A stretch of 64,000 bases of DNA from Musa acuminata AAA Group (Eukaryota; Streptophyta; Magnoliopsida; Zingiberales; Musaceae): assembly GCF_036884655.1 (NCBI RefSeq), contig NC_088356.1, positions 9,280,001-9,344,000 on the forward strand, in the 5' to 3' direction. The translations under genes and the position numbers were made by a program. Below are positions 1 to 64,000 of the stretch, piece after piece (within the stretch, counting starts at the first letter, position 1; every line of letters starts with the position of its first letter). The notes beneath the pieces were generated by a model that saw only the letters and a list, made by a program, of their open reading frames with translations, made no database searches and was not told where the DNA came from.

Positions 1-1195
1 ACCACCTCTATCTGTCCGAAGTGTCTTTATGTATCTACCACTTTGCCTTTCTACAAGTGCCTTGAATTTTCAAAAATTATCAAATGTTTCATATTTCAGT
101 TCCAAAAAGTATACCCAACTCATGCGATTATAATTATCAGTAAACAACAGAAAATATTGACTTCTACTAAATGATTTTGTATTCATAGGTCCACATAAGT
201 TAGCATGAATTAATTCAAAATAATTATATACTCTCCATGCTTTTCCAATAGGAAATAATTTTTTTACTTTGTTTGCCATAAATGTATCATTCACATACAT
301 CAAGTGTATTAATTTTGGGCAATCCAAAAATTATTTATTTTTTATTTAACAACCTTAAACCCTTAATGTTAAGGTGTTCATATCTTAAATACCATCAATT
401 AGACTCATTCTTTTGAGTTGCGACAAAAGTATGCTTTTCAATATTTAAAACATCAAGTGGAAATATCTTGTTTTGCGTCATGCAAAAATTTATCGTAATC
501 AAACCAAATTTTTTATCTTTAATAGTATATAAACTATCATCAAATATAACTAAATATCCATCATCTATCAATTGGCAAACACTCAACAAGTTATGTGATA
601 AAGTAGAAACAAAAAAAAATATTATTAATGTATTTTACCTTCCCTTGATTTGTCTTCACCTCAATTGTTCTTTTCCTTTTCACTTGGATTTGCTTATTAT
701 CTCCAAGTCTAACTTTCACCTTATGAGTTTCATCAATATCTCTAAACATTGATCTTATGTCTGACATATGATTAGAATATCCACTATCAAGAAACCAAAT
801 ATCATTTGAGATGTCATTAACTTATGAATGAGTCATTAACAACTTATTATTTTCTTCATTTTTCTCCACATTGCTTGTTTGCTTTTCTTTTTTCTAGCAA
901 TCTGTTTTCATGTGACCAAACTTTTTAGGATAGTAACATTGAATTCCACTCTTGTAGTTTTTTTTATCATAATTTGATTGCTTTTGTTCATCATGCCCAT
1001 CAAAGTGTACTCTTCCTCTTCTTCTTCAATTTTCTCTACCACGAAATCCTCCTCTGCCACGTCCTCTTCCTGTCGATTTTTCATCTTCTTTTGAAGTAGA
1101 AGACTCCCCCTTAACTTGAAATGTTTTTACTTTACTTTTTTCAAGTGACATGTTCAACCTTGGTTCATGTGCTTACAAGGAATCTATTAGTTAAT
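1..1195 (-). pseudogene. Ty1/copia retrotransposon gag-pol relic (runs off left edge)
   Basis: Reading the minus strand from about 1195 towards 1, the order is: end of Gag; an Arg/Gly-rich stretch; a zinc knuckle (CYYPKKFGHMKTDC, where the second Cys of CX2CX4HX4C is Pro); an aspartic protease start (FLDSGYSNHM, catalytic DSG present); a GAG-pre-integrase segment (WYLRYEHLN, normally WHLRYGHLN); and the integrase core (LFTDNYNRMSWVYFL with the first Asp, then TLRTDRGG with the second at the window edge). This order, protease-integrase before RT, is diagnostic of Ty1/copia. Stops and frameshifts separate the blocks (for example TAA before WYLRYEHLN and in LLNKK*), so it is dead. No LTR is visible; the Gag end abuts the inverted repeat at 1192. 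Confidence 0.9.
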
Positions 1196-1564
1196 CAAAT
1201 GAAAATATTGATAAATTTTTTGACTCCTCAATTATGGCAATAACATGATCATTCCCTTCTCGTTGCGTTAATATCCACCAGCATTCCCTTCGTTGGGGAT
1301 GACATCTCAATTGCGACATCAACATGATCGTTCTCTTTAAAAATATCAAAGCGGATGCGCTTCTCGTTAATACTGCGTGATACACTATGGTGGCTCTACC
1401 ACCTCTTGTACAAGCAATTTAAATAGAACGATCATGTTGTTACCATAATTGAGGTGTCATCCCTAACGAAGGGAATGATGGTGGATATTAACGCAATGAG
1501 AAGGGAATGATCATATTGTTGTCGCAATTAAGGAGTCAAAAGTTTTCTCAATATTTTAATTTGA
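1192..1564. repeat. Long imperfect inverted repeat (hairpin, ~150-bp arms)
   Basis: Arm 1192-1343 is the reverse complement of arm 1417-1564 with frequent mismatches but almost no gaps; both share, for example, GATCATTCCCTTCTC, GCGTTAATATCCACCA and CATGATCGTTCT. The spacer is ~73 bp. Inside each arm CATTCCCTTC occurs twice. The block sits exactly at the Gag end of the copia relic. A weaker relative of the arm and loop (CAGCATTCCCTTC, GGATGCGCTTC, CTCGTACAAG) lies at 4137-4215. It could be a foldback/MITE-type element or an inverted duplication; no target duplication was found. Confidence 0.75.
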
Positions 1565-2274
1565 TATGACATCGCTGGAGATATCCGTTTGAAGCAACTG
1601 CAAGAGACATTCCCCGGATCCATCGTTGATTGAGATTGATCATGATCAGGTTCACAACATCGTCCTTCCTGGTGAACTGTCTGCCCATTCCAAATGTTCC
1701 TCAATCCTCCATAAAGTGTGATAAAGAGAAAGAATTAAGTTTCAGGTCTGATGTTCTCTCCTTTCAGCAGGTATGCTCTTGTTTGTTTGTTTGTTTTCAA
1801 GTCGATGCACTTTGGTTCATTATTTTTTACCTAATTCTTGCTGTATAATGCACATTCTGTGTGTTCAAGGAGATGGTGACCGGTTAAACTGCATATTTTA
1901 TGATACATTGCAGACCAAATTTAAAATCTTGGATGATATTTATCATTTTCACAGTGAGGTAAAAAGTGTGCATTAATTGATGCTGAAAGAAGACTGTTTT
2001 TTAAGGATTTGAAACCAAGGTTTGACTTACTGTTCAGAGCCGGTGTACTGGTTAGCCGGCAGCATGGAACGTGCTGTCCTGTACCAATGTACTAACACAT
2101 GATATGTTAGTGCGTGCCGATGTTTCGATGAGGAAGAAAAATAGATTGAAGAGGAAGGTTCGACGGAGGAACAAAGGAGAAAGATTTAAATCTTTGTTGG
2201 AACTTTATGTACTGTGATAATTTTTTTGTTCCAATTAAATGCTGATATCGAAAGTCTCCCAAAGCGAGAGCTTG
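1565..2274. other. Non-coding stretch upstream of the ATG16 relic
   Basis: No recognisable gene. Short open stretches at 1630-1976 show no family I know. The part near 2030-2130 (GGTTAGCCGGCAGCATGG, GTGCGTGCCGATG) looks like repeat DNA. It may contain decayed introns or exons of the ATG16-like pseudogene downstream, but I cannot align it. Confidence 0.4.
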
Positions 2275-2581
2275 TTGCTGACAAGTGGAAGGGACAATTT
2301 GCATAACCTAGTTGACTTGAGTACACTGGAAATTTGTGGGACGTTCAGAGCCAATGGCAACAGAGTTGCATCAAACTGAAGCAGGCCGTGTATTAGTTCT
2401 GCAAAGTGCGTCACGGTGGGATCAGTTGATGGATATCTCTATATATGGTCAAGACTAAACAATGACATGCTGAGCATTTTGGAAGGGCATTCTTCACCAG
2501 TTCTTTCATGCGCATATAGTGGACCGGGGAACACAATTAACTTATGCTGATAAGAATGGAAATTTGTGTATATGGTGTTGA
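2275..2581 (+). pseudogene. ATG16: ATG16-like WD40 C-terminal pseudogene fragment
   Basis: The plus strand encodes TSGRDNLHNLVDLSTLEIC, then GTFRANGNRVASN, then after a stop VGSVDGYLYIWS, NNDMLSILEGHSSPVLSC, and finally ADKNGNLCIWC followed by a stop. This is the order and spacing of the last two WD repeats and the C-terminus of plant autophagy protein ATG16 (DNLHNL, GNRVASNWS, GSADGSVYIWS, HTSPVL, ADKNG..C.W). In the family ATG16 joins ATG5-ATG12 in LC3/ATG8 lipidation. Here the Trp after RVASN is TGA, and further frame shifts follow (between PCIS and the GS.DG motif, and before ADKNG), so the fragment is dead. The intact N-terminal coiled coil and earlier blades are not visible. Confidence 0.82.
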
Positions 2582-5500
2582 TGGATGATCAATCTCGTTT
2601 GGTGTTTGGAACCATAAATGCCGTACTCTTACCATCATTCTTCTTCCTATCATTAGGTGTTTCAAAGTGTAGATTCTGTTTCTACAATTATTCTTCTACT
2701 TGTGATTACACCTTTTATTTCAGCTGCCTCTCTCAGTTGTCTACTCTACAAGTATCTGTTCGTCTTGGACCAAAAGAATCTGCTAGAAGTGGCTCAGAAA
2801 GCTCGAGCAAGTATTGAACATTCAAATCATCATTAATTTCATATTCTTATCTTATTTCATAATAGTAATGTGGCATCCTGCAACATGATAAGTGGTCGTA
2901 GCATTAAAGAATACAGTGAATCACAAGCAAACAAGAGCAACAAAACCCCAGCTCAGATTGCGGCAAAATCTAAGCTCAGAACCATCCGAAATCCTCTCAA
3001 GATAGCCCCAGAACCTACCCAAGCTGCATCGGGAAGTCGAAAACACTCGTAAATTTCTGCTCCTTCCTGCAAATTTTGACCTCCGCTGGATTTAGGGCTT
3101 GCTTGCTTGGTCAAATCGGACGATAGCGTGAAGATTCAATCTGACACCGCGGGCGTGACGTCCGTGCCCACGAGTTTTCGGGACAACGAAGCGGGGATCG
3201 CTCCATGGCCCAGTGGTGGTGGCGGTGGCTTTGGGGTGTAATGTCACCCACCAGTAAAAGATGCCATAATTAATCTATGGTTGCGGTGGCGCAGCAAAGC
3301 TATTGCACCAAAAAGGGTGCATGCAACAAACATATATCTCATTTGGTTGATGTTGGAATGTTAGTAGTGATCACGTTTGACTTTGGTCTACCTACAATTT
3401 ATCATCATTATGACTTGATTAATGTTAATTGCATCAATTATTGAAAGGCGGCGACAATAGTAGTAGTGGTCGAAGCAAAGGACAAAAATACTTGGGTTGA
3501 GCATATTAGCAATGGCACGTTTCCTTTGGCATGTTCTTGGAAGGTGTCCCCCTTGGAAAAAGTTAGGCCGACTTGGCATAGAAAGGTTGGAGAGAATTCA
3601 AGTGCAAATTTGTTGATACAATTTTATGTGATGTTAGAAATGTATTATTATGTGCTGTAGCTACTTTTCAGTGGGCATAGAGAAAGACTAACATGAAAAG
3701 GCTTTGTATCTCGTCAGATGCTAGATGTTACAGCTAATTAATTGTGTTGGAATGGTAGATGTTTCTTCTTTTTCTTTTGGCGATATTGACTCTAGCTCAT
3801 CATCTAATCTAAATTTGGTGTGGAGATATCTTGTGTAGCTTGGATTGTCACAACAACTCGGATCCTTCTCTCAAGTACTGAAATGAATCTCGAGATTGCT
3901 CAAGATACTGCAGATCATATCATTAGTTTTATGGAAGGAATGATGAAGAAAACCCTAACATAGAAGTGGAATCCTCAAGTCTCCTACAACCCCATTGGTG
4001 AGGTGAATCTTCTACTTTTGATCGTCCATTCTCTTTCCGAAGGAGATGTAAAAAATTGAATCTGCATCGAGGATATTCGTTCAAGAGTTTCCCTTTACCT
4101 TCGTTTTTGCCTCAACAAAGGAAAAGACATGATACCTACCAGCATTCCCTTCATCAAAGGAGGACCATGGCATCGAAGTGGATGCGCTTCCTCTATCACC
4201 TCTCGTACAAGTCTCAGTCATGTCCTATTCGAAAAGCATGGCTTCGATAACATCATCCTCGGTGAAGAGAATGCTCATAGCCACCATGATTTTTTCCTTA
4301 GGTAATGTTTATTTGGGAAGTTATTTTTCGGAAGAGAGAGAGGCTGTTGGTGACGACGACGACGACGACAACAACATATGATGGGAACAGGTGAATCATA
4401 AATTCTCACTATTAGGGATGAAAAAGCGAGTCCATAGAGGATGTGGGATTGTTAGTGTTTCAATGTGGTAAATGAGGTGCTTTGACGATGGACTCCAAGA
4501 AGGAAGAAGAAGAAGAAAAAGAAATCATCGATCAGTATCTTGAATGAGACTTGTACGAAAAGAAAAGGTAATTCTTTTGTAGAAACAGACTTTTGCTTCC
4601 TTCTCGCAAGGATGTTTCTATTTTATTTATATTCAAAAAGACGAAAACTATCATCACACACTGAGAAATTGACTAACTCGACAGAAAGTTCAATCCTGCT
4701 ACTCTTAACTGATACCAAGCAAGCAAAGAGGCTGATATCAATATTGATACTGAGTTGGTGAAAGAAAGATCAAAGAGAGAAATAGCAGAGAGATGGATGG
4801 AACCAAGCTGGAAAGGCCATTTCTTTTCTTTTCTCCTTGGTTGGGTCCATCTTCTATGGCACAAGAGAGTGCTAGCTAGCACCAAGAAAAGGGCTTCAAC
4901 CTGTGCCTTTTGAGACAGGAAGGACATCCATCAACTAGATAAAAAGGATGAAGTAATGTCGACAGATTGGATTGGATGGGATCTTCTGACGAAAATTACC
5001 GATTTTTATAGTATGGAATTAGTGGAATTTGCTCATGATATTTTCTTTTGTAGCAACCACAGATTTTAAGAAAAATGTATTTTTCTTATTGTGAGAAATG
5101 AAAGTTAGTCCCTCTAAATTGCAATCAATTTATTTAATGAGAAGGAGCTTTTTAGGAGAGGATGATGACATGACACCACCGGCTGCCTATTTTAGCTACA
5201 TCTATCTAATTATTGACAGGTAACTCTATTGACGTCAAGCCACATTTGATAGTTCCTCATCTTCCTTTCCGCTGCCACCCATTGGCACCTTGGTTGGTTG
5301 TCTACTTCAATGGCAATAGTATGGTTGGTTGTCTACTATGTTTATGTACCCATTTTAGGTTCATGCATTCTCATGTCATTTTATTTTCTGACTCGATTTA
5401 AATAAATTTTGGATATACATATTTATTCAATATTCATGCATATTATTTTAGATAATATCTACTTTATTGATGAATAAAGTGGATAATAAGTCTAGTTCAT

Positions 5501-6907
5501 GCATATCAGTTTATATCCAAAAATAATATGCATGAACCGGTAAATTCTCCTCATATTATTTATTTTATTTATGAATATTATTTTAAATATAAATTTAAAG
5601 TTTTGGCTCATCGCCTCAGCCAGCCAACAAACCAATTTGGGTTGCTTTTGGCTTTTCATTTTTTTCAATACAACAACCCAAAGTCATCAAAAAAATACAA
5701 TTTTCTCCTATCGTCCCCATCTATTTATTGTCGATTTAGGTGAAGAACTCGAAGAGAAATGATGCCCCCAAACCTCTTGATTTGCTTAGATATTTATGGA
5801 ATCCCTAATCACTTTTGCCTCCAATCGTCCTTGTGTTGAGGTAATTGTTTGCTTGCTAGATTTTATTTATGTTTTCTTAGATCTCCAAGCACTTGAAAGA
5901 GATTAAGAGGATGATGATTGGAGGAAGGCACTTCAAAAGCGATAGTTGCTCGAGGAAGGCACCTATGCTCCGACCGTCAATGCTCTCTCCAGACCCCTCA
6001 TTGCTTACGTATGTTGAGAGTGCACCCTGGAATCAAGGGCAATGGTAACCCCTCTATCGATGTAATAGTGGGACTTTACGTGCTCGTTGACAATCCTAAA
6101 AGAGGATATACACAACGAGAGACAAATCATCGTTAGGTCTATGACTATGAACATATATAAATTGAATTATACTCTTTGCAAATAGATGAGCTAGGCAATC
6201 CCCTCTGCTCTAATCATGCCTCCGGGCTGCGCCAATGATATTACACAACAAGTCGATGTCATGGGTGCCCCTGTCATATTTTATCATCTTATAAATATAA
6301 GTCAGAAATATACGGAAAGAAAAGATACGGAAATATCCATTTCATATTAAAAGAAATCCTTTATTTTTGTCTTTTCTTTAGAAAGTTCTTTTTTAGAAAG
6401 ATTATCCTTGTCTCTGTTTATGTCTCGTTTTTATAACGGAGTTTCTGTAAATCATCCCTCCCATGCTTAAGTCAACAGGACGGAGAGGGAGATAGAGAAC
6501 AATATTATTAATATAAATGAGAGAGTAATGAGCCTTTTTTGTCTGCTTGCTTCGACATGACCTGGGGCTTGACTTTTATACCTGGGCGTTGGGTGAAGCA
6601 AACAAGTCTCTGTCAAAACCCACCTTACCCTATATGGCAGAAGCATTTAATGCAAGCGGCTTGTCAGCGTATGCCTCCAGGGGTGGCGCTTGGGGACTAT
6701 TAGGGTGATGCCTCCGATCTGGCTTTCTTGTTTCTTTGGGTTAGACAGGGTGTAGTCCCTTTATCATCCATCTGGAAGGGAAGGCTGGTGAAGTTGAGCT
6801 ATGCCGCTGACCATTAATGTGGAGATATTAATTTAGCTTATCCAGTAGCATTCCAATCCATCCCTCATTTTTGTCTCTCTTGTTCATTTACATGTAGCTA
6901 ATCAACT

Positions 6908-6908
<1 letters not shown>
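2582..6908. other. Anonymous AT-rich DNA, no supported gene
   Basis: Only short open frames without family resemblance. One stretch (2870-3240) reads in a single frame except for two stops (SESQANKSNKTPAQIAAKSK ... LGLACLVKSDDSVKIQSDTA ... PWPSGGGGGFGV) and has higher GC than its surroundings, so it may be a decayed exon of an unrecognised gene. At 6270-6480 an LTR-like AT-rich segment is suspected but no boundaries are supportable. At 3967-4012 a 46-bp sequence recurs inverted at 7629-7674. Confidence 0.4.
3967..4012 (+). repeat. 46-bp dispersed repeat, copy 1
   Basis: Starts GAAGTGGAATCCTCAAGTCT and continues through CCCATTGGTGAGGTGAA. The reverse complement is present at 7629-7674, essentially identical. 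It is not near any recognisable element end. Confidence 0.8.

Positions 6909-6938
<30 letters not shown>
6909..6938. repeat. (AG)15 microsatellite
   Basis: Uninterrupted AG dinucleotides. Confidence 0.97.
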
Positions 6939-6940
<2 letters not shown>

Positions 6941-7596
6941 TTTTGTGAGTGGGTTAGTTGTCTTTAAAGTTGACATTCAAACGAGAACAAGACACATCTG
7001 ATCGAATAATGCAACAACAGCAGCAACGAATTATGCTTATTTGTTTCTTTGCATCAATCACTAAAATAGTTATATATTTACGTTACATGCATGGCATATT
7101 TTTTCTTTATCTTTCTCGCATCAGCATCTCCACCTATAGAGACTCTTCCTGCAAATTTTGACAGTCTTAACCTGACCTGACGCAACCCAACCTACCTGAT
7201 GATCCAATTAAATTGACTCGTTAGGTCAACCAATTTGGTGGTGTTCATCAAACAAATTAAATTTGACGAGTATAATTGAGTTTGATACCATAACTCGTTG
7301 TATTTAGTAAAACTCAACATGAAGGTGATGTCGACCCAAATCGATCTGATCCAACCCAAAAGACCCATCGAATCTAAGAAATTTAAAGAGAAGTTGCATA
7401 TTGGGTTTTTTGGCATTTACGGAAGCAGCAGAGTAAAGGATTTCATAATCCTTTGAATCATAGTTATCACTATGAGATCCGATCAAATCTCGAATCATTA
7501 AGATTATATCAATTGAGTTTAATTAAATCGGTCTAATTTGTGAGTCAACTCAATCATGGGTCCGAGTTCCGGTTGGATTCGCCGGTCTGATCCGAG

Positions 7597-7674
7597 TGGA
7601 ATCCTCAAGTCTCCTAGTTATCACTATGAGTTCACCTCACCAATGGGGTTGTAGGAGACTTGAGGATTCCACTT
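7597..7674. repeat. Inverted repeat with perfect 21-bp arms, including copy 2 of the 46-bp repeat
   Basis: GTGGAATCCTCAAGTCTCCT (left arm) is matched by AGGAGACTTGAGGATTCCAC (right arm) with ~40 bp between. The right arm and the spacer part from 7629 form the inverted copy of the repeat at 3967-4012. The left arm therefore is a third, partial copy in the same orientation as 3967. Confidence 0.85.
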
Positions 7675-10468
7675 CTAATTTGGAAGATTGATAACATCAA
7701 AGAGAGAATCACATTAAGTACCATTTAATGGCTCTCAAACTGCCTGCCTACCCGGTGGTCAATCATCTGTGGAGAGTGAACTATGTTTTACTGAAGTAAT
7801 AGCTGCACATGGAAGTTTAGATCATATGTTCATTTACTGTGGCAGTCTTTTTAGTTTCCACTGTTGTATGGAATGTTGGGAATTCTCTTTTGGAGAAATG
7901 CTACCACACTTGCAGTGTTCCATGTCAAACCTGACATAATGCTTTAGACGTGCATGTCTTTGTACTTGCAATGTGAGAAGGAAATCACTATCAAGCTTGA
8001 TTGAAGAACCAGCAGTCATGTGCATCAAGATAAGATCCCATTTAATGCAGCAGCAGCAAGATGAATTGAATTGCGTGTTGGATTCTCATGATCTAAAGCA
8101 CCCTCCATGTTACTTTTTGTGCTTCATGTGGTTCAGTATCCTCGATCCATGATGCAGTGCAACCTTCTTTACAGATTCCTAAGCCAAACTTCCGCAGCAG
8201 TTCTGTCAGTAGTGAATTGCCTGAGATCTCTTTATCTGTTCTTCTCGGCTCACCATCAAAATATAGACTGGTCGGTACAAACAACCCATATCTCCCAATA
8301 ATTACATGATATATATATATGTTTATATTGCTGGTATCTTCTCTGTCATGTGCGCAAGCTGCTGATGAAGAAAAAAGTACCAAAACCTGTGTGCTTGACG
8401 CAAGTTTCCATGCAGCCAAGAGACTTACAGCTGAAGTATACATGTTACGGTGACACAGCTGCATCGCATAGCATTCAAGACACTGGAGAAATAATGGTGT
8501 CCAAGAAAACTCAGAAGATGGATGTGATATATTATGGTTGGAAAGAGCGTGTTACGATGCTGAGATGATGAGGATTGAGAAGACATTTTGCAAGGATGAT
8601 GAGTTGTTGAAGTAACTTCGTCAGCAAATCTATACATGTTGGCAACATAATATGAAGCAAAAGAAATTGATGAGTAGAAGTATCATCTACTCATGCAATA
8701 ATAGGTAATCTACTATATATACATATATATATACACACCAATTTTTATCTATTAAGTTAGTGAACTTAAAAACTTGGTCTCAAGTTAAGATTCTTCCTTT
8801 ACAATCTAGACAATCAGGATTTGAAATAGGAAGAGAGTGTTTATCGAAATATTATGCATTAAATACGAAAATCACTTTATTATGTATGTAACGCATCAGG
8901 TTTGCCCAATGAGATGGAAAGGTCCTCTTGGATTTTTGCATAGTACTTACTATCTATTATCTTTTGGATTATAAAGTGAATTTTTTTTTATTATTTTCAT
9001 TTGCTAAGGATTGATCAAATTACTCCAAGTTAAAAGAACGGATTTATGTAAAAAATATCCATAAGGGGGACAAGATTATGCCTATCTTTATTTCTTATGT
9101 CGGTAGAGCAGCATACATATCAATTCAACAATTGTTGTTATCATATATCTATGCCATTTGTTTTTCTCTTTTTTGAGTGTTAATTTTTTTTATTTTTTAT
9201 AAAAAAAATGATATTTGACCAATTGTGAAAAGAAGACAGACAAACAGACGGATAGATATATCAATCAATAGATAAAATAATGCCAGTGCTTTCACCATTC
9301 CATCACATATCCATCCTTTCCTCGGTGCTTGATTGAAGATTACTAGTGTGTGAAAAAAAATTTGGAAGAATCCACATCGCCATCACCTTCAAATCATGGT
9401 CATGGGGAAACCTAAAATTATCCTCAATATGAATATTCTGTGATTACGTATGATGAAGCTAAGCATGGAAATTGTGGTGTGTCACAACATATCATTTCTT
9501 GTTTTACTTACGCTCGCCGCCTTCCTGTCAACTTCCACAGTGAGTTTGGCACTCTTATGGCAAGCATCAACCGAGACTTCCATGCGGAGAAGGAATTGCT
9601 TTGTTCCAAGATGTTGGTGGGAACAATAATAAAATAGCACATCAAAGATCGTATTAGGTAGGTTGTGACACATCTCCATTCACTTAGAAGTTGCTTCGTT
9701 GGGTTGTGACTCATACCGACATCCAATTCAAAGCAGTATGATCACACAACAGAAATCATGAGAGTGAAGTGTGTGGATGTGGGAGAAATGCTTGGACGAA
9801 CCCCATCCATGTCATCTTAGAAGCGCAATGGCATCGATCGGAAGTCTTTTTGGAATTGCACATCTCGACATCTCCTTTTCCTATTTATAGGATTCTGATT
9901 AGATCGGCTCATTAAGAACGAAAACATCTCGATAAAAAAAAAAATTACAGATAAGTTTTTTCTAAAGGAAATAATTTATTATTTAATCATTGGAAATGTA
10001 TGCACCAAAAACGATATGGGTCACAAAATTTTCATTCCAGACGAAAGAGGAATGATGCGATTTGGTAAGATTATGAGGAATTCCACTGGACTTTCTAGCG
10101 TATTAAGATGATATCACATCATCATCATCATCATCATCATATTGAGCATGCTTAGATGATATCACATCATCGTTAACTAAGTGGACCCTCATGATTAATT
10201 GGTAAACATGTGTCATGTCTTAGTTAAATGAGATGTTATATGTCGAGTTTTGATTAATTATCAAATCTAATCGTATCATAACTAAATCTCTCGACGTTTG
10301 TCTCATATTTCTCGAGTATAGATAATGAGAATGAAGTGCGGAAGAATTCAAACTCATATTTTGTTTCATGGCCCAAGCAATCACTATCTATGTAATACAT
10401 TAGGAAGGATCCAAAATGTCATCAAAGTTGAATGACAAACATCTCATTTTCCTATTTATAAGACTATG
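7675..10468. other. Non-coding DNA left of the Tat element
   Basis: No supported gene. The longest minus-strand open frame (8093-8464, 123 codons) has no family resemblance. At 10107-10170 the phrase AGATGATATCACATCATC occurs twice around an (ATC)8 microsatellite (10118-10140). Confidence 0.45.
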
Positions 10469-10473
10469 ATTTG

Positions 10474-11000
10474 TGTTACGGTAAGTAACTCTTTGAGCCA
10501 TGACCTCGGGGTCGATGCGGCTGGTTCAGGGCTCCAAATGGCTGGGATCAGCAGCGGGAAAGCGCCGGGACGCCGAGTGGATCCAGCAGCGGTCGAGTAC
10601 CTGCACACGGGTCGGGTCGGTAGCGCGACCCGACCCCTCCGACGATCAAGTCAGTGACGCGGAGAGGAGTGTTGAGTCAGAGAGAGAGAGACCCCCTTGC
10701 CCGTTGCGAGCCAGGGAGTATTTATAGAGGGGGTTTGATGTTACCTGATGCGCCGTCCTGCAGGAGCAGGGCCGTACCTCTGATGGCGTCTGTCATCGTC
10801 ATGGACGTCGCATGGAAGGCCGGGCTCCCGCAGGGTATGGTGCATGTCGCGTCGGCGTTAATGCTCGCTCGGTATGGGCGTGTGTCGTGTTAGTGTTAAT
10901 GCTCGCTTCCTAGGGCAACGCGTCGCACAGGGGTGGCTGACGTGGGGGTGTATTATGTCAAATCCGAGATATTATGTCAAATCAGTTTTTATCCCTATCA
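10474..11000 (-). repeat. 3' LTR of the Tat element
   Basis: 527 bp, same length as the copy at 19904-20430. It contains CTATAAATAC on the minus strand (complement of 10719-10729), the LTR TATA box. The TGT...TCA ends and ATTTG before position 10474 fix the boundary. Confidence 0.95.
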
Positions 11001-11018
11001 TATGCCCCCCCCCCGAAA
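11001..11018 (-). promoter_or_regulatory. Polypurine tract (plus-strand primer) of the Tat element
   Basis: Directly inside the 3' LTR, the minus strand reads CGGGGGGGGGCATA and then the LTR. A G-run followed by CATA next to the 3' LTR is a typical plant LTR-element polypurine tract. Confidence 0.85.
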
Positions 11019-11169
11019 GGAGCTATGCGTCGGTTTTGCCTGCAGGGAGTCCGAGGCATGGCTTCTTGCTTCAGGCGGGCTGTTTACGCGGGTCTGAGGG
11101 GCATGGTGCAGCCGGACCGATCGCGCGATGCGTGGAAGGCCGAGTGGGATTGGACTCGAGAGCGATGGC

Positions 11170-11942
11170 AACGAGGGCCGAGGAGTGCAACGCAGGCGTG
11201 GTCTCGGGATGGCGTAGAGCCAAGGGTCGAGGAGCACAACGCAGGCGGGGTGACCGCGCAGGTGTGGTCTCGGGATGGCGTAGAGCCGAGGGCCGAGGAG
11301 CACAACGCAGGCGGGGTGACCGCGCAGGTGTGGTCTCGGGGTGGCATAGAGCCGAGGGCCGAGGAGCACAACGCAGGCGGGGTGATCGCGCAGGCGTGGT
11401 CTCGGGATGGCGTAGAGCCGAGGGCCGAGGAGCGCAACGCAGGCGGGGTGACCGCGCAGGTGTGGTCTCGGGATGGCGTAGAGCCGAGGGCCGAGGAGCG
11501 CAACGCAGGCGGGGTGATCGCACATGTGTGGTCTCGGGATGGCGTAGAGCCGAGGGCCGAGGAGCACAACGCAGGCAGGGTGACCGCGCAGGTGTGGTCT
11601 CGGGATGGCGTAGAGCCGAGGGCCGAGGAGCACAACGCAGGCGGGGTGACCGCGCAGGTGTGGTCTCGGGGTGGCGTAGAGCTGAGGGCCGAGGAGCACA
11701 ACACAGGCGGGGTGACCGCGGAGGCGTGGTCTTGGGATGGCGTAGAGCCGAGGGCCGAGGAGCGCAACGCAGGCGGGGTGACCGCGCAGGCGTGGTCTCG
11801 GGATGGCGTAGAGCCGAGGGCCGAGGAGCGCAACGCAGGCGGGGTGACCGCGCAGGTGTGGTCTCGGGATGGCGTAGAGCCGAGGGCCGAGGAGCACAAC
11901 GCAGGCGGGGTCTCAGGATGGCGTAGAGCCGAGGGCCGAGGC
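11170..11942. repeat. 66-bp tandem repeat array, 11 units plus partial ends, in the element's 3' region
   Basis: Units start at 11196 and every 66 bp after (11262 ... 11856); no indel in ten steps. Each has GTGTGGTCTCGGGATGGCGT, then AGAGCCGAGGGCCGAGGAGC and a tail CGGGGTGACCGCGCAG. Unit 11 is shortened and a partial twelfth (to ~11942) follows; a partial unit precedes. Because 66 is divisible by 3 and units lack stops, long open frames arise on both strands; these are artefacts. Tandem repeats between the last ORF and the 3'LTR are known in Tat elements and can seed satellites. Confidence 0.95.
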
Positions 11943-12352
11943 GGTACTTGGCTCTTGGCCAGCGATCGTTTGCGGCCGACGATTGGCTGTTCGAACATGC
12001 GCGGGCGTGGGAGGCCGGAGGTCGGGTCGCTTTTCTTCTGGGGAAAGTAAAGGGCTCCCTCTTTTGGGGGCTGCCAGTTTTTGAGGCTAATATGATTGGG
12101 CGCCTCCGTGCTTCGCACCGCGCTGCCGCTAGCTGCCATGTCAGACTGTATTTATGGCGAGGTGATGCTCTCTATTTTTCGAAGCGTATTTTGGGAGACG
12201 AGGGGTTGCCTTTTGGCGGGACGCGGCCTGCTTATAGGTGGCTTGAGGCTAGTCGCTGGGGGTTTCTTCATCTGTTTTCGTCGTGCTACTTCGTACACCC
12301 TTGCTTGTCTCGCACCAATCGCTCCTTCTTTCCTTGCTAAAGGTCAGTGAGA
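11943..12352. other. Leader region of the antisense ORF
   Basis: GC-rich element DNA between the tandem array and the antisense ORF. A possible weak TATA (GCTTATAGGTGG, ~12229) lies ~120 bp before the ORF start. No other coding signal is convincing. Confidence 0.4.
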
Positions 12353-14495
12353 ATGGTGTCTTCGTCCTCCCATTCGTCTTCTTCGAAGGTCGCGGAGACG
12401 GCGACTTCATCGAATCCCGCCTCGTCGTCCGATGAGAAGGCGGCCCGGGCCCTTGAGGCCTTGATGTGGCCGCACGACCACGACTCTACCGTGGGTGAGT
12501 CATCGCTGAGCCTCCTCCGGGATCGTTATGGTATCCTAGAGGAGTTTGTCCTTCTTGCTCCTGAGCCTGGTCAACGGGCGTATGACCCAATTCCTAAGGG
12601 CTTCGCCCTCACCATAGATGCTTTCGAGGCCGGGCTACGCCTCCCCTTACACCCCGTCATAGCTTCCAGTATTTCCTGGTGGCGTATCTCCCCATCCCAG
12701 ATGGCGCCGAACTCATGGCGCTATCTGGTGGCGTTTTTGGGGGAGTGTCACTATGCCCACATAACCCCGACCCGTGCCCTCTTCCTTTCCTGCTTCCGTC
12801 TTACCAAGGGGTTGGGGGGTAACTATCTGTCCGCCCGAGCGGGTTTTCGGGTGAGCGGGGCCCCTTCCAGCAATAAGGGGTGGAAGGAGCGTTTCTTTTT
12901 CATCAGCCGCCCGGGAGATTGGGGGTTCGGGATCCGCTGGGGGGCGCGTGCGATAGACAACACCGTCCCGGTTTTGGACGACGAGGGGCGTCGAGAGCTC
13001 CAGAGGCTTAGAGAGATCCTCCCGGCCTCCCGAGCCATTCGGAATATGTCCAAGCGGTGGTTGGTGGAGGCGGGTCTCAGCCCGGTGCCTCTAGGTATGC
13101 TCCCCGGGGTGGTACTTTAGGGGTTCTCCTCTTTTTGCTCATGGGTTGCCCGCTTAACTGATTGTGGTTTTGGCCTTTCCTCGCAGAGATGGTGCGTCTC
13201 GAAGCCCTTCGAGGGGGAAAAACTGCTTCAGCCGCGTCGGGCCGTTCGCCTTCCGTTGCCAGGGCGGGAACGAGGGAGGACCCCGTGGACGTCGAGGCCG
13301 GTCCGCCTCGAAAGAAGGCACGGGTGCTTCCGAGCGACGGTCCTGAGGCGGTCCCAGCCTCGGCGGAAGGTGCCGTGGTGCCGGCGGCGAAGGCTGCCGC
13401 AGCACCAGCGGCCGAGGCCGCCGTAGCGCCGGCGGACCATGTCGCAGGGAGTCTGGAGGAGGGCGAGGCTGGCCCGAGTGGGCGTGCGGCGGTGGAGGCG
13501 CCTCGCCAGCCCTCCATACGCGAGCTTCTTCGTCTTCCGCTTGGGAGAGAGGACGAGCCTTACCTGGCGCGGGAGGTGGGCGCTCTCTCGCGTGGCGCTG
13601 CCACTGACCCGTTAGTGGGCCGGTGGGACGGTCTTACCCGGGGCAGCCGGGTGTGGGCCGACGGCGATTGTGCGGCCAGGTTCGTCCGCGGAGGGCTACA
13701 TCCCGACATAGCTCGGGATTTGTACACTTTATCCTCCGAGGCTTTGCTTAGCAAATCCGCCAAGTCGCTGTTGTGGGTAAGCGTTGTCTCGTCCCTCTGC
13801 TTGTGCATTTTGGGACGTGCCTGGTTTTGACCTCTTCCCTTCCCCAGGGCAATCATTACGCCGCCGCGCTGATGGATCGCGTCCGTGACGCGGGATGGGT
13901 CATCGCTGCCCTGAGTAGTCGCAAAGCCGAGCTCCGGAGGCAGGCGGACGAAGCTCGGGCTGGAGCGGGCCCTGAGGCTGTCGCGGTGGCCGAGCAGCGC
14001 GCTTCGGACTTGGAGACGGAGGTGGTGCGCCTTCGATCTGAGCTCCAAGCATCCACGGAGCGGTCCGCGGAGTTTCAGGCGCGGCTGGAGACGTCTGAGG
14101 AGCGTAATACAGAGCTCCAGACGCATTTGAAAGCGTCGGTGGCCGAGGCTCACTCGGCGAGGGCGGACTCCCTTGAGCTGATCCGACGCCTCGAGGAGTC
14201 GCGAGCTGAGGCGCGGGGGGCTTCAGAGGCTCTTGATGCTGAGATCTGCCAGAGGCCGGGGAGGGATAAGAAGCTGATCGAGGACTACAAGGACTCCCCG
14301 GGATTCCAGCTCGGTCTTGTTCGGACTGGGCGGGTTTCATATGAGTACAGGTATCGGGTTGCCCTTGCTCGTTTCAAGGTGCGCAACCCTGGCTCGGAGG
14401 TCGTGGAGGATCCCTTTGGTTCCTTCCCAGAGGACCTGGACGTCGGTATGCCCCCGAGGAATGAAGTTTTTTGTACTTTTTGCTTTGTTTTGTAA
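12353..14495 (+). CDS. Antisense extra ORF of the Tat element, three exons (putative gypsy-type transposon protein)
   Basis: Exons 12353-13094, 13187-13776 and 13848-14495, joined by introns with GT-AG ends (13095-13186, 92 nt; 13777-13847, 71 nt). The joins keep frame and give 659 residues without a stop. Exon 1 holds a globular domain (FALTIDAFEAGLRLPLHPVI, PNSWRYLVAFLGEC) that I match to the plant 'putative gypsy type transposon' family (Pfam Transposase_28). Exon 2 is Ala/Gly-rich with a basic patch PPRKKARV, a plausible nuclear signal. Exon 3 starts NHYAAALMDRV and is a long coiled coil (VVRLRSELQASTERSAEFQ), ending VSYEYRYRVALARF ... EDPFGSFPED. Poly-A signal AATAAA is at 14507. It converges with pol, 86 bp apart. 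Its role is unknown; function in related elements is unproven. Splicing is predicted, not seen. Confidence 0.82.
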
Positions 14496-14506
14496 TGCGC
14501 TTTTTG

Positions 14507-14512
14507 AATAAA
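14507..14512 (+). terminator. Candidate poly-A signal of the antisense ORF
   Basis: AATAAA, 12 bases after the antisense ORF stop and in the short gap before the pol end on the other strand. Confidence 0.6.
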
Positions 14513-14581
14513 CATGGTCTTTCCCTTCTCCAATAGACTGTCTGCGTCTCGGCATGGCTATGTCTTTGGCCCGATCTTTAC

Positions 14582-15923
14582 TTACGGAAAGTATTTTTTG
14601 AGATTTTGGGCGTTCCAAGTCCTCGGCAGGGGATGACCCATCATTGTGGTGAGTCGGAATGTTCCGATTCTGATGACTTCGGTCACCCGGTACGGGCCTT
14701 CCCAGTTTGGAGCTAACTTTCCTCTTGCCCTGGTCGGGTCGCTGACCTCGGTCCTCCGCAGGACCAGGTCGCCTAGTTTGATGGGTCGGGGTCGCACCCT
14801 TCGGTTGTAAATCCTTGCGACCGCTCTTTTGTACGAGAGGGCTCTTACATGTGCGTTGGCGCGCCGCTCCTCCAGCAGATCGAGGGCTGCTCGAAGTCCT
14901 TCGTCCGAGGTCTTTTCGTCATAGCTTCGTGTTCGGAGGGTGGTGATGGCCACCTCAGGTGGCAGGATAGCTTCAGTTCCGAATGCGAGGCTGTACGGGG
15001 ATTCTCCGGTTGTGGTTTTGGGAGTGGTGCGCAGCGACCACAGCACGCTGGGGAGCTCGTCTGTCCAGGTCGATCAGGCTGCGGATACTCTTCTTTTGAG
15101 TCCGTCCAGGATGGATCGGTTGGTTACCTCCGCTAGCCCGTTGGTCTGAGGATGGGCCACCGAACTGAACCTCAGTTGGATGCCATGATCGGCACAGAAC
15201 TCCCGGAATCTTCTGCATGCAAACTGAGGTCTATTGTCTGTGATAATGGCCTTGGGCAACCCGAACCGAGTTACTAGGTTCTTCCACACGAACTTCTCCA
15301 TTTGATGTTCCGTGATTGTCGCCAGTGGTTCGGCCTCGACCCACTTTGTGAAATAGTCCACCCCCACGATTATGTACTTTCGCTGTCCAGAGGCTAGCGG
15401 GAAGGGTCCGAGTAGGTCCAAACCCCACTGCGCGAATGGCCACGCGCAGTCGATGGGACTGAGCGGAACCGCAGGTTATCGGGGTGCGCGGGCGTGCTGC
15501 TGGCACGAACTGCACCGCCGAACGTAGGCCTTGGCGTCCCGGCACATGGTCGGCCAGTAGTAGCCTTGACGGAGTATCTTGTGCGCCAAGGTTCGCCCGC
15601 CGATGTGCTCACCGCATACCCCCTCGTGGGTTTCGGTTAGGACCATCTGGGCTTCGTTAGGCTCTAAACATCGTAGGAGGGGATAGGTGAAGGATCGTTT
15701 GTAGAGGCGGCCACACTCCACGGTGTACCATGCGTGCGTACGACGCAGGCACCGAGCTGCAACTTCGTCGAGGGGAAGGGTTCCATCCCGCTTGAAGCAT
15801 AGCAGCTCTTGTACCCACGTGGTCGGCTCGCCGCCTGGGGCTATAGTTGCTATTTCGGAGGTCCTCAACCTCTGGCCATGCTTCGGAGGTCGGCTTCGAC
15901 GCCAGCTTAGCTAGTGCGTCGGC
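14582..15923 (-). pseudogene. Tat integrase
   Basis: H2C2 zinc-binding part HEGVCGEHIGGRTLAHKIL ... YYWPTMCRDAKAYVRRCSSC. Core: IIVGVDYFTKWVEAEPLA (Asp 1), AIITDNRPQFACRRF (Asp 2; GR is usual where RP stands), QTNGLAEVTNRSILDGLKRR (Glu). C-terminal part: GDLVLRRTEV, GKLAPNWEGPYRVTEVI and the terminal NAQNLKKYFP. Interrupted by TAA 15476 and TGA 15074. Confidence 0.92.
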
Positions 15924-15926
15924 TCA

Positions 15927-17268
15927 CTCGTTCTCCTCCCTCGGAATGTTAGACAGTGTAAAATAGCGAAACTTGGTGATCAGGTCCCTTACCCGTGCCA
16001 GGTATTTCGCCATGGTTGCGTCCTGAGCTTCGTATCCGCCGTTGAGCTGCTCGGCCACAAGTTGCGAGTCGGTGAGGACGCGTATCGCGGCCACCTGCAT
16101 CTCGAGGGCCGGCCTTAGTCCTGCTAGGAGCGCCTCGTACTCTCGCCTCGTTGTTGGTGGCTTTGAACCCGAAGCGAAGGGATCGCTCGAACGAGCGTCT
16201 GTCAGGGGCGAGGAGGACCAGCCCTATGCCGGCGCCCCTTGAGTTGGCCGAGCCGTCGACGTGTAGGGTCCAAGCTTCGGGAGCCTGCTTGAGATCTACG
16301 TCCTCCAACTGCGTCAGCTCCGCAATGAAGTCGGCTACCACCTGGGCCTTGACGGCGGTCCTGGGCGAGTACCTTATGTCATGTTCGCCGAGCTCGACCG
16401 CCCATTTGAGGAGCTGTCCTACAACATCAAATTTTGTTAAGACCTGCCGAAGGGGTTGGTCGGTGATGACCTCCACCGGGTGTGCCTAGAAGTAGGGGCG
16501 CAACTTCCGAGCTGAGAGCATCAGGGCGAGCGCGAGTTTCTCTATCGGCGGGTAACGCTCCTCAGGTCCACTTAGGACGTGGCTGACGTAGTAGATTGGG
16601 AGTTGTTGGCCGGAGCTTTCCTTGACCAGGACAGAGCTGACTGCATGCTGGGAGGCCGCCAAGTAGAGGCCCAGCTTCTCGCCCGAGGAGACGGAGGCGA
16701 GCCGAGGAAGGCTGGCCATGTGCTGTTTTATTTGTTTGAAAGTTTCCTCGCATTCTGATGTCCACTGGAAGTTCTTCGGGCTTTTGAGCGCCTTGAGGAA
16801 TGGGAGGCAACGATCGCCCGATCGGGTGAGGAAGCGAGAGAGAGCGACAAGTCTTCCGTTAAGTCGCTGCAGGTCTTTAACCGTCCGGGGAGACTGCATG
16901 TTGATTATTGCTTGAACCTTCTCCGGGTTGGCGTCGATTCCTCTCTCGTGCACGATGAACCCAAGGAACTTCCCGGAGGTGACGCCGAAAGCGCACTTCG
17001 TGGGGTTGAGCCGCATGCCGAACTTGCGCAGCGTGGCGAAGGCCTCGGCCAGGTCGGCCAGGTGCGTTCTGGCCTCTTGGCTTTTCACGATCATGTCGTC
17101 CACGTAGACCTCCATGTTCCTCCCGATTTGATGGGCGAACATCTTGTTTACCATTCTCTGGTATGTGGCCCCAGCATTTTTTAGCCCGAACGACATGACT
17201 TTGTAGAAGTATACACCTTGATCGGTGAGGAAGGCCGTGTGCTCTCTGTCTCCGGGTGCCATCCTGAT
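15927..17268 (-). pseudogene. Tat RT C-terminal part and RNase H
   Basis: RT palm/thumb: FGLKNAGATYQRMVNKMF, then the catalytic MEVYVDDMIVKSQ, and GKFLGFIVHERGI. RNase H: LHVDGSANSRGAGIGLVLL with its first Asp. After ATNNEA the reading frame shifts by one base; in the shifted frame YEALLAG, DSQLVAEQL and KFRYFTLSNIPREENE continue to the TGA at 15924. Confidence 0.9.
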
Positions 17269-19878
17269 CTAGTTATACCCTGAGTAGGCATCCATAAAAG
17301 AGAGTCGCGCGTGACCGGCCGTCGCGTCGACCAGCTGGTCGATCTTCGGGAGGGGGTAGCAGTCTTTAGGGCATGCATTGTTGAGACTGGTGTAGTCGAC
17401 ACACATCCTCCAGCTTCCATTGTGTTTCTTCACGAGGACTACATTGGACAGCCATTGAGAATATTTGGCTTCTTCTATGAAGCCCACGGCTAGGAGCCGG
17501 TCCACCTCCTCTTGTATTGCACGTTGTCGGTCAGGGGCCTGGCGCCGGGCCTTTTGTTTCACCGGGCGAGCGTCAGGTGGGATGTTGAGATGGTGCTCCG
17601 CGACCTCCAGGTCGACGCCCGTCATGTCCGATGGGGACCAGGTGAAGACGTCGGCATTTTCCCGTAGGAGGCCGACGAGCTGCTCCCGTTCCCGCTCTGG
17701 TAGCTCCGAGCCGATCTTCACGGTCTGGTCCGACCGAGCTTCTCGCAAAGGAATGTCAACGGCGGACCCCCTCGGTTCGGGATGAGGAGTTAGTTTTTTC
17801 GTTTCCCGCGGATCTTCCAGGGGCGCCTCGGTCCTGGCTCTCTTGCCCAATGACACGACGGTAAGGTAACACCGCCTGGACTCTCGGGGGCTTCCCGTGG
17901 CTTCCCCGACTCCAGCATGAGTTGGGAATTTAATGGTCTGGTAGTAGGTCGAGACGACCGCTCTGACCTTGTTGAGGGTCGGCCGACCGAGTATGGCATT
18001 GTAGGCGGTAGGAAGGTTGACCACCAGGAAAGTGGCCATCACCGTCTTCGACTTCGGCGGGGCCCCCAGAGTCAAGGGCAAAGTAACGGCCCCCAGGGGT
18101 GATATTGAATCTCCCGTGAAACCGGTGAGCGCCGAACACACTAGGCTCAGATTTTCCCTGGCCAAGCCCAACTTCTGAAAGGCGTCGAAGTAGAGTATGT
18201 CGGCTGAGCTCCCCGTATCGACCATGATCCTCCTCATCTGTGCATTGGCTACCCTGGCCGCTATTACCAAGGCGTCATCGTGGTCGGGTCGCTCGGCGGC
18301 TCCGGTTTGGAAGGTAATCTTGGGCTCCGGCTCGTGCCCCGAGGCTTCGTCGGGAGCGGCTCGGGCATACGCCTTCCTGCCTGACATGGAGCCTCCTCCT
18401 GATGCGGGGCCCCCGGCTATCACATTGATGTGCCGCTCGACGAGGCCCTCTGGGTGAGGTGACTGCTCTTTGTTCGGCCGGAGGTACTGGCCGAGGTGAC
18501 ATCTGAGGATGAGCTCCTCGATTTGCCTCTTCAGCTCGTAGCACTGCTCAGTGTCGTGCCCGTGCTGCCAATGAAATCGGCAATATCTTGATCGGTCTGC
18601 GAGCTCCCGCGGGTTCCTCATCGGGCGAGGGTCCTTGAGCAGGCCCTTCCCCTTCTCGTGTAGGAATATTTCAGTCCGGGATGAATTCAAGGCGGGAAGA
18701 GGAGGCCTCGGGTCAGGTCTGTCCAGCTTTCGCCGGGAGGCGGCGGGTTGTTGCTGCCGGGGCGGCTCTGTCTTGACCTTTTTGTGTTCCTCCCGCCTTC
18801 CAGCCATCCAAGTCTCCGTGGCGATAAACTGACTGGCACGCTGGAGCATCTCGGGGACCGCGACTGGGGGTCGTTCCACGAGCGACCAGAAGAACCTGGA
18901 GGGTCGCAGGCCTGTCATGAATGCCTGCATCAAGAAAGAGGGATGCGCGTCCGACAATCCACGGATTTGTGTCGTAAATCGGTTCACAAAATGGGAGAGG
19001 GGTTCGTCCTCCTTCTGGTTGAGCTCGAGGAGCAACGCCATGGACGGCTTTGGTCGAGCGTACGCCAGGAAGTTAAGCTCGAAATCCTTGGCGAACTGGT
19101 CGAAGGAGGCGATGGTCCCTGGCTTCAGACCGCTGTACCATGTGCGGGCTGGCCCCCGCAGAGTTGTTGGGAACGCCCTGCACATCAGGGTGTCGGAAGT
19201 CCCGAATAGTGCCATCTGGGCGCGAAAAGCGGCCACGTGGTCCGCCGGGTCGGTGGTGCCGTCATACGTGTCCAGTGAAGGGAGGCGGAAGTGCGGCGGG
19301 ATCGCCTGATCTTGTATCTCGGGGGTGAACGGGGATCCTTGGTGTCCGTCTGCCCCGAGCTCTCCCTTTGACTTGCGAACTTCCTGTTGTACCTCGTCAA
19401 GCCTTTGACTGACGAGGTGTAGCTGAGCTTGTAGGGCATTTGTCGAGTCGGCGGTGGGAGCCTCGAGCTCGGGGCGGCTCGCCGTGTCTTCTGCTTCCCG
19501 GCTCCCGGGCCGAGCTGCGGGGTTTCGAGGTGAGATGGGGAGCTCAAGAAGTGGTGCGTGAGTCTGGACAGGGGTCTCCTGTTGCGGCGAGGGCCGAGGG
19601 GTCCGCTGGGAGACGATCAGGATGATGGTCTGGACCATGCTTGTCAGGGTTCGGACTTGGTGGGCGAGGTCGTGAAAAGCCTCGGGCGATACTAACGACG
19701 GGCCAGCCGGTGCGCCATCGGGAGGCGACAGGCCTGGGTCATTGAACAGTCGCCAGTAGTGTTCCGACACCGCTGCAGGGCGCTCGTCGTGGGTCTCATC
19801 ATGTGGGGGATGTTCCCCCGAGGCTGGGAGCCCAGCGGTTGAGGATCTGTCGAGGTGGATTCACTGATCACCTGACAT
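17269..19878 (-). pseudogene. Tat gag, protease and RT N-terminal part
   Basis: An 833-codon open stretch. Gag core ([45 protein letters not shown]) is the Retrotrans_gag fold; a CCHC-like knuckle [15 protein letters not shown] follows at ~18540-18590. Protease active site [12 protein letters not shown] lies near 18210. RT begins at about 17700 with [17 protein letters not shown] and [16 protein letters not shown], up to FMDAYSGYN, which carries the first catalytic Asp; the next codon is the TAG. In a live element this encodes the capsid, the maturation protease and the start of reverse transcriptase. Confidence 0.93.
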
Positions 19879-19885
19879 TTGGACG

Positions 19886-19903
19886 GCCCTCCTAGCGCCA
19901 ATC
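19886..19903 (-). promoter_or_regulatory. Primer-binding site of the Tat element
   Basis: The minus strand reads, after the 5' LTR, GAT then TGGCGCTAGGAGGGC. A PBS starting TGG within three bases of the LTR fits tRNA 3'-CCA pairing. The truncated Tat element further right has TTT then TGGCACTAGAAGAAGGG at the same place. I cannot name the tRNA. Confidence 0.7.
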
Positions 19904-20430
19904 TGTTACGGTAAGTAACTCTTTGAGCCGTGACCTCGGGGTCGATGTGGCTGGTTCAGGGCTCCAAATGGCTGGGATCAGCAGCGGGAAAGCGCCAGGA
20001 CGCCGAGTGGATCCAGCAGCGGTCGAGTACCTGCACACGGGTCGGGTCGGTAGCGCGGCCCGACCCCTCCGACGATCAAGTCAGTGACGCGGAGAGGAGT
20101 GTTGAGTCAGAGAGAGAGAGACCCCCCTGCCCGTTGAGAGCCAGGGAGTATTTATAGAGGGGGTTTGATGTTACCTGATGCGCTGTCCTGCAGGAGCAGG
20201 GTCGTACCTCTGATGGCGTCTGTCGTCGTCATGGACGTCGCGTGCAAGGCTAGGCTCCCGCAGGGTATGGTGCATGTCGCGTCGGCGTTAATGCTCGCTC
20301 AGTATAGGCGCGTGTCGTGTCGGTGTTAATGCTCGCTTCCTGGGGCAGCGCGCCGCACAGGGGTGGCTGACGTGGGGGTGTATTATGTCAAATCCGGGAT
20401 ATTATGTCAAATCAGTTTTTACCCCTATCA
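19904..20430 (-). repeat. 5' LTR of the Tat element
   Basis: 527 bp. The promoter TATA (CTATAAATAC on minus) is the complement of 20149-20159. Compared with 10474-11000 it differs at ~23 sites, 21 of them transitions, and no indels, so boundaries and co-linearity are exact. Confidence 0.95.
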
Positions 20431-20435
20431 ATTTG

Positions 20436-21185
20436 ATAGATTGATTAAGAAAAAAAAAAGAAATATTATATATATATTGTACATCAAAATTGAACATGAA
20501 GTTAAAAAGAATAGATTTCTAATAAAAAAAGATAATGATTAGCATGAAATCTACAACCCCATATTTCCATCATGAGAATAATCCATGGGAACCAAAAAAC
20601 CCATCTATAATTTTTTCGATGGATACATGGTAATTGTATCATGTCAAAGAATGCATTCCATGAGGTGTTTGGATTATTGGGAATAATGAAAACATGATGT
20701 GCTTCCTAAAGCAAAAGAAGAAGAGAATGCATTGGATGTGGCCAAAGTAAAGTTGGTATACGTTTATGATGGGACAATTTTCCTTCCACGTTGACAAGGC
20801 CATCAGCTCATGTCTCGGCCGCTAAAACTCGTGCCGCCGTGATCAGATGAAGTGATCATGATGGAGATGTTTTGTTGGACTCAGGTCGACCGGTGGACAT
20901 GGCGGTCAAGATATTGCCGGTGGTTTAGGGTTGGAGAGGACGATGAACAGTCGGGTGAAAGCTCCCAAGTGTTGGCTGTGGCATTAAGCCTTGGATGTGT
21001 GCGATGGACTCAGCTCAAAAACCGGATGAGGTGAGCAAGCAAGTCAACCATTGGGCCATCCACACATGCTTGATGTTGATAATCTCCATGTCATCATTCT
21101 TTTCAGGTTTGTTTTGATTTGTCTTCCATCATATTTACTGAAATTTTATTTAAAAATTTGAAAAGTGATTTGTAGTTTTGCTATG

Positions 21186-21255
<70 letters not shown>

Positions 21256-22619
21256 ATCATTCATGGAAAGCTAGATTAACTAGTTTAAACAATGATTAGT
21301 GTAAGCTGCTTGTTTGAATTAAAATAAAATATAAAATATCTTTGGAGAGATATATGTATTAAGATGTAAATAATATTGAACTATAGGGCAGAGTAAGTTT
21401 GAAACACCTCGTGTCTTCTCGAGAGAAACTTGTTTATAGATTTGAAACACCTTTGATACTAAGTTAGAGCGATCTTTATAGATTTGCAATTGTTCTTTTA
21501 GTTAAGCAAAATATTTCACGATATCATTTAAGTGTGATGAATTGCTTGAAGCATTGTGTGTATACGAGACAACGAGAATTATAATCATTTGTTTTAAAGT
21601 CATCGATCTCTTTGTTTTCACAAAGTCGTTTATGGATCGTATATGTTTACTTTTCGACTAATCTTCTATGGATGGGAATCACATGACTTAAGCAAATTAA
21701 TAGGTCTTTTAAGTTCGTTCATTTATGCTTGTACATTAGTTAATATATAACATATAACTTGATAAACCTAGAAAAATATGATATAAAATACTTGGATTCA
21801 AATTCACGATAGTATTTCCATCAAGTACTTATAGCTTAATCTAAGTTTTTTTTTTTTTAATTCATTTCCAACATGAAACTTATCGAAAAGAGACCCACGA
21901 AACTATAAGTTGCATTAATAAGAGCCAAAAAAATTATTTTACCGAATTCATTGTATGCGTATGCCTAATGTTTAGATGATCTACTAAGTCTCATTGTTTA
22001 TCCTAATCGAGACAGTAACAACAAGCGTTACATCTGCTTATCCACATGGAGAAACTAAGTTCTTTTAAACCCATTAATGCTGCCAAAGCGATCATTATGT
22101 TAATTCGTGTAGCAAATTAAAGCTAGGTTGGATATGATTAAAATAATTGTACAAAAAATAGAAGCAAAAAAATTGGCATGCCAAAATATTATTGACCCAC
22201 AACCTTCCCTCATAATTAACCTGACAGATTATAAACAATCAAACAATTAAATACTTGGAATCTTTATATGCTTGCTATTACTGATGGATGACACAAGAAG
22301 TGGATAGAGATATGAGAAGGCTTCAATTAAAGTTGCAGAGTATTTTCCCATGGGCTTCAAGATGTTGGGCTCAAAAGAAGCTGCAGATGATGGAAGGATT
22401 TCTTTTTGAGACTACAAGAGGCAAACTTTATCCAGCCTACCTAGAAGAAGAAGAAGAAGAAGAAGAATAATAATAAAGTGAATTTATGGTCCGACTCAAT
22501 TAATTTGCATGAGATTGGTCACAAAATATGTAGCTAGGATGGTAATGGAGGCTTACATGATCTTTTCGTTTCGAGCGAGGTAATAAATCATTGTGGTCTT
22601 GCTCGATGTGTTTTGGTAT
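20436..22619. other. AT-rich intergenic DNA with an (AT)n tract
   Basis: No supported gene. 21188-21253 is an (AT)33-type microsatellite. A GAA-repeat (22445-22469) closes a short open frame (22288-22470) that I cannot assign. The segment joins the chromovirus relic near 22620. Confidence 0.5.
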
Positions 22620-25600
22620 GATAAGAAGGTTTTTCTGGCTACCTTCATGCTAGAAGGAGAGGTTGAGCACTGGTGACGAACCATGAAGAGGATTTCTGAA
22701 GCTCGACAGGAGCCAATCACTTGGAAGGTATTTACAGAAAAGTTCAATGATAAATATTTTCCAGATTATATCAGAGAGCAGAAAGAATTGGAGTTCCTGA
22801 ATCTCATCCAGGGAAATTTGACAGTAGCCAAATATGAGTCTAAATTCACTGAGCTCTCTAGATTTGCCATGCATATGATTGATGATGAACATAGGAGAGC
22901 AAGAAGATTTGAAAGAGGACTAAGGCCGACAATAAGAAGCCGGATATCAGTTTTAAAACTCCAAGTATACACTGATGTAGTAGAAAGAGCTTTCATACTT
23001 GAAAAAGACTTAGAGGAGATCCAAGAAATCAGGGACAAGAACAACAAGGATAAGTTTGTTGGTAAAAGTAAGAGAGGAAATGAAGCAGAAAGAAGTAACA
23101 AGAGGGTAAATGTACCTAGATTTGAGAAAGGAACTCTATCGCAAAGAACTCTATCGTGTACAAAATGTGGACTCAATCATGAAACAAGTGAGTGTTTTGG
23201 GGTGACTGGAGCCTTTTTTGCCTGTGGAATGTTAGATCATAAAATCAGAGACTGCCCACTAAACAAGAAGAAAGAGCCACTACCCCCTAAGGCAACAACC
23301 CATGCTAGAGTATATGCTATCACATAACAAGATTCCAGAGCCTCTAAATTAGTGGTTGAAGGTATTCTACATGTTTCTAATAGAAATGCAAAAGTTTTGT
23401 TTGATCCTAGTTCCAACTTATCTTTTGTTTCACAATATTTTGCTTATCACTTGGGCATTCAACCTAAACCACTGGATTATTTGCTACACGTAACTACTGC
23501 TGTTGGGGATTCCTTGACTACAAATCTGGTTTATCCATCTTGTTTGATTTCTATCGGAGAACATGAACTCCTTACCGATTTGATACTCCTAGAAATCCAA
23601 GGTTTTGATATTATACTAGGCATGGATTGGTTATCTTCCTATCATACTAGTATTGATTGTTATACAAAAATAATTACTTTCTGCATACCAAATCAGCCTA
23701 TCTTCTACTTTGAGAGTATTAGGCATGATTTGCCTCTTTGCTTAATATCGACACTTCAAACTCAATGCCTTATGAAGAAGAGATGTTGTTGTTATGTTAT
23801 ATGTGTAAAGGAACATTCAGAACAAGAAACTCACCTAAATGAAATTTCCGTGGCTAAAGAGTTCCCTGATGTATTCCCAGAGGATTTGCTTGGATTACCT
23901 CCAGACAGGGAAGGTGAGTTTGTTATTGATTTAGTCCCCAGGACAGCCCCAATATCTAAGCCTCCCTACAGAATGTCACCACTCGAGCTCGAGGAATTGA
24001 AGAAGCAAATACAAGAGTTGTTAGATAAGGGTTTCATTCGACCCAGCGTCTCACCGTGGGGTGCTCCAGTGCTATTAGTTAAGAAGAAGGATGAGACGTT
24101 GAGGCTTTGTATTGATTATAGATAGTTGAATCAGGTGACCATCAAAAACAAGTATCCCCTACCCAGGATTGATGACTTGTTTGATCAATTACAAGGTGTA
24201 CAAGTATTCTCCAAGATTGATATAAGATCAGGTTACTATCAGTTGAAGGTCAAGAAGGAGGATATTCTAAAAACAACTTTTAGAACTCGATATGGTCACT
24301 ACGAATTTTTAGTAATGCCTTTTGACTTGACTAATGCTCCTGCTGCTTTTATGGAACTGATGAATAGAATATTTCAGTCACTCTTAGATGATTATGTAAT
24401 TGTATTCATTGATGACATATTAGTATATTCAAGGAGTAATCAAGAGCATGATAAACACTTGAGAGATGTATTATCTATACTAAGAGAAAAGAAGTTGTAT
24501 GCAAAGTTCAGCAAATATGAATTTTGGTTGAAGGAAATTACTTTCTTAGGCCACGTGATTTCAGGAAAGGGCATATCTGTTGATCCCAAGAAGGTGGAAG
24601 CAGTAGTTAATTGGGAAGGCCAACAAATGTAACAGAAGTTAGAAGTTTCTTGGGCATGGCAGGTTATTACAGGAGATTTGTGGAGGGATTTTCTCAAATT
24701 GCTCATCCCCTCACCAAACTAACTCAAAAGAATGTGAAATTTGAATGGAGTGGTGATTGTGAGCAAAGTTTCCAAGAATTAAAAAGAAGATTGACTAGTG
24801 CCCCTATTCTCACTATTCCGAGTGGTAGTGAAGGATTTATAGTTTATACTGATGCTTCAAGAAAGGGCCTTTGATGTGTTTTGATGCAAGAAGGGAAAGT
24901 AATTGCTTATGCTTCAAGGTAGCTAAAGAATTATGAATTGAATTATTCGACTCATGATTTGGAATTGGCAGCAATCATCTTTGCTCTAAAGATTTGGAGA
25001 CATTACTTATATGGGCGGACATTTGATATCTTTACTGATCACAAAAGTTTAAAGTACATTTTTACACAGAAGAAGTTAAATATGAGGCAGCGAAGATAGA
25101 TAGAACTTCTAAAGGATTATGATTGTACCATCCGTTATCACCCAGGTAAAGCAAATGTTGTAGCTGATGCACTTAGTAGAAAATCTACAAGTTTTATGGC
25201 TAGTCTAGTTGTGAAACAATGGAAGCTATTAGAAAGAAATTATGATTCAAATGTAATGAGGAAAGGGCAAGACTCAATAATGTTGATGGCCTTTATCCAG
25301 GTGCAAACTAATCTCATTCAACAAATTAAAGAAGGACAACTATGAGATCCACATTTAATATACTTGAGGAATGAAGTTGAAAAGGGATTGAAGTTGAATT
25401 TTCAAATTTCAGATGATGGCCTAGTGAGATTTGGGGATAGAATATGTGTTCCAAATGACCTAGATATCAAGAACCAAATCTTGAACGAAGGTTATAATTC
25501 AAAGTATACCCATGCATCCTGGTAGCACGAAAATGTATAGAGATCTCCAAAGTCATTATTGGTGGAAAGGCATGAAGAAAGAGATTGCAATATATGTTTC

Positions 25601-26767
25601 AAGGTGTTTGACATGTCAGCAAATCAAAGCAGAACACCAGAGACCTGGAGGTTTGTTACAGCTCTTAGATATTCCTGAATGGAAATAACAATGCATTACT
25701 ATGGACTTTGTTTCAGGACTACCCAGAACCTCTAGAATGCATGATGCTATTTGGGTCATTGTTGATAGGTTAACCAAATCTGTATATTTCTTACCAATCA
25801 ATATGACTTATTCTCTTGATAGGCTTGCAGATTTGTATGTTGATGAAATAGTAAGACTTCATGGTGACCCGAAGGAGATCATCTCGGATAGAGACTCCAG
25901 ATTTCTTTCTAGATTGTGGAGGAGATTACAAGATTCTATGGGCACCAAAGTAAAGTTTAGCACTGCTTATTACCCTCAGACTGATGGTCAATCTGAAAGA
26001 ATAATTCAAGTACTTGAGGATTTGCTTAGAGCCTATGTTATGAATTGGAGAGGTGAATGGGATAAAGATATTTCTCTTATTGAGTTCACTTACAATAATA
26101 GTTACCATTCGAGCATTCAGATGGCTCCTTATGAAGCATTGTATGGGAAAAAGTGTAAAACGCCTATATGTTGGGAGGAAGTTGGTGATAGAAAGTTGTT
26201 AGCACCAGATAAAGTACAAAAGACTACTGAAAAGATTCAGATTATCATAAAAAGGTTAAAGGCTGCTCAGAGTCGGCAAAAGAGCTATGCTGACAACAGA
26301 AGATGAGATATCAAGTTCCAAGTAGGGGATTTTGTATTCCTAAAGGTCTCCCCTTCCAAAGGCGTTGTAAGATTTGGAAAGAAAGGAAAGTTAAACCCAA
26401 GGTTCATTGGACCTTTTGAGATCCTTGAAAAAATTGGCTCTGTTGCTTACAAGATTACCTTACCACCATCGATGTGTCATATTCATGATTATTTCATGTG
26501 TCAATGCTTAGAAAGTATATACCTGATCCCTCTCATGTCATTGAGTATGAGCCGATTGTGATTGAAAAAGACTTATTTTACAAGGAAGAGCCTATTCAGA
26601 TTATTGATAAAAAAGAGAAAATCTTAAGAAATAGAATCATTACTCTGGTTAAAGTAATTTGGAAGCATCATTCTATGAATGAAACGACCTGGAAGCTGGA
26701 GGAAGAAATGAAGAAAGCTTATCCTCATCTTTTCTCCGAAAGAGGTATGACAAATTCAAAGGATTAA
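22620..26767 (+). pseudogene. Chromovirus (Ty3/gypsy, Tekay/Del-like) gag-pol relic
   Basis: 5' truncated inside gag. Order: Gag, two zinc knuckles, protease, RT, RNase H, integrase, chromodomain-like C-terminus. Gag: FLATFMLEGEVEHW then TGA for the second Trp; KEFLNL-type helix (QKELEFLNLIQGNLTVAKYE); knuckles CTKCGLNHETSEC and CGMLDHKIRDC. Protease: the DSG triad is DPS ([13 protein letters not shown]), so inactive. RT: TAG at 24123 for Gln; [11 protein letters not shown] intact; frameshift at ~24620. RNase H has three stops. Integrase D,D,E seen (IVDRLTKSVYF, ISDRDSRFL, SERIIQVLEDLL). Chromodomain-type end at 26600-26750: RNRIITLVKVIWKHHSMNE, TTWKLEEEMKKAYPHLF. No 5' LTR was found. Confidence 0.92.
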
Positions 26768-26778
26768 ATTTTCTTTTA

Positions 26779-26790
26779 ACGAGGGGAGAG
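26779..26790 (+). promoter_or_regulatory. Polypurine tract of the chromovirus relic
   Basis: ACGAGGGGAGAG sits right before CATAACATCTCTCAC, which looks like an LTR start TGTAACATC... with the TG mutated. Confidence 0.6.
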
Positions 26791-26934
26791 CATAACATCT
26801 CTCACTTTTAAAAAAAATTATAAGGACTTATTTGTAAATAAGAGGATTTTTTTTATCTATCATCAAAAATACTTATATAGTACTTTAATAGTTCAGTTTA
26901 TTATATCAATATTAAATTATAAGGAGGACTTGTG

Positions 26935-27035
26935 GCATTAGCAAGGATGAGCCACTTGCACTTATTCTAAAGTTGACACCTAAACCTCCATGCATGCTTG
27001 CCATCTCACTATTTTAGCATGAGCCAAACCTAAGT
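26935..27035 (+). repeat. 101-bp direct repeat, left copy
   Basis: GCATTAGCAAGGATGAGCCA ... GAGCCAAACCTAAGT. Identical over all 101 positions to 27746-27846. LTR sequence continues to the left of this copy and to the right of the other copy. Confidence 0.97.
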
Positions 27036-27151
27036 CGATAGAAGGTTCCATCGGAACAATTATTTATTTCAAAGTACCTCGTCTCTTTGTTAAAAAAATA
27101 AAAAAAGTGGAATAGACAGAACATTGAATCATGCCACATCACTTATTTTAT

Positions 27152-27229
27152 TCTACGGGGGTTCTCCCAATAAATAAAAAGTGTATCATGCCTGAATCTA
27201 ACCGGAGTTCGCGGTGGTGGAGGAACCGG
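27152..27229 (+). pseudogene. ycf2: Plastid ycf2 fragment in nuclear DNA
   Basis: 78 bp, one frame: [20 protein letters not shown] then RWWRNR. Known Ycf2 reads [20 protein letters not shown] and RWWRN at this place, so only a few residues differ. The match ends abruptly on both sides. Confidence 0.8.
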
Positions 27230-27636
27230 AGTTAATTAAAAGAAAAAACAACAAAATTAATAAAAAAGGGTGAATAATTCCGACAACTTCCGGAGAAAAA
27301 AAGGCATTTACCTAGATTTTTCCGTGATTGATAATCTCTCTCCTCCTTTTCCCATTTTTTTTATCAATAAAAACCCCTTCCCAAACTGTACAAGCTTCTT
27401 CCAAAGCATACGGCTTTCTAGATGTATATGATGATATCTAGACAGATGGATCTTATATAAATCATGGATTTTATCATCAACTTGATGAATTAATTTTAAA
27501 ATATAGGACTTTCCTATTAGAACAGGTTGGTCTACGTACCGGAACTGATAACATTCGAGATTATGCAGGATTATACACGAAAGATCCGAGTGAATAGCGA
27601 GTCATTCATATTATTCCAGTAGGTACGACTGATGAA

Positions 27637-27690
27637 TGGGATCATGTCTTCTTAGGTCTATTCTGGATGTACAATGCGATTTCCGTTATG
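27637..27690 (+). pseudogene. psaA: Plastid psaA fragment in nuclear DNA
   Basis: 54 bp reading [18 protein letters not shown]. PsaA (photosystem I reaction-centre subunit) has [18 protein letters not shown] near its C-terminal third. The match stops at both ends; the preceding TTDE and the following stop are not PsaA. Confidence 0.75.
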
Positions 27691-27745
27691 TAGATTTCTT
27701 TCTAGATTCAATTGAATTGATACACAAGTAAATACGTATCATGTA

Positions 27746-27846
27746 GCATTAGCAAGGATGAGCCACTTGCACTTATTCTAAAGTTGACACCTAAACCTCC
27801 ATGCATGCTTGCCATCTCACTATTTTAGCATGAGCCAAACCTAAGT
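27746..27846 (+). repeat. 101-bp direct repeat, right copy
   Basis: Identical to 26935-27035; the base composition and continuation (AATTTAAGGCACAACTAAGG) fit ongoing LTR sequence. Confidence 0.97.
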
Positions 27847-28387
27847 AATTTAAGGCACAACTAAGGGAAACTTTGCAGCCAACGTAACTTGAAAAGAGGA
27901 GAAGGAATTGAAGGAGAAGAGAAAGAGAAAGAATTGAAGAAGAAGTTTTATATTGGCTTAAGGCTTTGCATCAATTCCCCCACCTTTGGAAATCAAAACT
28001 TTTTAAGGCAAGTGTTTTAACCCATCATAGAGATAAATTTTGATCCTTGTTTCCACCTAGATTTTGAGAAAATTGGGAGATTGTGGCTGCATGTGAGATA
28101 TCTATGCCGTTTATACATCAAATGTTGAATCTAGAAATTTTCAGATTTTGAGCTTTCAGTACTCCTGTGGCCATAACTTTTTGTACCAAATTCGGATTGA
28201 GGAAAAACCTCTTTCATACGAAAGGAGACTTATAGAAGAAACTTTACAATCTCACCATGGCAAAGCATCATGGCAAATCGAGCAAGATGGGGCAAGCCGG
28301 ACCATTGCCCCAAGCAGCCATAGGTGGGCTATAATTGCAAACTCATTCCCATGTTGTTGGAGTCGCTCTGGAGGAACGTGGCAATGA

Positions 28388-28862
28388 ACATGATGAGCGA
28401 AAAGTTGGCTACTCTCCCTGAGCGGAGGAGGCGCAATCTAAAGTGCTAACCAGGAAAAAGAGCTATAAGGAGAGACTCACAATGGCGGAAACCCACTTGG
28501 ATGTTCTTAAAGCGAGCTTGGAGGAACTCTACTAAGGCCAACGAAGGTTTCTTGGGGTAGAGAGCTTGCAAGAAGAAGCTGAATCCCGAATCAACAAGGT
28601 TGAGGCCCTAGTCGATCGATCAACGGACGATACCAAAGACTCCATACAACATTTGCTCAAAGTCATGGCGGAACTCACTTCTAGAGTGACAACACTCACA
28701 AGGGTACTAAATGTGGGAGGGAGCAACACCCACGTTGCACCACTACAAAACTTGAGGGCACCTGAGCCTCATTACTATGGAAGTGCTAGGGATGCAAAGA
28801 AGCTCAAGAATTTCTTATTTGACATGGAACAGTACTTTGACTCTCGGAGGTCAACTCGTTGA
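28388..28862 (+). pseudogene. Gag N-terminal fragment of a second gypsy element
   Basis: Coiled-coil leader (MQEEAESRINKVEALVDRST ... IQHLLKVMAELTSRVTTLT) then LRAPEPHYYGSARDAKKLKN and FLFDMEQYF. In plant gypsy Gags this reads VPEPKPF.GARNAKELENFLWDMEQYF. It is a different Gag family from the chromovirus at 22620. Cut after DMEQYF at the junction with the minus-strand Tat element; a stop (TAA) breaks the part before 28560. Confidence 0.75.
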
Positions 28863-28899
28863 CATAGAATAGTACAACGAGTCGATCGACTCCCAAGGT

Positions 28900-30478
28900 C
28901 AACGAATCTCCACTGCCTTGACATGGGGGGAAAGGGCCCGAGGAGGTTGAGCCCCTATTGGGTGAAAGGCCAAGCCACGTATATCGAGGTGAGAGGGATT
29001 GCGGGCTGATGTTGTATCTGGACATGCTTTTGGCACTATTGGCACTGTTGCGTGTATGATAAGGCATCTTAGCATATGGTCGGCCAGTAGTATCCCTGCT
29101 TAAGGATTTTGAAAGCTAAGATTCAACCGATGACATGTTCCCCACAAATGCCTTCATGGACTTCGATAAGGACCATCTTGGCCTCGGGCGGTGCTAGGGA
29201 ACGTAAGAGGGGTTGGGAGAAGGCTCTTCGGTACAGTTTCTCATTGACTTCACAATACCATGCTTGGGACCGCCTGAGTCGACGTGCAGTGGTCGGATCA
29301 TCGGGTTGCATCCCTTCTCTTTTATAGCAAAGGATCTCCTCCATCCAATTTGAGGTAACCTTGGTCACGGTGATGGTCTTGGTCAGTACTGTCGGGGCCG
29401 GAAGGACTTCGGTTTTTGAGAGAAGCTCCTTTGGGCTACAAGCGGGAGCTAACCCGGCTAGTGCATCAGCCTACGCGTTCTGGGCATACGGTATTCTTGT
29501 AACCGATAGACAATCAAAATGGCTAGTGAGTCATCTTACTTTAGCTAGGTATAGCACCATGGTTGAGTCTCGGGCTTCATAGTTTCCGTTGATGTGGCCC
29601 ACCACCAGTTGTGAGTCACTGAAGGCTTTTAGGTCTCGAATGTGCATTTCCAGGGTGAGGTGCAGCCCTGAGAGTAGTGCCTCGTACTTAGCTTCGTTGT
29701 TGGTGACTTTGAACTCTAGTCAGAGTACATATTCATATGCTACTCTATCCGGGCTTCTGAGGATGAGTCCTACCCTTGCTCCTCCCAATGTTGCGGACCT
29801 GTCTATGTACAAGGCCCAAGTTCACTCGGTACGTTCCTATTGAATAGAACGCTTATCGAGGGTTAGTTCGGAAATGAAATCGGCCAATACTTGAGCTTTT
29901 ATGGCCGTTCTGGTGGCATATTGGATGTCAAATTCTGTGAGCTCGATTGACCATCTGAGCATCCAACCTGATGCATCAAACTTAGAAAGGATTTATCGTA
30001 GGGGCTGGTCAGAGATCACTCTTATTGTGTGGGCTTGGAAGTATGGTCATAGCTTCCGAATCATTTTTATTAGTGTAAACTTCTCGATCGGGGGATATCA
30101 TTCCTCAAGTTCGAAAAGGACGTGGCTGGTGTAGTAGATGGCATGGTGTGCTTCTGAATCTTCTCGCACCAACATGGAGTTGACTGCTTGCCCTGAGGCT
30201 GCAAAGTAAAGACTGAGGGTCTTGCCCGTGTTGGGCGAGGCAAGCCAAGGTAGTTGAATGAGGTGTGCTTTCAGCTTTTTGAAGGCTTGCTCGCACTTCG
30301 GGGTCCATGCAAAGTTGTTAGCTCACCGCATGGCTCGAAAGAAGAGGAGGCACTTGTCTCCCGAGCGTGACATGAATCAGTTGAGTGTTGCTAACTTCCC
30401 AGTGAGGCTATATTTCTTTATCAAGCATGGAGGTTGCATCTCTATTATAGCCCAAACTTTTTCTGGGTTGAAGTCTAT
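28900..30478 (-). pseudogene. Second Tat element: integrase, RNase H and RT fragment
   Basis: Integrase: AKMVLIEVHEGICGEHVIG, then LAFKIL, QGYYWP and WPFTQ*GLNLLGPFPP in the next frames. RNase H relics at 29370-30100 on minus. RT thumb: IDFNPEKVWAIIEMQPP with LTGKLATLN at 30377-30480, cut at 30478 by the insertion; the missing left half of that motif (FVIHQRG) resumes at ~32002-32030. Confidence 0.85.
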
Positions 30479-31996
30479 GTTAGGAATAAGTCGACACAAG
30501 AGGAGGGGGTGAATTAGTGTAGCGGTAAAAATTACGTCGGTTTGAAAAACCTTCGTATGATAAAATATGATTTCGACGAAAACCATTTCGGAAAGATCTT
30601 TAAATTGAAAGCATATGGAAGTGTAGTTGATGTAAAGTAAGAAAGGCAGTTTGCAGTTAAGATAAATAGCAAAATAGAAATGCAAACCGATTTATAGTGG
30701 TTCGGTCGTCGTGACCTACATCCACTCCTCTTATTCCTCTTCCGTCGAGGCCACCGGCATCCACTATCGATCTTCCTTTAATAGGCGAAGATCAACCTCC
30801 TTCTTATACCCCTCTTCTCCTTTTACCGGGTTTAGGAGACAACCCTTACAAGCACTCACTTATCTTTCAAACTATTCTAACACTTAGACTAGAAGAGGAG
30901 GATTCTCACAAGAGATTACAATAGCGTTTTTTCCTCTTTAAATTCTCTATGCTTATGTTTCTTAACCAGGGATGAGAGGGGTATTTATAGGCCTCAAGTT
31001 GATTCAAACTTTGAGCCTAAAAACATCTCATATCGGGTTTCCTAGGTACGGGCGGTACCACCGCCGTTCCTAGGTAGTACTACCACCGCAGGATCTGTAG
31101 TTGGGCGATACCACCACCCAAATTTCCTTGGGTGCTGTTCCCCAAGCGGTGCCACCATCGGCCAGGGTTTCAGCACCTTGGTTGGGCCTTGAATCCGGCC
31201 CAAACCAGCCCAACTTCGAGCCCAATTGGCCCCTAACATAGTTGATAGGATTACCTCCCAATCTCAGCTCCAATTATGTGCTAACAACAATTCCTAAGAC
31301 ATTATCTAAACAAGATAAGTCCGATTTCTTTCGGTGAGCTTCCGACGAACTTCCGACGATCTCTCGATAATGTTCCGGTGGACTCCCGGCAAGCTCCTGG
31401 ACTTCACGATGATCTTCTTGGCGAGTTCCGATGAGCTTCTTTAGCAAGCTCCTGGACTTCTCGGTTGGTTCCGGCGGAACTTCCGACGAACGTCCAGACT
31501 TCCGATGAACTCTCGAACTCCCAACGAAATCACGTTCTTGACTCCGGGACTTCATTTTGCTTTATGTCTTGCTATTGTAGTTAATCCTACACACACAAAA
31601 ATACACTTTGATCTAGACAATTATTACTAAGCATGAATCATGTTGTCTGGCATGTCATTGGTCCATCGACGCTTCGTCCGATTCTTCGGCGCATCGTCCT
31701 CTCTTGTGGCCTATTGCCCAATCGGCTAGTTGACCTCCGCAACTTCGATATCCTTGGCGTAATATCTGCTCTTCTTGGCCCGATGCCCGAATCCATGGCC
31801 CGAAGCCTTCTGTCGATACATCGACCGATCCTTCGGCCCAATGTCCAATCTTCTGACACGTTTTCCTCCGGCCCAATATGATTCTTCCTGCTTTAATTAT
31901 CTCTCCCTGATCGAAGCATCCTGCATCACTCAAAATGCAGATTAAATCATAAACACTTATCAATTGGTTTCATCATCAAAATCTGAGATTCGATAG
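30479..31996. mobile_element. 1.5-kb insertion in the RT of the second Tat element
   Basis: The RT motif FLGFVIHQRG-IDFNPEKV is split exactly here. The flanks carry TCTAT (30474-30478) and TTTAT (31997-32001), a likely 5-bp target duplication with one change. On the minus strand a TATA (GCCTATAAATACC, complement of ~30988-31000) is present and the left end reads TGTTAGGAATAAG, so it may be a solo LTR or non-autonomous LTR element. The inner part has short repeats (TTCCGACGA...). No coding region is supportable. Confidence 0.65.
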
Positions 31997-33152
31997 TTTA
32001 TTCCCCTCTGGTGGATGACGAACCCAAGGAATTTGCTGGAACCGACCCCGAAGGTGCATTTCGAAGGGTTTAGGTGCATATTGAATCACGTGAGGGTCTG
32101 AAAGGTTTCGACCACGTCAGTCATACGTGTGCTTGCCAACCTGCTCTTGACAATCATGTCATCAATGTAGACTTCCATATTTCTCCCGAGTTGTTGCTTG
32201 AACGTCTCATTGTCCAATTTCTGATATGTTGCTCCAGCATTATTCAGGTTGAAAGGCATCACTTTGTAGCAATATACCTCTTTGTCAGTGACGAAAGCAA
32301 TGTGCTCTCGGTCTTGTGGTGCCATTCGAATTTGGTTATAGCCCAAGAATGCATCCATGAATGTGAGGAGTTCATGTCCCGCAGTGGCGTCTACCAGCTA
32401 GTCTATCCTCGGGAGCGGGTAGCAGTCTTTAGGGCATGCCCAGTTGAGATCAGTGTAATCGACACAATCCTCTAGTTTCCATTATGCTTCTTAACAAGGA
32501 CTACATTCGACAACCACTGAGGATTCTTTACCTCGATTATGAATCCAGTGCCAATTAAGTGATCTACCTCATCGCTGATTGCCTTTTGTCAATCTAGGGG
32601 TCTGGGGCAAATTTTCTTGGCCTCTACTTCATAGGACGTGCCTCGGGGTGGATGTTGAGGTGATGCTGCATGACCTCTAGGTCGATTCTGAGCATGTCTT
32701 TTGGGGACCATGCGAACACATCGGCGTTTTCCTTCATAAAGTCAATAAGTTAGATTTGGTTTGCTTACAATAGTGTTGTTCCGACTTTAATGACCTTGTC
32801 GAGTCAGCTTCTTCTTAGAGGGACTTCGATCAATTACTCCATTGGTTTCGGGTGTGTCGGTGTTTTGAGGTCATCCAGGGATCCAGAGAAGGTTGTTAGG
32901 GTCACAACTTCTTTGGTATGGCGATCACCATCAGGTAGCATTGTTTGGATTCTTTCGAATTGCTTCGAACCACCCCGACCACAATCGAAGTCGGGAACTT
33001 CATGGCCTAGTGGTAGGTGGAGATAACTGCTTTCAACTTGTTGAGAGTTAGTTGGCCGAGGATGACATTGTTCGCGGAAGGCAGGTCGACCACCATGAAG
33101 GTGATCATTGTCGTCTTGGTCATCAGCACTATTGGGAAATCTGGAGGCAACA
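31997..33152 (-). pseudogene. Second Tat element: RT and protease C-terminal part
   Basis: RT: MDAFLGYNQIRMAPQDREHI, ATYQKL, LGRNMEVYIDDMIVKSRLA with intact catalytic DD; then NPSKCTFGVGSSKFLGFVIH. Upstream (32500-33150) is the linker and end of protease: ITFMVVDLPSANNVILGQLT, with frame shifts. The family's TYQRLVNKMF is KLDNETF here. Confidence 0.88.
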
Positions 33153-33157
33153 TCACA

Positions 33158-34600
33158 TGTGCAACGAAAGAACATTAAAAACAAAATCCCTAGTTTCCCA
33201 AAGATATGTTCGTTATCGTGCGAATATTGGTGCGCAAAATCCGCAAAACAGAAAACTGCGTATAGTAAAGATTGTATTACCTAGGGAGATCATATATCCC
33301 TAAATCCCTGCAGATCTCTAGGAGAGGGTGAAAGAGGTCAAGCACCCTCCTCTCTAGCAGTGATCCACATAGCAGGGCTACGACAATGCTCCTCAAATCT
33401 CCAGGCCTGCTCTAAGGAGGAGAAGGGGAGGATAATAGGAGAGGCAACCAAGAAGCTCTAGCCTATGAACCATTAGTTCCTTCCGATTTATAGAGATCCC
33501 CTATCAACATAACCCTAATAGATCTAGCCCTATTGGGTATTGGATCTCCATCCAACTACCAAAGCCTTTTAGATTAGTGGATCTCTATTCAATAATCTTA
33601 TTGGTTCTTATTGGATCTCATCCATAGGATCCAATAATTCAGGGGCTTAATGGATATCCAATAAGATAGGGGCTCTGGCATATATCTCATATCCGAACCT
33701 CTACTCATCGCAATGCCTACCATATATGTGTAACCCTCTAGGCCCAATATCGAGCTGGCCGTGAGTCATACCTATCAGAACTCCTTCTGACTCAGTGAAT
33801 TATTATCTCTATAATAATTCACTCGACTCATCGACTGCGGACGTATTAGGCCACTATGCCATAGTCCACAGACGATATAAGGGAATCCAATCCATTGGAT
33901 TTGTTTATCCTTAGTTACCGTATACCTATAGTCACTCATCTACCTAATATCCCAGAGACCGTATACCGAGCATGATGCTATCAAACCCATATGGTTTTTA
34001 ATCGAGTCTTGCTCTAATCAGATTCTCCCGGAGATCTCTTTCTCTCTCAATCCGAATGACCCTGGCCAGGGATTTGCCTGAGTAAGAACACATAAGATAT
34101 TCCTCTCATTACATTAAGAGTGAATGATCATCTATCGATACTCAATAGTTCTCGTAAGGTTGGCTACCACTCCCAATGATCGGCTGTGCTAGATCTGAAA
34201 CCTTCAAACCTATAAGTCTGGTATCAAAGAGTGGAGTACTCATACAAGACATCTTTAGTGTCTCAAGTCTAAGGACCATATACATCACTAGGACTACAGA
34301 ATCACTATCTGACAATAAGACATTATCAACCATCCAGCATTCCGTAAGCGGATCAATCAGTGAACTCATTCTCCAATGAGCACATGTACTATATCCCTAG
34401 TGTCCCCACACGAGTAGCTATGAGACCAGCTGTATCCATCATATAGACGGGTATACAACACACTAGTCTGTCCGGTTATCTCGATGTCCCTCTCGAGTAG
34501 CCTATGATTGGGATTGTTTAGGATATGTGTTTAAAAGCAAATTAGTTTCATTATCGTGATCTCATCACGATCCGATTCTCATTGCACAGATCCATGAACA
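33158..34600 (-). mobile_element. Solo LTR (1,443 bp) with TCACA target duplication
   Basis: Plus-strand ends TGTGCAACG...CATGAACA, flanked by TCACA at 33153-33157 and at 34601-34605. It interrupts the protease of the second Tat element. The minus strand has a TATA box (complement of 33487-33492, TATAAATC), so the LTR is minus oriented. No internal region remains, so a full element has been lost by LTR-LTR recombination. Family uncertain: I suspect Ty1/copia from its size and style, but nothing coding proves it. Confidence 0.88.
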
Positions 34601-36530
34601 TCACATATGTCATCACTCATGTGATTGGCTTGCAGGGCACCTATGACTAGCAGGCTCCTCTCCAATGGTAATGGGGGGGGGGAAGTGGTACCGAGTGGAG
34701 AAATATAATCCCCCATGAAACCCGTAAGTGATGATGCTATTGGGGCGAGGTCTCCTTCTATTAGGTCGAGCTTCTTGAAAATGTCGAAGTATAGCACGTC
34801 GACGGAGTTTCCGGTGTCGACCATCACTCTCTTTACCTGTGCGTTAGCGATACGGACCGAGACCACTAGGGCATCACCATGATTTGGGAACTTGGCTTCT
34901 TCAACTCCGAAGGTGACTTTGGGCCCTGGTCCTATTCTCAAGTGTTTCTCTACCGTATTGTGGGCGTAGGCATTCCGCCCCATCGTGTTGTTGCCTCCGG
35001 AAGCCGATCTGCTGACGATGATATCAATTTGCTTCTCGATTGGGCCATTGGGGCATGAAGACGCTTCTCTTGGCTTTTTGAGGTAGAACCCGAGATGTCC
35101 TCTTCGGATCAGCTCCTCGATCTGGTTCTAGAGGTCCCGATAGTCCTTCGTATCATGATTGTAGTCTCGGTGAAACCTATAATATTTAGACTGATCTTTG
35201 TGAGTAGCTTTTAATGGGTTGGGTTCCCCCAGGAGTCCTTTCTCCATAATCTGGAGAAAGATTTCGGTGCGAGAAGCGTTCAGGGGCAGAGGAGGGGGTC
35301 TCCAGAGTGACAGCTTGGGTCGATTGGGCCTTCTTCATTGTTGCGCTATAGGCGACCCCGAGGTTGTTCCTCGGGTTTGCTCCATCCACGGCCTCTTGTT
35401 GTCCTTACATTTCCCTGCCATAAAGTTTCGATAGGATGTACTAGTTGGCACGCTAGAACATCTTGGGGACAGTTATGGGTGGCCTCTCGATTAGTGACCA
35501 GAAAAATCTTGAGGGTGGTAGGCCCATCAGAAATGACTGCATGTTAGGGAAGGATGAGCATCCAGGACTCCTCGGATTTTGGTGGCAAAGTGCTCGACAA
35601 ATTGAGAAAGTGATTCGCTGTCGCTCTAGGACAATGTGAGGAGCATGGCCATAGAAGGCTTGGGCCGCATGTTGGCTAAGAAGTTCTATTTGAACTCTCT
35701 TGCAAGCTGGTCGAAAGACAAGATCGAGGCTGGCTGCAGTTGGCTGAACCACATCCGTGTTGGTCTCCTGAAGGTAGTAGGGAATGCTTGACACATCAGG
35801 GCGTCGAAAGTGCCGTAAAGGGCCATTTGAGCTCCGAATGCGACAACGAGTTTCGTTGCGTCGGAACTGTCGTCGTACGTCTCTAGTGCTGGAAGTCGAA
35901 AGTTGAGTGGCACGGGCTTATCTTGGATTTCCTTGGCCTCGCCCCATGACTTGTGGAATTCATGCTGGAACTCATATAGGTGACAATTCACCATAGAGAG
36001 TTGGGCCCTGAATGAGTCATCGACCGAGTCCAACGATAGGGAATCGGGCTTAGGAAATGGTGGCATGACCTGGCGGGGCATGGGTGCACTTCGCTCGAGC
36101 ACCATTCTCAAGCCACCGATCTGCTCCCCAGTCCCAACCTGTTCCCCAATCTCATGGTGATTTGGGATTTATGTTGTCAGATCAGTCGGGGGAACATTGG
36201 GTGGCTCCGAGAAGAATGTGGGTGAGATCGGTGGCGGAGGAGCCACCAACTGTACGAGCTGCGGGATGAGTGGGGTGACCGTATGCATCATTCTCATCAA
36301 GGCTTGCACCTGCTTAGTGAGGCCGAGGAACGCCTCAAGCAAGACAATTGAAGGTCCCAAGGCATTTCTGTGGGGGAGAGTCCAAGGTCGTTGAACAGGC
36401 GCTTGTAGCGATCCGACGTCTGTGTCGCAACGCTCTCATCTCCATGAGCGGTGAGCGATTGCCCCTCGGGCCTGTATGTAAGGTGGGTCACTAGTGGTTC
36501 TTCGGCAAGGCGAGCCCCCGTGTTGGCCAC
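34601..36530 (-). pseudogene. Second Tat element: gag and protease N-terminal part
   Basis: Gag start near 36530 (AGARLAEEP-like leader, YKRLFNDLGLSP matching [13 protein letters not shown] of the other Tat element). Gag core: VAFGAQMALYGTFDALMCQA, then PTRMWFSQLQPASILSFDQL, and [18 protein letters not shown]. Zinc-knuckle region at 35100-35190 is decayed. Protease: VMVDTGNSVDVLYFDIF with intact DTG near 34800. Frames change several times. Confidence 0.85.
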
Positions 36531-36572
36531 AGGGCATTCCTACGATATCGGGCCCTTCTTCTAGTGCCAAAA

Positions 36573-37112
36573 TGATAGTGAACCTCTACGTCATGGCCGA
36601 GGTGTCAGCACAACTTGGTCCAATTGCTAATGTTCTGGATCATCCCGGTGATCGAGTCTTCATCGGGAACCAGTTGAGCTTGGGGTCTATTCGGATGCAC
36701 CTCTTCAACGAGCATGCCTCAGTTCATTGCCACCGGGTTCCTGCACACTGCCCTAGGTCGGGAGGGGAGGGTTTTCTCGACTTAGGCCCCTCCAAAGATC
36801 AAGTCAGTCGAACTTTTATAGAAAGTTCCCTTACCACCCCACCCGTTGGCTCTTTGGGTGGTGAGTTCGTACCTTCAGATGACCGCCGCCCAATATGTGT
36901 GGAACGGCACCGCGCGGCACCATCCCGAGCTTTCCGAAGCGGCCCTTGTTATGATGATGTTGGCTCATGTGGCTCCAGACGGCGTGGGAGGGGGGCGGTC
37001 GTCGTCTCAAATTCATGGTGGCATGTCTGACGTAGTGCCCCATCTTCATCCCGATATTCCGTGTTTATGCTGACGTGGTTGGAGGTCATCTCCACGTGAC
37101 GATATCCACAAT
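36573..37112 (-). repeat. 5' LTR of the second Tat element (right end approximate)
   Basis: Starts TGATAGTGAACC right after the PBS on the plus-strand map. A TATA-like TTTTATAGAAAG lies ~240 bp in, the same place as in the first Tat LTR. The right end is judged from similar LTR length and CA at GATATCCACA (~37112). No partner LTR or target duplication was found because the other end of the element is lost. Confidence 0.6.
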
Positions 37113-37185
37113 GTGCCAGCAAACGCTACTAATAGGCCAAATAAGTACCCATGTGATTGTGTACCATAAAGTTTCATGGTAATAT

Positions 37186-37354
37186 TAGTCCTACCATATT
37201 ATGGTAATATAATGGTAATATAATAAAGTATTTACAAGTTAATGAGGATGTTAGTCCTACCATATTATGGTAATATAATAAAGTATTTACAAGTTAATGA
37301 GGATGTTAGTCCTACCATATTATGGTAATATAATAAAGTATTTACAAGTTAATA
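37186..37354. repeat. 55-bp tandem repeat, three copies
   Basis: Units start at 37186, 37252 and 37307 (TAGTCCTACCATATTATGGT...). Copy 1 has an extra 11 bp (ATGGTAATATA). Copy 3 ends at AAGTTAAT. CCATATTATGG is itself palindromic. Confidence 0.95.
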
Positions 37355-38978
37355 TCTAAGATATTGGTTGGATGGTGATGTATCATATCTAACAAAAATA
37401 AAATCTCATCTAATAATTTTATATTAAAATACTAATCTGTTGATGATACGTCAGACATTTATATTATATTTACAAATAAATTAGTGTTTCAAGTCTTATA
37501 TGATAAAATTTAAAGGTGCTAACTAACACGCAGAGTGAAAACATTGTCAGATCTCCTCAAGGTCTTGAGATCAAAATCTGTCTTTAGAACTGACCATATG
37601 TGAAAAAAGAAAAAAAACCAGTTTTAAGATCTATAGGCTGAAGTTTTAAACCCTCATAATATACCATCATATAGGTAATGTCTTCGGAAATAATTGCAAT
37701 AGAGCCCAATTGCCTCACTAATGTTCATTTGTAGAATATTATGTAGATACGGAACCTGTCAGTTAATTTCCTGCTGTAACAGAGTGAGATGATATAAATC
37801 TGAATGTGCTATTATTGATCCGAGAAAACTCATAGTGAAGAAGACGATGTGGTGTTATGTTGATATCTACTCATTGGAGACTATTCGTCATAAAAAACTC
37901 AAGTCTGCCACAAAATGTGCATTTTTGTTGCTATGTCATGATAAGAAAGATAGAACAATATAGTCACCGTTTGAATCATGCTTTTTTGCCTCTCATAAAC
38001 TCCGGACACAAGCTTTTGCTTTTTGTCGACCAAAGTAAACTAGAAAGCTTCATCTTCACCGGCTGTCACTAAAGGCTGCTAGCTATAGCTATCGGCAACA
38101 CAAAGTAAATAGAAGACAACGGCGTGCAACTTCTACATGAGTACTTAGAAAGATAGGGAGATCAAAGACATGTAATACGAATTAATAGCAAAAAATGAGC
38201 TTTGTAGGAGCTTCATTTTCTATCTGCAACACCGACTAGGGTGTAGCTCAGACATAATCATTTATTCTTCGGCTATGTGAATAGTTACTGCGGGCGAAGG
38301 TCAATCGACTTATTTAGTGGCCAACTCAACTTTTGTGCTATCATGATAATTATGTCAGCATGATGGTGAAGACAGAGGCAAGGTTCATTTCAAATTTGCC
38401 TTCACACGATTGAGGATCACTGTGACTATATATATACATATACTATATATAACGATTTTTTAAAGAAATATTTATATTATAGATTTTTCTCAATCGGAAC
38501 CTCCCTTTTGTTTTTTGTTTCCAAACAGTATCTTTAATTTTTAAAAAATAAATTATTTCTTAAAAATATTTTGTAGTATTTTTAACTTGTTATAGTATTT
38601 TAGCCACCATAATAAAAACACTATAAAAATTACTCGAAAACATCATAAATAATCTAAATGAGCTCATAACCTTAAAAAAACTAACTATAAGCCTAAAAAT
38701 GTTATATTGTAATGATTTATAAATAATGACAATCAAAGAAATATAAAATGATACCACTTGCAGTATTTTTCAATAATGTTTATAGCATTTTCAGTACCTT
38801 AATAAGATACTATAAATGAGCCAAATGAAAATACTGTAATAATAAAAAAAATTGGTAGAAATTTTTTTAATGATATTTTAGTTATTTTTAAAATTTTAGG
38901 TACAATTTGAAAAAAAAAACAAAAGAGGAAATTTCTTTTAGGAAATACCCAACATATGAATATTTTTTAGAAAAATTA
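37355..38978. other. AT-rich DNA without genes
   Basis: No coding signal. 38470-38880 contains many short variants of AATACTATAAA / ACTGTAATAA; a related, more regular repeat lies at 57990-58100. Confidence 0.4.
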
Positions 38979-39253
<275 letters not shown>

Positions 39254-39479
39254 AATGTTTTGGTATTATCTTCTTCCTATGGATTCAAGAACATAGTGAA
39301 TGTCATAGTTCTCTCTCTCTCTCTCTCTCTCTCTAGGACATTGATCAAAAGATCCAGACATCCATTACATGTTGTTGTGAAGCTATCCATGACACAGTAA
39401 ATACTTGAAAGCATTTGCTCTCTCCATCCAACAAATTTGACATATCCTATAGTGTAGTAGCAGATAACAGTTAAGGGCT

Positions 39480-39881
39480 TTATGTTTGCTTACAAAGATC
39501 ACTAAACATCCTTCGGTACTTATCAATCGATATCTAGTGGTGTGAATCTGCTGACATGCCTAGAGTGTGTGCACATCATACTTGTTATTCTTAGCATTAT
39601 CATTATCATTGGCATTCTTTTGTAGCTCCAAAGGGATAGCCAAATTATGGATCTACAACAGCTTTTCCCTTCTTCTCTCCGGTACTTTTGATGTTCTTCC
39701 TGATCTTCTCATTGCTCATTCTAAAGACAACTTTATTGTCATCAAGCATGTAGCCCTTTCCCTTAACCCCTTGAAGAGAGAAATCCAAGAGATTCTCCTC
39801 AAGACTTGTACCTTCAACACTTGTTTTGGAGAGGATCATGACCAAAACAAATGTGATAACAAGTGCAAATGGGATCTTCAT
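39480..39881 (-). pseudogene. Peptide gene A, pseudogene of the secreted-peptide family
   Basis: Start ATG 39881. It keeps the signal peptide (MKIPFALVITFVLVMILSKT), SLEENLLDFSLQGVKGKGYM and DDNKVVF, then runs into TAA after AVVDP where gene E has Ser. Further on the frame breaks, but GMSADSHH, SIDKYRRMF and SDL still align to E (GMSADSHHQISIDEYRRMFG). The upstream layout is preserved: intron 39892-40034, TATA 40086-40093, promoter box 40244-40268. So it is a recently lost gene, inverted relative to E. Confidence 0.85.
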
Positions 39882-40085
39882 TGTTGATAAGCTGCAACAA
39901 AGCAAAAATTGACCATTTCAATACTAAGATCCTAATATGTAACAATCAATTTTTAAACTTTGATACATTCATCATTTAAATATAATAATATGGCTAAGTA
40001 AATAGCTAAAATTAGTATGAGCCTTGGTGTTTACCTTGAATTCATTCCTTCTGAAAAAGTTTCAGATACTAGATATAAGGCAAGA

Positions 40086-40093
40086 TATTTATA
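40086..40093 (-). promoter_or_regulatory. TATA box of pseudogene A
   Basis: TATAAATA on the minus strand, ~50 bp before the 5'UTR exon end at 40035. Confidence 0.65.
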
Positions 40094-40244
40094 AGAAAAT
40101 TTTCAAGTTTAAACAAATTAATATAAATTAACGAGATAAACATTGAAAATCTTATGGTGCCTTTCGGCCATGCCCATATATCTTATGAAACATAGGTTGC
40201 ATAAGATAATTATCACGCTAATTATATACGCCACGCGCACCAAT

Positions 40245-41229
40245 GAGACAGGGGAGGATAATAATCATGTCATAGATGGACAAAATTGATTGCAATTGAT
40301 ACTACATTAATTTAACTATGTCTAACTTTTTATGTTTCTAAAAAAGTTAAGATATATGTTTCTCTCAAATGACAAAATAATATCTATTTCTACAACTCTA
40401 CTATCAGCATGATTTGCCAATGTGCTTCATTAGTTTAGAGATGACCAAGAAAAATGCCACCACAAGTATAATTATCTTGTAATCCAAATAGGAAAGCTTC
40501 TTTGGAAAAGAACAAAGGCAATTAGCATGAACTTAGTCAATCTAAAATGATAATGATCAAAGGCTCCATTGTTCTATATACCATGAAAAAATATCATGTT
40601 AAGTTCCTAACTAATAAAATGAACATAATTGTCCAATTACTACATTGTTGTTGTTGTTGTTTTACAATGCTTTGAATTAATGAAGCATCAAAGTAGTAAG
40701 CATAACCAAGCATAAGTATATACATCATTATAATGATTAGGTTGGCTAAACTGGTGGCTGTCCAAAGATAAGGTCACATTGCTCGTGCAAGAGTCTACAA
40801 TGAACCCCTCTACAGACTTCAAGTCATGATTAACTTATAATGGCTTTTTAGCATACATTATGGACCATGCTTTGACTTGTTTTTGATGAATTAAATGATT
40901 TTCTATATCTAACTAATGGCCAATCCCATTATTTTCTTTGGTATTTGGCATAGCAAAATATCAAAACCCTAAACCCTAGCAGAACTATGGAGGAATCAAT
41001 TGAAAGCAAACTACCTTGGTTCTTAGGCATTGATTAAGTTCATTATTTTATGTACTTGTTATGTGTTTTGGAAATGTTCTATGTTTTCATGCTCAACCTT
41101 TATTTGTATATCATGTTCGTGACATATGATTTATCTTTATGCTCATACATAACTCTCATGGTTCATAAAAGCCATCAAACATCCATCATCATGAGTCTAT
41201 CCCTTAGGTTATTTGGGTAAATAAAGACA

Positions 41230-41279
<50 letters not shown>

Positions 41280-41800
41280 CCAACATTGTTAGCATTAATG
41301 TAGGGTTTGCCCCACAAAATAACTCTAGATTTTACATGTAACATATGCACAAAAAGAAACATTGCCTACAACATCATGTATACTGAATTAACTAGCTGCT
41401 ACCTACCTGTGTATCATAGATTAGAAGACCGACAGGTGCTCTTCCTTTTGGCCATTTGCCCACAATTTTCATGTAAAAAAATTGCAAGTGATTTGGAAAG
41501 GAGCGGTCTGACTTTGTAAAGGACCAACAACTAAAAATTTTAGTGAATGCCTCATAGATATCTATCACTCTTAGGAATTGGTACTATGTGGACAGTACAT
41601 ATAACAAGCCAAGGCAGCCATAGACATTTTATTTTATGCAGTAGTAGTTCAGTACATTGACAGAAAAGCCCCAGCCATCCATGACATAATGATCTAGAGC
41701 TATACATGGCAATAAGTACTTGAAAGCATTTCCCCATATACTGAGCAAATCTCACACATCCTATATACTACTGTAGCAAATAGCAGTTCATGGCAGCAGC
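40245..41800. other. Spacer between A and B
   Basis: No gene. Contains (AG)22 at 41232-41275. The segment 40244-41420 is repeated directly at 43850-44990 and inverted at 51410-52560 and 62985-64000, always as the upstream side of an A/E-type gene. Confidence 0.6.
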
Positions 41801-41806
41801 GTAGTC

Positions 41807-42196
41807 TTAAGGGCGTTTAGCAGAATCCCTTAAGCCGTGGTGTGGTAAATTGTCCGTGGGTCGAGTGCGTGCCATACGACTAGCATCAAACATCTTGTCG
41901 TTCTCGGCATCCTTCGTGGCACCAAAGGAATAGCCAAGTGATGCATCTGCAGCAGCTTTTACCTTCTTCTCTCCGGGAATACTGTTGATGTCTTTCTTGG
42001 CCTCCTCGTCGTTGCTTCCACCAGTACTACTGGAGCTAAACACAACTTTGTTATCAGCATGCACGTATTCCTTTCCCTGAACTCCTCGAAGAGAGCTATC
42101 CAAGGGATTCTCCTCAAGCCTTCTCCCTTCCACACCAGTTTTGGAGAGGATGATGACCAAACCAAATGTAAAAACGAGCACAAATGACATCTTCAT
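41807..42196 (-). CDS. Secreted peptide precursor B (129 aa), family of unknown function
   Basis: Signal peptide MKMSFVLVFTFGLVIILSKT-GVEG, then RRLEENPLDSSLRGVQGKEY, DNKVVFSSSS, a polar middle (SNDEEAKKDINSIPGEKKVK) and a conserved tail TRPTDNLPHHGLRDSAKRP. No Cys after the signal peptide, no membrane helix or domain. That layout (secretion signal, variable polar middle, fixed tip) is typical of small peptide-hormone precursors; I know no named family with this tip. A 5'UTR intron (42207-42347, 141 nt) splits the leader; acceptor TTGTAG, and ATG is 10 bases into exon 2. TATA 42395-42402; promoter box 42545-42569. Closest paralogue: gene D. Intact reading frame. Confidence 0.78.
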   Translation of the reverse strand: MKMSFVLVFTFGLVIILSKTGVEGRRLEENPLDSSLRGVQGKEYVHADNKVVFSSSSTGGSNDEEAKKDINSIPGEKKVKAAADASLGYSFGATKDAENDKMFDASRMARTRPTDNLPHHGLRDSAKRP

Positions 42197-42394
42197 TGTT
42201 GATCAGCTACAACAAAGTGAAAAATTCACATTTCAATACTAAGATATCCTATATGTAACAATTAATTTCGAGCTTTGATATATTCAACAGATACATGTGC
42301 TAATATGGTTAAGTAAATAGCTAAAACTAGGATGTCTTAGAACTTACCTTGAACTCAAATCCTCCACGTTTGAGATACTTGATATGAGACACGA

Positions 42395-42402
42395 TATTTA
42401 TA
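42395..42402 (-). promoter_or_regulatory. TATA box of gene B
   Basis: TATAAATA (minus strand); the 5'UTR exon ends TTCAAG, GTAAGT follows. Confidence 0.75.
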
Positions 42403-42544
42403 AGGGAACCTTCAAGGTTGGAACAAATAGAGAAAGTAACAAGATAAATATTTGGAATCTTATTGTGCATATCGGTCATGCGCGCATATCATAAGACTTT
42501 GCGTGCCTAAGAATTTATTGTGCGAATTACATCGTGCACACCAA

Positions 42545-42569
42545 CGAGATAGTGGAGAATAATAATCAT
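42545..42569 (-). promoter_or_regulatory. Conserved upstream box of gene B
   Basis: Minus strand ATGATTATTATTCTCCACTA then TCTC. Present 167-175 bp before TATA in A, B, C, D and E. Confidence 0.65.
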
Positions 42570-43186
42570 GTCGCCGATGGATGAAATCGATTGCAATTGA
42601 CACTCCATTGAGTGCCATATATCTAACTTCGTATGCTAGTCAAAAGGTTCAAATAGGCACTTCACTCAACCCTATATTGGACAACTATTAGTTTCCCTAG
42701 TTCTCTAACGATAAGAAATATCTACTTCTACACCTATACTATCAACATTGTTTGTCAATTTTATGTACGCTTGACTTGTGATGCAAATAGAAGAATTTCT
42801 TTGTAAACTAGTGCAGGGACACTTAGTATGAACTTAGTCAAGTTAAACCAACCAAAAGAATCATGCTAAATTCCTAGCTACTGAAATGGATATAATTTTT
42901 CAGTTTATTATACATGCATTGTGAGAAGTATCATGTTGAATTCATGACTATTAATATGAATATAATTGTTCAATTATTATATTGTTGTTGTTGTTGTTGT
43001 TGTTGTTCATGTCTTCGAATGAAGCATCATAGTCATAAGCATAACCAAACATATGTGAACCTACATCTCCTCAAAAACACAGATTTAATATTAGCACATT
43101 CATTTTCTATTTAACAAGTTGTATAAGTTAGTAAAATGCCATTACAAATTGTTTAACATTGTTGTTTTGAGAACTGATTCTTAACA

Positions 43187-43815
43187 TTGATATTTTGGTT
43201 TGACAAAATTTCAATGTGCCCAGATGGAATGTTGCCTTTAGGGTTGGATAGAACTGAGAAATCCCTTTTTCTTTTTTTGCCTTTGGTGTTGTGTTTTCTA
43301 TGTGCTCCTCAGATGTTCTATACATCTAATCCTAGTTCACATGCTTCTGCTCATAATCATAACTCTTATGGTTTGTCATCAAGACAAAAACTATTCCATG
43401 CATGCGTATATCCATCAAAATATGCAAATAAGAACCCAATATGGGGCCTCAGGTCTTCTCCCTCTGTTGATATAGTGCAAGATTCAGTGTAGGACTCTAT
43501 TTCTCTCGGTCGAAACATGAACTGTTAATGGAGTAACAATGAGCATGCTTTGATGGCTAGTATTCCGGCATGGAATAGTTTCTGTTCTTACCAAGTCGAT
43601 CAGAAAAATATATACACAATTACTGATGGAAGTATGAACTACAACAAAAGATATAGGCATTCCTTGCATTCTAGTAAGCAGCATCGTGATAATTTGCAAT
43701 GCCAAATAAGATTCTCTACATATGCTGGTGCCTCTCTCGGAGGAGTTGATTTATCTGAGGGTCATGCATATTTTTGCAAACGCACAAACATAAATTATGG
43801 TGGTATCATATGCAT
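43187..43815 (+). pseudogene. Coding-like segment, copy 1 (unknown protein)
   Basis: Open blocks: DGMLPLGLDRTEKSLF, SNPSSHASAHNHNSYGLSSR, YPSKYANKNPIWGLRSSPSV, and after stops SIPAWNSFCSYQVDQKNIYT, YAGASLGGVDLSEGHAYFC. A second direct copy is at 46245-46870 and a partial inverted copy at 49545-49690. I do not recognise the protein. Stops (TAG after QDSV) say it is not functional here. It may be a fragment of a host gene carried within the duplicated unit. Confidence 0.45.
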
Positions 43816-43849
43816 TGAATCCCCAACTCTTTAGCCATAAGGACACCAA

Positions 43850-44990
43850 TGAGATATTGGAGAATAATAATTGTGTTGCCGATGGACAAAACTGATTGCA
43901 ATTGAGACCGCATTAATATAAATATGTCCAACTTTTTATGTTCGTCAAAATGTTGAGATATATGTTTTGCTCAAATCTCTTTTGGACAAAGATTATTGCC
44001 TAATTCTCTAATGACAAAAATAATATCTTCTTCTACAACTCTACTATCAGCATTATTTACCAATGTGGTCTATCACTTTAGAGATGACGAGGAAAAATGG
44101 CCAAGCACAAGTATACTTATCTTGTAATCTTAATAGGAAAGCTTCTTTAGAAAAGAAAAAAGAAAAATAGCATGAACTTAGTCAATCTAAAATGATAATG
44201 ATCAAAAGCTCAATCATACTATATATCATGAAAAAAAAAATCATGTTAAGTTCCATAATTATAAAATGAATATAATTGTTCAATTATTAATTGTTGTTGC
44301 TATAGTTCATTGCTTTGAATTAATGAATCAACAAAGTCTTAAGCATAGCCAAGCATTAGTATAGTCATCATTATGCAGATTAGGTTGGCTAAACTGGTGG
44401 CTATCCAAAAGATAAGGCCTACAAGGTACTTCTTTAAAGACATCAAGTCATGATCCATGCTTTGGCCTGTTTTTGATTCATTGAATGAATTGCAAAGCTA
44501 ATTAATGGCTTGTTTAAATTAGTAAAAATAATGCTTAGATATTTATTTTTGACAAAAAATTCTATATATTCATATACGGTGTTGCACTTAGTCTACTAGA
44601 AGGGGCATCGGCACATCGATAGAACTTTTAGACCAAAACTTCAGTGTTGACTATTAACTATACTTGAAAATCTCATTATTTTCTTTCGTATTTGGCATAG
44701 CAAATTATCAAAACCCTAAACCCTAGAAGAACTACATATGAATTATTTAAAAGCAAACTACCTTGGTTCTTAGGTCTTGATTAAGTTCATTATTTTATAC
44801 ACTTGTTATGTGTTCTGCAAATGTTCCATGTTCTCAAGCTCAGCCTTAATTTGTATACCGTGTTCATCCTATATGATTGATCTTTATGTTCATACATAAC
44901 TCTCATAGTTCATAATACCCATGACTCATCCATCATCATGAGTCTATCCCTTAGGTTATTTTGGTAAATAAGGAAAGAGAGAGAGAGAGA
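43850..44990. repeat. Orphan copy of the A/E upstream region
   Basis: Starts with the promoter-box relic TGAGATATTGGAGAATAATA and continues like 40244-41280, including CAAAACCCTAAACCCTAG and a short (GA)n. No peptide gene is attached on its left. Confidence 0.7.
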
Positions 44991-45024
44991 TGATCATAAC
45001 AAAGACCAACAACTCGAAAGTCTA

Positions 45025-45272
45025 TTGCTGGTATTATGTGGACAGTACAAAGAACATGCCAAGCCAGTCATGGACATCCTATTTTATGTAGATGATCAGT
45101 ACATGAAAGCATTTGCTCCATATACCGAGAAAGTCTCACACATCCTACATACTACACTAGCAGATAGCAGTGCATGGCAGCAGCATAGTTTTAAGTACGT
45201 TTACGAGAATAGGCACACTTCCGTAGATACTTACAAGGCGTGACGTGGTGTGGGTCATTGGACGGCCGTGAG

Positions 45273-45308
<36 letters not shown>

Positions 45309-45440
45309 CTTGATATGAGACATCATACGAGACTTAATTATATATATAATTAATAAAAATTAATGACTTTAAACTTACTTCCTTGAGTTTGAGATACTTG
45401 GAGATATGATATTTAAAGATAACTTTCAAGATTAGAAGAA
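45025..45440 (-). pseudogene. Peptide gene relic F (B-type, coding part lost)
   Basis: 45025-45265 matches the B 3' end: 3'UTR (GACAGTACA, CATGAAAGCATTTGCTC, CTCACACATCCTA) and the complement of CACACCACG / GGACGG near the KRP tip. 45270-45310 is a (TA)n tract, and 45300-45440 matches the B intron donor, 5'UTR exon and promoter (ACTTGATATGAGACATC, TACTTCCTTGAGTTTGAGAT). The coding body between is missing. A box relic is at 45559-45580. Confidence 0.75.
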
Positions 45441-46244
45441 TATAGAAAATAATAAGATAAACATTGAGAATCTTATTATGCTTATTGGTCATGTGCACAT
45501 TTCCTAGAACATAGTGTGCCAAAGATATTTATTGTGCAAATTACATCATGTAAACCGATGAGATAGTGGAGAGTAATAATTGTATCCGATTTCACGATTG
45601 ATGAAATCGACACTCCATTGATTGTCATATGTCTAACTTAGCATTCTAGTCAAAAGGTTCAAATATGCATCTCACTAAACCCTATATCACACAAGTATTA
45701 ATTTCCTTAGTTCTCTAATGATAAGAAATATCTACTTCTACACCATACTATCAACATTGTTTGCCAATTTGCTCATTACTCCACCATATCTATACTTGAC
45801 TTGTGATGCAACTATAAGAACTTCTTTATAAACAAGAGCAAAGACAATCAGTATGAACTTAGTCAAGTTAATTTTTCAGTTAAATTCAGTTATTATACAA
45901 TCATGTTAAATTCCTAACTACTGAAATGGATATAATTTTTCAGTTATTATACATATCAGGAAATGTATCATGTTCAAGTCCTAATTATTCGTATGAATAT
46001 AATTTTTCAATTATTATATCGTTGTCGTTGTTCATGTCTTTGAATGAAGCATCATAGTCCTAAGCATAATGAAACATATGCAAACCTGTATCTGCTCAAA
46101 AATACATATTGATTAGTAACACATCCATTTTCTATTTAACAAGTTGTATAAGTTAGTAAAATGTCATCGCAATTTGTTTAACATTGTTGTTTTGAGAACT
46201 GATTTTTAACTTATACTTAGACATTTAATTTTGACAAAATTTCA

Positions 46245-46870
46245 ACATGCTCAATTGGAATGTTGCCTTTAGGGTTGGATAGAACTGAGAAATCCCTTTT
46301 TTTTTTGTTGCCTTTAGCATTGTGCTTTCTATGTGCTTCTTAGATGTTCTACATCTAATCCTAGTTCAATGCTTCTGCTCATAATCATAACTCTTGTGGT
46401 TTTTCATCAGAACAAAAACTATTCCATGCATACATTATATCCATCAAAATATGCAAATAAGAACCCAATATGGGGCCTTAAGTCTTCTCCCACCATAGAT
46501 ATAGTGCAAGATTCATCGTAGGACTCTATTTCTCTCGGTCCAAACATGAACAGTTAATGGAGTAACAATGAGCATGTCTTGATGGCTAGTATTCCTGCAT
46601 GGAATAGTTTCTATTCTCACCATGTCCATCAGAAAAATCATACACAATTGCTCATGGAAGTATGAACTACAACAAAAGATACAAGCATTCCTTGCATTCT
46701 AGTAAACAGCATTGTGATCATTTGCAATGCCAACTAAGATTCTCTTTTGAGGTTTTGGTCTAATAGTACTCTTCCTATGCTGATGCCTCCCTCGGAGGAG
46801 TTGATTTATCTGAGTGTCATGCATATTTTTGCAAACACACAAACATAAATTAAGGTGGTATCATAAATTT
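46245..46870 (+). pseudogene. Coding-like segment, copy 2
   Basis: Direct repeat of 43187-43815 (shared YPSKYANKNPIWGLKSSP). Frame shifts differ from copy 1. Together with relic F it shows that the B block (41.8-43.8 kb) was duplicated in direct orientation. Confidence 0.45.
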
Positions 46871-47180
46871 CAATAACTATAAGTCTAGACTAAGTTCATA
46901 CTAAATGCTTTTCATTTACAATTGAAGTCAAATACATAAATGATTTGGTCTTTTTTCCATGTCATATCGATACTAGTGGAGCACATAGGCAAACAAATAC
47001 TGATAGGTTGTCCGGTTAGATATTGTGCATCTTTGGAGAATTGGGTAAAGACATCTTTAATTTGTCTAATGTAGGTCTGAGTGATGTACGTATATTTTTA
47101 CACCTTGAGGAGCATAACCTATTAGACCTATGTAAAACTAATGTAGCCTAAATTGCTATTAATTTTGTTCCATTGGTGAC

Positions 47181-47205
47181 ATGATTATTATTCTCCACTA
47201 CCTCA
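47181..47205 (+). promoter_or_regulatory. Conserved upstream box of gene C
   Basis: ATGATTATTATTCTCCACTA then CCTCA; 170 bp before TATA. Confidence 0.65.
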
Positions 47206-47350
47206 TCAGTGTGCATGATGTAATTAGCGCAATAATTATCTTATCCATGCTATGTTCATAGAAAATACGGGCATGATCGAAAAGCACCACAGGATTCCCA
47301 ATGCTTATCTTGTCAATTTACATCAGTTCATCTAAGCTTGAACATCTGCC

Positions 47351-47358
47351 TATAAATA
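47351..47358 (+). promoter_or_regulatory. TATA box of gene C
   Basis: CCTATAAATACC; the 5'UTR exon ends at 47412 (TTCAAG), intron 47413-47550. Confidence 0.75.
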
Positions 47359-47560
47359 CCGTGCCCTCATACAAGAGCATCCCAAACTTGTCCCGGAGGA
47401 AGTCAATTCAAGGTAACTTCCAAGATTCCTATTACTTTAGTCATATATTTAACCATGTTAGCACACGATCAAGTTAATGAAAACATCAAATCTCAAAATT
47501 AATTGGTATAGTATCTAACTATTGAGATCATCATTTTCGTTTTGATGCAGCTTATCAACA

Positions 47561-47974
47561 ATGAAGATCTCATTTGTGCTTGTTTTAATATTTGGTTTGA
47601 CCATGATCTTCTCCAACAATAGTGTGGAAGGTGAATACATCGAGAATCCCTTGAGTTTCTCTCTTCACAGAGATAAGGGAAAGGAAAACAAGGTTCATGA
47701 TGATAAATCTGTCTTCAGTTCTAGTGTTGGTGGAAAGAGCAATGAAGAAACTAAGATGGACATCAACAATCTTGGAGAAATGAAAGGAAAAGATATCGGG
47801 AATCCATCACTTGCCACCAATAAAGCCAAAAGCAAAAACCATGGCAAGGACAACAACAACAAGTGTGATGGTGATCCTATTGCACAAACCCAAGGCATGT
47901 CCATGGACACACACCATGAGATATCGATCGATGACTACCGAAGGATGTATCGTAATATTCGTAAGCACCCTTAA
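47561..47974 (+). CDS. Secreted peptide precursor C (137 aa), family of unknown function
   Basis: Signal peptide MKISFVLVLIFGLTMIFSNN-SVEG; then EYIENPLSFSLHRDKGKENK, DDKSVFSSSVGG, NEETKMDINNLGEMKGK, an Asn/Lys-rich run and GMSMDTHHEISIDDYRRMYR ending NIRKHP. One Cys only. The DDY in the tip is an acidic-Tyr motif like those sulfated by plant TPST (as in PSK, RGF, CIF peptides), but the remaining tip matches none of those families. Intron 47413-47550 (138 nt) in the 5'UTR, acceptor GATGCAG. Most divergent of the intact members, and the only intact gene outside the inverted duplication arms. A 3'UTR hairpin follows at 48029-48050. Confidence 0.78.
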   Translation: MKISFVLVLIFGLTMIFSNNSVEGEYIENPLSFSLHRDKGKENKVHDDKSVFSSSVGGKSNEETKMDINNLGEMKGKDIGNPSLATNKAKSKNHGKDNNNKCDGDPIAQTQGMSMDTHHEISIDDYRRMYRNIRKHP

Positions 47975-48028
47975 AGCCTTGCAGCCTGGCACTGTTGACT
48001 CTTACTAGTAGTGTATGTGTGTAGCAAA

Positions 48029-48050
48029 TTTGCTCAGTATATAGAGCAAA
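48029..48050 (+). other. 3'UTR hairpin of gene C
   Basis: TTTGCTC-8 nt-GAGCAAA. The same hairpin follows E (53410-53431) and, with a G-T pair, D (51105-51126). Confidence 0.6.
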
Positions 48051-48496
48051 ATGGTTTCAAGTAATATGTGCTGCATATGTCCTTCGGTTGTGTCATGGAT
48101 GACTGAGGCCTCCTGGTCAATGTACTAAACTACTAAGTAAAATAAAATGTCCATGACTAGATTGGCTTGATACATTGTATCCGCACAATACAAACTCCTA
48201 AGAGAGACAGAAAGCTATGGCTCTCACTATTATTTTTAATGATTTCTAGAGGGAAGATTTGACTAGATATTGTGGCTCTTGGTCCTTCACAAACTTCTAC
48301 TCATGTATGTCTCATCATTCTATCTTCTACAATAGATATGTAGGTAGCTACCTAGTTAATTTAGTGTACATGATGTTAGAGGCAATATTTCTACTGATGC
48401 ATCTGTCGTTTGTAAACCCCATAGATTTAACAAGCACATCAAAGTTGAGTTCTTGCTTGAAGACATTAATTATTAGCTTTGTTAGGCAATATTACC

Positions 48497-49545
48497 AGCT
48501 ATGCATCTGTTACATGTAAACCCTAAAGTTTTTCTTGCGGGGTGGAGTAAACCCTAAAGTTCTAACAAGCACACCAAAGTAGAGTTCTTGCTGGAAGACA
48601 AGATGAACTTTGTTCGTGATGAAAACTAGGCTTCGATGTCTTCATGAAGAACCTTGCCAGATGACTTTATGCAAGCATATAATGGAGGTGTTTGGCTTGC
48701 AAGATCGAAATAGTTTTTGGTTCTTCCATGAACTCGTACACATGGGTAGCAATTATTGAATGGAGATTCCTTGACGCTTTAAAGTGCAGTGGTGTCTAGG
48801 CATGCGGCTCGTCTTGGAATCTGAATCAGATCAGACAAGTTCTATGATTGATGTCTGAAGAGTGAAAGTTTCGAGATCATATCTTCTTACATACATATGT
48901 AGCTTCGTATACCAGTTTCAATATTATTTATATATATGTGTATGAACTCGAGGAGGGACATTAACAAATATTTTGACAGAATCAGATTTCAGACACTACT
49001 CTAAGACAAAAATTTCTTTCCTTTCCTTGCGTTTAGATCAAATTTATCACCTAACCAAATTCATTTACCAGTTCATTGACATGATTCAAGTCTTGAGAGG
49101 TTCTTGAGGGTCTGAGAAGAACAAACCTGACGGGCGAAATCATGGCCATGTTTTCTTGTTCCAATAGGAACATCATTGCCCTGTTAGTAAAACAAGTTAT
49201 AGGACGAGTACGGGTCATCAACTATTTCTCATTTGGCTTGACAAACTGTTTAGGGTTAGGGTAAGAGTCCAAATAGCACGCACCAAAAAACCTTTCAAGA
49301 TAACTTATTCCTTGAGAGATCCACACAGAATGCGAGAGATTGTGTGAGAAATATATAACACAATGTTCTATTACCCTCCATCTGCCTCAAGACAGTCTCT
49401 TTCTGGACTGGAGTCTCGATCAAACCTTCAAATATCTATCACCATGATTAGTATATTATTTGATATAGCAATTCTCTCAAAATAATAACATGAGAAATGC
49501 TCATATATTGCTCACAAATTGTGAGAATGCCATCGAGTATTGGGT
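48497..49545. repeat. Inverted duplication II, left arm
   Basis: Reverse complement of ~56640-57622. Shared blocks: CCTTGACGCTTTAAAGTGC, TCAGACAAGTTCTATGATTG, CAGTTCATTGACATGATTCA, AATAATAACATGAGAAATGC. A partial direct copy (CTTGACGCTTTAAAGTGCGC, ATGCGGCTCGTC) is at 53860-54180, downstream of E as this one is downstream of C. Non-coding as far as I can see. Confidence 0.8.
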
Positions 49546-50282
49546 TCTTGTTTCAATATAAAATTGATGAATATATGCATGCATGGAATAGTTATTGATC
49601 TGATGAAAGCCATAAGAGTTATGATTAAGAGCAGAAGAATAATCATGCAAAGGTAAACAAATGAAATTTAATTAAGCATGTGAACTAGGATTAGATGTAT
49701 ATAACTAGGATTAGTGTAAGTTAAGAATCAGTCCTCAAAACAACAATGTTAAACAAATTGTGATGGTATTTTAATAACTTATACAACTTGTTAAATAGAC
49801 AATGGATGTGCTAATATTAAATCTGTGTTTTTGGGCAGATGTAGGTTTACATAGGTTTGGCTATTCTTATGCTTATGACTATGATGCTTCATTCAAAGTA
49901 TAGTAATTGTGCAATTATATTCACACTAATAGTCAAGACTTGAACATGATACTTCTTATGATATGTAAAATAACTGAAAAATTATATCCATTTCAGTAGT
50001 TAGGAATTTAACATGATTCTTTTGGTTGGTTTAACTTGACTAAGTTCATACTAATTGTCTTTGCTCTTGTTTACAAAGAAGTTCTTCTATTTGCATTACA
50101 AGTCAAGTATACATATGGTGGAGTAATCGGCAATTTGACAAACAATGTTGATAGTATAAGTGAAGAAATAGATATTTCTAGGGTTGAGTGAAGTGCCTAT
50201 TTGAACCTTTTGACTAGCATACAAAGTTAGACATATGACAATCAATGGAGTGTCAATTGCAATCGATTTCATCCATCGACGA

Positions 50283-50307
50283 AATGATTATTATTCTCCA
50301 CTATCTC
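50283..50307 (+). promoter_or_regulatory. Conserved upstream box of gene D
   Basis: ATGATTATTATTCTCCACTA then TCTCA, 169 bp before the TATA position. Confidence 0.65.
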
Positions 50308-50666
50308 ATTGGTGCGTGTGACGTAATTTGCACAATAAATACCTTAGGCATGCTCTGCCGTATAATATGCGCATATGACCGATACGCACAACAAGATTCC
50401 TAATGTTTATCTTGTTACTTTCTCTATTTTTCCCATCCTTGAAGGTTCCCTTGTAAATATCATGTCTCCTATCAAGTATCTCAAACTTGGAGGAACTGAG
50501 TTCAAGGTAAGTTTCAAGACTCATACTAGTTTTAGCTATTTACTTAACAATATTAGTACATGTATCTGTTGAATATATCAAAGCTCAAAATTAATTGTTA
50601 CATATAGGATATCTTAGTATTGAAATAGTGATTTTTTTGCTTTGTTGTAGCTTATCAACAACGAAG

Positions 50667-51047
50667 ATGTCATTTGTGCTTGTTTTTACATTTGGTTTGG
50701 CCATCATCCTCTCCAAAACTGGTGTGGAAGGCAGAAGGCTTGAGGAGAATCCCTTGGATCAGTCTCTTCGAGGAGTTCAGGGAAAGGAATACGTGCTTGC
50801 TGATAACAAAGTTGTGTTTAGCTCCAGTAGTGCTGGTGGAAGCAACAACGAGGAGGCCAAGAAGGACATCAACAGTACTCCTGGAGAGATGAAGGTAAAA
50901 GCTGTTAAAGATGCATCACCTGGCTATCGCTTTAGTGCCACGAAGGATGCCGAGAACAAGATGTTTGATGTTAGTACCATGTCACGCACTCGACCCACGG
51001 ACAATTTACCGCACCACAACTTAAGGGATTCTGCTAAACGCCCTTAA
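50667..51047 (+). CDS. Secreted peptide precursor D (126 aa), start codon shifted
   Basis: Nearly the same protein as B: FVLVFTFGLAIILSKTGVEG, RRLEENPLDQSLRGVQGKEY, DNKVVFSSSSAGG and tail SRTRPTDNLPHHNLRDSAKR-P. The family start ATG is ACG at 50661-50663; the next in-frame ATG (50667) drops only MK and keeps the signal peptide, so I use it. The TATA is TTGTAAATAT (50451-50460) instead of TTATAAATAT. The intron is 50517-50650 (134 nt), acceptor TTGTAG. The frame is open to the stop, so the gene may be weakly expressed or in early decay. 3'UTR poly-A signal AATAAA ~51222. Confidence 0.72.
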   Translation: MSFVLVFTFGLAIILSKTGVEGRRLEENPLDQSLRGVQGKEYVLADNKVVFSSSSAGGSNNEEAKKDINSTPGEMKVKAVKDASPGYRFSATKDAENKMFDVSTMSRTRPTDNLPHHNLRDSAKRP

Positions 51048-52540
51048 GACTATGCTGCTACCATGAACTGCTATCTTCTACAGTAGTATATAGGATGTGT
51101 GAGATTTGCTCAGTATATGGGGCAAATGCTTTCAAGTACTTATTGCCATGTATAGCTCTAGATCATTATGTCATGGATGGCTGGGGCTTTTCTGTCAATG
51201 TACTGAACTACTACTGCATAAAATAAAATGTCCATGACTAGCTTGGCTTGTTATATGTACTGTCCACATAGCACCAATTCCGAAGAGTAATAGATAGCTA
51301 TGAGGCATTCACTAAAATTTCCAGTTGTTGGTCCTTTACAAAGTCAGACCGCTCCTTTCCAAATCACTTGCAATTTTTTACGAAGAAGAGCACTTGTCGG
51401 TCTTCTGATCTATGATACACAGGTAGGTAGCAGCTAGTTAATTCAGTATGCATGATGTTATAGGCATTATTTCTTGTTGTGCATATGTTACATGTAAAAT
51501 CTAGAGTTTTTTGTGTGGGGTAAACCCTATATTTATGCTAACAATGTTGGGACATATCTCCCTCTCTCTCTCCTTGTCTTTATTTACCAAAATAACCTAA
51601 GGGATGGACTCATGATGACGGATGTTTGATGGCTATTATGAACCATGATTGTTATGTATGAGCATAAAAATAAATTATAAACATGATATACAAATAATGG
51701 TTGAGCATGAGAACATAGAACATTTGCAAAACACATAACAAGTACATAAAATAGTGAACTTAATCAAGGCCTAAGAAACAAGGTAGTTTGCTTGCAAATG
51801 GTTCCTCCATGATTCTTCTAGGGTTTAGGGTTTTGATGTTTTGCTATGCCAAATACTGAAAAATATATTGGAATTGTCCATTAATTAGATTTAAAAATCA
51901 TTTAATTCATCAAAAACAAGTCAAAGCATGGTCCATAATGTATGCTAAAAAACCATTATAAGTTAATCATGACTTGAAGTCTTTAAAGGGGTTCATTGTA
52001 GACTCTTGCACAAGCAATGTGACCTTATCTTTGGACAGCCACCACTTTAGCCATCCTAATCAGCATAATGATATCTACACTTATGCTTGGTTATGGTTAC
52101 GACTTTGATGCTTCATTAATTCAAAGCAATGAACAACAACAACTATGTAATAATTGAACAATTATGTTCATTTTATTAGTTAGGAACTCAAAATGAATTT
52201 TCTTTTCATGATATATAGAACAATTGAGCTTTTGATTATTATCATTTTAGATTGACTAAGTTCATGCTAATTGTCTTTGTTCTTTTCTGACGAAGCTTTC
52301 ATATTTGGATTACAATATAAGTATACTTGTGGTGGGTTATTTTTCCTGCTCATCTCTAAATTGATGGGGCACATTGGCAAATAATGCCGATAGTAGAGTT
52401 CTAGAAGTATATATTATTTTATCATTAGAGAATTAGGCAATAATCTTTGTCCAAAAATCTCAACTTTTTAACAAGCATAAAGAGTTAGACATAGTTAAAC
52501 TAATGTAGTCTAAACTGCAATCATTTTGTCCATCGATGAC

Positions 52541-52565
52541 ACGATTATTATTCTCCACTATCTCA
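52541..52565 (+). promoter_or_regulatory. Conserved upstream box of gene E
   Basis: ACGATTATTATTCTCCACTA then TCTCA, 169 bp before TATA. Confidence 0.65.
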
Positions 52566-52709
52566 CTAGTGACATATATAATTAGCATAATAATTATCTT
52601 ATGCAACCTATGTTTCATAGGATATGTGGGCATGATCGAAAGGCACCATAAGATTCCTAATGTATATCTTGTTAATTTTTATTAACTTGTTTAAGCTTAA
52701 AATTTTCCT

Positions 52710-52717
52710 TATAAATA
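52710..52717 (+). promoter_or_regulatory. TATA box of gene E
   Basis: TATAAATA; 5'UTR exon ends 52769 (ATTCAAG), intron 52770-52912. Confidence 0.75.
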
Positions 52718-52922
52718 TTGTGTCTCATATCCAGTATCTCAAACTTGTCTCGGAGGGAGCGAATTCAAGGTAAACACTAAGGCTCATACTAGTTTTAGCA
52801 ATTTACATAGCTATATTATTACATTTAGATGATGAATGTATCAAAGCTCAAAATTTGACTGTTATATATTAGGATCTTAGTATTGAAATGGTCAATTTTT
52901 GCTTTGTTGCAGCTTATCAACA

Positions 52923-53357
52923 ATGAAGATCCCATTTGCACTTGTTCTCACAATTGGTTTGGTCATGATCATCTCCAAAACAAGTGTTGATTGTAGAAGG
53001 CTTGAGGAGAATCCCCTGGATTTCTCTCTTCAAGGAGTTAAGGGCAAGGACTACATGCTCGATCATAATAAAGTTGTCTTTGGCGCCACTATCGGTGGAA
53101 GAAACAATGAGAAGATCAAGAAGAACATTAAAAGTATGGGAAAGAAGAAGGGAAAAGCTACTGTAGATCCATCATTTGGCTATCCCTTTGGAGTTCCAAA
53201 GAATGCCAATGATAATAATAGAAATAGCAATGCCAAGAACAACAAGTATGATGGTGATCCTTTTGCACACACTCTGGGTATGTCAGCAGATTCACACCAC
53301 CAGATATCGATCGATGAATATCGAAGGATGTTTGGTGATCTTCCTAAGCACCCATGA
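52923..53357 (+). CDS. Secreted peptide precursor E (144 aa), family of unknown function
   Basis: Signal peptide MKIPFALVLTIGLVMIISKT-SVDC; RRLEENPLDFSLQGVKGKDY, LDHNKVVFGATIGG, basic middle (NNEKIKKNIKSMGKKKGK), FGYPFGVPKNAND, Asn-rich run, and tail GMSADSHHQISIDEYRRMFG ending DLPKHP. Same subtype as C and pseudogene A; DEY replaces DDY. Intron 143 nt with acceptor TTGCAG; ATG 11 bases into exon 2. Hairpin in the 3'UTR at 53410-53431. Runs of basic residues in the middle could serve as protease sites. Intact; function unknown. Confidence 0.78.
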   Translation: MKIPFALVLTIGLVMIISKTSVDCRRLEENPLDFSLQGVKGKDYMLDHNKVVFGATIGGRNNEKIKKNIKSMGKKKGKATVDPSFGYPFGVPKNANDNNRNSNAKNNKYDGDPFAHTLGMSADSHHQISIDEYRRMFGDLPKHP

Positions 53358-53582
53358 AGCCCTGTTGCCCTTAACTGTTATCTGCTACTGCACTATAGGA
53401 TATGTCAAATTTGCTCGGTGTAAAGAGCAAATGCTTTAAAGTACTTTGTGTCATGGATAGCTCCACAACATGTAATGGATGTCTGGATCTTTAGATTAAT
53501 GTCCTACACTGCTAAATGTAATAAGATGTAATGACTGGCTTGACTTATTATATTTTCTATGCACTCAATCCCAGCTCCTAAG

Positions 53583-53607
53583 AGAGAGAGAGAGAGAGAG
53601 AGAGAGC
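53583..53607. repeat. (GA)n microsatellite
   Basis: AGAGAG... in the E downstream region; the counterpart in the inverted copy is (CT)12 at 39311-39334. Confidence 0.95.
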
Positions 53608-54083
53608 TATGGCATTCGCTATGTTCTTGAATCCATAGGAAGAAAATAGTACCAAAACATTCTATCTCTAGTTCGTTTGCAAAGTTAGACCACTACTTCC
53701 CAAATCACATGAAATAATTCTATCTTGTCATCCTTTGATCTTACCATATCTTCTAGGATAGACCATAAAAGATCTGTAGCCACATGTAAAACCCTAAAGA
53801 GTTTTTCTTTCAGCAGTATAAACCCTAATGCTCCCATCAAGAAAACCTAGTCAAGAAAACTATGCTAATTTGCTGCCTCCATGAAGAAGACATGTAGATT
53901 AATTAATGCAAGGGAATGGAGGTGTTTAAGTTGGAAGATCGCAATAGGTTTGGTTCTTCTTGAGAGAGAGGGGTTTCTTCCTCGATGAAACATGTACACG
54001 TGGGTCGTAATGATTAAATGGAGGATTCCTTGACGCTTTAAAGTGCGCTGATGTCGAGGCATGCGGCTCGTCATGGAATCTGA

Positions 54084-54165
54084 ACCAGATGAGACAAGCT
54101 CTATGATTGATGCCTGCAGTGCTAACCAGATGAGACAAGCTCTATGATTGATGCCTGCAGTGCTA
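54084..54165 (+). repeat. 41-bp perfect tandem duplication
   Basis: AACCAGATGAGACAAGCTCT ... GCCTGCAGTGCT twice in a row. Confidence 0.95.
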
Positions 54166-54739
54166 ATTAAAGTGTGAGGACCATATCATTTTACCTACCC
54201 ATGTAGCTTCTTCATATATATCTATAGAGATGTTAGGGTTTGTGAGCCTATGGCCAAACATATGTAGGCATTATCTTGTGGGCTCTTAAATTCCGTGTCA
54301 TGTATTACTTCTTCATCGATGGCTGACTGACACTTGCCATCCCCTTCTTTGTGGTGTAATCAAAATGCATTGTGTAGAAGCTACATTTTTCTCATTCCTA
54401 GTTTATAGAAACAGTATCATCATATTAAGAGACACACATAAGTCAATAAATTCCTGTCTTTGAGGCATAACAACCTTAATATATTTGTTATTTATAAGAT
54501 CTCTTTGAAACTACAATTTTCTATGGGTATAAACTTTTAACCATTTCTTTTGCACGTTCATATATAGATATCTATCCCTCAATAATGATATTATTTATAT
54601 ACCCTTTCAAACATAGTATAATTTTATAGTTGTACATTTGGATGAGGGAATTATCAAGAAAAATCTTACTTTTTGAATTTTTCCAAAGAGGTATTTCTTT
54701 TCTTTTTTTTTTCAATTTTGTAGTTCAATTATGGTGCAT

Positions 54740-55391
54740 ATCACTGAATACTTAAAAGTAACCAATTTCAAATAGACAAATGAAGCAAAAAAGAGGTTCA
54801 ATTTAATCAAAAGCAAGGTAACTGAAGCTCATATTCTTTCTTTGCCAAACTTTGATAAAGTTTACTACATGGGTTGAATTTTTACAAGCCTATGATTTTA
54901 CCATCAAGCATAAATCTGATATTTAAAATATTATTATTTCCATGATCATTGTTTGCTTCATGATGGATATTTCTTCAAGACCAATCGTCTATGTGTTTCT
55001 TCGTGTTCTTTAAGAGACTCTATCATGATAACGGCTCATGCTAGTGGGCTCGGATGACACTTTAGAAGAGATAAAACTTTGACGCTCATGTAAAAAAATT
55101 TATTGGCAAAAAATGTAAAAAGATATAAGGATGTGCATAAAACATTGCAAAGCTAATGATCCTTTCAATGTCCTTCAACATATTGGTGAAAATGCATACA
55201 AGATTGATTTATCGAATAGCTATGGTATCTTAAATACTTCCAATGTTGCTTGCCTATCCCTTTATCATAGCGATTTGAGGATGAATCTTTTTCATCTAGG
55301 AGAAATTGAAACAGGAGTATCTCTATACAATGACTTTAAAAAATTTAAAGTGCTTACATTAGCTTTTTCGTTAACCATGAAAGAATCTTAG
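54740..55391 (+). pseudogene. Ty3/gypsy pol relic (RNase H to integrase C-terminus, internally deleted)
   Basis: Blocks in order: NEAKKRFNLIKSKVTEAHIL then LPNFDKVYY (RT/RNase H link), YDFTIKHKSD (end of RNase H), DGYFFKTNRLCVSSCSLRDS and AHASGLG-HFRRDKTL (integrase zinc-binding part), then directly DPFNVLQHIGENAYKIDLS and LNTSNVACLSLYHSDL (integrase C-terminus). The integrase core is missing and several stops are present. Plus strand. Chromovirus-like, but the clade is not resolved. Confidence 0.82.
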
Positions 55392-56440
55392 TGTTGAGAT
55401 TGAATTAATATCAAGATGAACTTTAAAAAATTATGAGGCAAACATTATATCATTGGAAAGCTTATTGAGTCCTTAGAGTTGAGTTTTATGATTCCTTTGG
55501 GTGATGTTTTCTGTATCTCTTAAGAGTTGTAGGACTTGAGTGATAAGCTTTTATCTATTTTAATCTAGCATATTTGAGTTTTCTATCTCCCTATCCATCC
55601 CAAAAATTAAGTGTAAACAAGGATCTCGTGTTATACGCAGCATCAAAAACTATGTGTAACCAAAGCCCATAGTGCATATAGAAAATGGAGCTACTGCAAG
55701 GATCTCCCTATCTATTACTCATGTATATGTTGTATTGAAGTGTGTCGTTGTCTTCCATTTACTTAGTGTTGTCTACTATAACACCTCAATTTGTCTCATG
55801 TGGGCAAGATTAAGATTGACTTATAAGGGTCTAATGAGTGTATTACTTGTTATCAATTTTAGCTTAAGTATTTTGACTAATGATTTAGGTCAAATAAAAT
55901 TGATGAGCTAATTAGCCTATCATGCTCAAGTTATGATATTCAGTATCGTGGATGGAATACTCATCACGATATAGATCCACCACTAAGCTATGTCTCACAT
56001 GCACGATGCTAGGGTTTGACCTGGGCTATGTCAAACCTTGAAGAGTACGTTAAGCCTTTAAATGGAGAAATTATAATATCCCGATTAGTCCTACATCAAA
56101 AGTGGAGTTAAGTTGAAGTTGATAGTAATACACTTATTAAACCCTTGTAGGCTTATTTTGATCGACAGAAATCAAAAGCTTTATGTATGAAGTTAAACGA
56201 GAGGCAAAATACATAATCTCTCTTATCTACTAGAATAACTATTGTTTTATGGCAGACTTGAGCTTCTGATGACGTAGATGAATAATATATAATGAGTAGA
56301 CAGATACCAATATCACACCAAAAAATGCTCATCATCTTCTTCACTTTAGTTTTCTTGGATCTGAGAAAATTCTTGACTTGGATCTCAGAAAAGAGAATTC
56401 GAACAAAATAATAATATTAATCCCCAACCAAAGATCATTA
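55392..56440. other. Likely LTR remains of the 54.7-kb gypsy relic
   Basis: No gene. 55779-56160 has LTR-like phrases (TATAACACCTCAATTTGTCT, GTCCTACATCAAAAGTGGAG) common in gypsy LTRs that start TGTAACACC. No repeat partner, so the limits are uncertain. Confidence 0.4.
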
Positions 56441-57712
56441 CTTACCATTTCATTAACATAATCCGAAGCATTGGGTTTCGTGCAGGCCTAACGAGAATAC
56501 TTGACAGCTGACATCATAGCCATGCATGTCATCATAGCCTTGTCAAATAAGACAAGTACTGACTTCATCAGTCATGTACTGTCTCTCTTTTGGTTGCACA
56601 CGCCCAATGCCTTCTCATCTTCCTCCTCTCTCAGGTACACCTTATGTGAGTTAATGCTCAATCGCATTCTCACAATATGTGAGCATTTCTCATGTTATTA
56701 TTTTGAGAAAATTGCTATATCAAGTAGTACGCTAATCATGGTGATAGATATTGGAAGATTTCATGCAGTGAGGCTTTCTTGATGCAGATGGAGGGTATTG
56801 TGTTATATATTTCTCACACAATCTTACTCATTCCGTGTGGATCTCTCGTAGCATGAGTTTTCTTGAAAGGTTATGGTACGTGCTATTTGGACTCTTACCC
56901 TAACCCGAAACAGTTTGTCAAGCCAAAAGAGAAATAGTTGACGACTCGCAAGGACAGTACTCGTCCTATAACTTGCTTTACTAACATGGCAATGATGTTC
57001 CTATCGGAACAGGAAAACATGGCTATGTCAGGTTTGTTCTTGGAGGACCCACAAGAACCTCTCAAGACTTGAATCATGTCAATGAACTGGTAAATGAATT
57101 TGGTTAGGTGATAAATTTGATCTAAACGCAAGCAAAGGAAAAGAAATTTTGGTGTTGAGTAGTGTCTCAAATCCGATTCTGTCAAGATATATATATATAT
57201 ATATAATATTGAAACTGATATACGAAGCTACATATGTATGTAAGATGAGATTATCTAAAAACTTTCACTCTTCAGACATCAATCATAGAACTTGTCTGAT
57301 CTGGTTCAGAATCCAAGACGCGTCGCACTTTAAAGCGTCAAGGAATCTCCATTCAATTATTGCGACCATGTGTGCGTGTTTCATGGAAGAAGAAACCCCT
57401 CTCTCGGGGAGAACCAAAAACTATTTCGATCTTGCAAGCCAAACACCTCCATTATATCCTTGCATAAATTTATCTGGCATATGTTCCTCATGAAGACGTC
57501 GAAGCCTAGTTTTCATCACGAACAAAGTTCATCTTGTCTTCCAGCAAGAACTCTACTTTGGTATGCTTGTTAGAACTTTAGGGTTTACTCAAGAGGTTAC
57601 ATCAGAAAGCAGATGCATGGCTATGATGTCAGCTGCCAAGTGCGTTCTCGCACCTGCATGAAACCCTAGGTTTTGGATTATGTTAATGAAATGGTAAATA
57701 ATGATTGGGTGA
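56441..57712. mobile_element. Possible TIR element enclosing right arm of inverted duplication II
   Basis: 56441-56530 is the reverse complement of 57617-57712 (TTACCATTTCATTAACATAA; GCAGCTGACATCATAGCCAT-like core). Between these ~90-bp ends lies the inverted copy (56640-57622) of 48497-49545. Long terminal inverted repeats around duplicated host DNA recall Mutator-like elements. No 8-10-bp target duplication was found. Confidence 0.4.
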
Positions 57713-57984
57713 TTGTCTGGAAAAAAAAAATTTACAATTTTTTTAAATAGTACGTCTTTTTAAAATTCTCAAACAGTGATATCTTATTTTAAAAATATTA
57801 AAATACCCTCAAAAGTTGCCATGCAATTTTCTGCCTAAAGTATAAAAAAAAAAATTCATCCAAATTGTATTGTGCTTTAAAAATATTGTATAGGGTTTTT
57901 ATTTTAAAATTACTGTAAAATGTTTTGAATTCAAAAACATTATAATGCTAGTTCAAAAATACTATATATTATTTTTTATTTCGA

Positions 57985-58105
57985 AAACACTATAATATAC
58001 TGTATAGTGTTTTCAAAATAAAAATACTGTATAGTGTTTTCAAAACATGCCAGATAATGGTAAAAAATACTGTATGGTGTTTTCAAAATAAAACACTAGA
58101 TTCAC
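57985..58105. repeat. Short tandem-like repeat, TACTGTATAGTGTTTTCAAA
   Basis: Three near copies of (A)TACTGTATAGTGTTTTCAAAA with A/T-rich linkers; related, less regular words at 57840-57985 and 38560-38880. Confidence 0.75.
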
Positions 58106-58109
58106 TTCA

Positions 58110-59560
58110 GGGAACATTTATATCAATGATGCCACACTCATATGTTGTGCATTTATATAAAACCATGATAGATATCCATAAACACATTGTCACTCGATGA
58201 GGAGATGGATGGATATAGCTAGAGATCGCCCATTAATGGGCCAGAAAGAGAGCAGGCCATGTTAAGAGTTCTTATTCCTCGGTTGATGATATCTACAAAC
58301 ATGATACTAGATTTGTAAGCTCGCATGGATCAAGAATCAGATCGTGGATACAAGGACTTGGACCAAGAAAACATCGAGGCATATACAAGAACTGGACGAC
58401 GAGATCTAAATATGCATGGATGGAAGTGGAACATGGAGTATAATGAACTCAGGGGGTTGCTGATGAGATAGGTGAAGGCATGTAATGCCCACTGTTAGTG
58501 TTGATTAGCTACTCAATAGTTGACTTGAAAAGTCAGATCTAGAGATGACCAAATCCATCAGCAGCACAGAATCCTGAAACCTCTCCAAGTAGATACATCT
58601 AACAATCAACATCCAGATGCAAATGATTCAGAAACGAATAGAAGATGACAGGGAGTCGTATGGAAGGTACATAAGAACACAACCAGTTTAACAAGACAGT
58701 GAAGTGACAATTACTAGTCGAGTGAACTGAAACAAGGCATGGTAATCATTGCTAACAAGCTATTTCTTTTCATCAGCATACATAGTTTCAATTCCTTTGA
58801 AGCACTTAGTTTTCTTATATAGTTTGCTCATAGAGTGATACATTTTTTATGCATGCATCTTATGGCACCAAACAAAAAAATTCATCATTTTCTATTTATG
58901 TGTATGTAATTTTTTTAATTTATAGTTGCATGAGATTTGATTCCTTTGTTCTATTTGCTTTCAAATTTGATTAGTCAGAAAATAAAGCTTCATTTGGTTG
59001 GAATTTAGGCCAGAAAATATCGAGTGTTTCCTTGTTCCTGTAGAGAAGGACGGGAAACCTCTACAAAGGCGTTTGTTCTTCTTGTAAGCATGACTCCTTT
59101 TCCTAGAAAAATGATATGTTTTACTGATTCCATAAATTAGGGTTCTGTTGTGTGCACCGTCATCCTACATCAAATTGTCAGCCACGGATGCTGGACAAGG
59201 ACTTCACGTCGAACAGAATTCATTTTGCATGTCATTTGCTCGACTCTTACTGCATTAACAGTAAACACTGTTAACTATGGATTCTTCTTTCACAATTAAC
59301 TGTCCCGACATTGAATTCACATATAAGCAAACGAAATCTGAACAAGTAATTCCTCTCAGACCTGCCGACAATGCCACAGGATTTAGGCAAAAAACACTTT
59401 CCATTAACCCATCATTTTGCCGTTTAATTTGTGTGCCCACTTGATATTGTCTTTAATCGGTGGAGAATCCATGAAGGAAAAGTCTATGGAATATCAACTC
59501 TTAACAGTAACATATCTTCTTCTTCAGACGAAGAAGGGAAAAAAAGGAGGCAGTAACATT
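58110..59560. other. Non-coding DNA upstream of the 59.75-kb gene
   Basis: I see no gene or repeat structure that I can support. Confidence 0.4.
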
Positions 59561-59568
59561 TCTTGCCT

Positions 59569-59576
59569 ATAAAAGC
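59569..59576 (+). promoter_or_regulatory. TATA box of the 59.75-kb gene
   Basis: GCCTATAAAAGCAG; ATG is ~180 bp downstream, with a CT-rich leader and a possible 5'UTR intron (donor TTGGTGAGATT ~59657, acceptor GTGATGCAG ~59714). Confidence 0.65.
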
Positions 59577-59752
59577 AGCCCCAATACTCACCGAACCACC
59601 AGCTCGCAGTAAGAACCTTCATACCTCTCTCTGTCTGAAGCTTTCTCTCTTGTGTTGGTGAGATTTATCTTATGCTTTCAGGTCTCTCAAGTAAGGTATA
59701 TTGTTGTGATGCAGCCTACATCAATCATTCTCTCAGGTTAGCCAAAGAAAGG

Positions 59753-60011
59753 ATGAAGTTGGTGGGGATTCTCTTGCTTGGAGTTCTAGTGATGAACTCA
59801 TGCTCAGTGATGCCAAGGAAGGTGTTGTTGGAAGACGACATCCATGGAGGAGGCCAAGCTGATGAGGGAGAGCAAGGAGTGGAAAGGTTTGGCTATTTCT
59901 GATGCCGACACCAATAACCATCACGCCATACCCAGAGATCAGTACAACAACTGGGTGAATATTCCAGGGTACTTGCCGGGAGATGGCGGAAATGTCAGTG
60001 GTACAGGATGA
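59753..60011 (+). pseudogene. Small secreted protein with NNHHAIPR motif, apparently frameshifted
   Basis: From ATG 59753: MKLVGILLLGVLVMNSCSVM, a signal peptide, then PRKVLLEDDIHGGGQADEGE and a stop at 59902. In the next frame the sequence continues as KGLAISDADTNNHHAIPRDQ, YNNWVNIPGYLPGDGG, NVSGTG and stop at 60009-60011. Plants have a family of small secreted proteins with a signal peptide and a (D/N)NHH.IPR motif near the C-terminus; no function is known to me. One base change between 59835 and 59885 would link the parts, so this is a broken gene, or a sequence error. Promoter TATA and leader look good. Confidence 0.6.
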
Positions 60012-60164
60012 AACCATGGTTCCTGAAACTACGGTTGGCTTTACTAAGCAGCATGTGCGATGCCATATGTGCTAAGAGTACATGAATAGGTTACAGGTGC
60101 GTAGACCACGCATGGATGTCAACCCCTGCTCTGTGAACCTTGCTCCCTTCTGTAATATAAGAAG

Positions 60165-60226
<62 letters not shown>
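60165..60226. repeat. (TC)31 microsatellite
   Basis: Uninterrupted TC run in the downstream region of the 59.75-kb gene. Confidence 0.97.
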
Positions 60227-60228
<2 letters not shown>

Positions 60229-60229
60229 C

Positions 60230-62917
60230 ATACACACGGAGGTCAAGGTTTGTAGAAAGAAGTTAATAATACGAAGGAAAAGAAGTTGATACTATCATGC
60301 TGAATTAACTATTTACAAGCATCATCAAGCAAAAATGCATATATCTGTCTTTTCTCGAGATCGTTTCTCCTCAAAATCTTGGTTTGTATTGACAAATTCT
60401 TGATAGCGATCTGGCGTTGAAAGATGTATTTTATCGAATGATTAACCCAAGAAAATAGTGAATTCAGTGATGATTGACTATAACTTCGCATGCAATTCTC
60501 CACTAGATGTGATATTATTTGCAACCTCTAAAGTTTAGTTTAAGCTTTCGGTTTCCTTTTCCTTCAAGCATGAGATCTGATCAAAGCTATTCTTATTGAT
60601 CTTACAATGCAAAGCAAGTACTTGATACATCTGGACTTCACACAACCTTAGCTGATACAAACTACACTCGAAGATTGCATTTTATGAGTTAAAATCTACT
60701 CCTTCATGTACTTGTGGGAGAAAAAATTGCACTCATTTCTTTATTCAACTTCCATCCAACCTGAATGCAAGCAAAGCATATGCCATCATATGACGAAATG
60801 GAAACATTATCATCATCTGAGATAACTATTGCATTCATCCATAACGTCAACAAGCACAACAGCAAGTGTCATAATACAAAGTAGTGAATCATTTCTCATG
60901 TACTAAACTTACAAATGAATCGGCAGCAATTTAAACTCCGACATGGTGTCAGGCCGAAGGCCTTTCTCACCATATAATCAGGTTCTATGTGTTTAAATTG
61001 AGCTATTACTTTGGTGCCGAGACGAATTATACATCCAACAAATCTCGTTCTGGCCATATCGAACAGAATGAATGCATCGACTATGAAGTCGTTGGCTCGC
61101 TTGCTGGATCAGCGAGGTAGTATCACCATACCAACTATATCTTATGCTAGCACACTTTCTGACCTCCTAAGTTATTCTTCTCTGGTACATATGAATCCTT
61201 GTGCGAACCACCAGGAACTGTTAGCATGTCACCGGTGCAGCTCCAAGAGCCTCTCAGCAATTATTTGCATCTGCTACTTCATTCTCCTTTGTTCTTCCAG
61301 TGTCACATCTTGCTCTCTTTTCCTTTCCCTGAGTAAAGATAAGAGTAAACTTAGCCCATTCAAGATATAATAAAAATGACAGGAACAAAGAAATTTTGGT
61401 AAAACATGAATAGAAAGAGATCCAATTAGAAATTAGATAGATGAAAAGTCCAAAAGAAAATATCAAAGTGGAAGTAAAGCAAAAGACAACGAGGAAGAAA
61501 CAAGCCGAAGACATCCACAGCGGCATGCACTTAGGATTCAAGATGTGGATTAAGTGTGAGATAAATAGATTTCCATTTCCATGAAGAAAAACTCGAGTCT
61601 ATGAACCTCTCTGATCTGTCCTGCTCCATTTATCCTATAGAAGACGATCATCATAGGATAAGCTCCTTGTTTTGCTGACAAGACTGTCATCTTATAGCAT
61701 GATTAGGAAGGTATTCCGGCTACCATCCGACAACCTAGTTTGTCAGCTAAATACCATCGCATCACGGACGGAGCCATCTCACTTGTCATTTTTTCAGCCA
61801 CCAAATGATGGAGCCATATCTTTCTCAGACAGAAGCAGTAGATTTGCTTTCCTATGCTTCTGTCTGTTCTTAGTCAAAAGCAGATGATCTACTCTGCCGG
61901 TTTCAGCAATGACTACCATCAGAAGCAAAACAACATTTGGAGCGTTCCAGTCCTCTCAGAAGGAAAGTTGTATAGTCTCAAGACAAGTGGAGTAGAGAAC
62001 ATGACAAGAAACAGGAGATAAGTTTCTGTTGAACTCAAGGAAGTCTTGCATGCACAGGATTCACTGTCTAGAATCTCGAAGACTATCAATTGTGAAGGTA
62101 TCTGAAAGCTTATTTATACAGAGGAGACCAGAAAGCAAATTGGAGTGGTATTGATTAAAATATTAAGGGCCTTCCACTCAAGTCAAAATCATAAGATGGT
62201 GGGTGGTTATACATTACCAAAGAAGCATATTTTAATAGCAATAATTGATTAGTGCCAAGATCTTGAAGGCACTGAGCAAGCCTCTCAAACACGTATCTAC
62301 CAGCTTGCTAATTTAGGGGCTATCAGAAATCAGTCACCAGATATCCTCAACCTTGCCTGATGCAATTTGCAACATGAGTGGCCTTTAGGAAAGGCAGGAT
62401 TCCACAAAAGGAAAGGCATAAAGATGACCACCTTTGGTGTATTATTTAATTATCTTCCTCTGCTGCTTAGGTTGTTCTCTTATTGGTACAATAAAAAATC
62501 AATTTGTATAAAGGAACATGAAGGATGCTACAAGTTTGGAGACAATAACAGAACTAGTACCATTGTAAGCCATAGGTACTAATACAACAACAACTGCATT
62601 TACCATAACTATAAAATTCATGTTACTACTTTTCTGTCTTAAAGCTTCTTGAATAAGCAGATAGTGTAAAAAAGTCAAGGAGAAGCATGTGAAAAAAGAT
62701 TATTTTGAAAAAAAGACAAGAAGGAAGAATTTACATACTAACCTCAAATTGACCACACTGTTTCTATGGATAACTCAGAATGTAGAACGCTGAGCAATCC
62801 TTCAAACCAGGACAATTACCAAATCAACTTGGAAATACACTTGAAACATGAAATTTGTGAGATCAGCATTCTCTAATGGTATACATGCATAATAACATGG
62901 TAAATGAAATACATGAA

Positions 62918-62918
<1 letters not shown>
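60230..62918. other. Intergenic DNA, no supported gene
   Basis: Short open frames only (longest 61011-61370, 119 codons, low complexity Ser/Leu tail). None resembles a known family. Confidence 0.4.

Positions 62919-62967
<49 letters not shown>
62919..62967. repeat. (AT)n microsatellite at the edge of the E-type upstream copy
   Basis: ATATAT... directly left of the duplicated segment at 62985. Confidence 0.97.
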
Positions 62968-62974
<7 letters not shown>

Positions 62975-62984
62975 ATATGTCTTC

Positions 62985-64000
62985 TATGATACACAGGTAG
63001 GTAGCAGCTAGTTAGTTGAATGTACATGATATTATAGGCAATATTTCTTGTTATGCATGTGTTACATGTAACGTCTGGAGTCTCTATGTGGGGCAAACCC
63101 TACATTTATGCTAACAAAGTTGGGACATCTCTCTCTCTCTCTCTCTCTCATAGAGGATGAACACGGTATCCAAATAAAGGCTGAGCGTGAGAACATGGAA
63201 CATTTGCAAAACACATAACAAGTACATAAAATAATGAACTTAATCAAGCCCTAAGAATCAAGGCAGTTTGCTTTCAAATAATTCATATGTAGTTCTTCTA
63301 GGGTTTAGGGTTTTGATAATTTGCTATGCCAAATACCTAAGAAAATAATGGGATTTTCAAGTATAATTAACAGTCAACACTGAAGTTTTGGTCTAAAAGT
63401 TCTATCCATGTGCCGATACCCCTCCTAGCAGACTAAGTGCAACACTGTATATGAATATATGGAATTTTTTGTCAAAAATAAATATCTAAGCATAAGTTTT
63501 ACTAATTCAAACAAGCCATTAATTAGCTTTTCTATTCATTCAATTCATCAAAAACAGGCCAAAGCATGGATCATGACTTGATGTCTTTAAAGAAGTTCCT
63601 TGTAGACCTTATCTTTTGGATAGCCACCGGTTTAGCCAACCTAACCTGCATAATGATGTCTATACTTATGCTTGGCTATGCTTAAGACTTTGATGCTTCA
63701 TTAATTCAAAGCAATGAACTACAGCAACAATAATTAATAATTGAACAATTATATTCATTTTACAAGTATGGAATTTAACATGATTTTTTTTTTTTTCATG
63801 ATACATAGAATGATTGAGCTTTTGATCATTATCATTTTAGATTTACTAAGTTCATTCTAATTGTCTTTGTTCTTTTCTAAAGAAGCTTTCCTATTTGGAT
63901 TATAAGATAAGTATACTTATGCTTGGTCATTTTTCCTGGTCATCTCTCAAGTAATAGACCACATTGGCAAATAATGCTGATAGTAGAGTTGTAGAAGCAG
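62985..64000 (+). repeat. Direct copy of the region upstream of gene E (runs off right edge)
   Basis: Co-linear with ~51410-52410: GATACACAGGTAGGTAGCAG, TTATGCTAACAA.GTTGGGA, (CT)n, GGGTTTAGGGTTTTGAT, CCACCGGTTTAGCCA, and ATAATGCTGATAGTAGAGTT at the edge. E's box, TATA and coding region begin 130-510 bp further on in the paralogue. Confidence 0.85.

Follow-up and report, generated by a model that had tools for sequence, protein, structure and literature searches.

An apparently Musaceae-restricted array of putative secreted peptide precursors on banana chromosome 8

The window analysed here is a 64,000-nucleotide stretch of the Musa acuminata AAA Group genome (NC_088356.1), which we infer to represent a single haplotype of banana chromosome 8. 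It contains four open gene units (B, C, D and E), a pseudogene (A) and the gutted remnant of a further unit (F) (Table 1). A sequence-only reading of this DNA had described five homologous units and a relic. Their places, their homology, their presence on both strands and the nature of unit F all hold, but five intact units do not, because the frame of unit A is full of in-frame stops, the first of them after residue 78, and its tail has decayed (ISIDKYRRMFSDLCKQT). Relic F shares two longer matches with unit B, one on the 3′ side and one on the promoter side, which are 76–77% identical. Unit D carries ACG at 50661, where the other units carry ATG, and its first Met lies two codons later. Protein matches between units range from E 1e-14 (B–C) to 3e-64 (B–D); these values, together with 68 copies counted in the genome, place the likeness of the units beyond chance. 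Units A and B on one side and D and E on the other are the arms of one inverted duplication, and the five units are thus not five independent observations.

Table 1 Units and associated features in the window, in order of position
Feature	Position	Strand	Description
Inverted duplication, left arm (A and B)	39334–43185	.	85% identical to right arm
Unit A	39489–39881	-	Pseudogene, E type; open for 78 aa, with many in-frame stops beyond
Unit B	41807–42196	-	CDS, 129 aa; tail TDNLPHHGLRDSAKRP, no Tyr
Unit B 5′ UTR intron	42207–42347	-	Predicted from sequence (GT...AG)
Sequence upstream of unit B		-	TATAAATA, roughly 206 bases upstream of the ATG; from sequence
Unit F	45029–45500	-	B-type relic that keeps its two flanks but not its coding body
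Unit C 5′ UTR intron	47413–47550	+	Predicted
Unit C	47561–47974	+	CDS, 137 aa
Unit C C-terminal 13-mer	47933–47971	+	DYRRMYRNIRKHP; candidate mature peptide, mature form inferred
Inverted duplication, right arm (D and E)	49720–53506	.	85% identical to left arm
Unit D 5′ UTR intron	50507–50650	+	Predicted
Unit D	50667–51047	+	CDS, 126 aa counted from the first Met; tail TDNLPHHNLRDSAKRP
Unit E 5′ UTR intron	52770–52912	+	Predicted
Unit E	52923–53357	+	CDS, 144 aa
Unit E C-terminal 13-mer	53316–53354	+	EYRRMFGDLPKHP; candidate mature peptide, mature form inferred

The open units share a predicted 5′ untranslated region intron, a signal-peptide-like start and a body that is predicted to be disordered. 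The N termini of B, C, D and E are hydrophobic, with a best 12-residue mean hydropathy of 2.9–3.1 (at most 0.64 past residue 30), and 0–1 cysteine residues lie beyond them, which confirms the signal-peptide-like start and the lack of a cysteine framework noted earlier. Judged by hydropathy and Cys counts, these small, Cys-poor proteins have the form of secreted modified-peptide precursors. An AlphaFold model of low confidence (mean pLDDT 51.8, from an alignment of only 10 rows) contains helices at residues 5–20 and 130–137 only. A scan of 53 copies, pseudogene A among them, detected the exact splice donor motif in 44, the acceptor in 52 and a TATA-like site in 47, not always at the usual position; no TATA motif was found before unit D, the donor is broken in L019 and L020, and the usual upstream sequence is absent from L021 and L029. 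An R-R-L-E site, in agreement with the SBT6.1 motif, follows the signal peptide in all 31 B copies counted; it is present in five of the eight open E copies and absent from all ten C copies, and its counterpart in Ensete E is RRPE. Outside the tail, the stretches K(Y/C)DGDP and ENPLxxSL are common to E and C.

Across the whole genome, the 68 copies (33 B, 10 C, 12 E and 13 A) and two further partial places all lie on three homologous contigs (C8, C19 and C30), with 20, 17 and 31 copies per haplotype; matches off these contigs number three only, at E 5–8. The frame is open in every B (33/33) and C (10/10) copy, in 8 of the 12 E copies and in none of the 13 A copies, seven of which were fetched, with one inside the window. 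Two open B copies (L032 and L037) lack the usual start and were left out of the tree, indel and dN/dS counts, and in five of the 33 B copies the stop codon is gone. The broken E-type copies L049 and L067 and the A-type copies L060 and L061 were left out of the alignments, whereas three E copies with stops (L041, L042 and L044) were excluded from dN/dS and kept in the indel count. Identical copies were entered once in the tree and in dN/dS. The array is best explained by local amplification on chromosome 8 through inverted and tandem duplication.

A protein search that scored the 8,000 best candidates returned 26 matches, of which the 20 named are all from Musa or Ensete; the protein searches made cover annotated genes, so that relatives in other Zingiberales whose genes are unannotated could be missed. 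The window units matched nothing in Pfam, and a PDB profile search gave no match. Among ten relatives, Pfam returned two weak matches, each to a single member and neither common to most (Neuromodulin, E 0.014; DUF3923, E 0.24), which we set aside as low-complexity or chance. Four tail strings of 6–7 letters were not found in one library of open-access papers, and none of the papers listed by literature searches deals with the family, as judged by titles and opening abstract lines. Public annotation lists the members as hypothetical or unnamed, and several models look fused or truncated (P0001, P0006, P0008, P0012 and P0023). The best reading is that the units belong to a Musaceae-restricted family, apparently matching no catalogued family in the searches made. 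The proposal of a separate secreted-peptide-like family draws support from the precursor anatomy, the Pfam and PDB results, the Musa and Ensete names and a well-kept E tail.

The C-terminal tail had been described as fixed, which it is not. The B-type tip reads DSAKRP in 20 of 33 copies and is altered in the other 13, eight of which end in HHCLWGSATCP; the Ensete tail is found exactly in three of the eight open Musa E copies, and the other five differ from it at one residue. By eye, a D followed by 14 residues and HH, and the final D(S/L)(A/P)K(R/H)P, align between both kinds of tip. The two tips therefore look homologous and may represent one tail, in which E and C have about nine extra codons (QISIDEYRR) absent from B and D. 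A MAFFT DNA alignment offers an alternative, placing the B and E tails without a gap; we prefer the nine-codon indel on account of the D-14-HH spacing and the agreement of the A and T between, and reject two unrelated tips. Since the subtypes seem to be set apart by an indel through which the Tyr site is lost, and a third tip exists, the earlier notion that two tip subtypes denote two ligands is not established. The tail Tyr is preceded by Asp in all ten C copies (DDY), and open E copies read DEY (seven) or DKY (one, L043); an Ensete C-type model (P0023) reads DDF, with Phe in place of the Tyr. According to PMC7162652, TPST requires an Asp N-terminal to the Tyr.

Several observations argue that the reading frame has been under selection. 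Gap blocks have a length divisible by three in 7 of 9 cases in the coding sequence and in 12 of 54 in the flanks (Fisher p 0.002, terminal gaps dropped; 13 of 53 and p 0.004 with some terminal gaps included); the two coding exceptions fall within the final two codons of B copies, and seven of the flank blocks share one microsatellite and are not independent. The B tree contains 147 substitutions and no internal stop, where 4.3 were expected (P 0.013). For one lineage, over half the E–C distance and with substitutions alone, the chance that a neutral frame remains open is about 0.03. Between window units E and C, dN/dS is 0.44.

For the tail, dN/dS gives a mixed answer to the earlier condition that values near 1, tail included, would count against the family: it is far below 1 for E–E (0.18, versus 0.92 in the middle), intermediate for E–C (0.59) and C–C (0.65), 0.99 for B1–B1 and 2.37 for B1–B2, with 10.4 for B2–B2 resting on very few silent changes (L033 was treated as B2 here and as B1 in the divergence comparison below). 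The last 22 residues of unit E and Ensete E are identical (22/22), whereas the middle agrees at 58 of 81 positions, gaps counted (p 0.003), in a single pair whose tail region had been named beforehand. Replacement and silent changes in the B tree number 51:7 in the tail and 62:27 elsewhere (p 0.015), and B1–B2 dN/dS exceeds 1 in both middle and tail. B1–B2 tail divergence (0.15–0.16) is similar to the divergence in the intron and upstream sequence (0.09–0.22), and plain loss of constraint in the B tail is thus possible. In the E/C tree the ratios are nearly the same (tail 17:9, signal 15:6, middle 99:38). The E tail is well kept across genera, and the B tail is changing fast.

We consider that the locus is a PROSCOOP-like array of secreted peptide precursors, so far known from Musaceae only and amplified locally on chromosome 8, and give this reading a probability of about one half. 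The signal peptide would direct the precursor into the secretory pathway, the disordered middle would be discarded and subtilases would free a short C-terminal peptide, for E and C probably close to the 13-mer [D/E]YRRMxxxxxKHP. Its Tyr could be sulfated by TPST in the Golgi, and a leucine-rich-repeat receptor kinase may read the peptide. Because the Tyr codons are missing from the B branch, B peptides would not be sulfated there; their diversified tails would be in keeping with ligands, new or altered, of a phytocytokine family of the defence type, or with a tip whose role has been lost. A bolder form of this proposal, which we regard as rather unlikely, is a sulfopeptide/phytocytokine family of the Musaceae's own, in which E and C keep the acid-Tyr 13-mer and B, its sulfation segment lost, has a tip that positive selection drives apart into ligands or decoys for an arms race with banana microbes.

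The proteins might instead be secreted disordered proteins that act whole (in the cell wall, in metal binding, as antimicrobials or in sap) and release no C-terminal hormone. This alternative, unlikely but deserving attention, accords with the signal-peptide-like start, the predicted disorder and the two stretches shared by E and C outside the tail, as well as with constraint that extends beyond the tail, E–C dN/dS being 0.53 in the middle and 0.30 just before the tail; it sits poorly with the Ensete comparison, in which the middle differs and the last 22 residues do not, and with window units that have neither a cysteine framework nor a Pfam match. It is improbable that the array is mostly decaying, amplified passively and with little present function, its frames open since the duplications are young. 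Stops in all 13 A-type and 4 of 12 E-type matches, relic F, the uneven haplotype copy numbers, the B1–B2 ratios above 1 and the B copies without a splice donor, start or stop codon are what such decay would leave; yet the indels are in frame, the 33 B and 10 C copies contain no stops, E–C dN/dS and the odds of a neutral open frame are low, and the E tail is kept across genera.

That the array is an offshoot of a known sulfated family, RGF/GLV/CLEL or PSY, with a precursor diverged beyond recognition, is very improbable, although the E/C 13-mer is more RGF- and PSY-like than the sequence-only reading had allowed in placing the tip outside every known family; under strict RGF and PSY positions that placement stands. 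The RGF 13-mer is defined by Asp1, Tyr2, Pro10 and Asn13, usually with Pro5, His8 and Pro9; lycophyte Group H RGFs mostly end with the precursor, and Pro is the last residue of Group H-P peptides in ferns. E and C likewise have 13 residues from the acid-Tyr to the precursor's C terminus and end in Pro, and a possible SBT6.1 site lies upstream in B, D and E. Asp1-Tyr2 is present in C, and E has Tyr2 and Pro10; however, E reads EY or KY and lacks Asn13, C has neither Pro10 nor Asn13, both lack Pro5, His8 and Pro9, and B tails have no Tyr. The PSY domain is marked by D, Y, N, H and P; placed by the residue spacing of PSY1, C has Asp1, Tyr2, Asn8 and Pro13, with Lys-His close to the end, but its His is at 12 rather than 11, and E has Tyr2 and Pro13 only, with no Asp and no Asn. 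None of the 26 matched proteins is named RGF or PSY. PSY peptides are reported, in the abstract of PMC7913133, from all higher plants and mosses, whereas the banana-type family was seen in Musaceae only. PSK, CIF, CEP, CLE and PIP precursors are secreted and processed, but inspection of the Musaceae units by eye showed none of the mature motifs of these families.

If the preferred reading is true, banana, a major crop for which the means to fight wilt and leaf-spot diseases are few, possesses a large set of candidate peptide signals of its own, and the Tyr segment missing from one branch would offer a natural test of the role of sulfation. The PROSCOOP-derived SCOOPs are serine-rich endogenous peptides of Brassicaceae with MIK2 as their receptor. 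By eye, no SxS is present in the 25 C-terminal residues of B, C, D or E, and the Musaceae tip lies at the very end, with an acid-Tyr in E and C and no sign of common descent. As the defining positions are lacking in each case, we reject membership of the RGF, PSY and SCOOP families; if the preferred reading is true, the Musaceae array would add to the Brassicaceae SCOOPs a further example of clustered peptide genes peculiar to one plant family.

Copies of the peptide-precursor gene in the window are listed below. Since positions 62983-64000 match the cluster's own spacers (the D-E spacer at 82-87%, the A/B spacer at 86-89% and positions 44027-44876 at 93%), the cluster continues past the right edge, where a B-type copy lies at about 65810 and an A-type copy at about 67980 in window numbering (C30:9345810 and 9347980, C30 being the contig that carries the window, at 9280001-9344000).

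Homologous units and duplication arms in the window (window positions)
Feature	Position	Strand	State
Unit A	39489-39881	minus	E-type pseudogene
Unit B	41807-42196	minus	open frame
Unit C	47561-47974		open frame
Unit D	50667-51047		open frame
Unit E	52923-53357		open frame
Unit F	45029-45500	minus	B-type gene relic; both flanks kept, body gone
Inverted duplication arms	A+B 39334-43185; D+E 49720-53506		85% identity

A second inverted repeat pair (48545-49510 and 56673-57590, 82% identity) has its left member downstream of C. A long AT dinucleotide array (38982-39254) lies near pseudogene A, and a TA run (about 45271-45306) stands at the place of relic F's missing body. Positions 11191-11911 hold 10.9 copies of a 66-base tandem repeat (94% matches), with several frames open on both strands. 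Seven of ten other window ORFs tested, all within 12.3-26.3 kb, matched retrotransposon families (one of the seven below the curated cut-off), and the remaining three had no match in the same family search; positions 12341-26303 are Gypsy-type LTR retrotransposon remnants, with gag, reverse transcriptase, RNase H, integrase and Transposase_28 matches.

Six-frame searches of the assembly (1.53 Gb, 1060 contigs) with units B, C and E returned 71, 73 and 71 matches, respectively, all on contigs C8, C19 and C30, bar three at E 5-8 obtained with C. Because these contigs, of about 53-55 Mb, share the same cluster and the named homologues are from Musa and Ensete, with Mb08t gene names in M. balbisiana, we infer that they represent chromosome 8 of a phased triploid banana. 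Hand sorting gave at least 68 copies, all counts being lower bounds: 33 B (15 on C8, 8 on C19, 10 on C30), 10 C (4, 3, 3), 12 E (6, 3, 3) and 13 A (6, 3, 4), besides two partial places (C30:10.044 Mb and C19:9.579 Mb). The frame is open in 33/33 B, 10/10 C, 8/12 E and 0/13 A copies. C8 carries 31 copies, versus 17 on C19 and 20 on C30, and identical-CDS pairs occur at C8:10.44-10.78 Mb (L010/L011, L027/L028, L034/L035, L047/L048 and L057/L058); the pairs and the C8 excess reflect either duplication that happened very recently or an artefact of assembly.

Pfam searches gave no match for the five window units at a threshold of E 10 and two weak matches among ten relatives, each in a single member; a PDB search at E 10 gave no match. 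A profile search of 5.8 billion proteins, in which the best 8000 candidates were scored, yielded 26 hits, of which 20 are named as Musa or Ensete, five (ena sources) are unnamed and one is P0003 from the window itself. The sources of named homologues are Musa acuminata, M. balbisiana (Mb08t gene names), M. textilis, M. troglodytarum, Musa hybrid cultivars and Ensete ventricosum. The AlphaFold model has a mean pLDDT of 51.8, with helix at 5-20 and, in the tail (the C-terminal stretch), at 130-137 (block means 58-64). Public gene models P0001, P0006, P0008, P0012 and P0023 appear fused or truncated across adjacent units, and annotation of the family is therefore poor. These genes form a real and dynamic family whose products are secreted peptide-like precursors; within reach of these searches it is confined to Musaceae.

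The copies also share gene anatomy. TATAAATA was found 206-213 bases upstream of the start in B, C and E, and was not found upstream of D. The leader of B, C, D and E ends in TTCAAG, followed by a predicted 5′UTR intron of 138-144 bases, whose acceptor lies 10 bases ahead of the ATG in B, C and E and 16 in D (counted to D's Met). When 53 copies were scanned, with pseudogene A among them, 44 had the exact donor motif, 52 the acceptor and 47 a TATA-like site, not always in the usual place; several of the nine copies without the exact donor have an alternative GT site. Four of the nine, B-type copies with open frames, may be silent, because the splice donor is altered (L019, L020) or the upstream sequence is unrelated (L021, L029).

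The E and C tails end in ...HH(Q/E)ISID(E/D)YRRMxxxxxKHP, and those of B and D in ...TDNLPHHxLRDSAKRP. Because the D-14-HH spacing is the same in both forms and the final D(L/S)(P/A)K(H/R)P is common to E, B and D, we read them, from sequence, as probably a single tail differing by a nine-codon indel that carries the Tyr. C is the most distant type (dS 0.75 for E-C, 0.41 for E-B) and has the Tyr segment, so that loss in B would be the simpler history when the types are compared without an outgroup. Among B tips, 20/33 are DSAKRP; 8 of the other 13 are HHCLWGSATCP, and in 5 of the 13 the stop is lost, with read-through to K-T-(M/V)-L-L-P.

Most surprising is that the E tail is nearly unchanged across genera, whereas the B tail is the most changeable coding segment. 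Unit E and Ensete E agree at 20/24 signal, 58/73 middle (plus 8 gapped), 15/17 pre-tail and 22/22 tail residues (tail against middle, p 0.003), and the Ensete tail is matched exactly by 3/8 open Musa E copies, the other 5/8 being one residue off. Window units E and C differ with dN/dS 0.44. Means over distinct copies for E-E, C-C and E-C are 0.18, 0.65 and 0.59 in the tail and 0.92, 0.37 and 0.53 in the middle; the E-C signal value is 0.73. Replacement:silent ratios on the E/C tree are similar across regions (tail 17:9, pre-tail 11:6, middle 99:38, signal 15:6), and the tail is therefore not distinct by ratio there. The M. troglodytarum C tail (19/22, versus 56/70 plus 4 gapped in the middle) and the Ensete B C-terminus (19/29 versus 30/38 for residues 63-100) are less favourable to tail conservation than E.

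Within B, mean tail dN/dS over distinct copies is 0.99 for B1-B1, 2.37 for B1-B2 and 10.4 for B2-B2 (B1 and B2 being subgroups), the last resting on 0.13 silent changes per pair; middle values are 0.76 (B1-B1) and 1.31 (B1-B2), and the B1-B2 signal value is 0.34. Parsimony on 27 distinct sequences assigned 51 replacement and 7 silent changes to the tail and 62 and 27 to signal plus middle (Fisher p 0.015); against the neutral ratio, the tail gave p 0.033 one-sided and 0.059 two-sided. B1-B2 divergence, followed in 60-base steps, peaks at 0.15-0.16 per site over the C-terminal 120 bases and is 0.035-0.066 in the 300 bases after them, yet reaches 0.09-0.22 in the intron and upstream, and the B tail may thus be either diversifying or released from constraint. 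No stops were seen on the B tree versus 4.3 expected (P 0.013). In the family's CDS, indel blocks are multiples of three in 7/9 cases versus 12/54 in flanks (p 0.002).

According to PMC7162652, TPST requires Asp before Tyr, SBT6.1 has a preference for R-(R/K)-L-X or R-(R/K)-X-L, and CLEL6 and 9 need their N-terminal Asp for final activation. The residue ahead of the tail Tyr fits the TPST rule in C and is Glu in E; RRLE follows the signal peptide in units B, D and E, in 5/8 open E copies and in 0/10 C copies, and is not in Ensete E. On this fit and distribution, sulfation with subtilase release would be plausible for C, whereas the case of E is less clear; B cannot be sulfated at the tail Tyr site. 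LRR receptor kinases perceive RGF, PSY and SCOOP; by analogy, our guess is that the receptor would be one of these kinases. That the precursors release a short C-terminal peptide hormone is the best single explanation, with a probability of about one half; tail identity in 3/8 E copies, the E/C tree ratios and the indel blocks weigh on opposite sides and leave that probability unchanged.

Compared with RGF (PMC8329595), PSY (PMC7913133) and SCOOP (PMC6382344, PMC8448819), the array belongs, on the features tested, to none of the three. It resembles PROSCOOP in habit: tandem clusters confined to a single plant family, without Cys and with a short variable motif.
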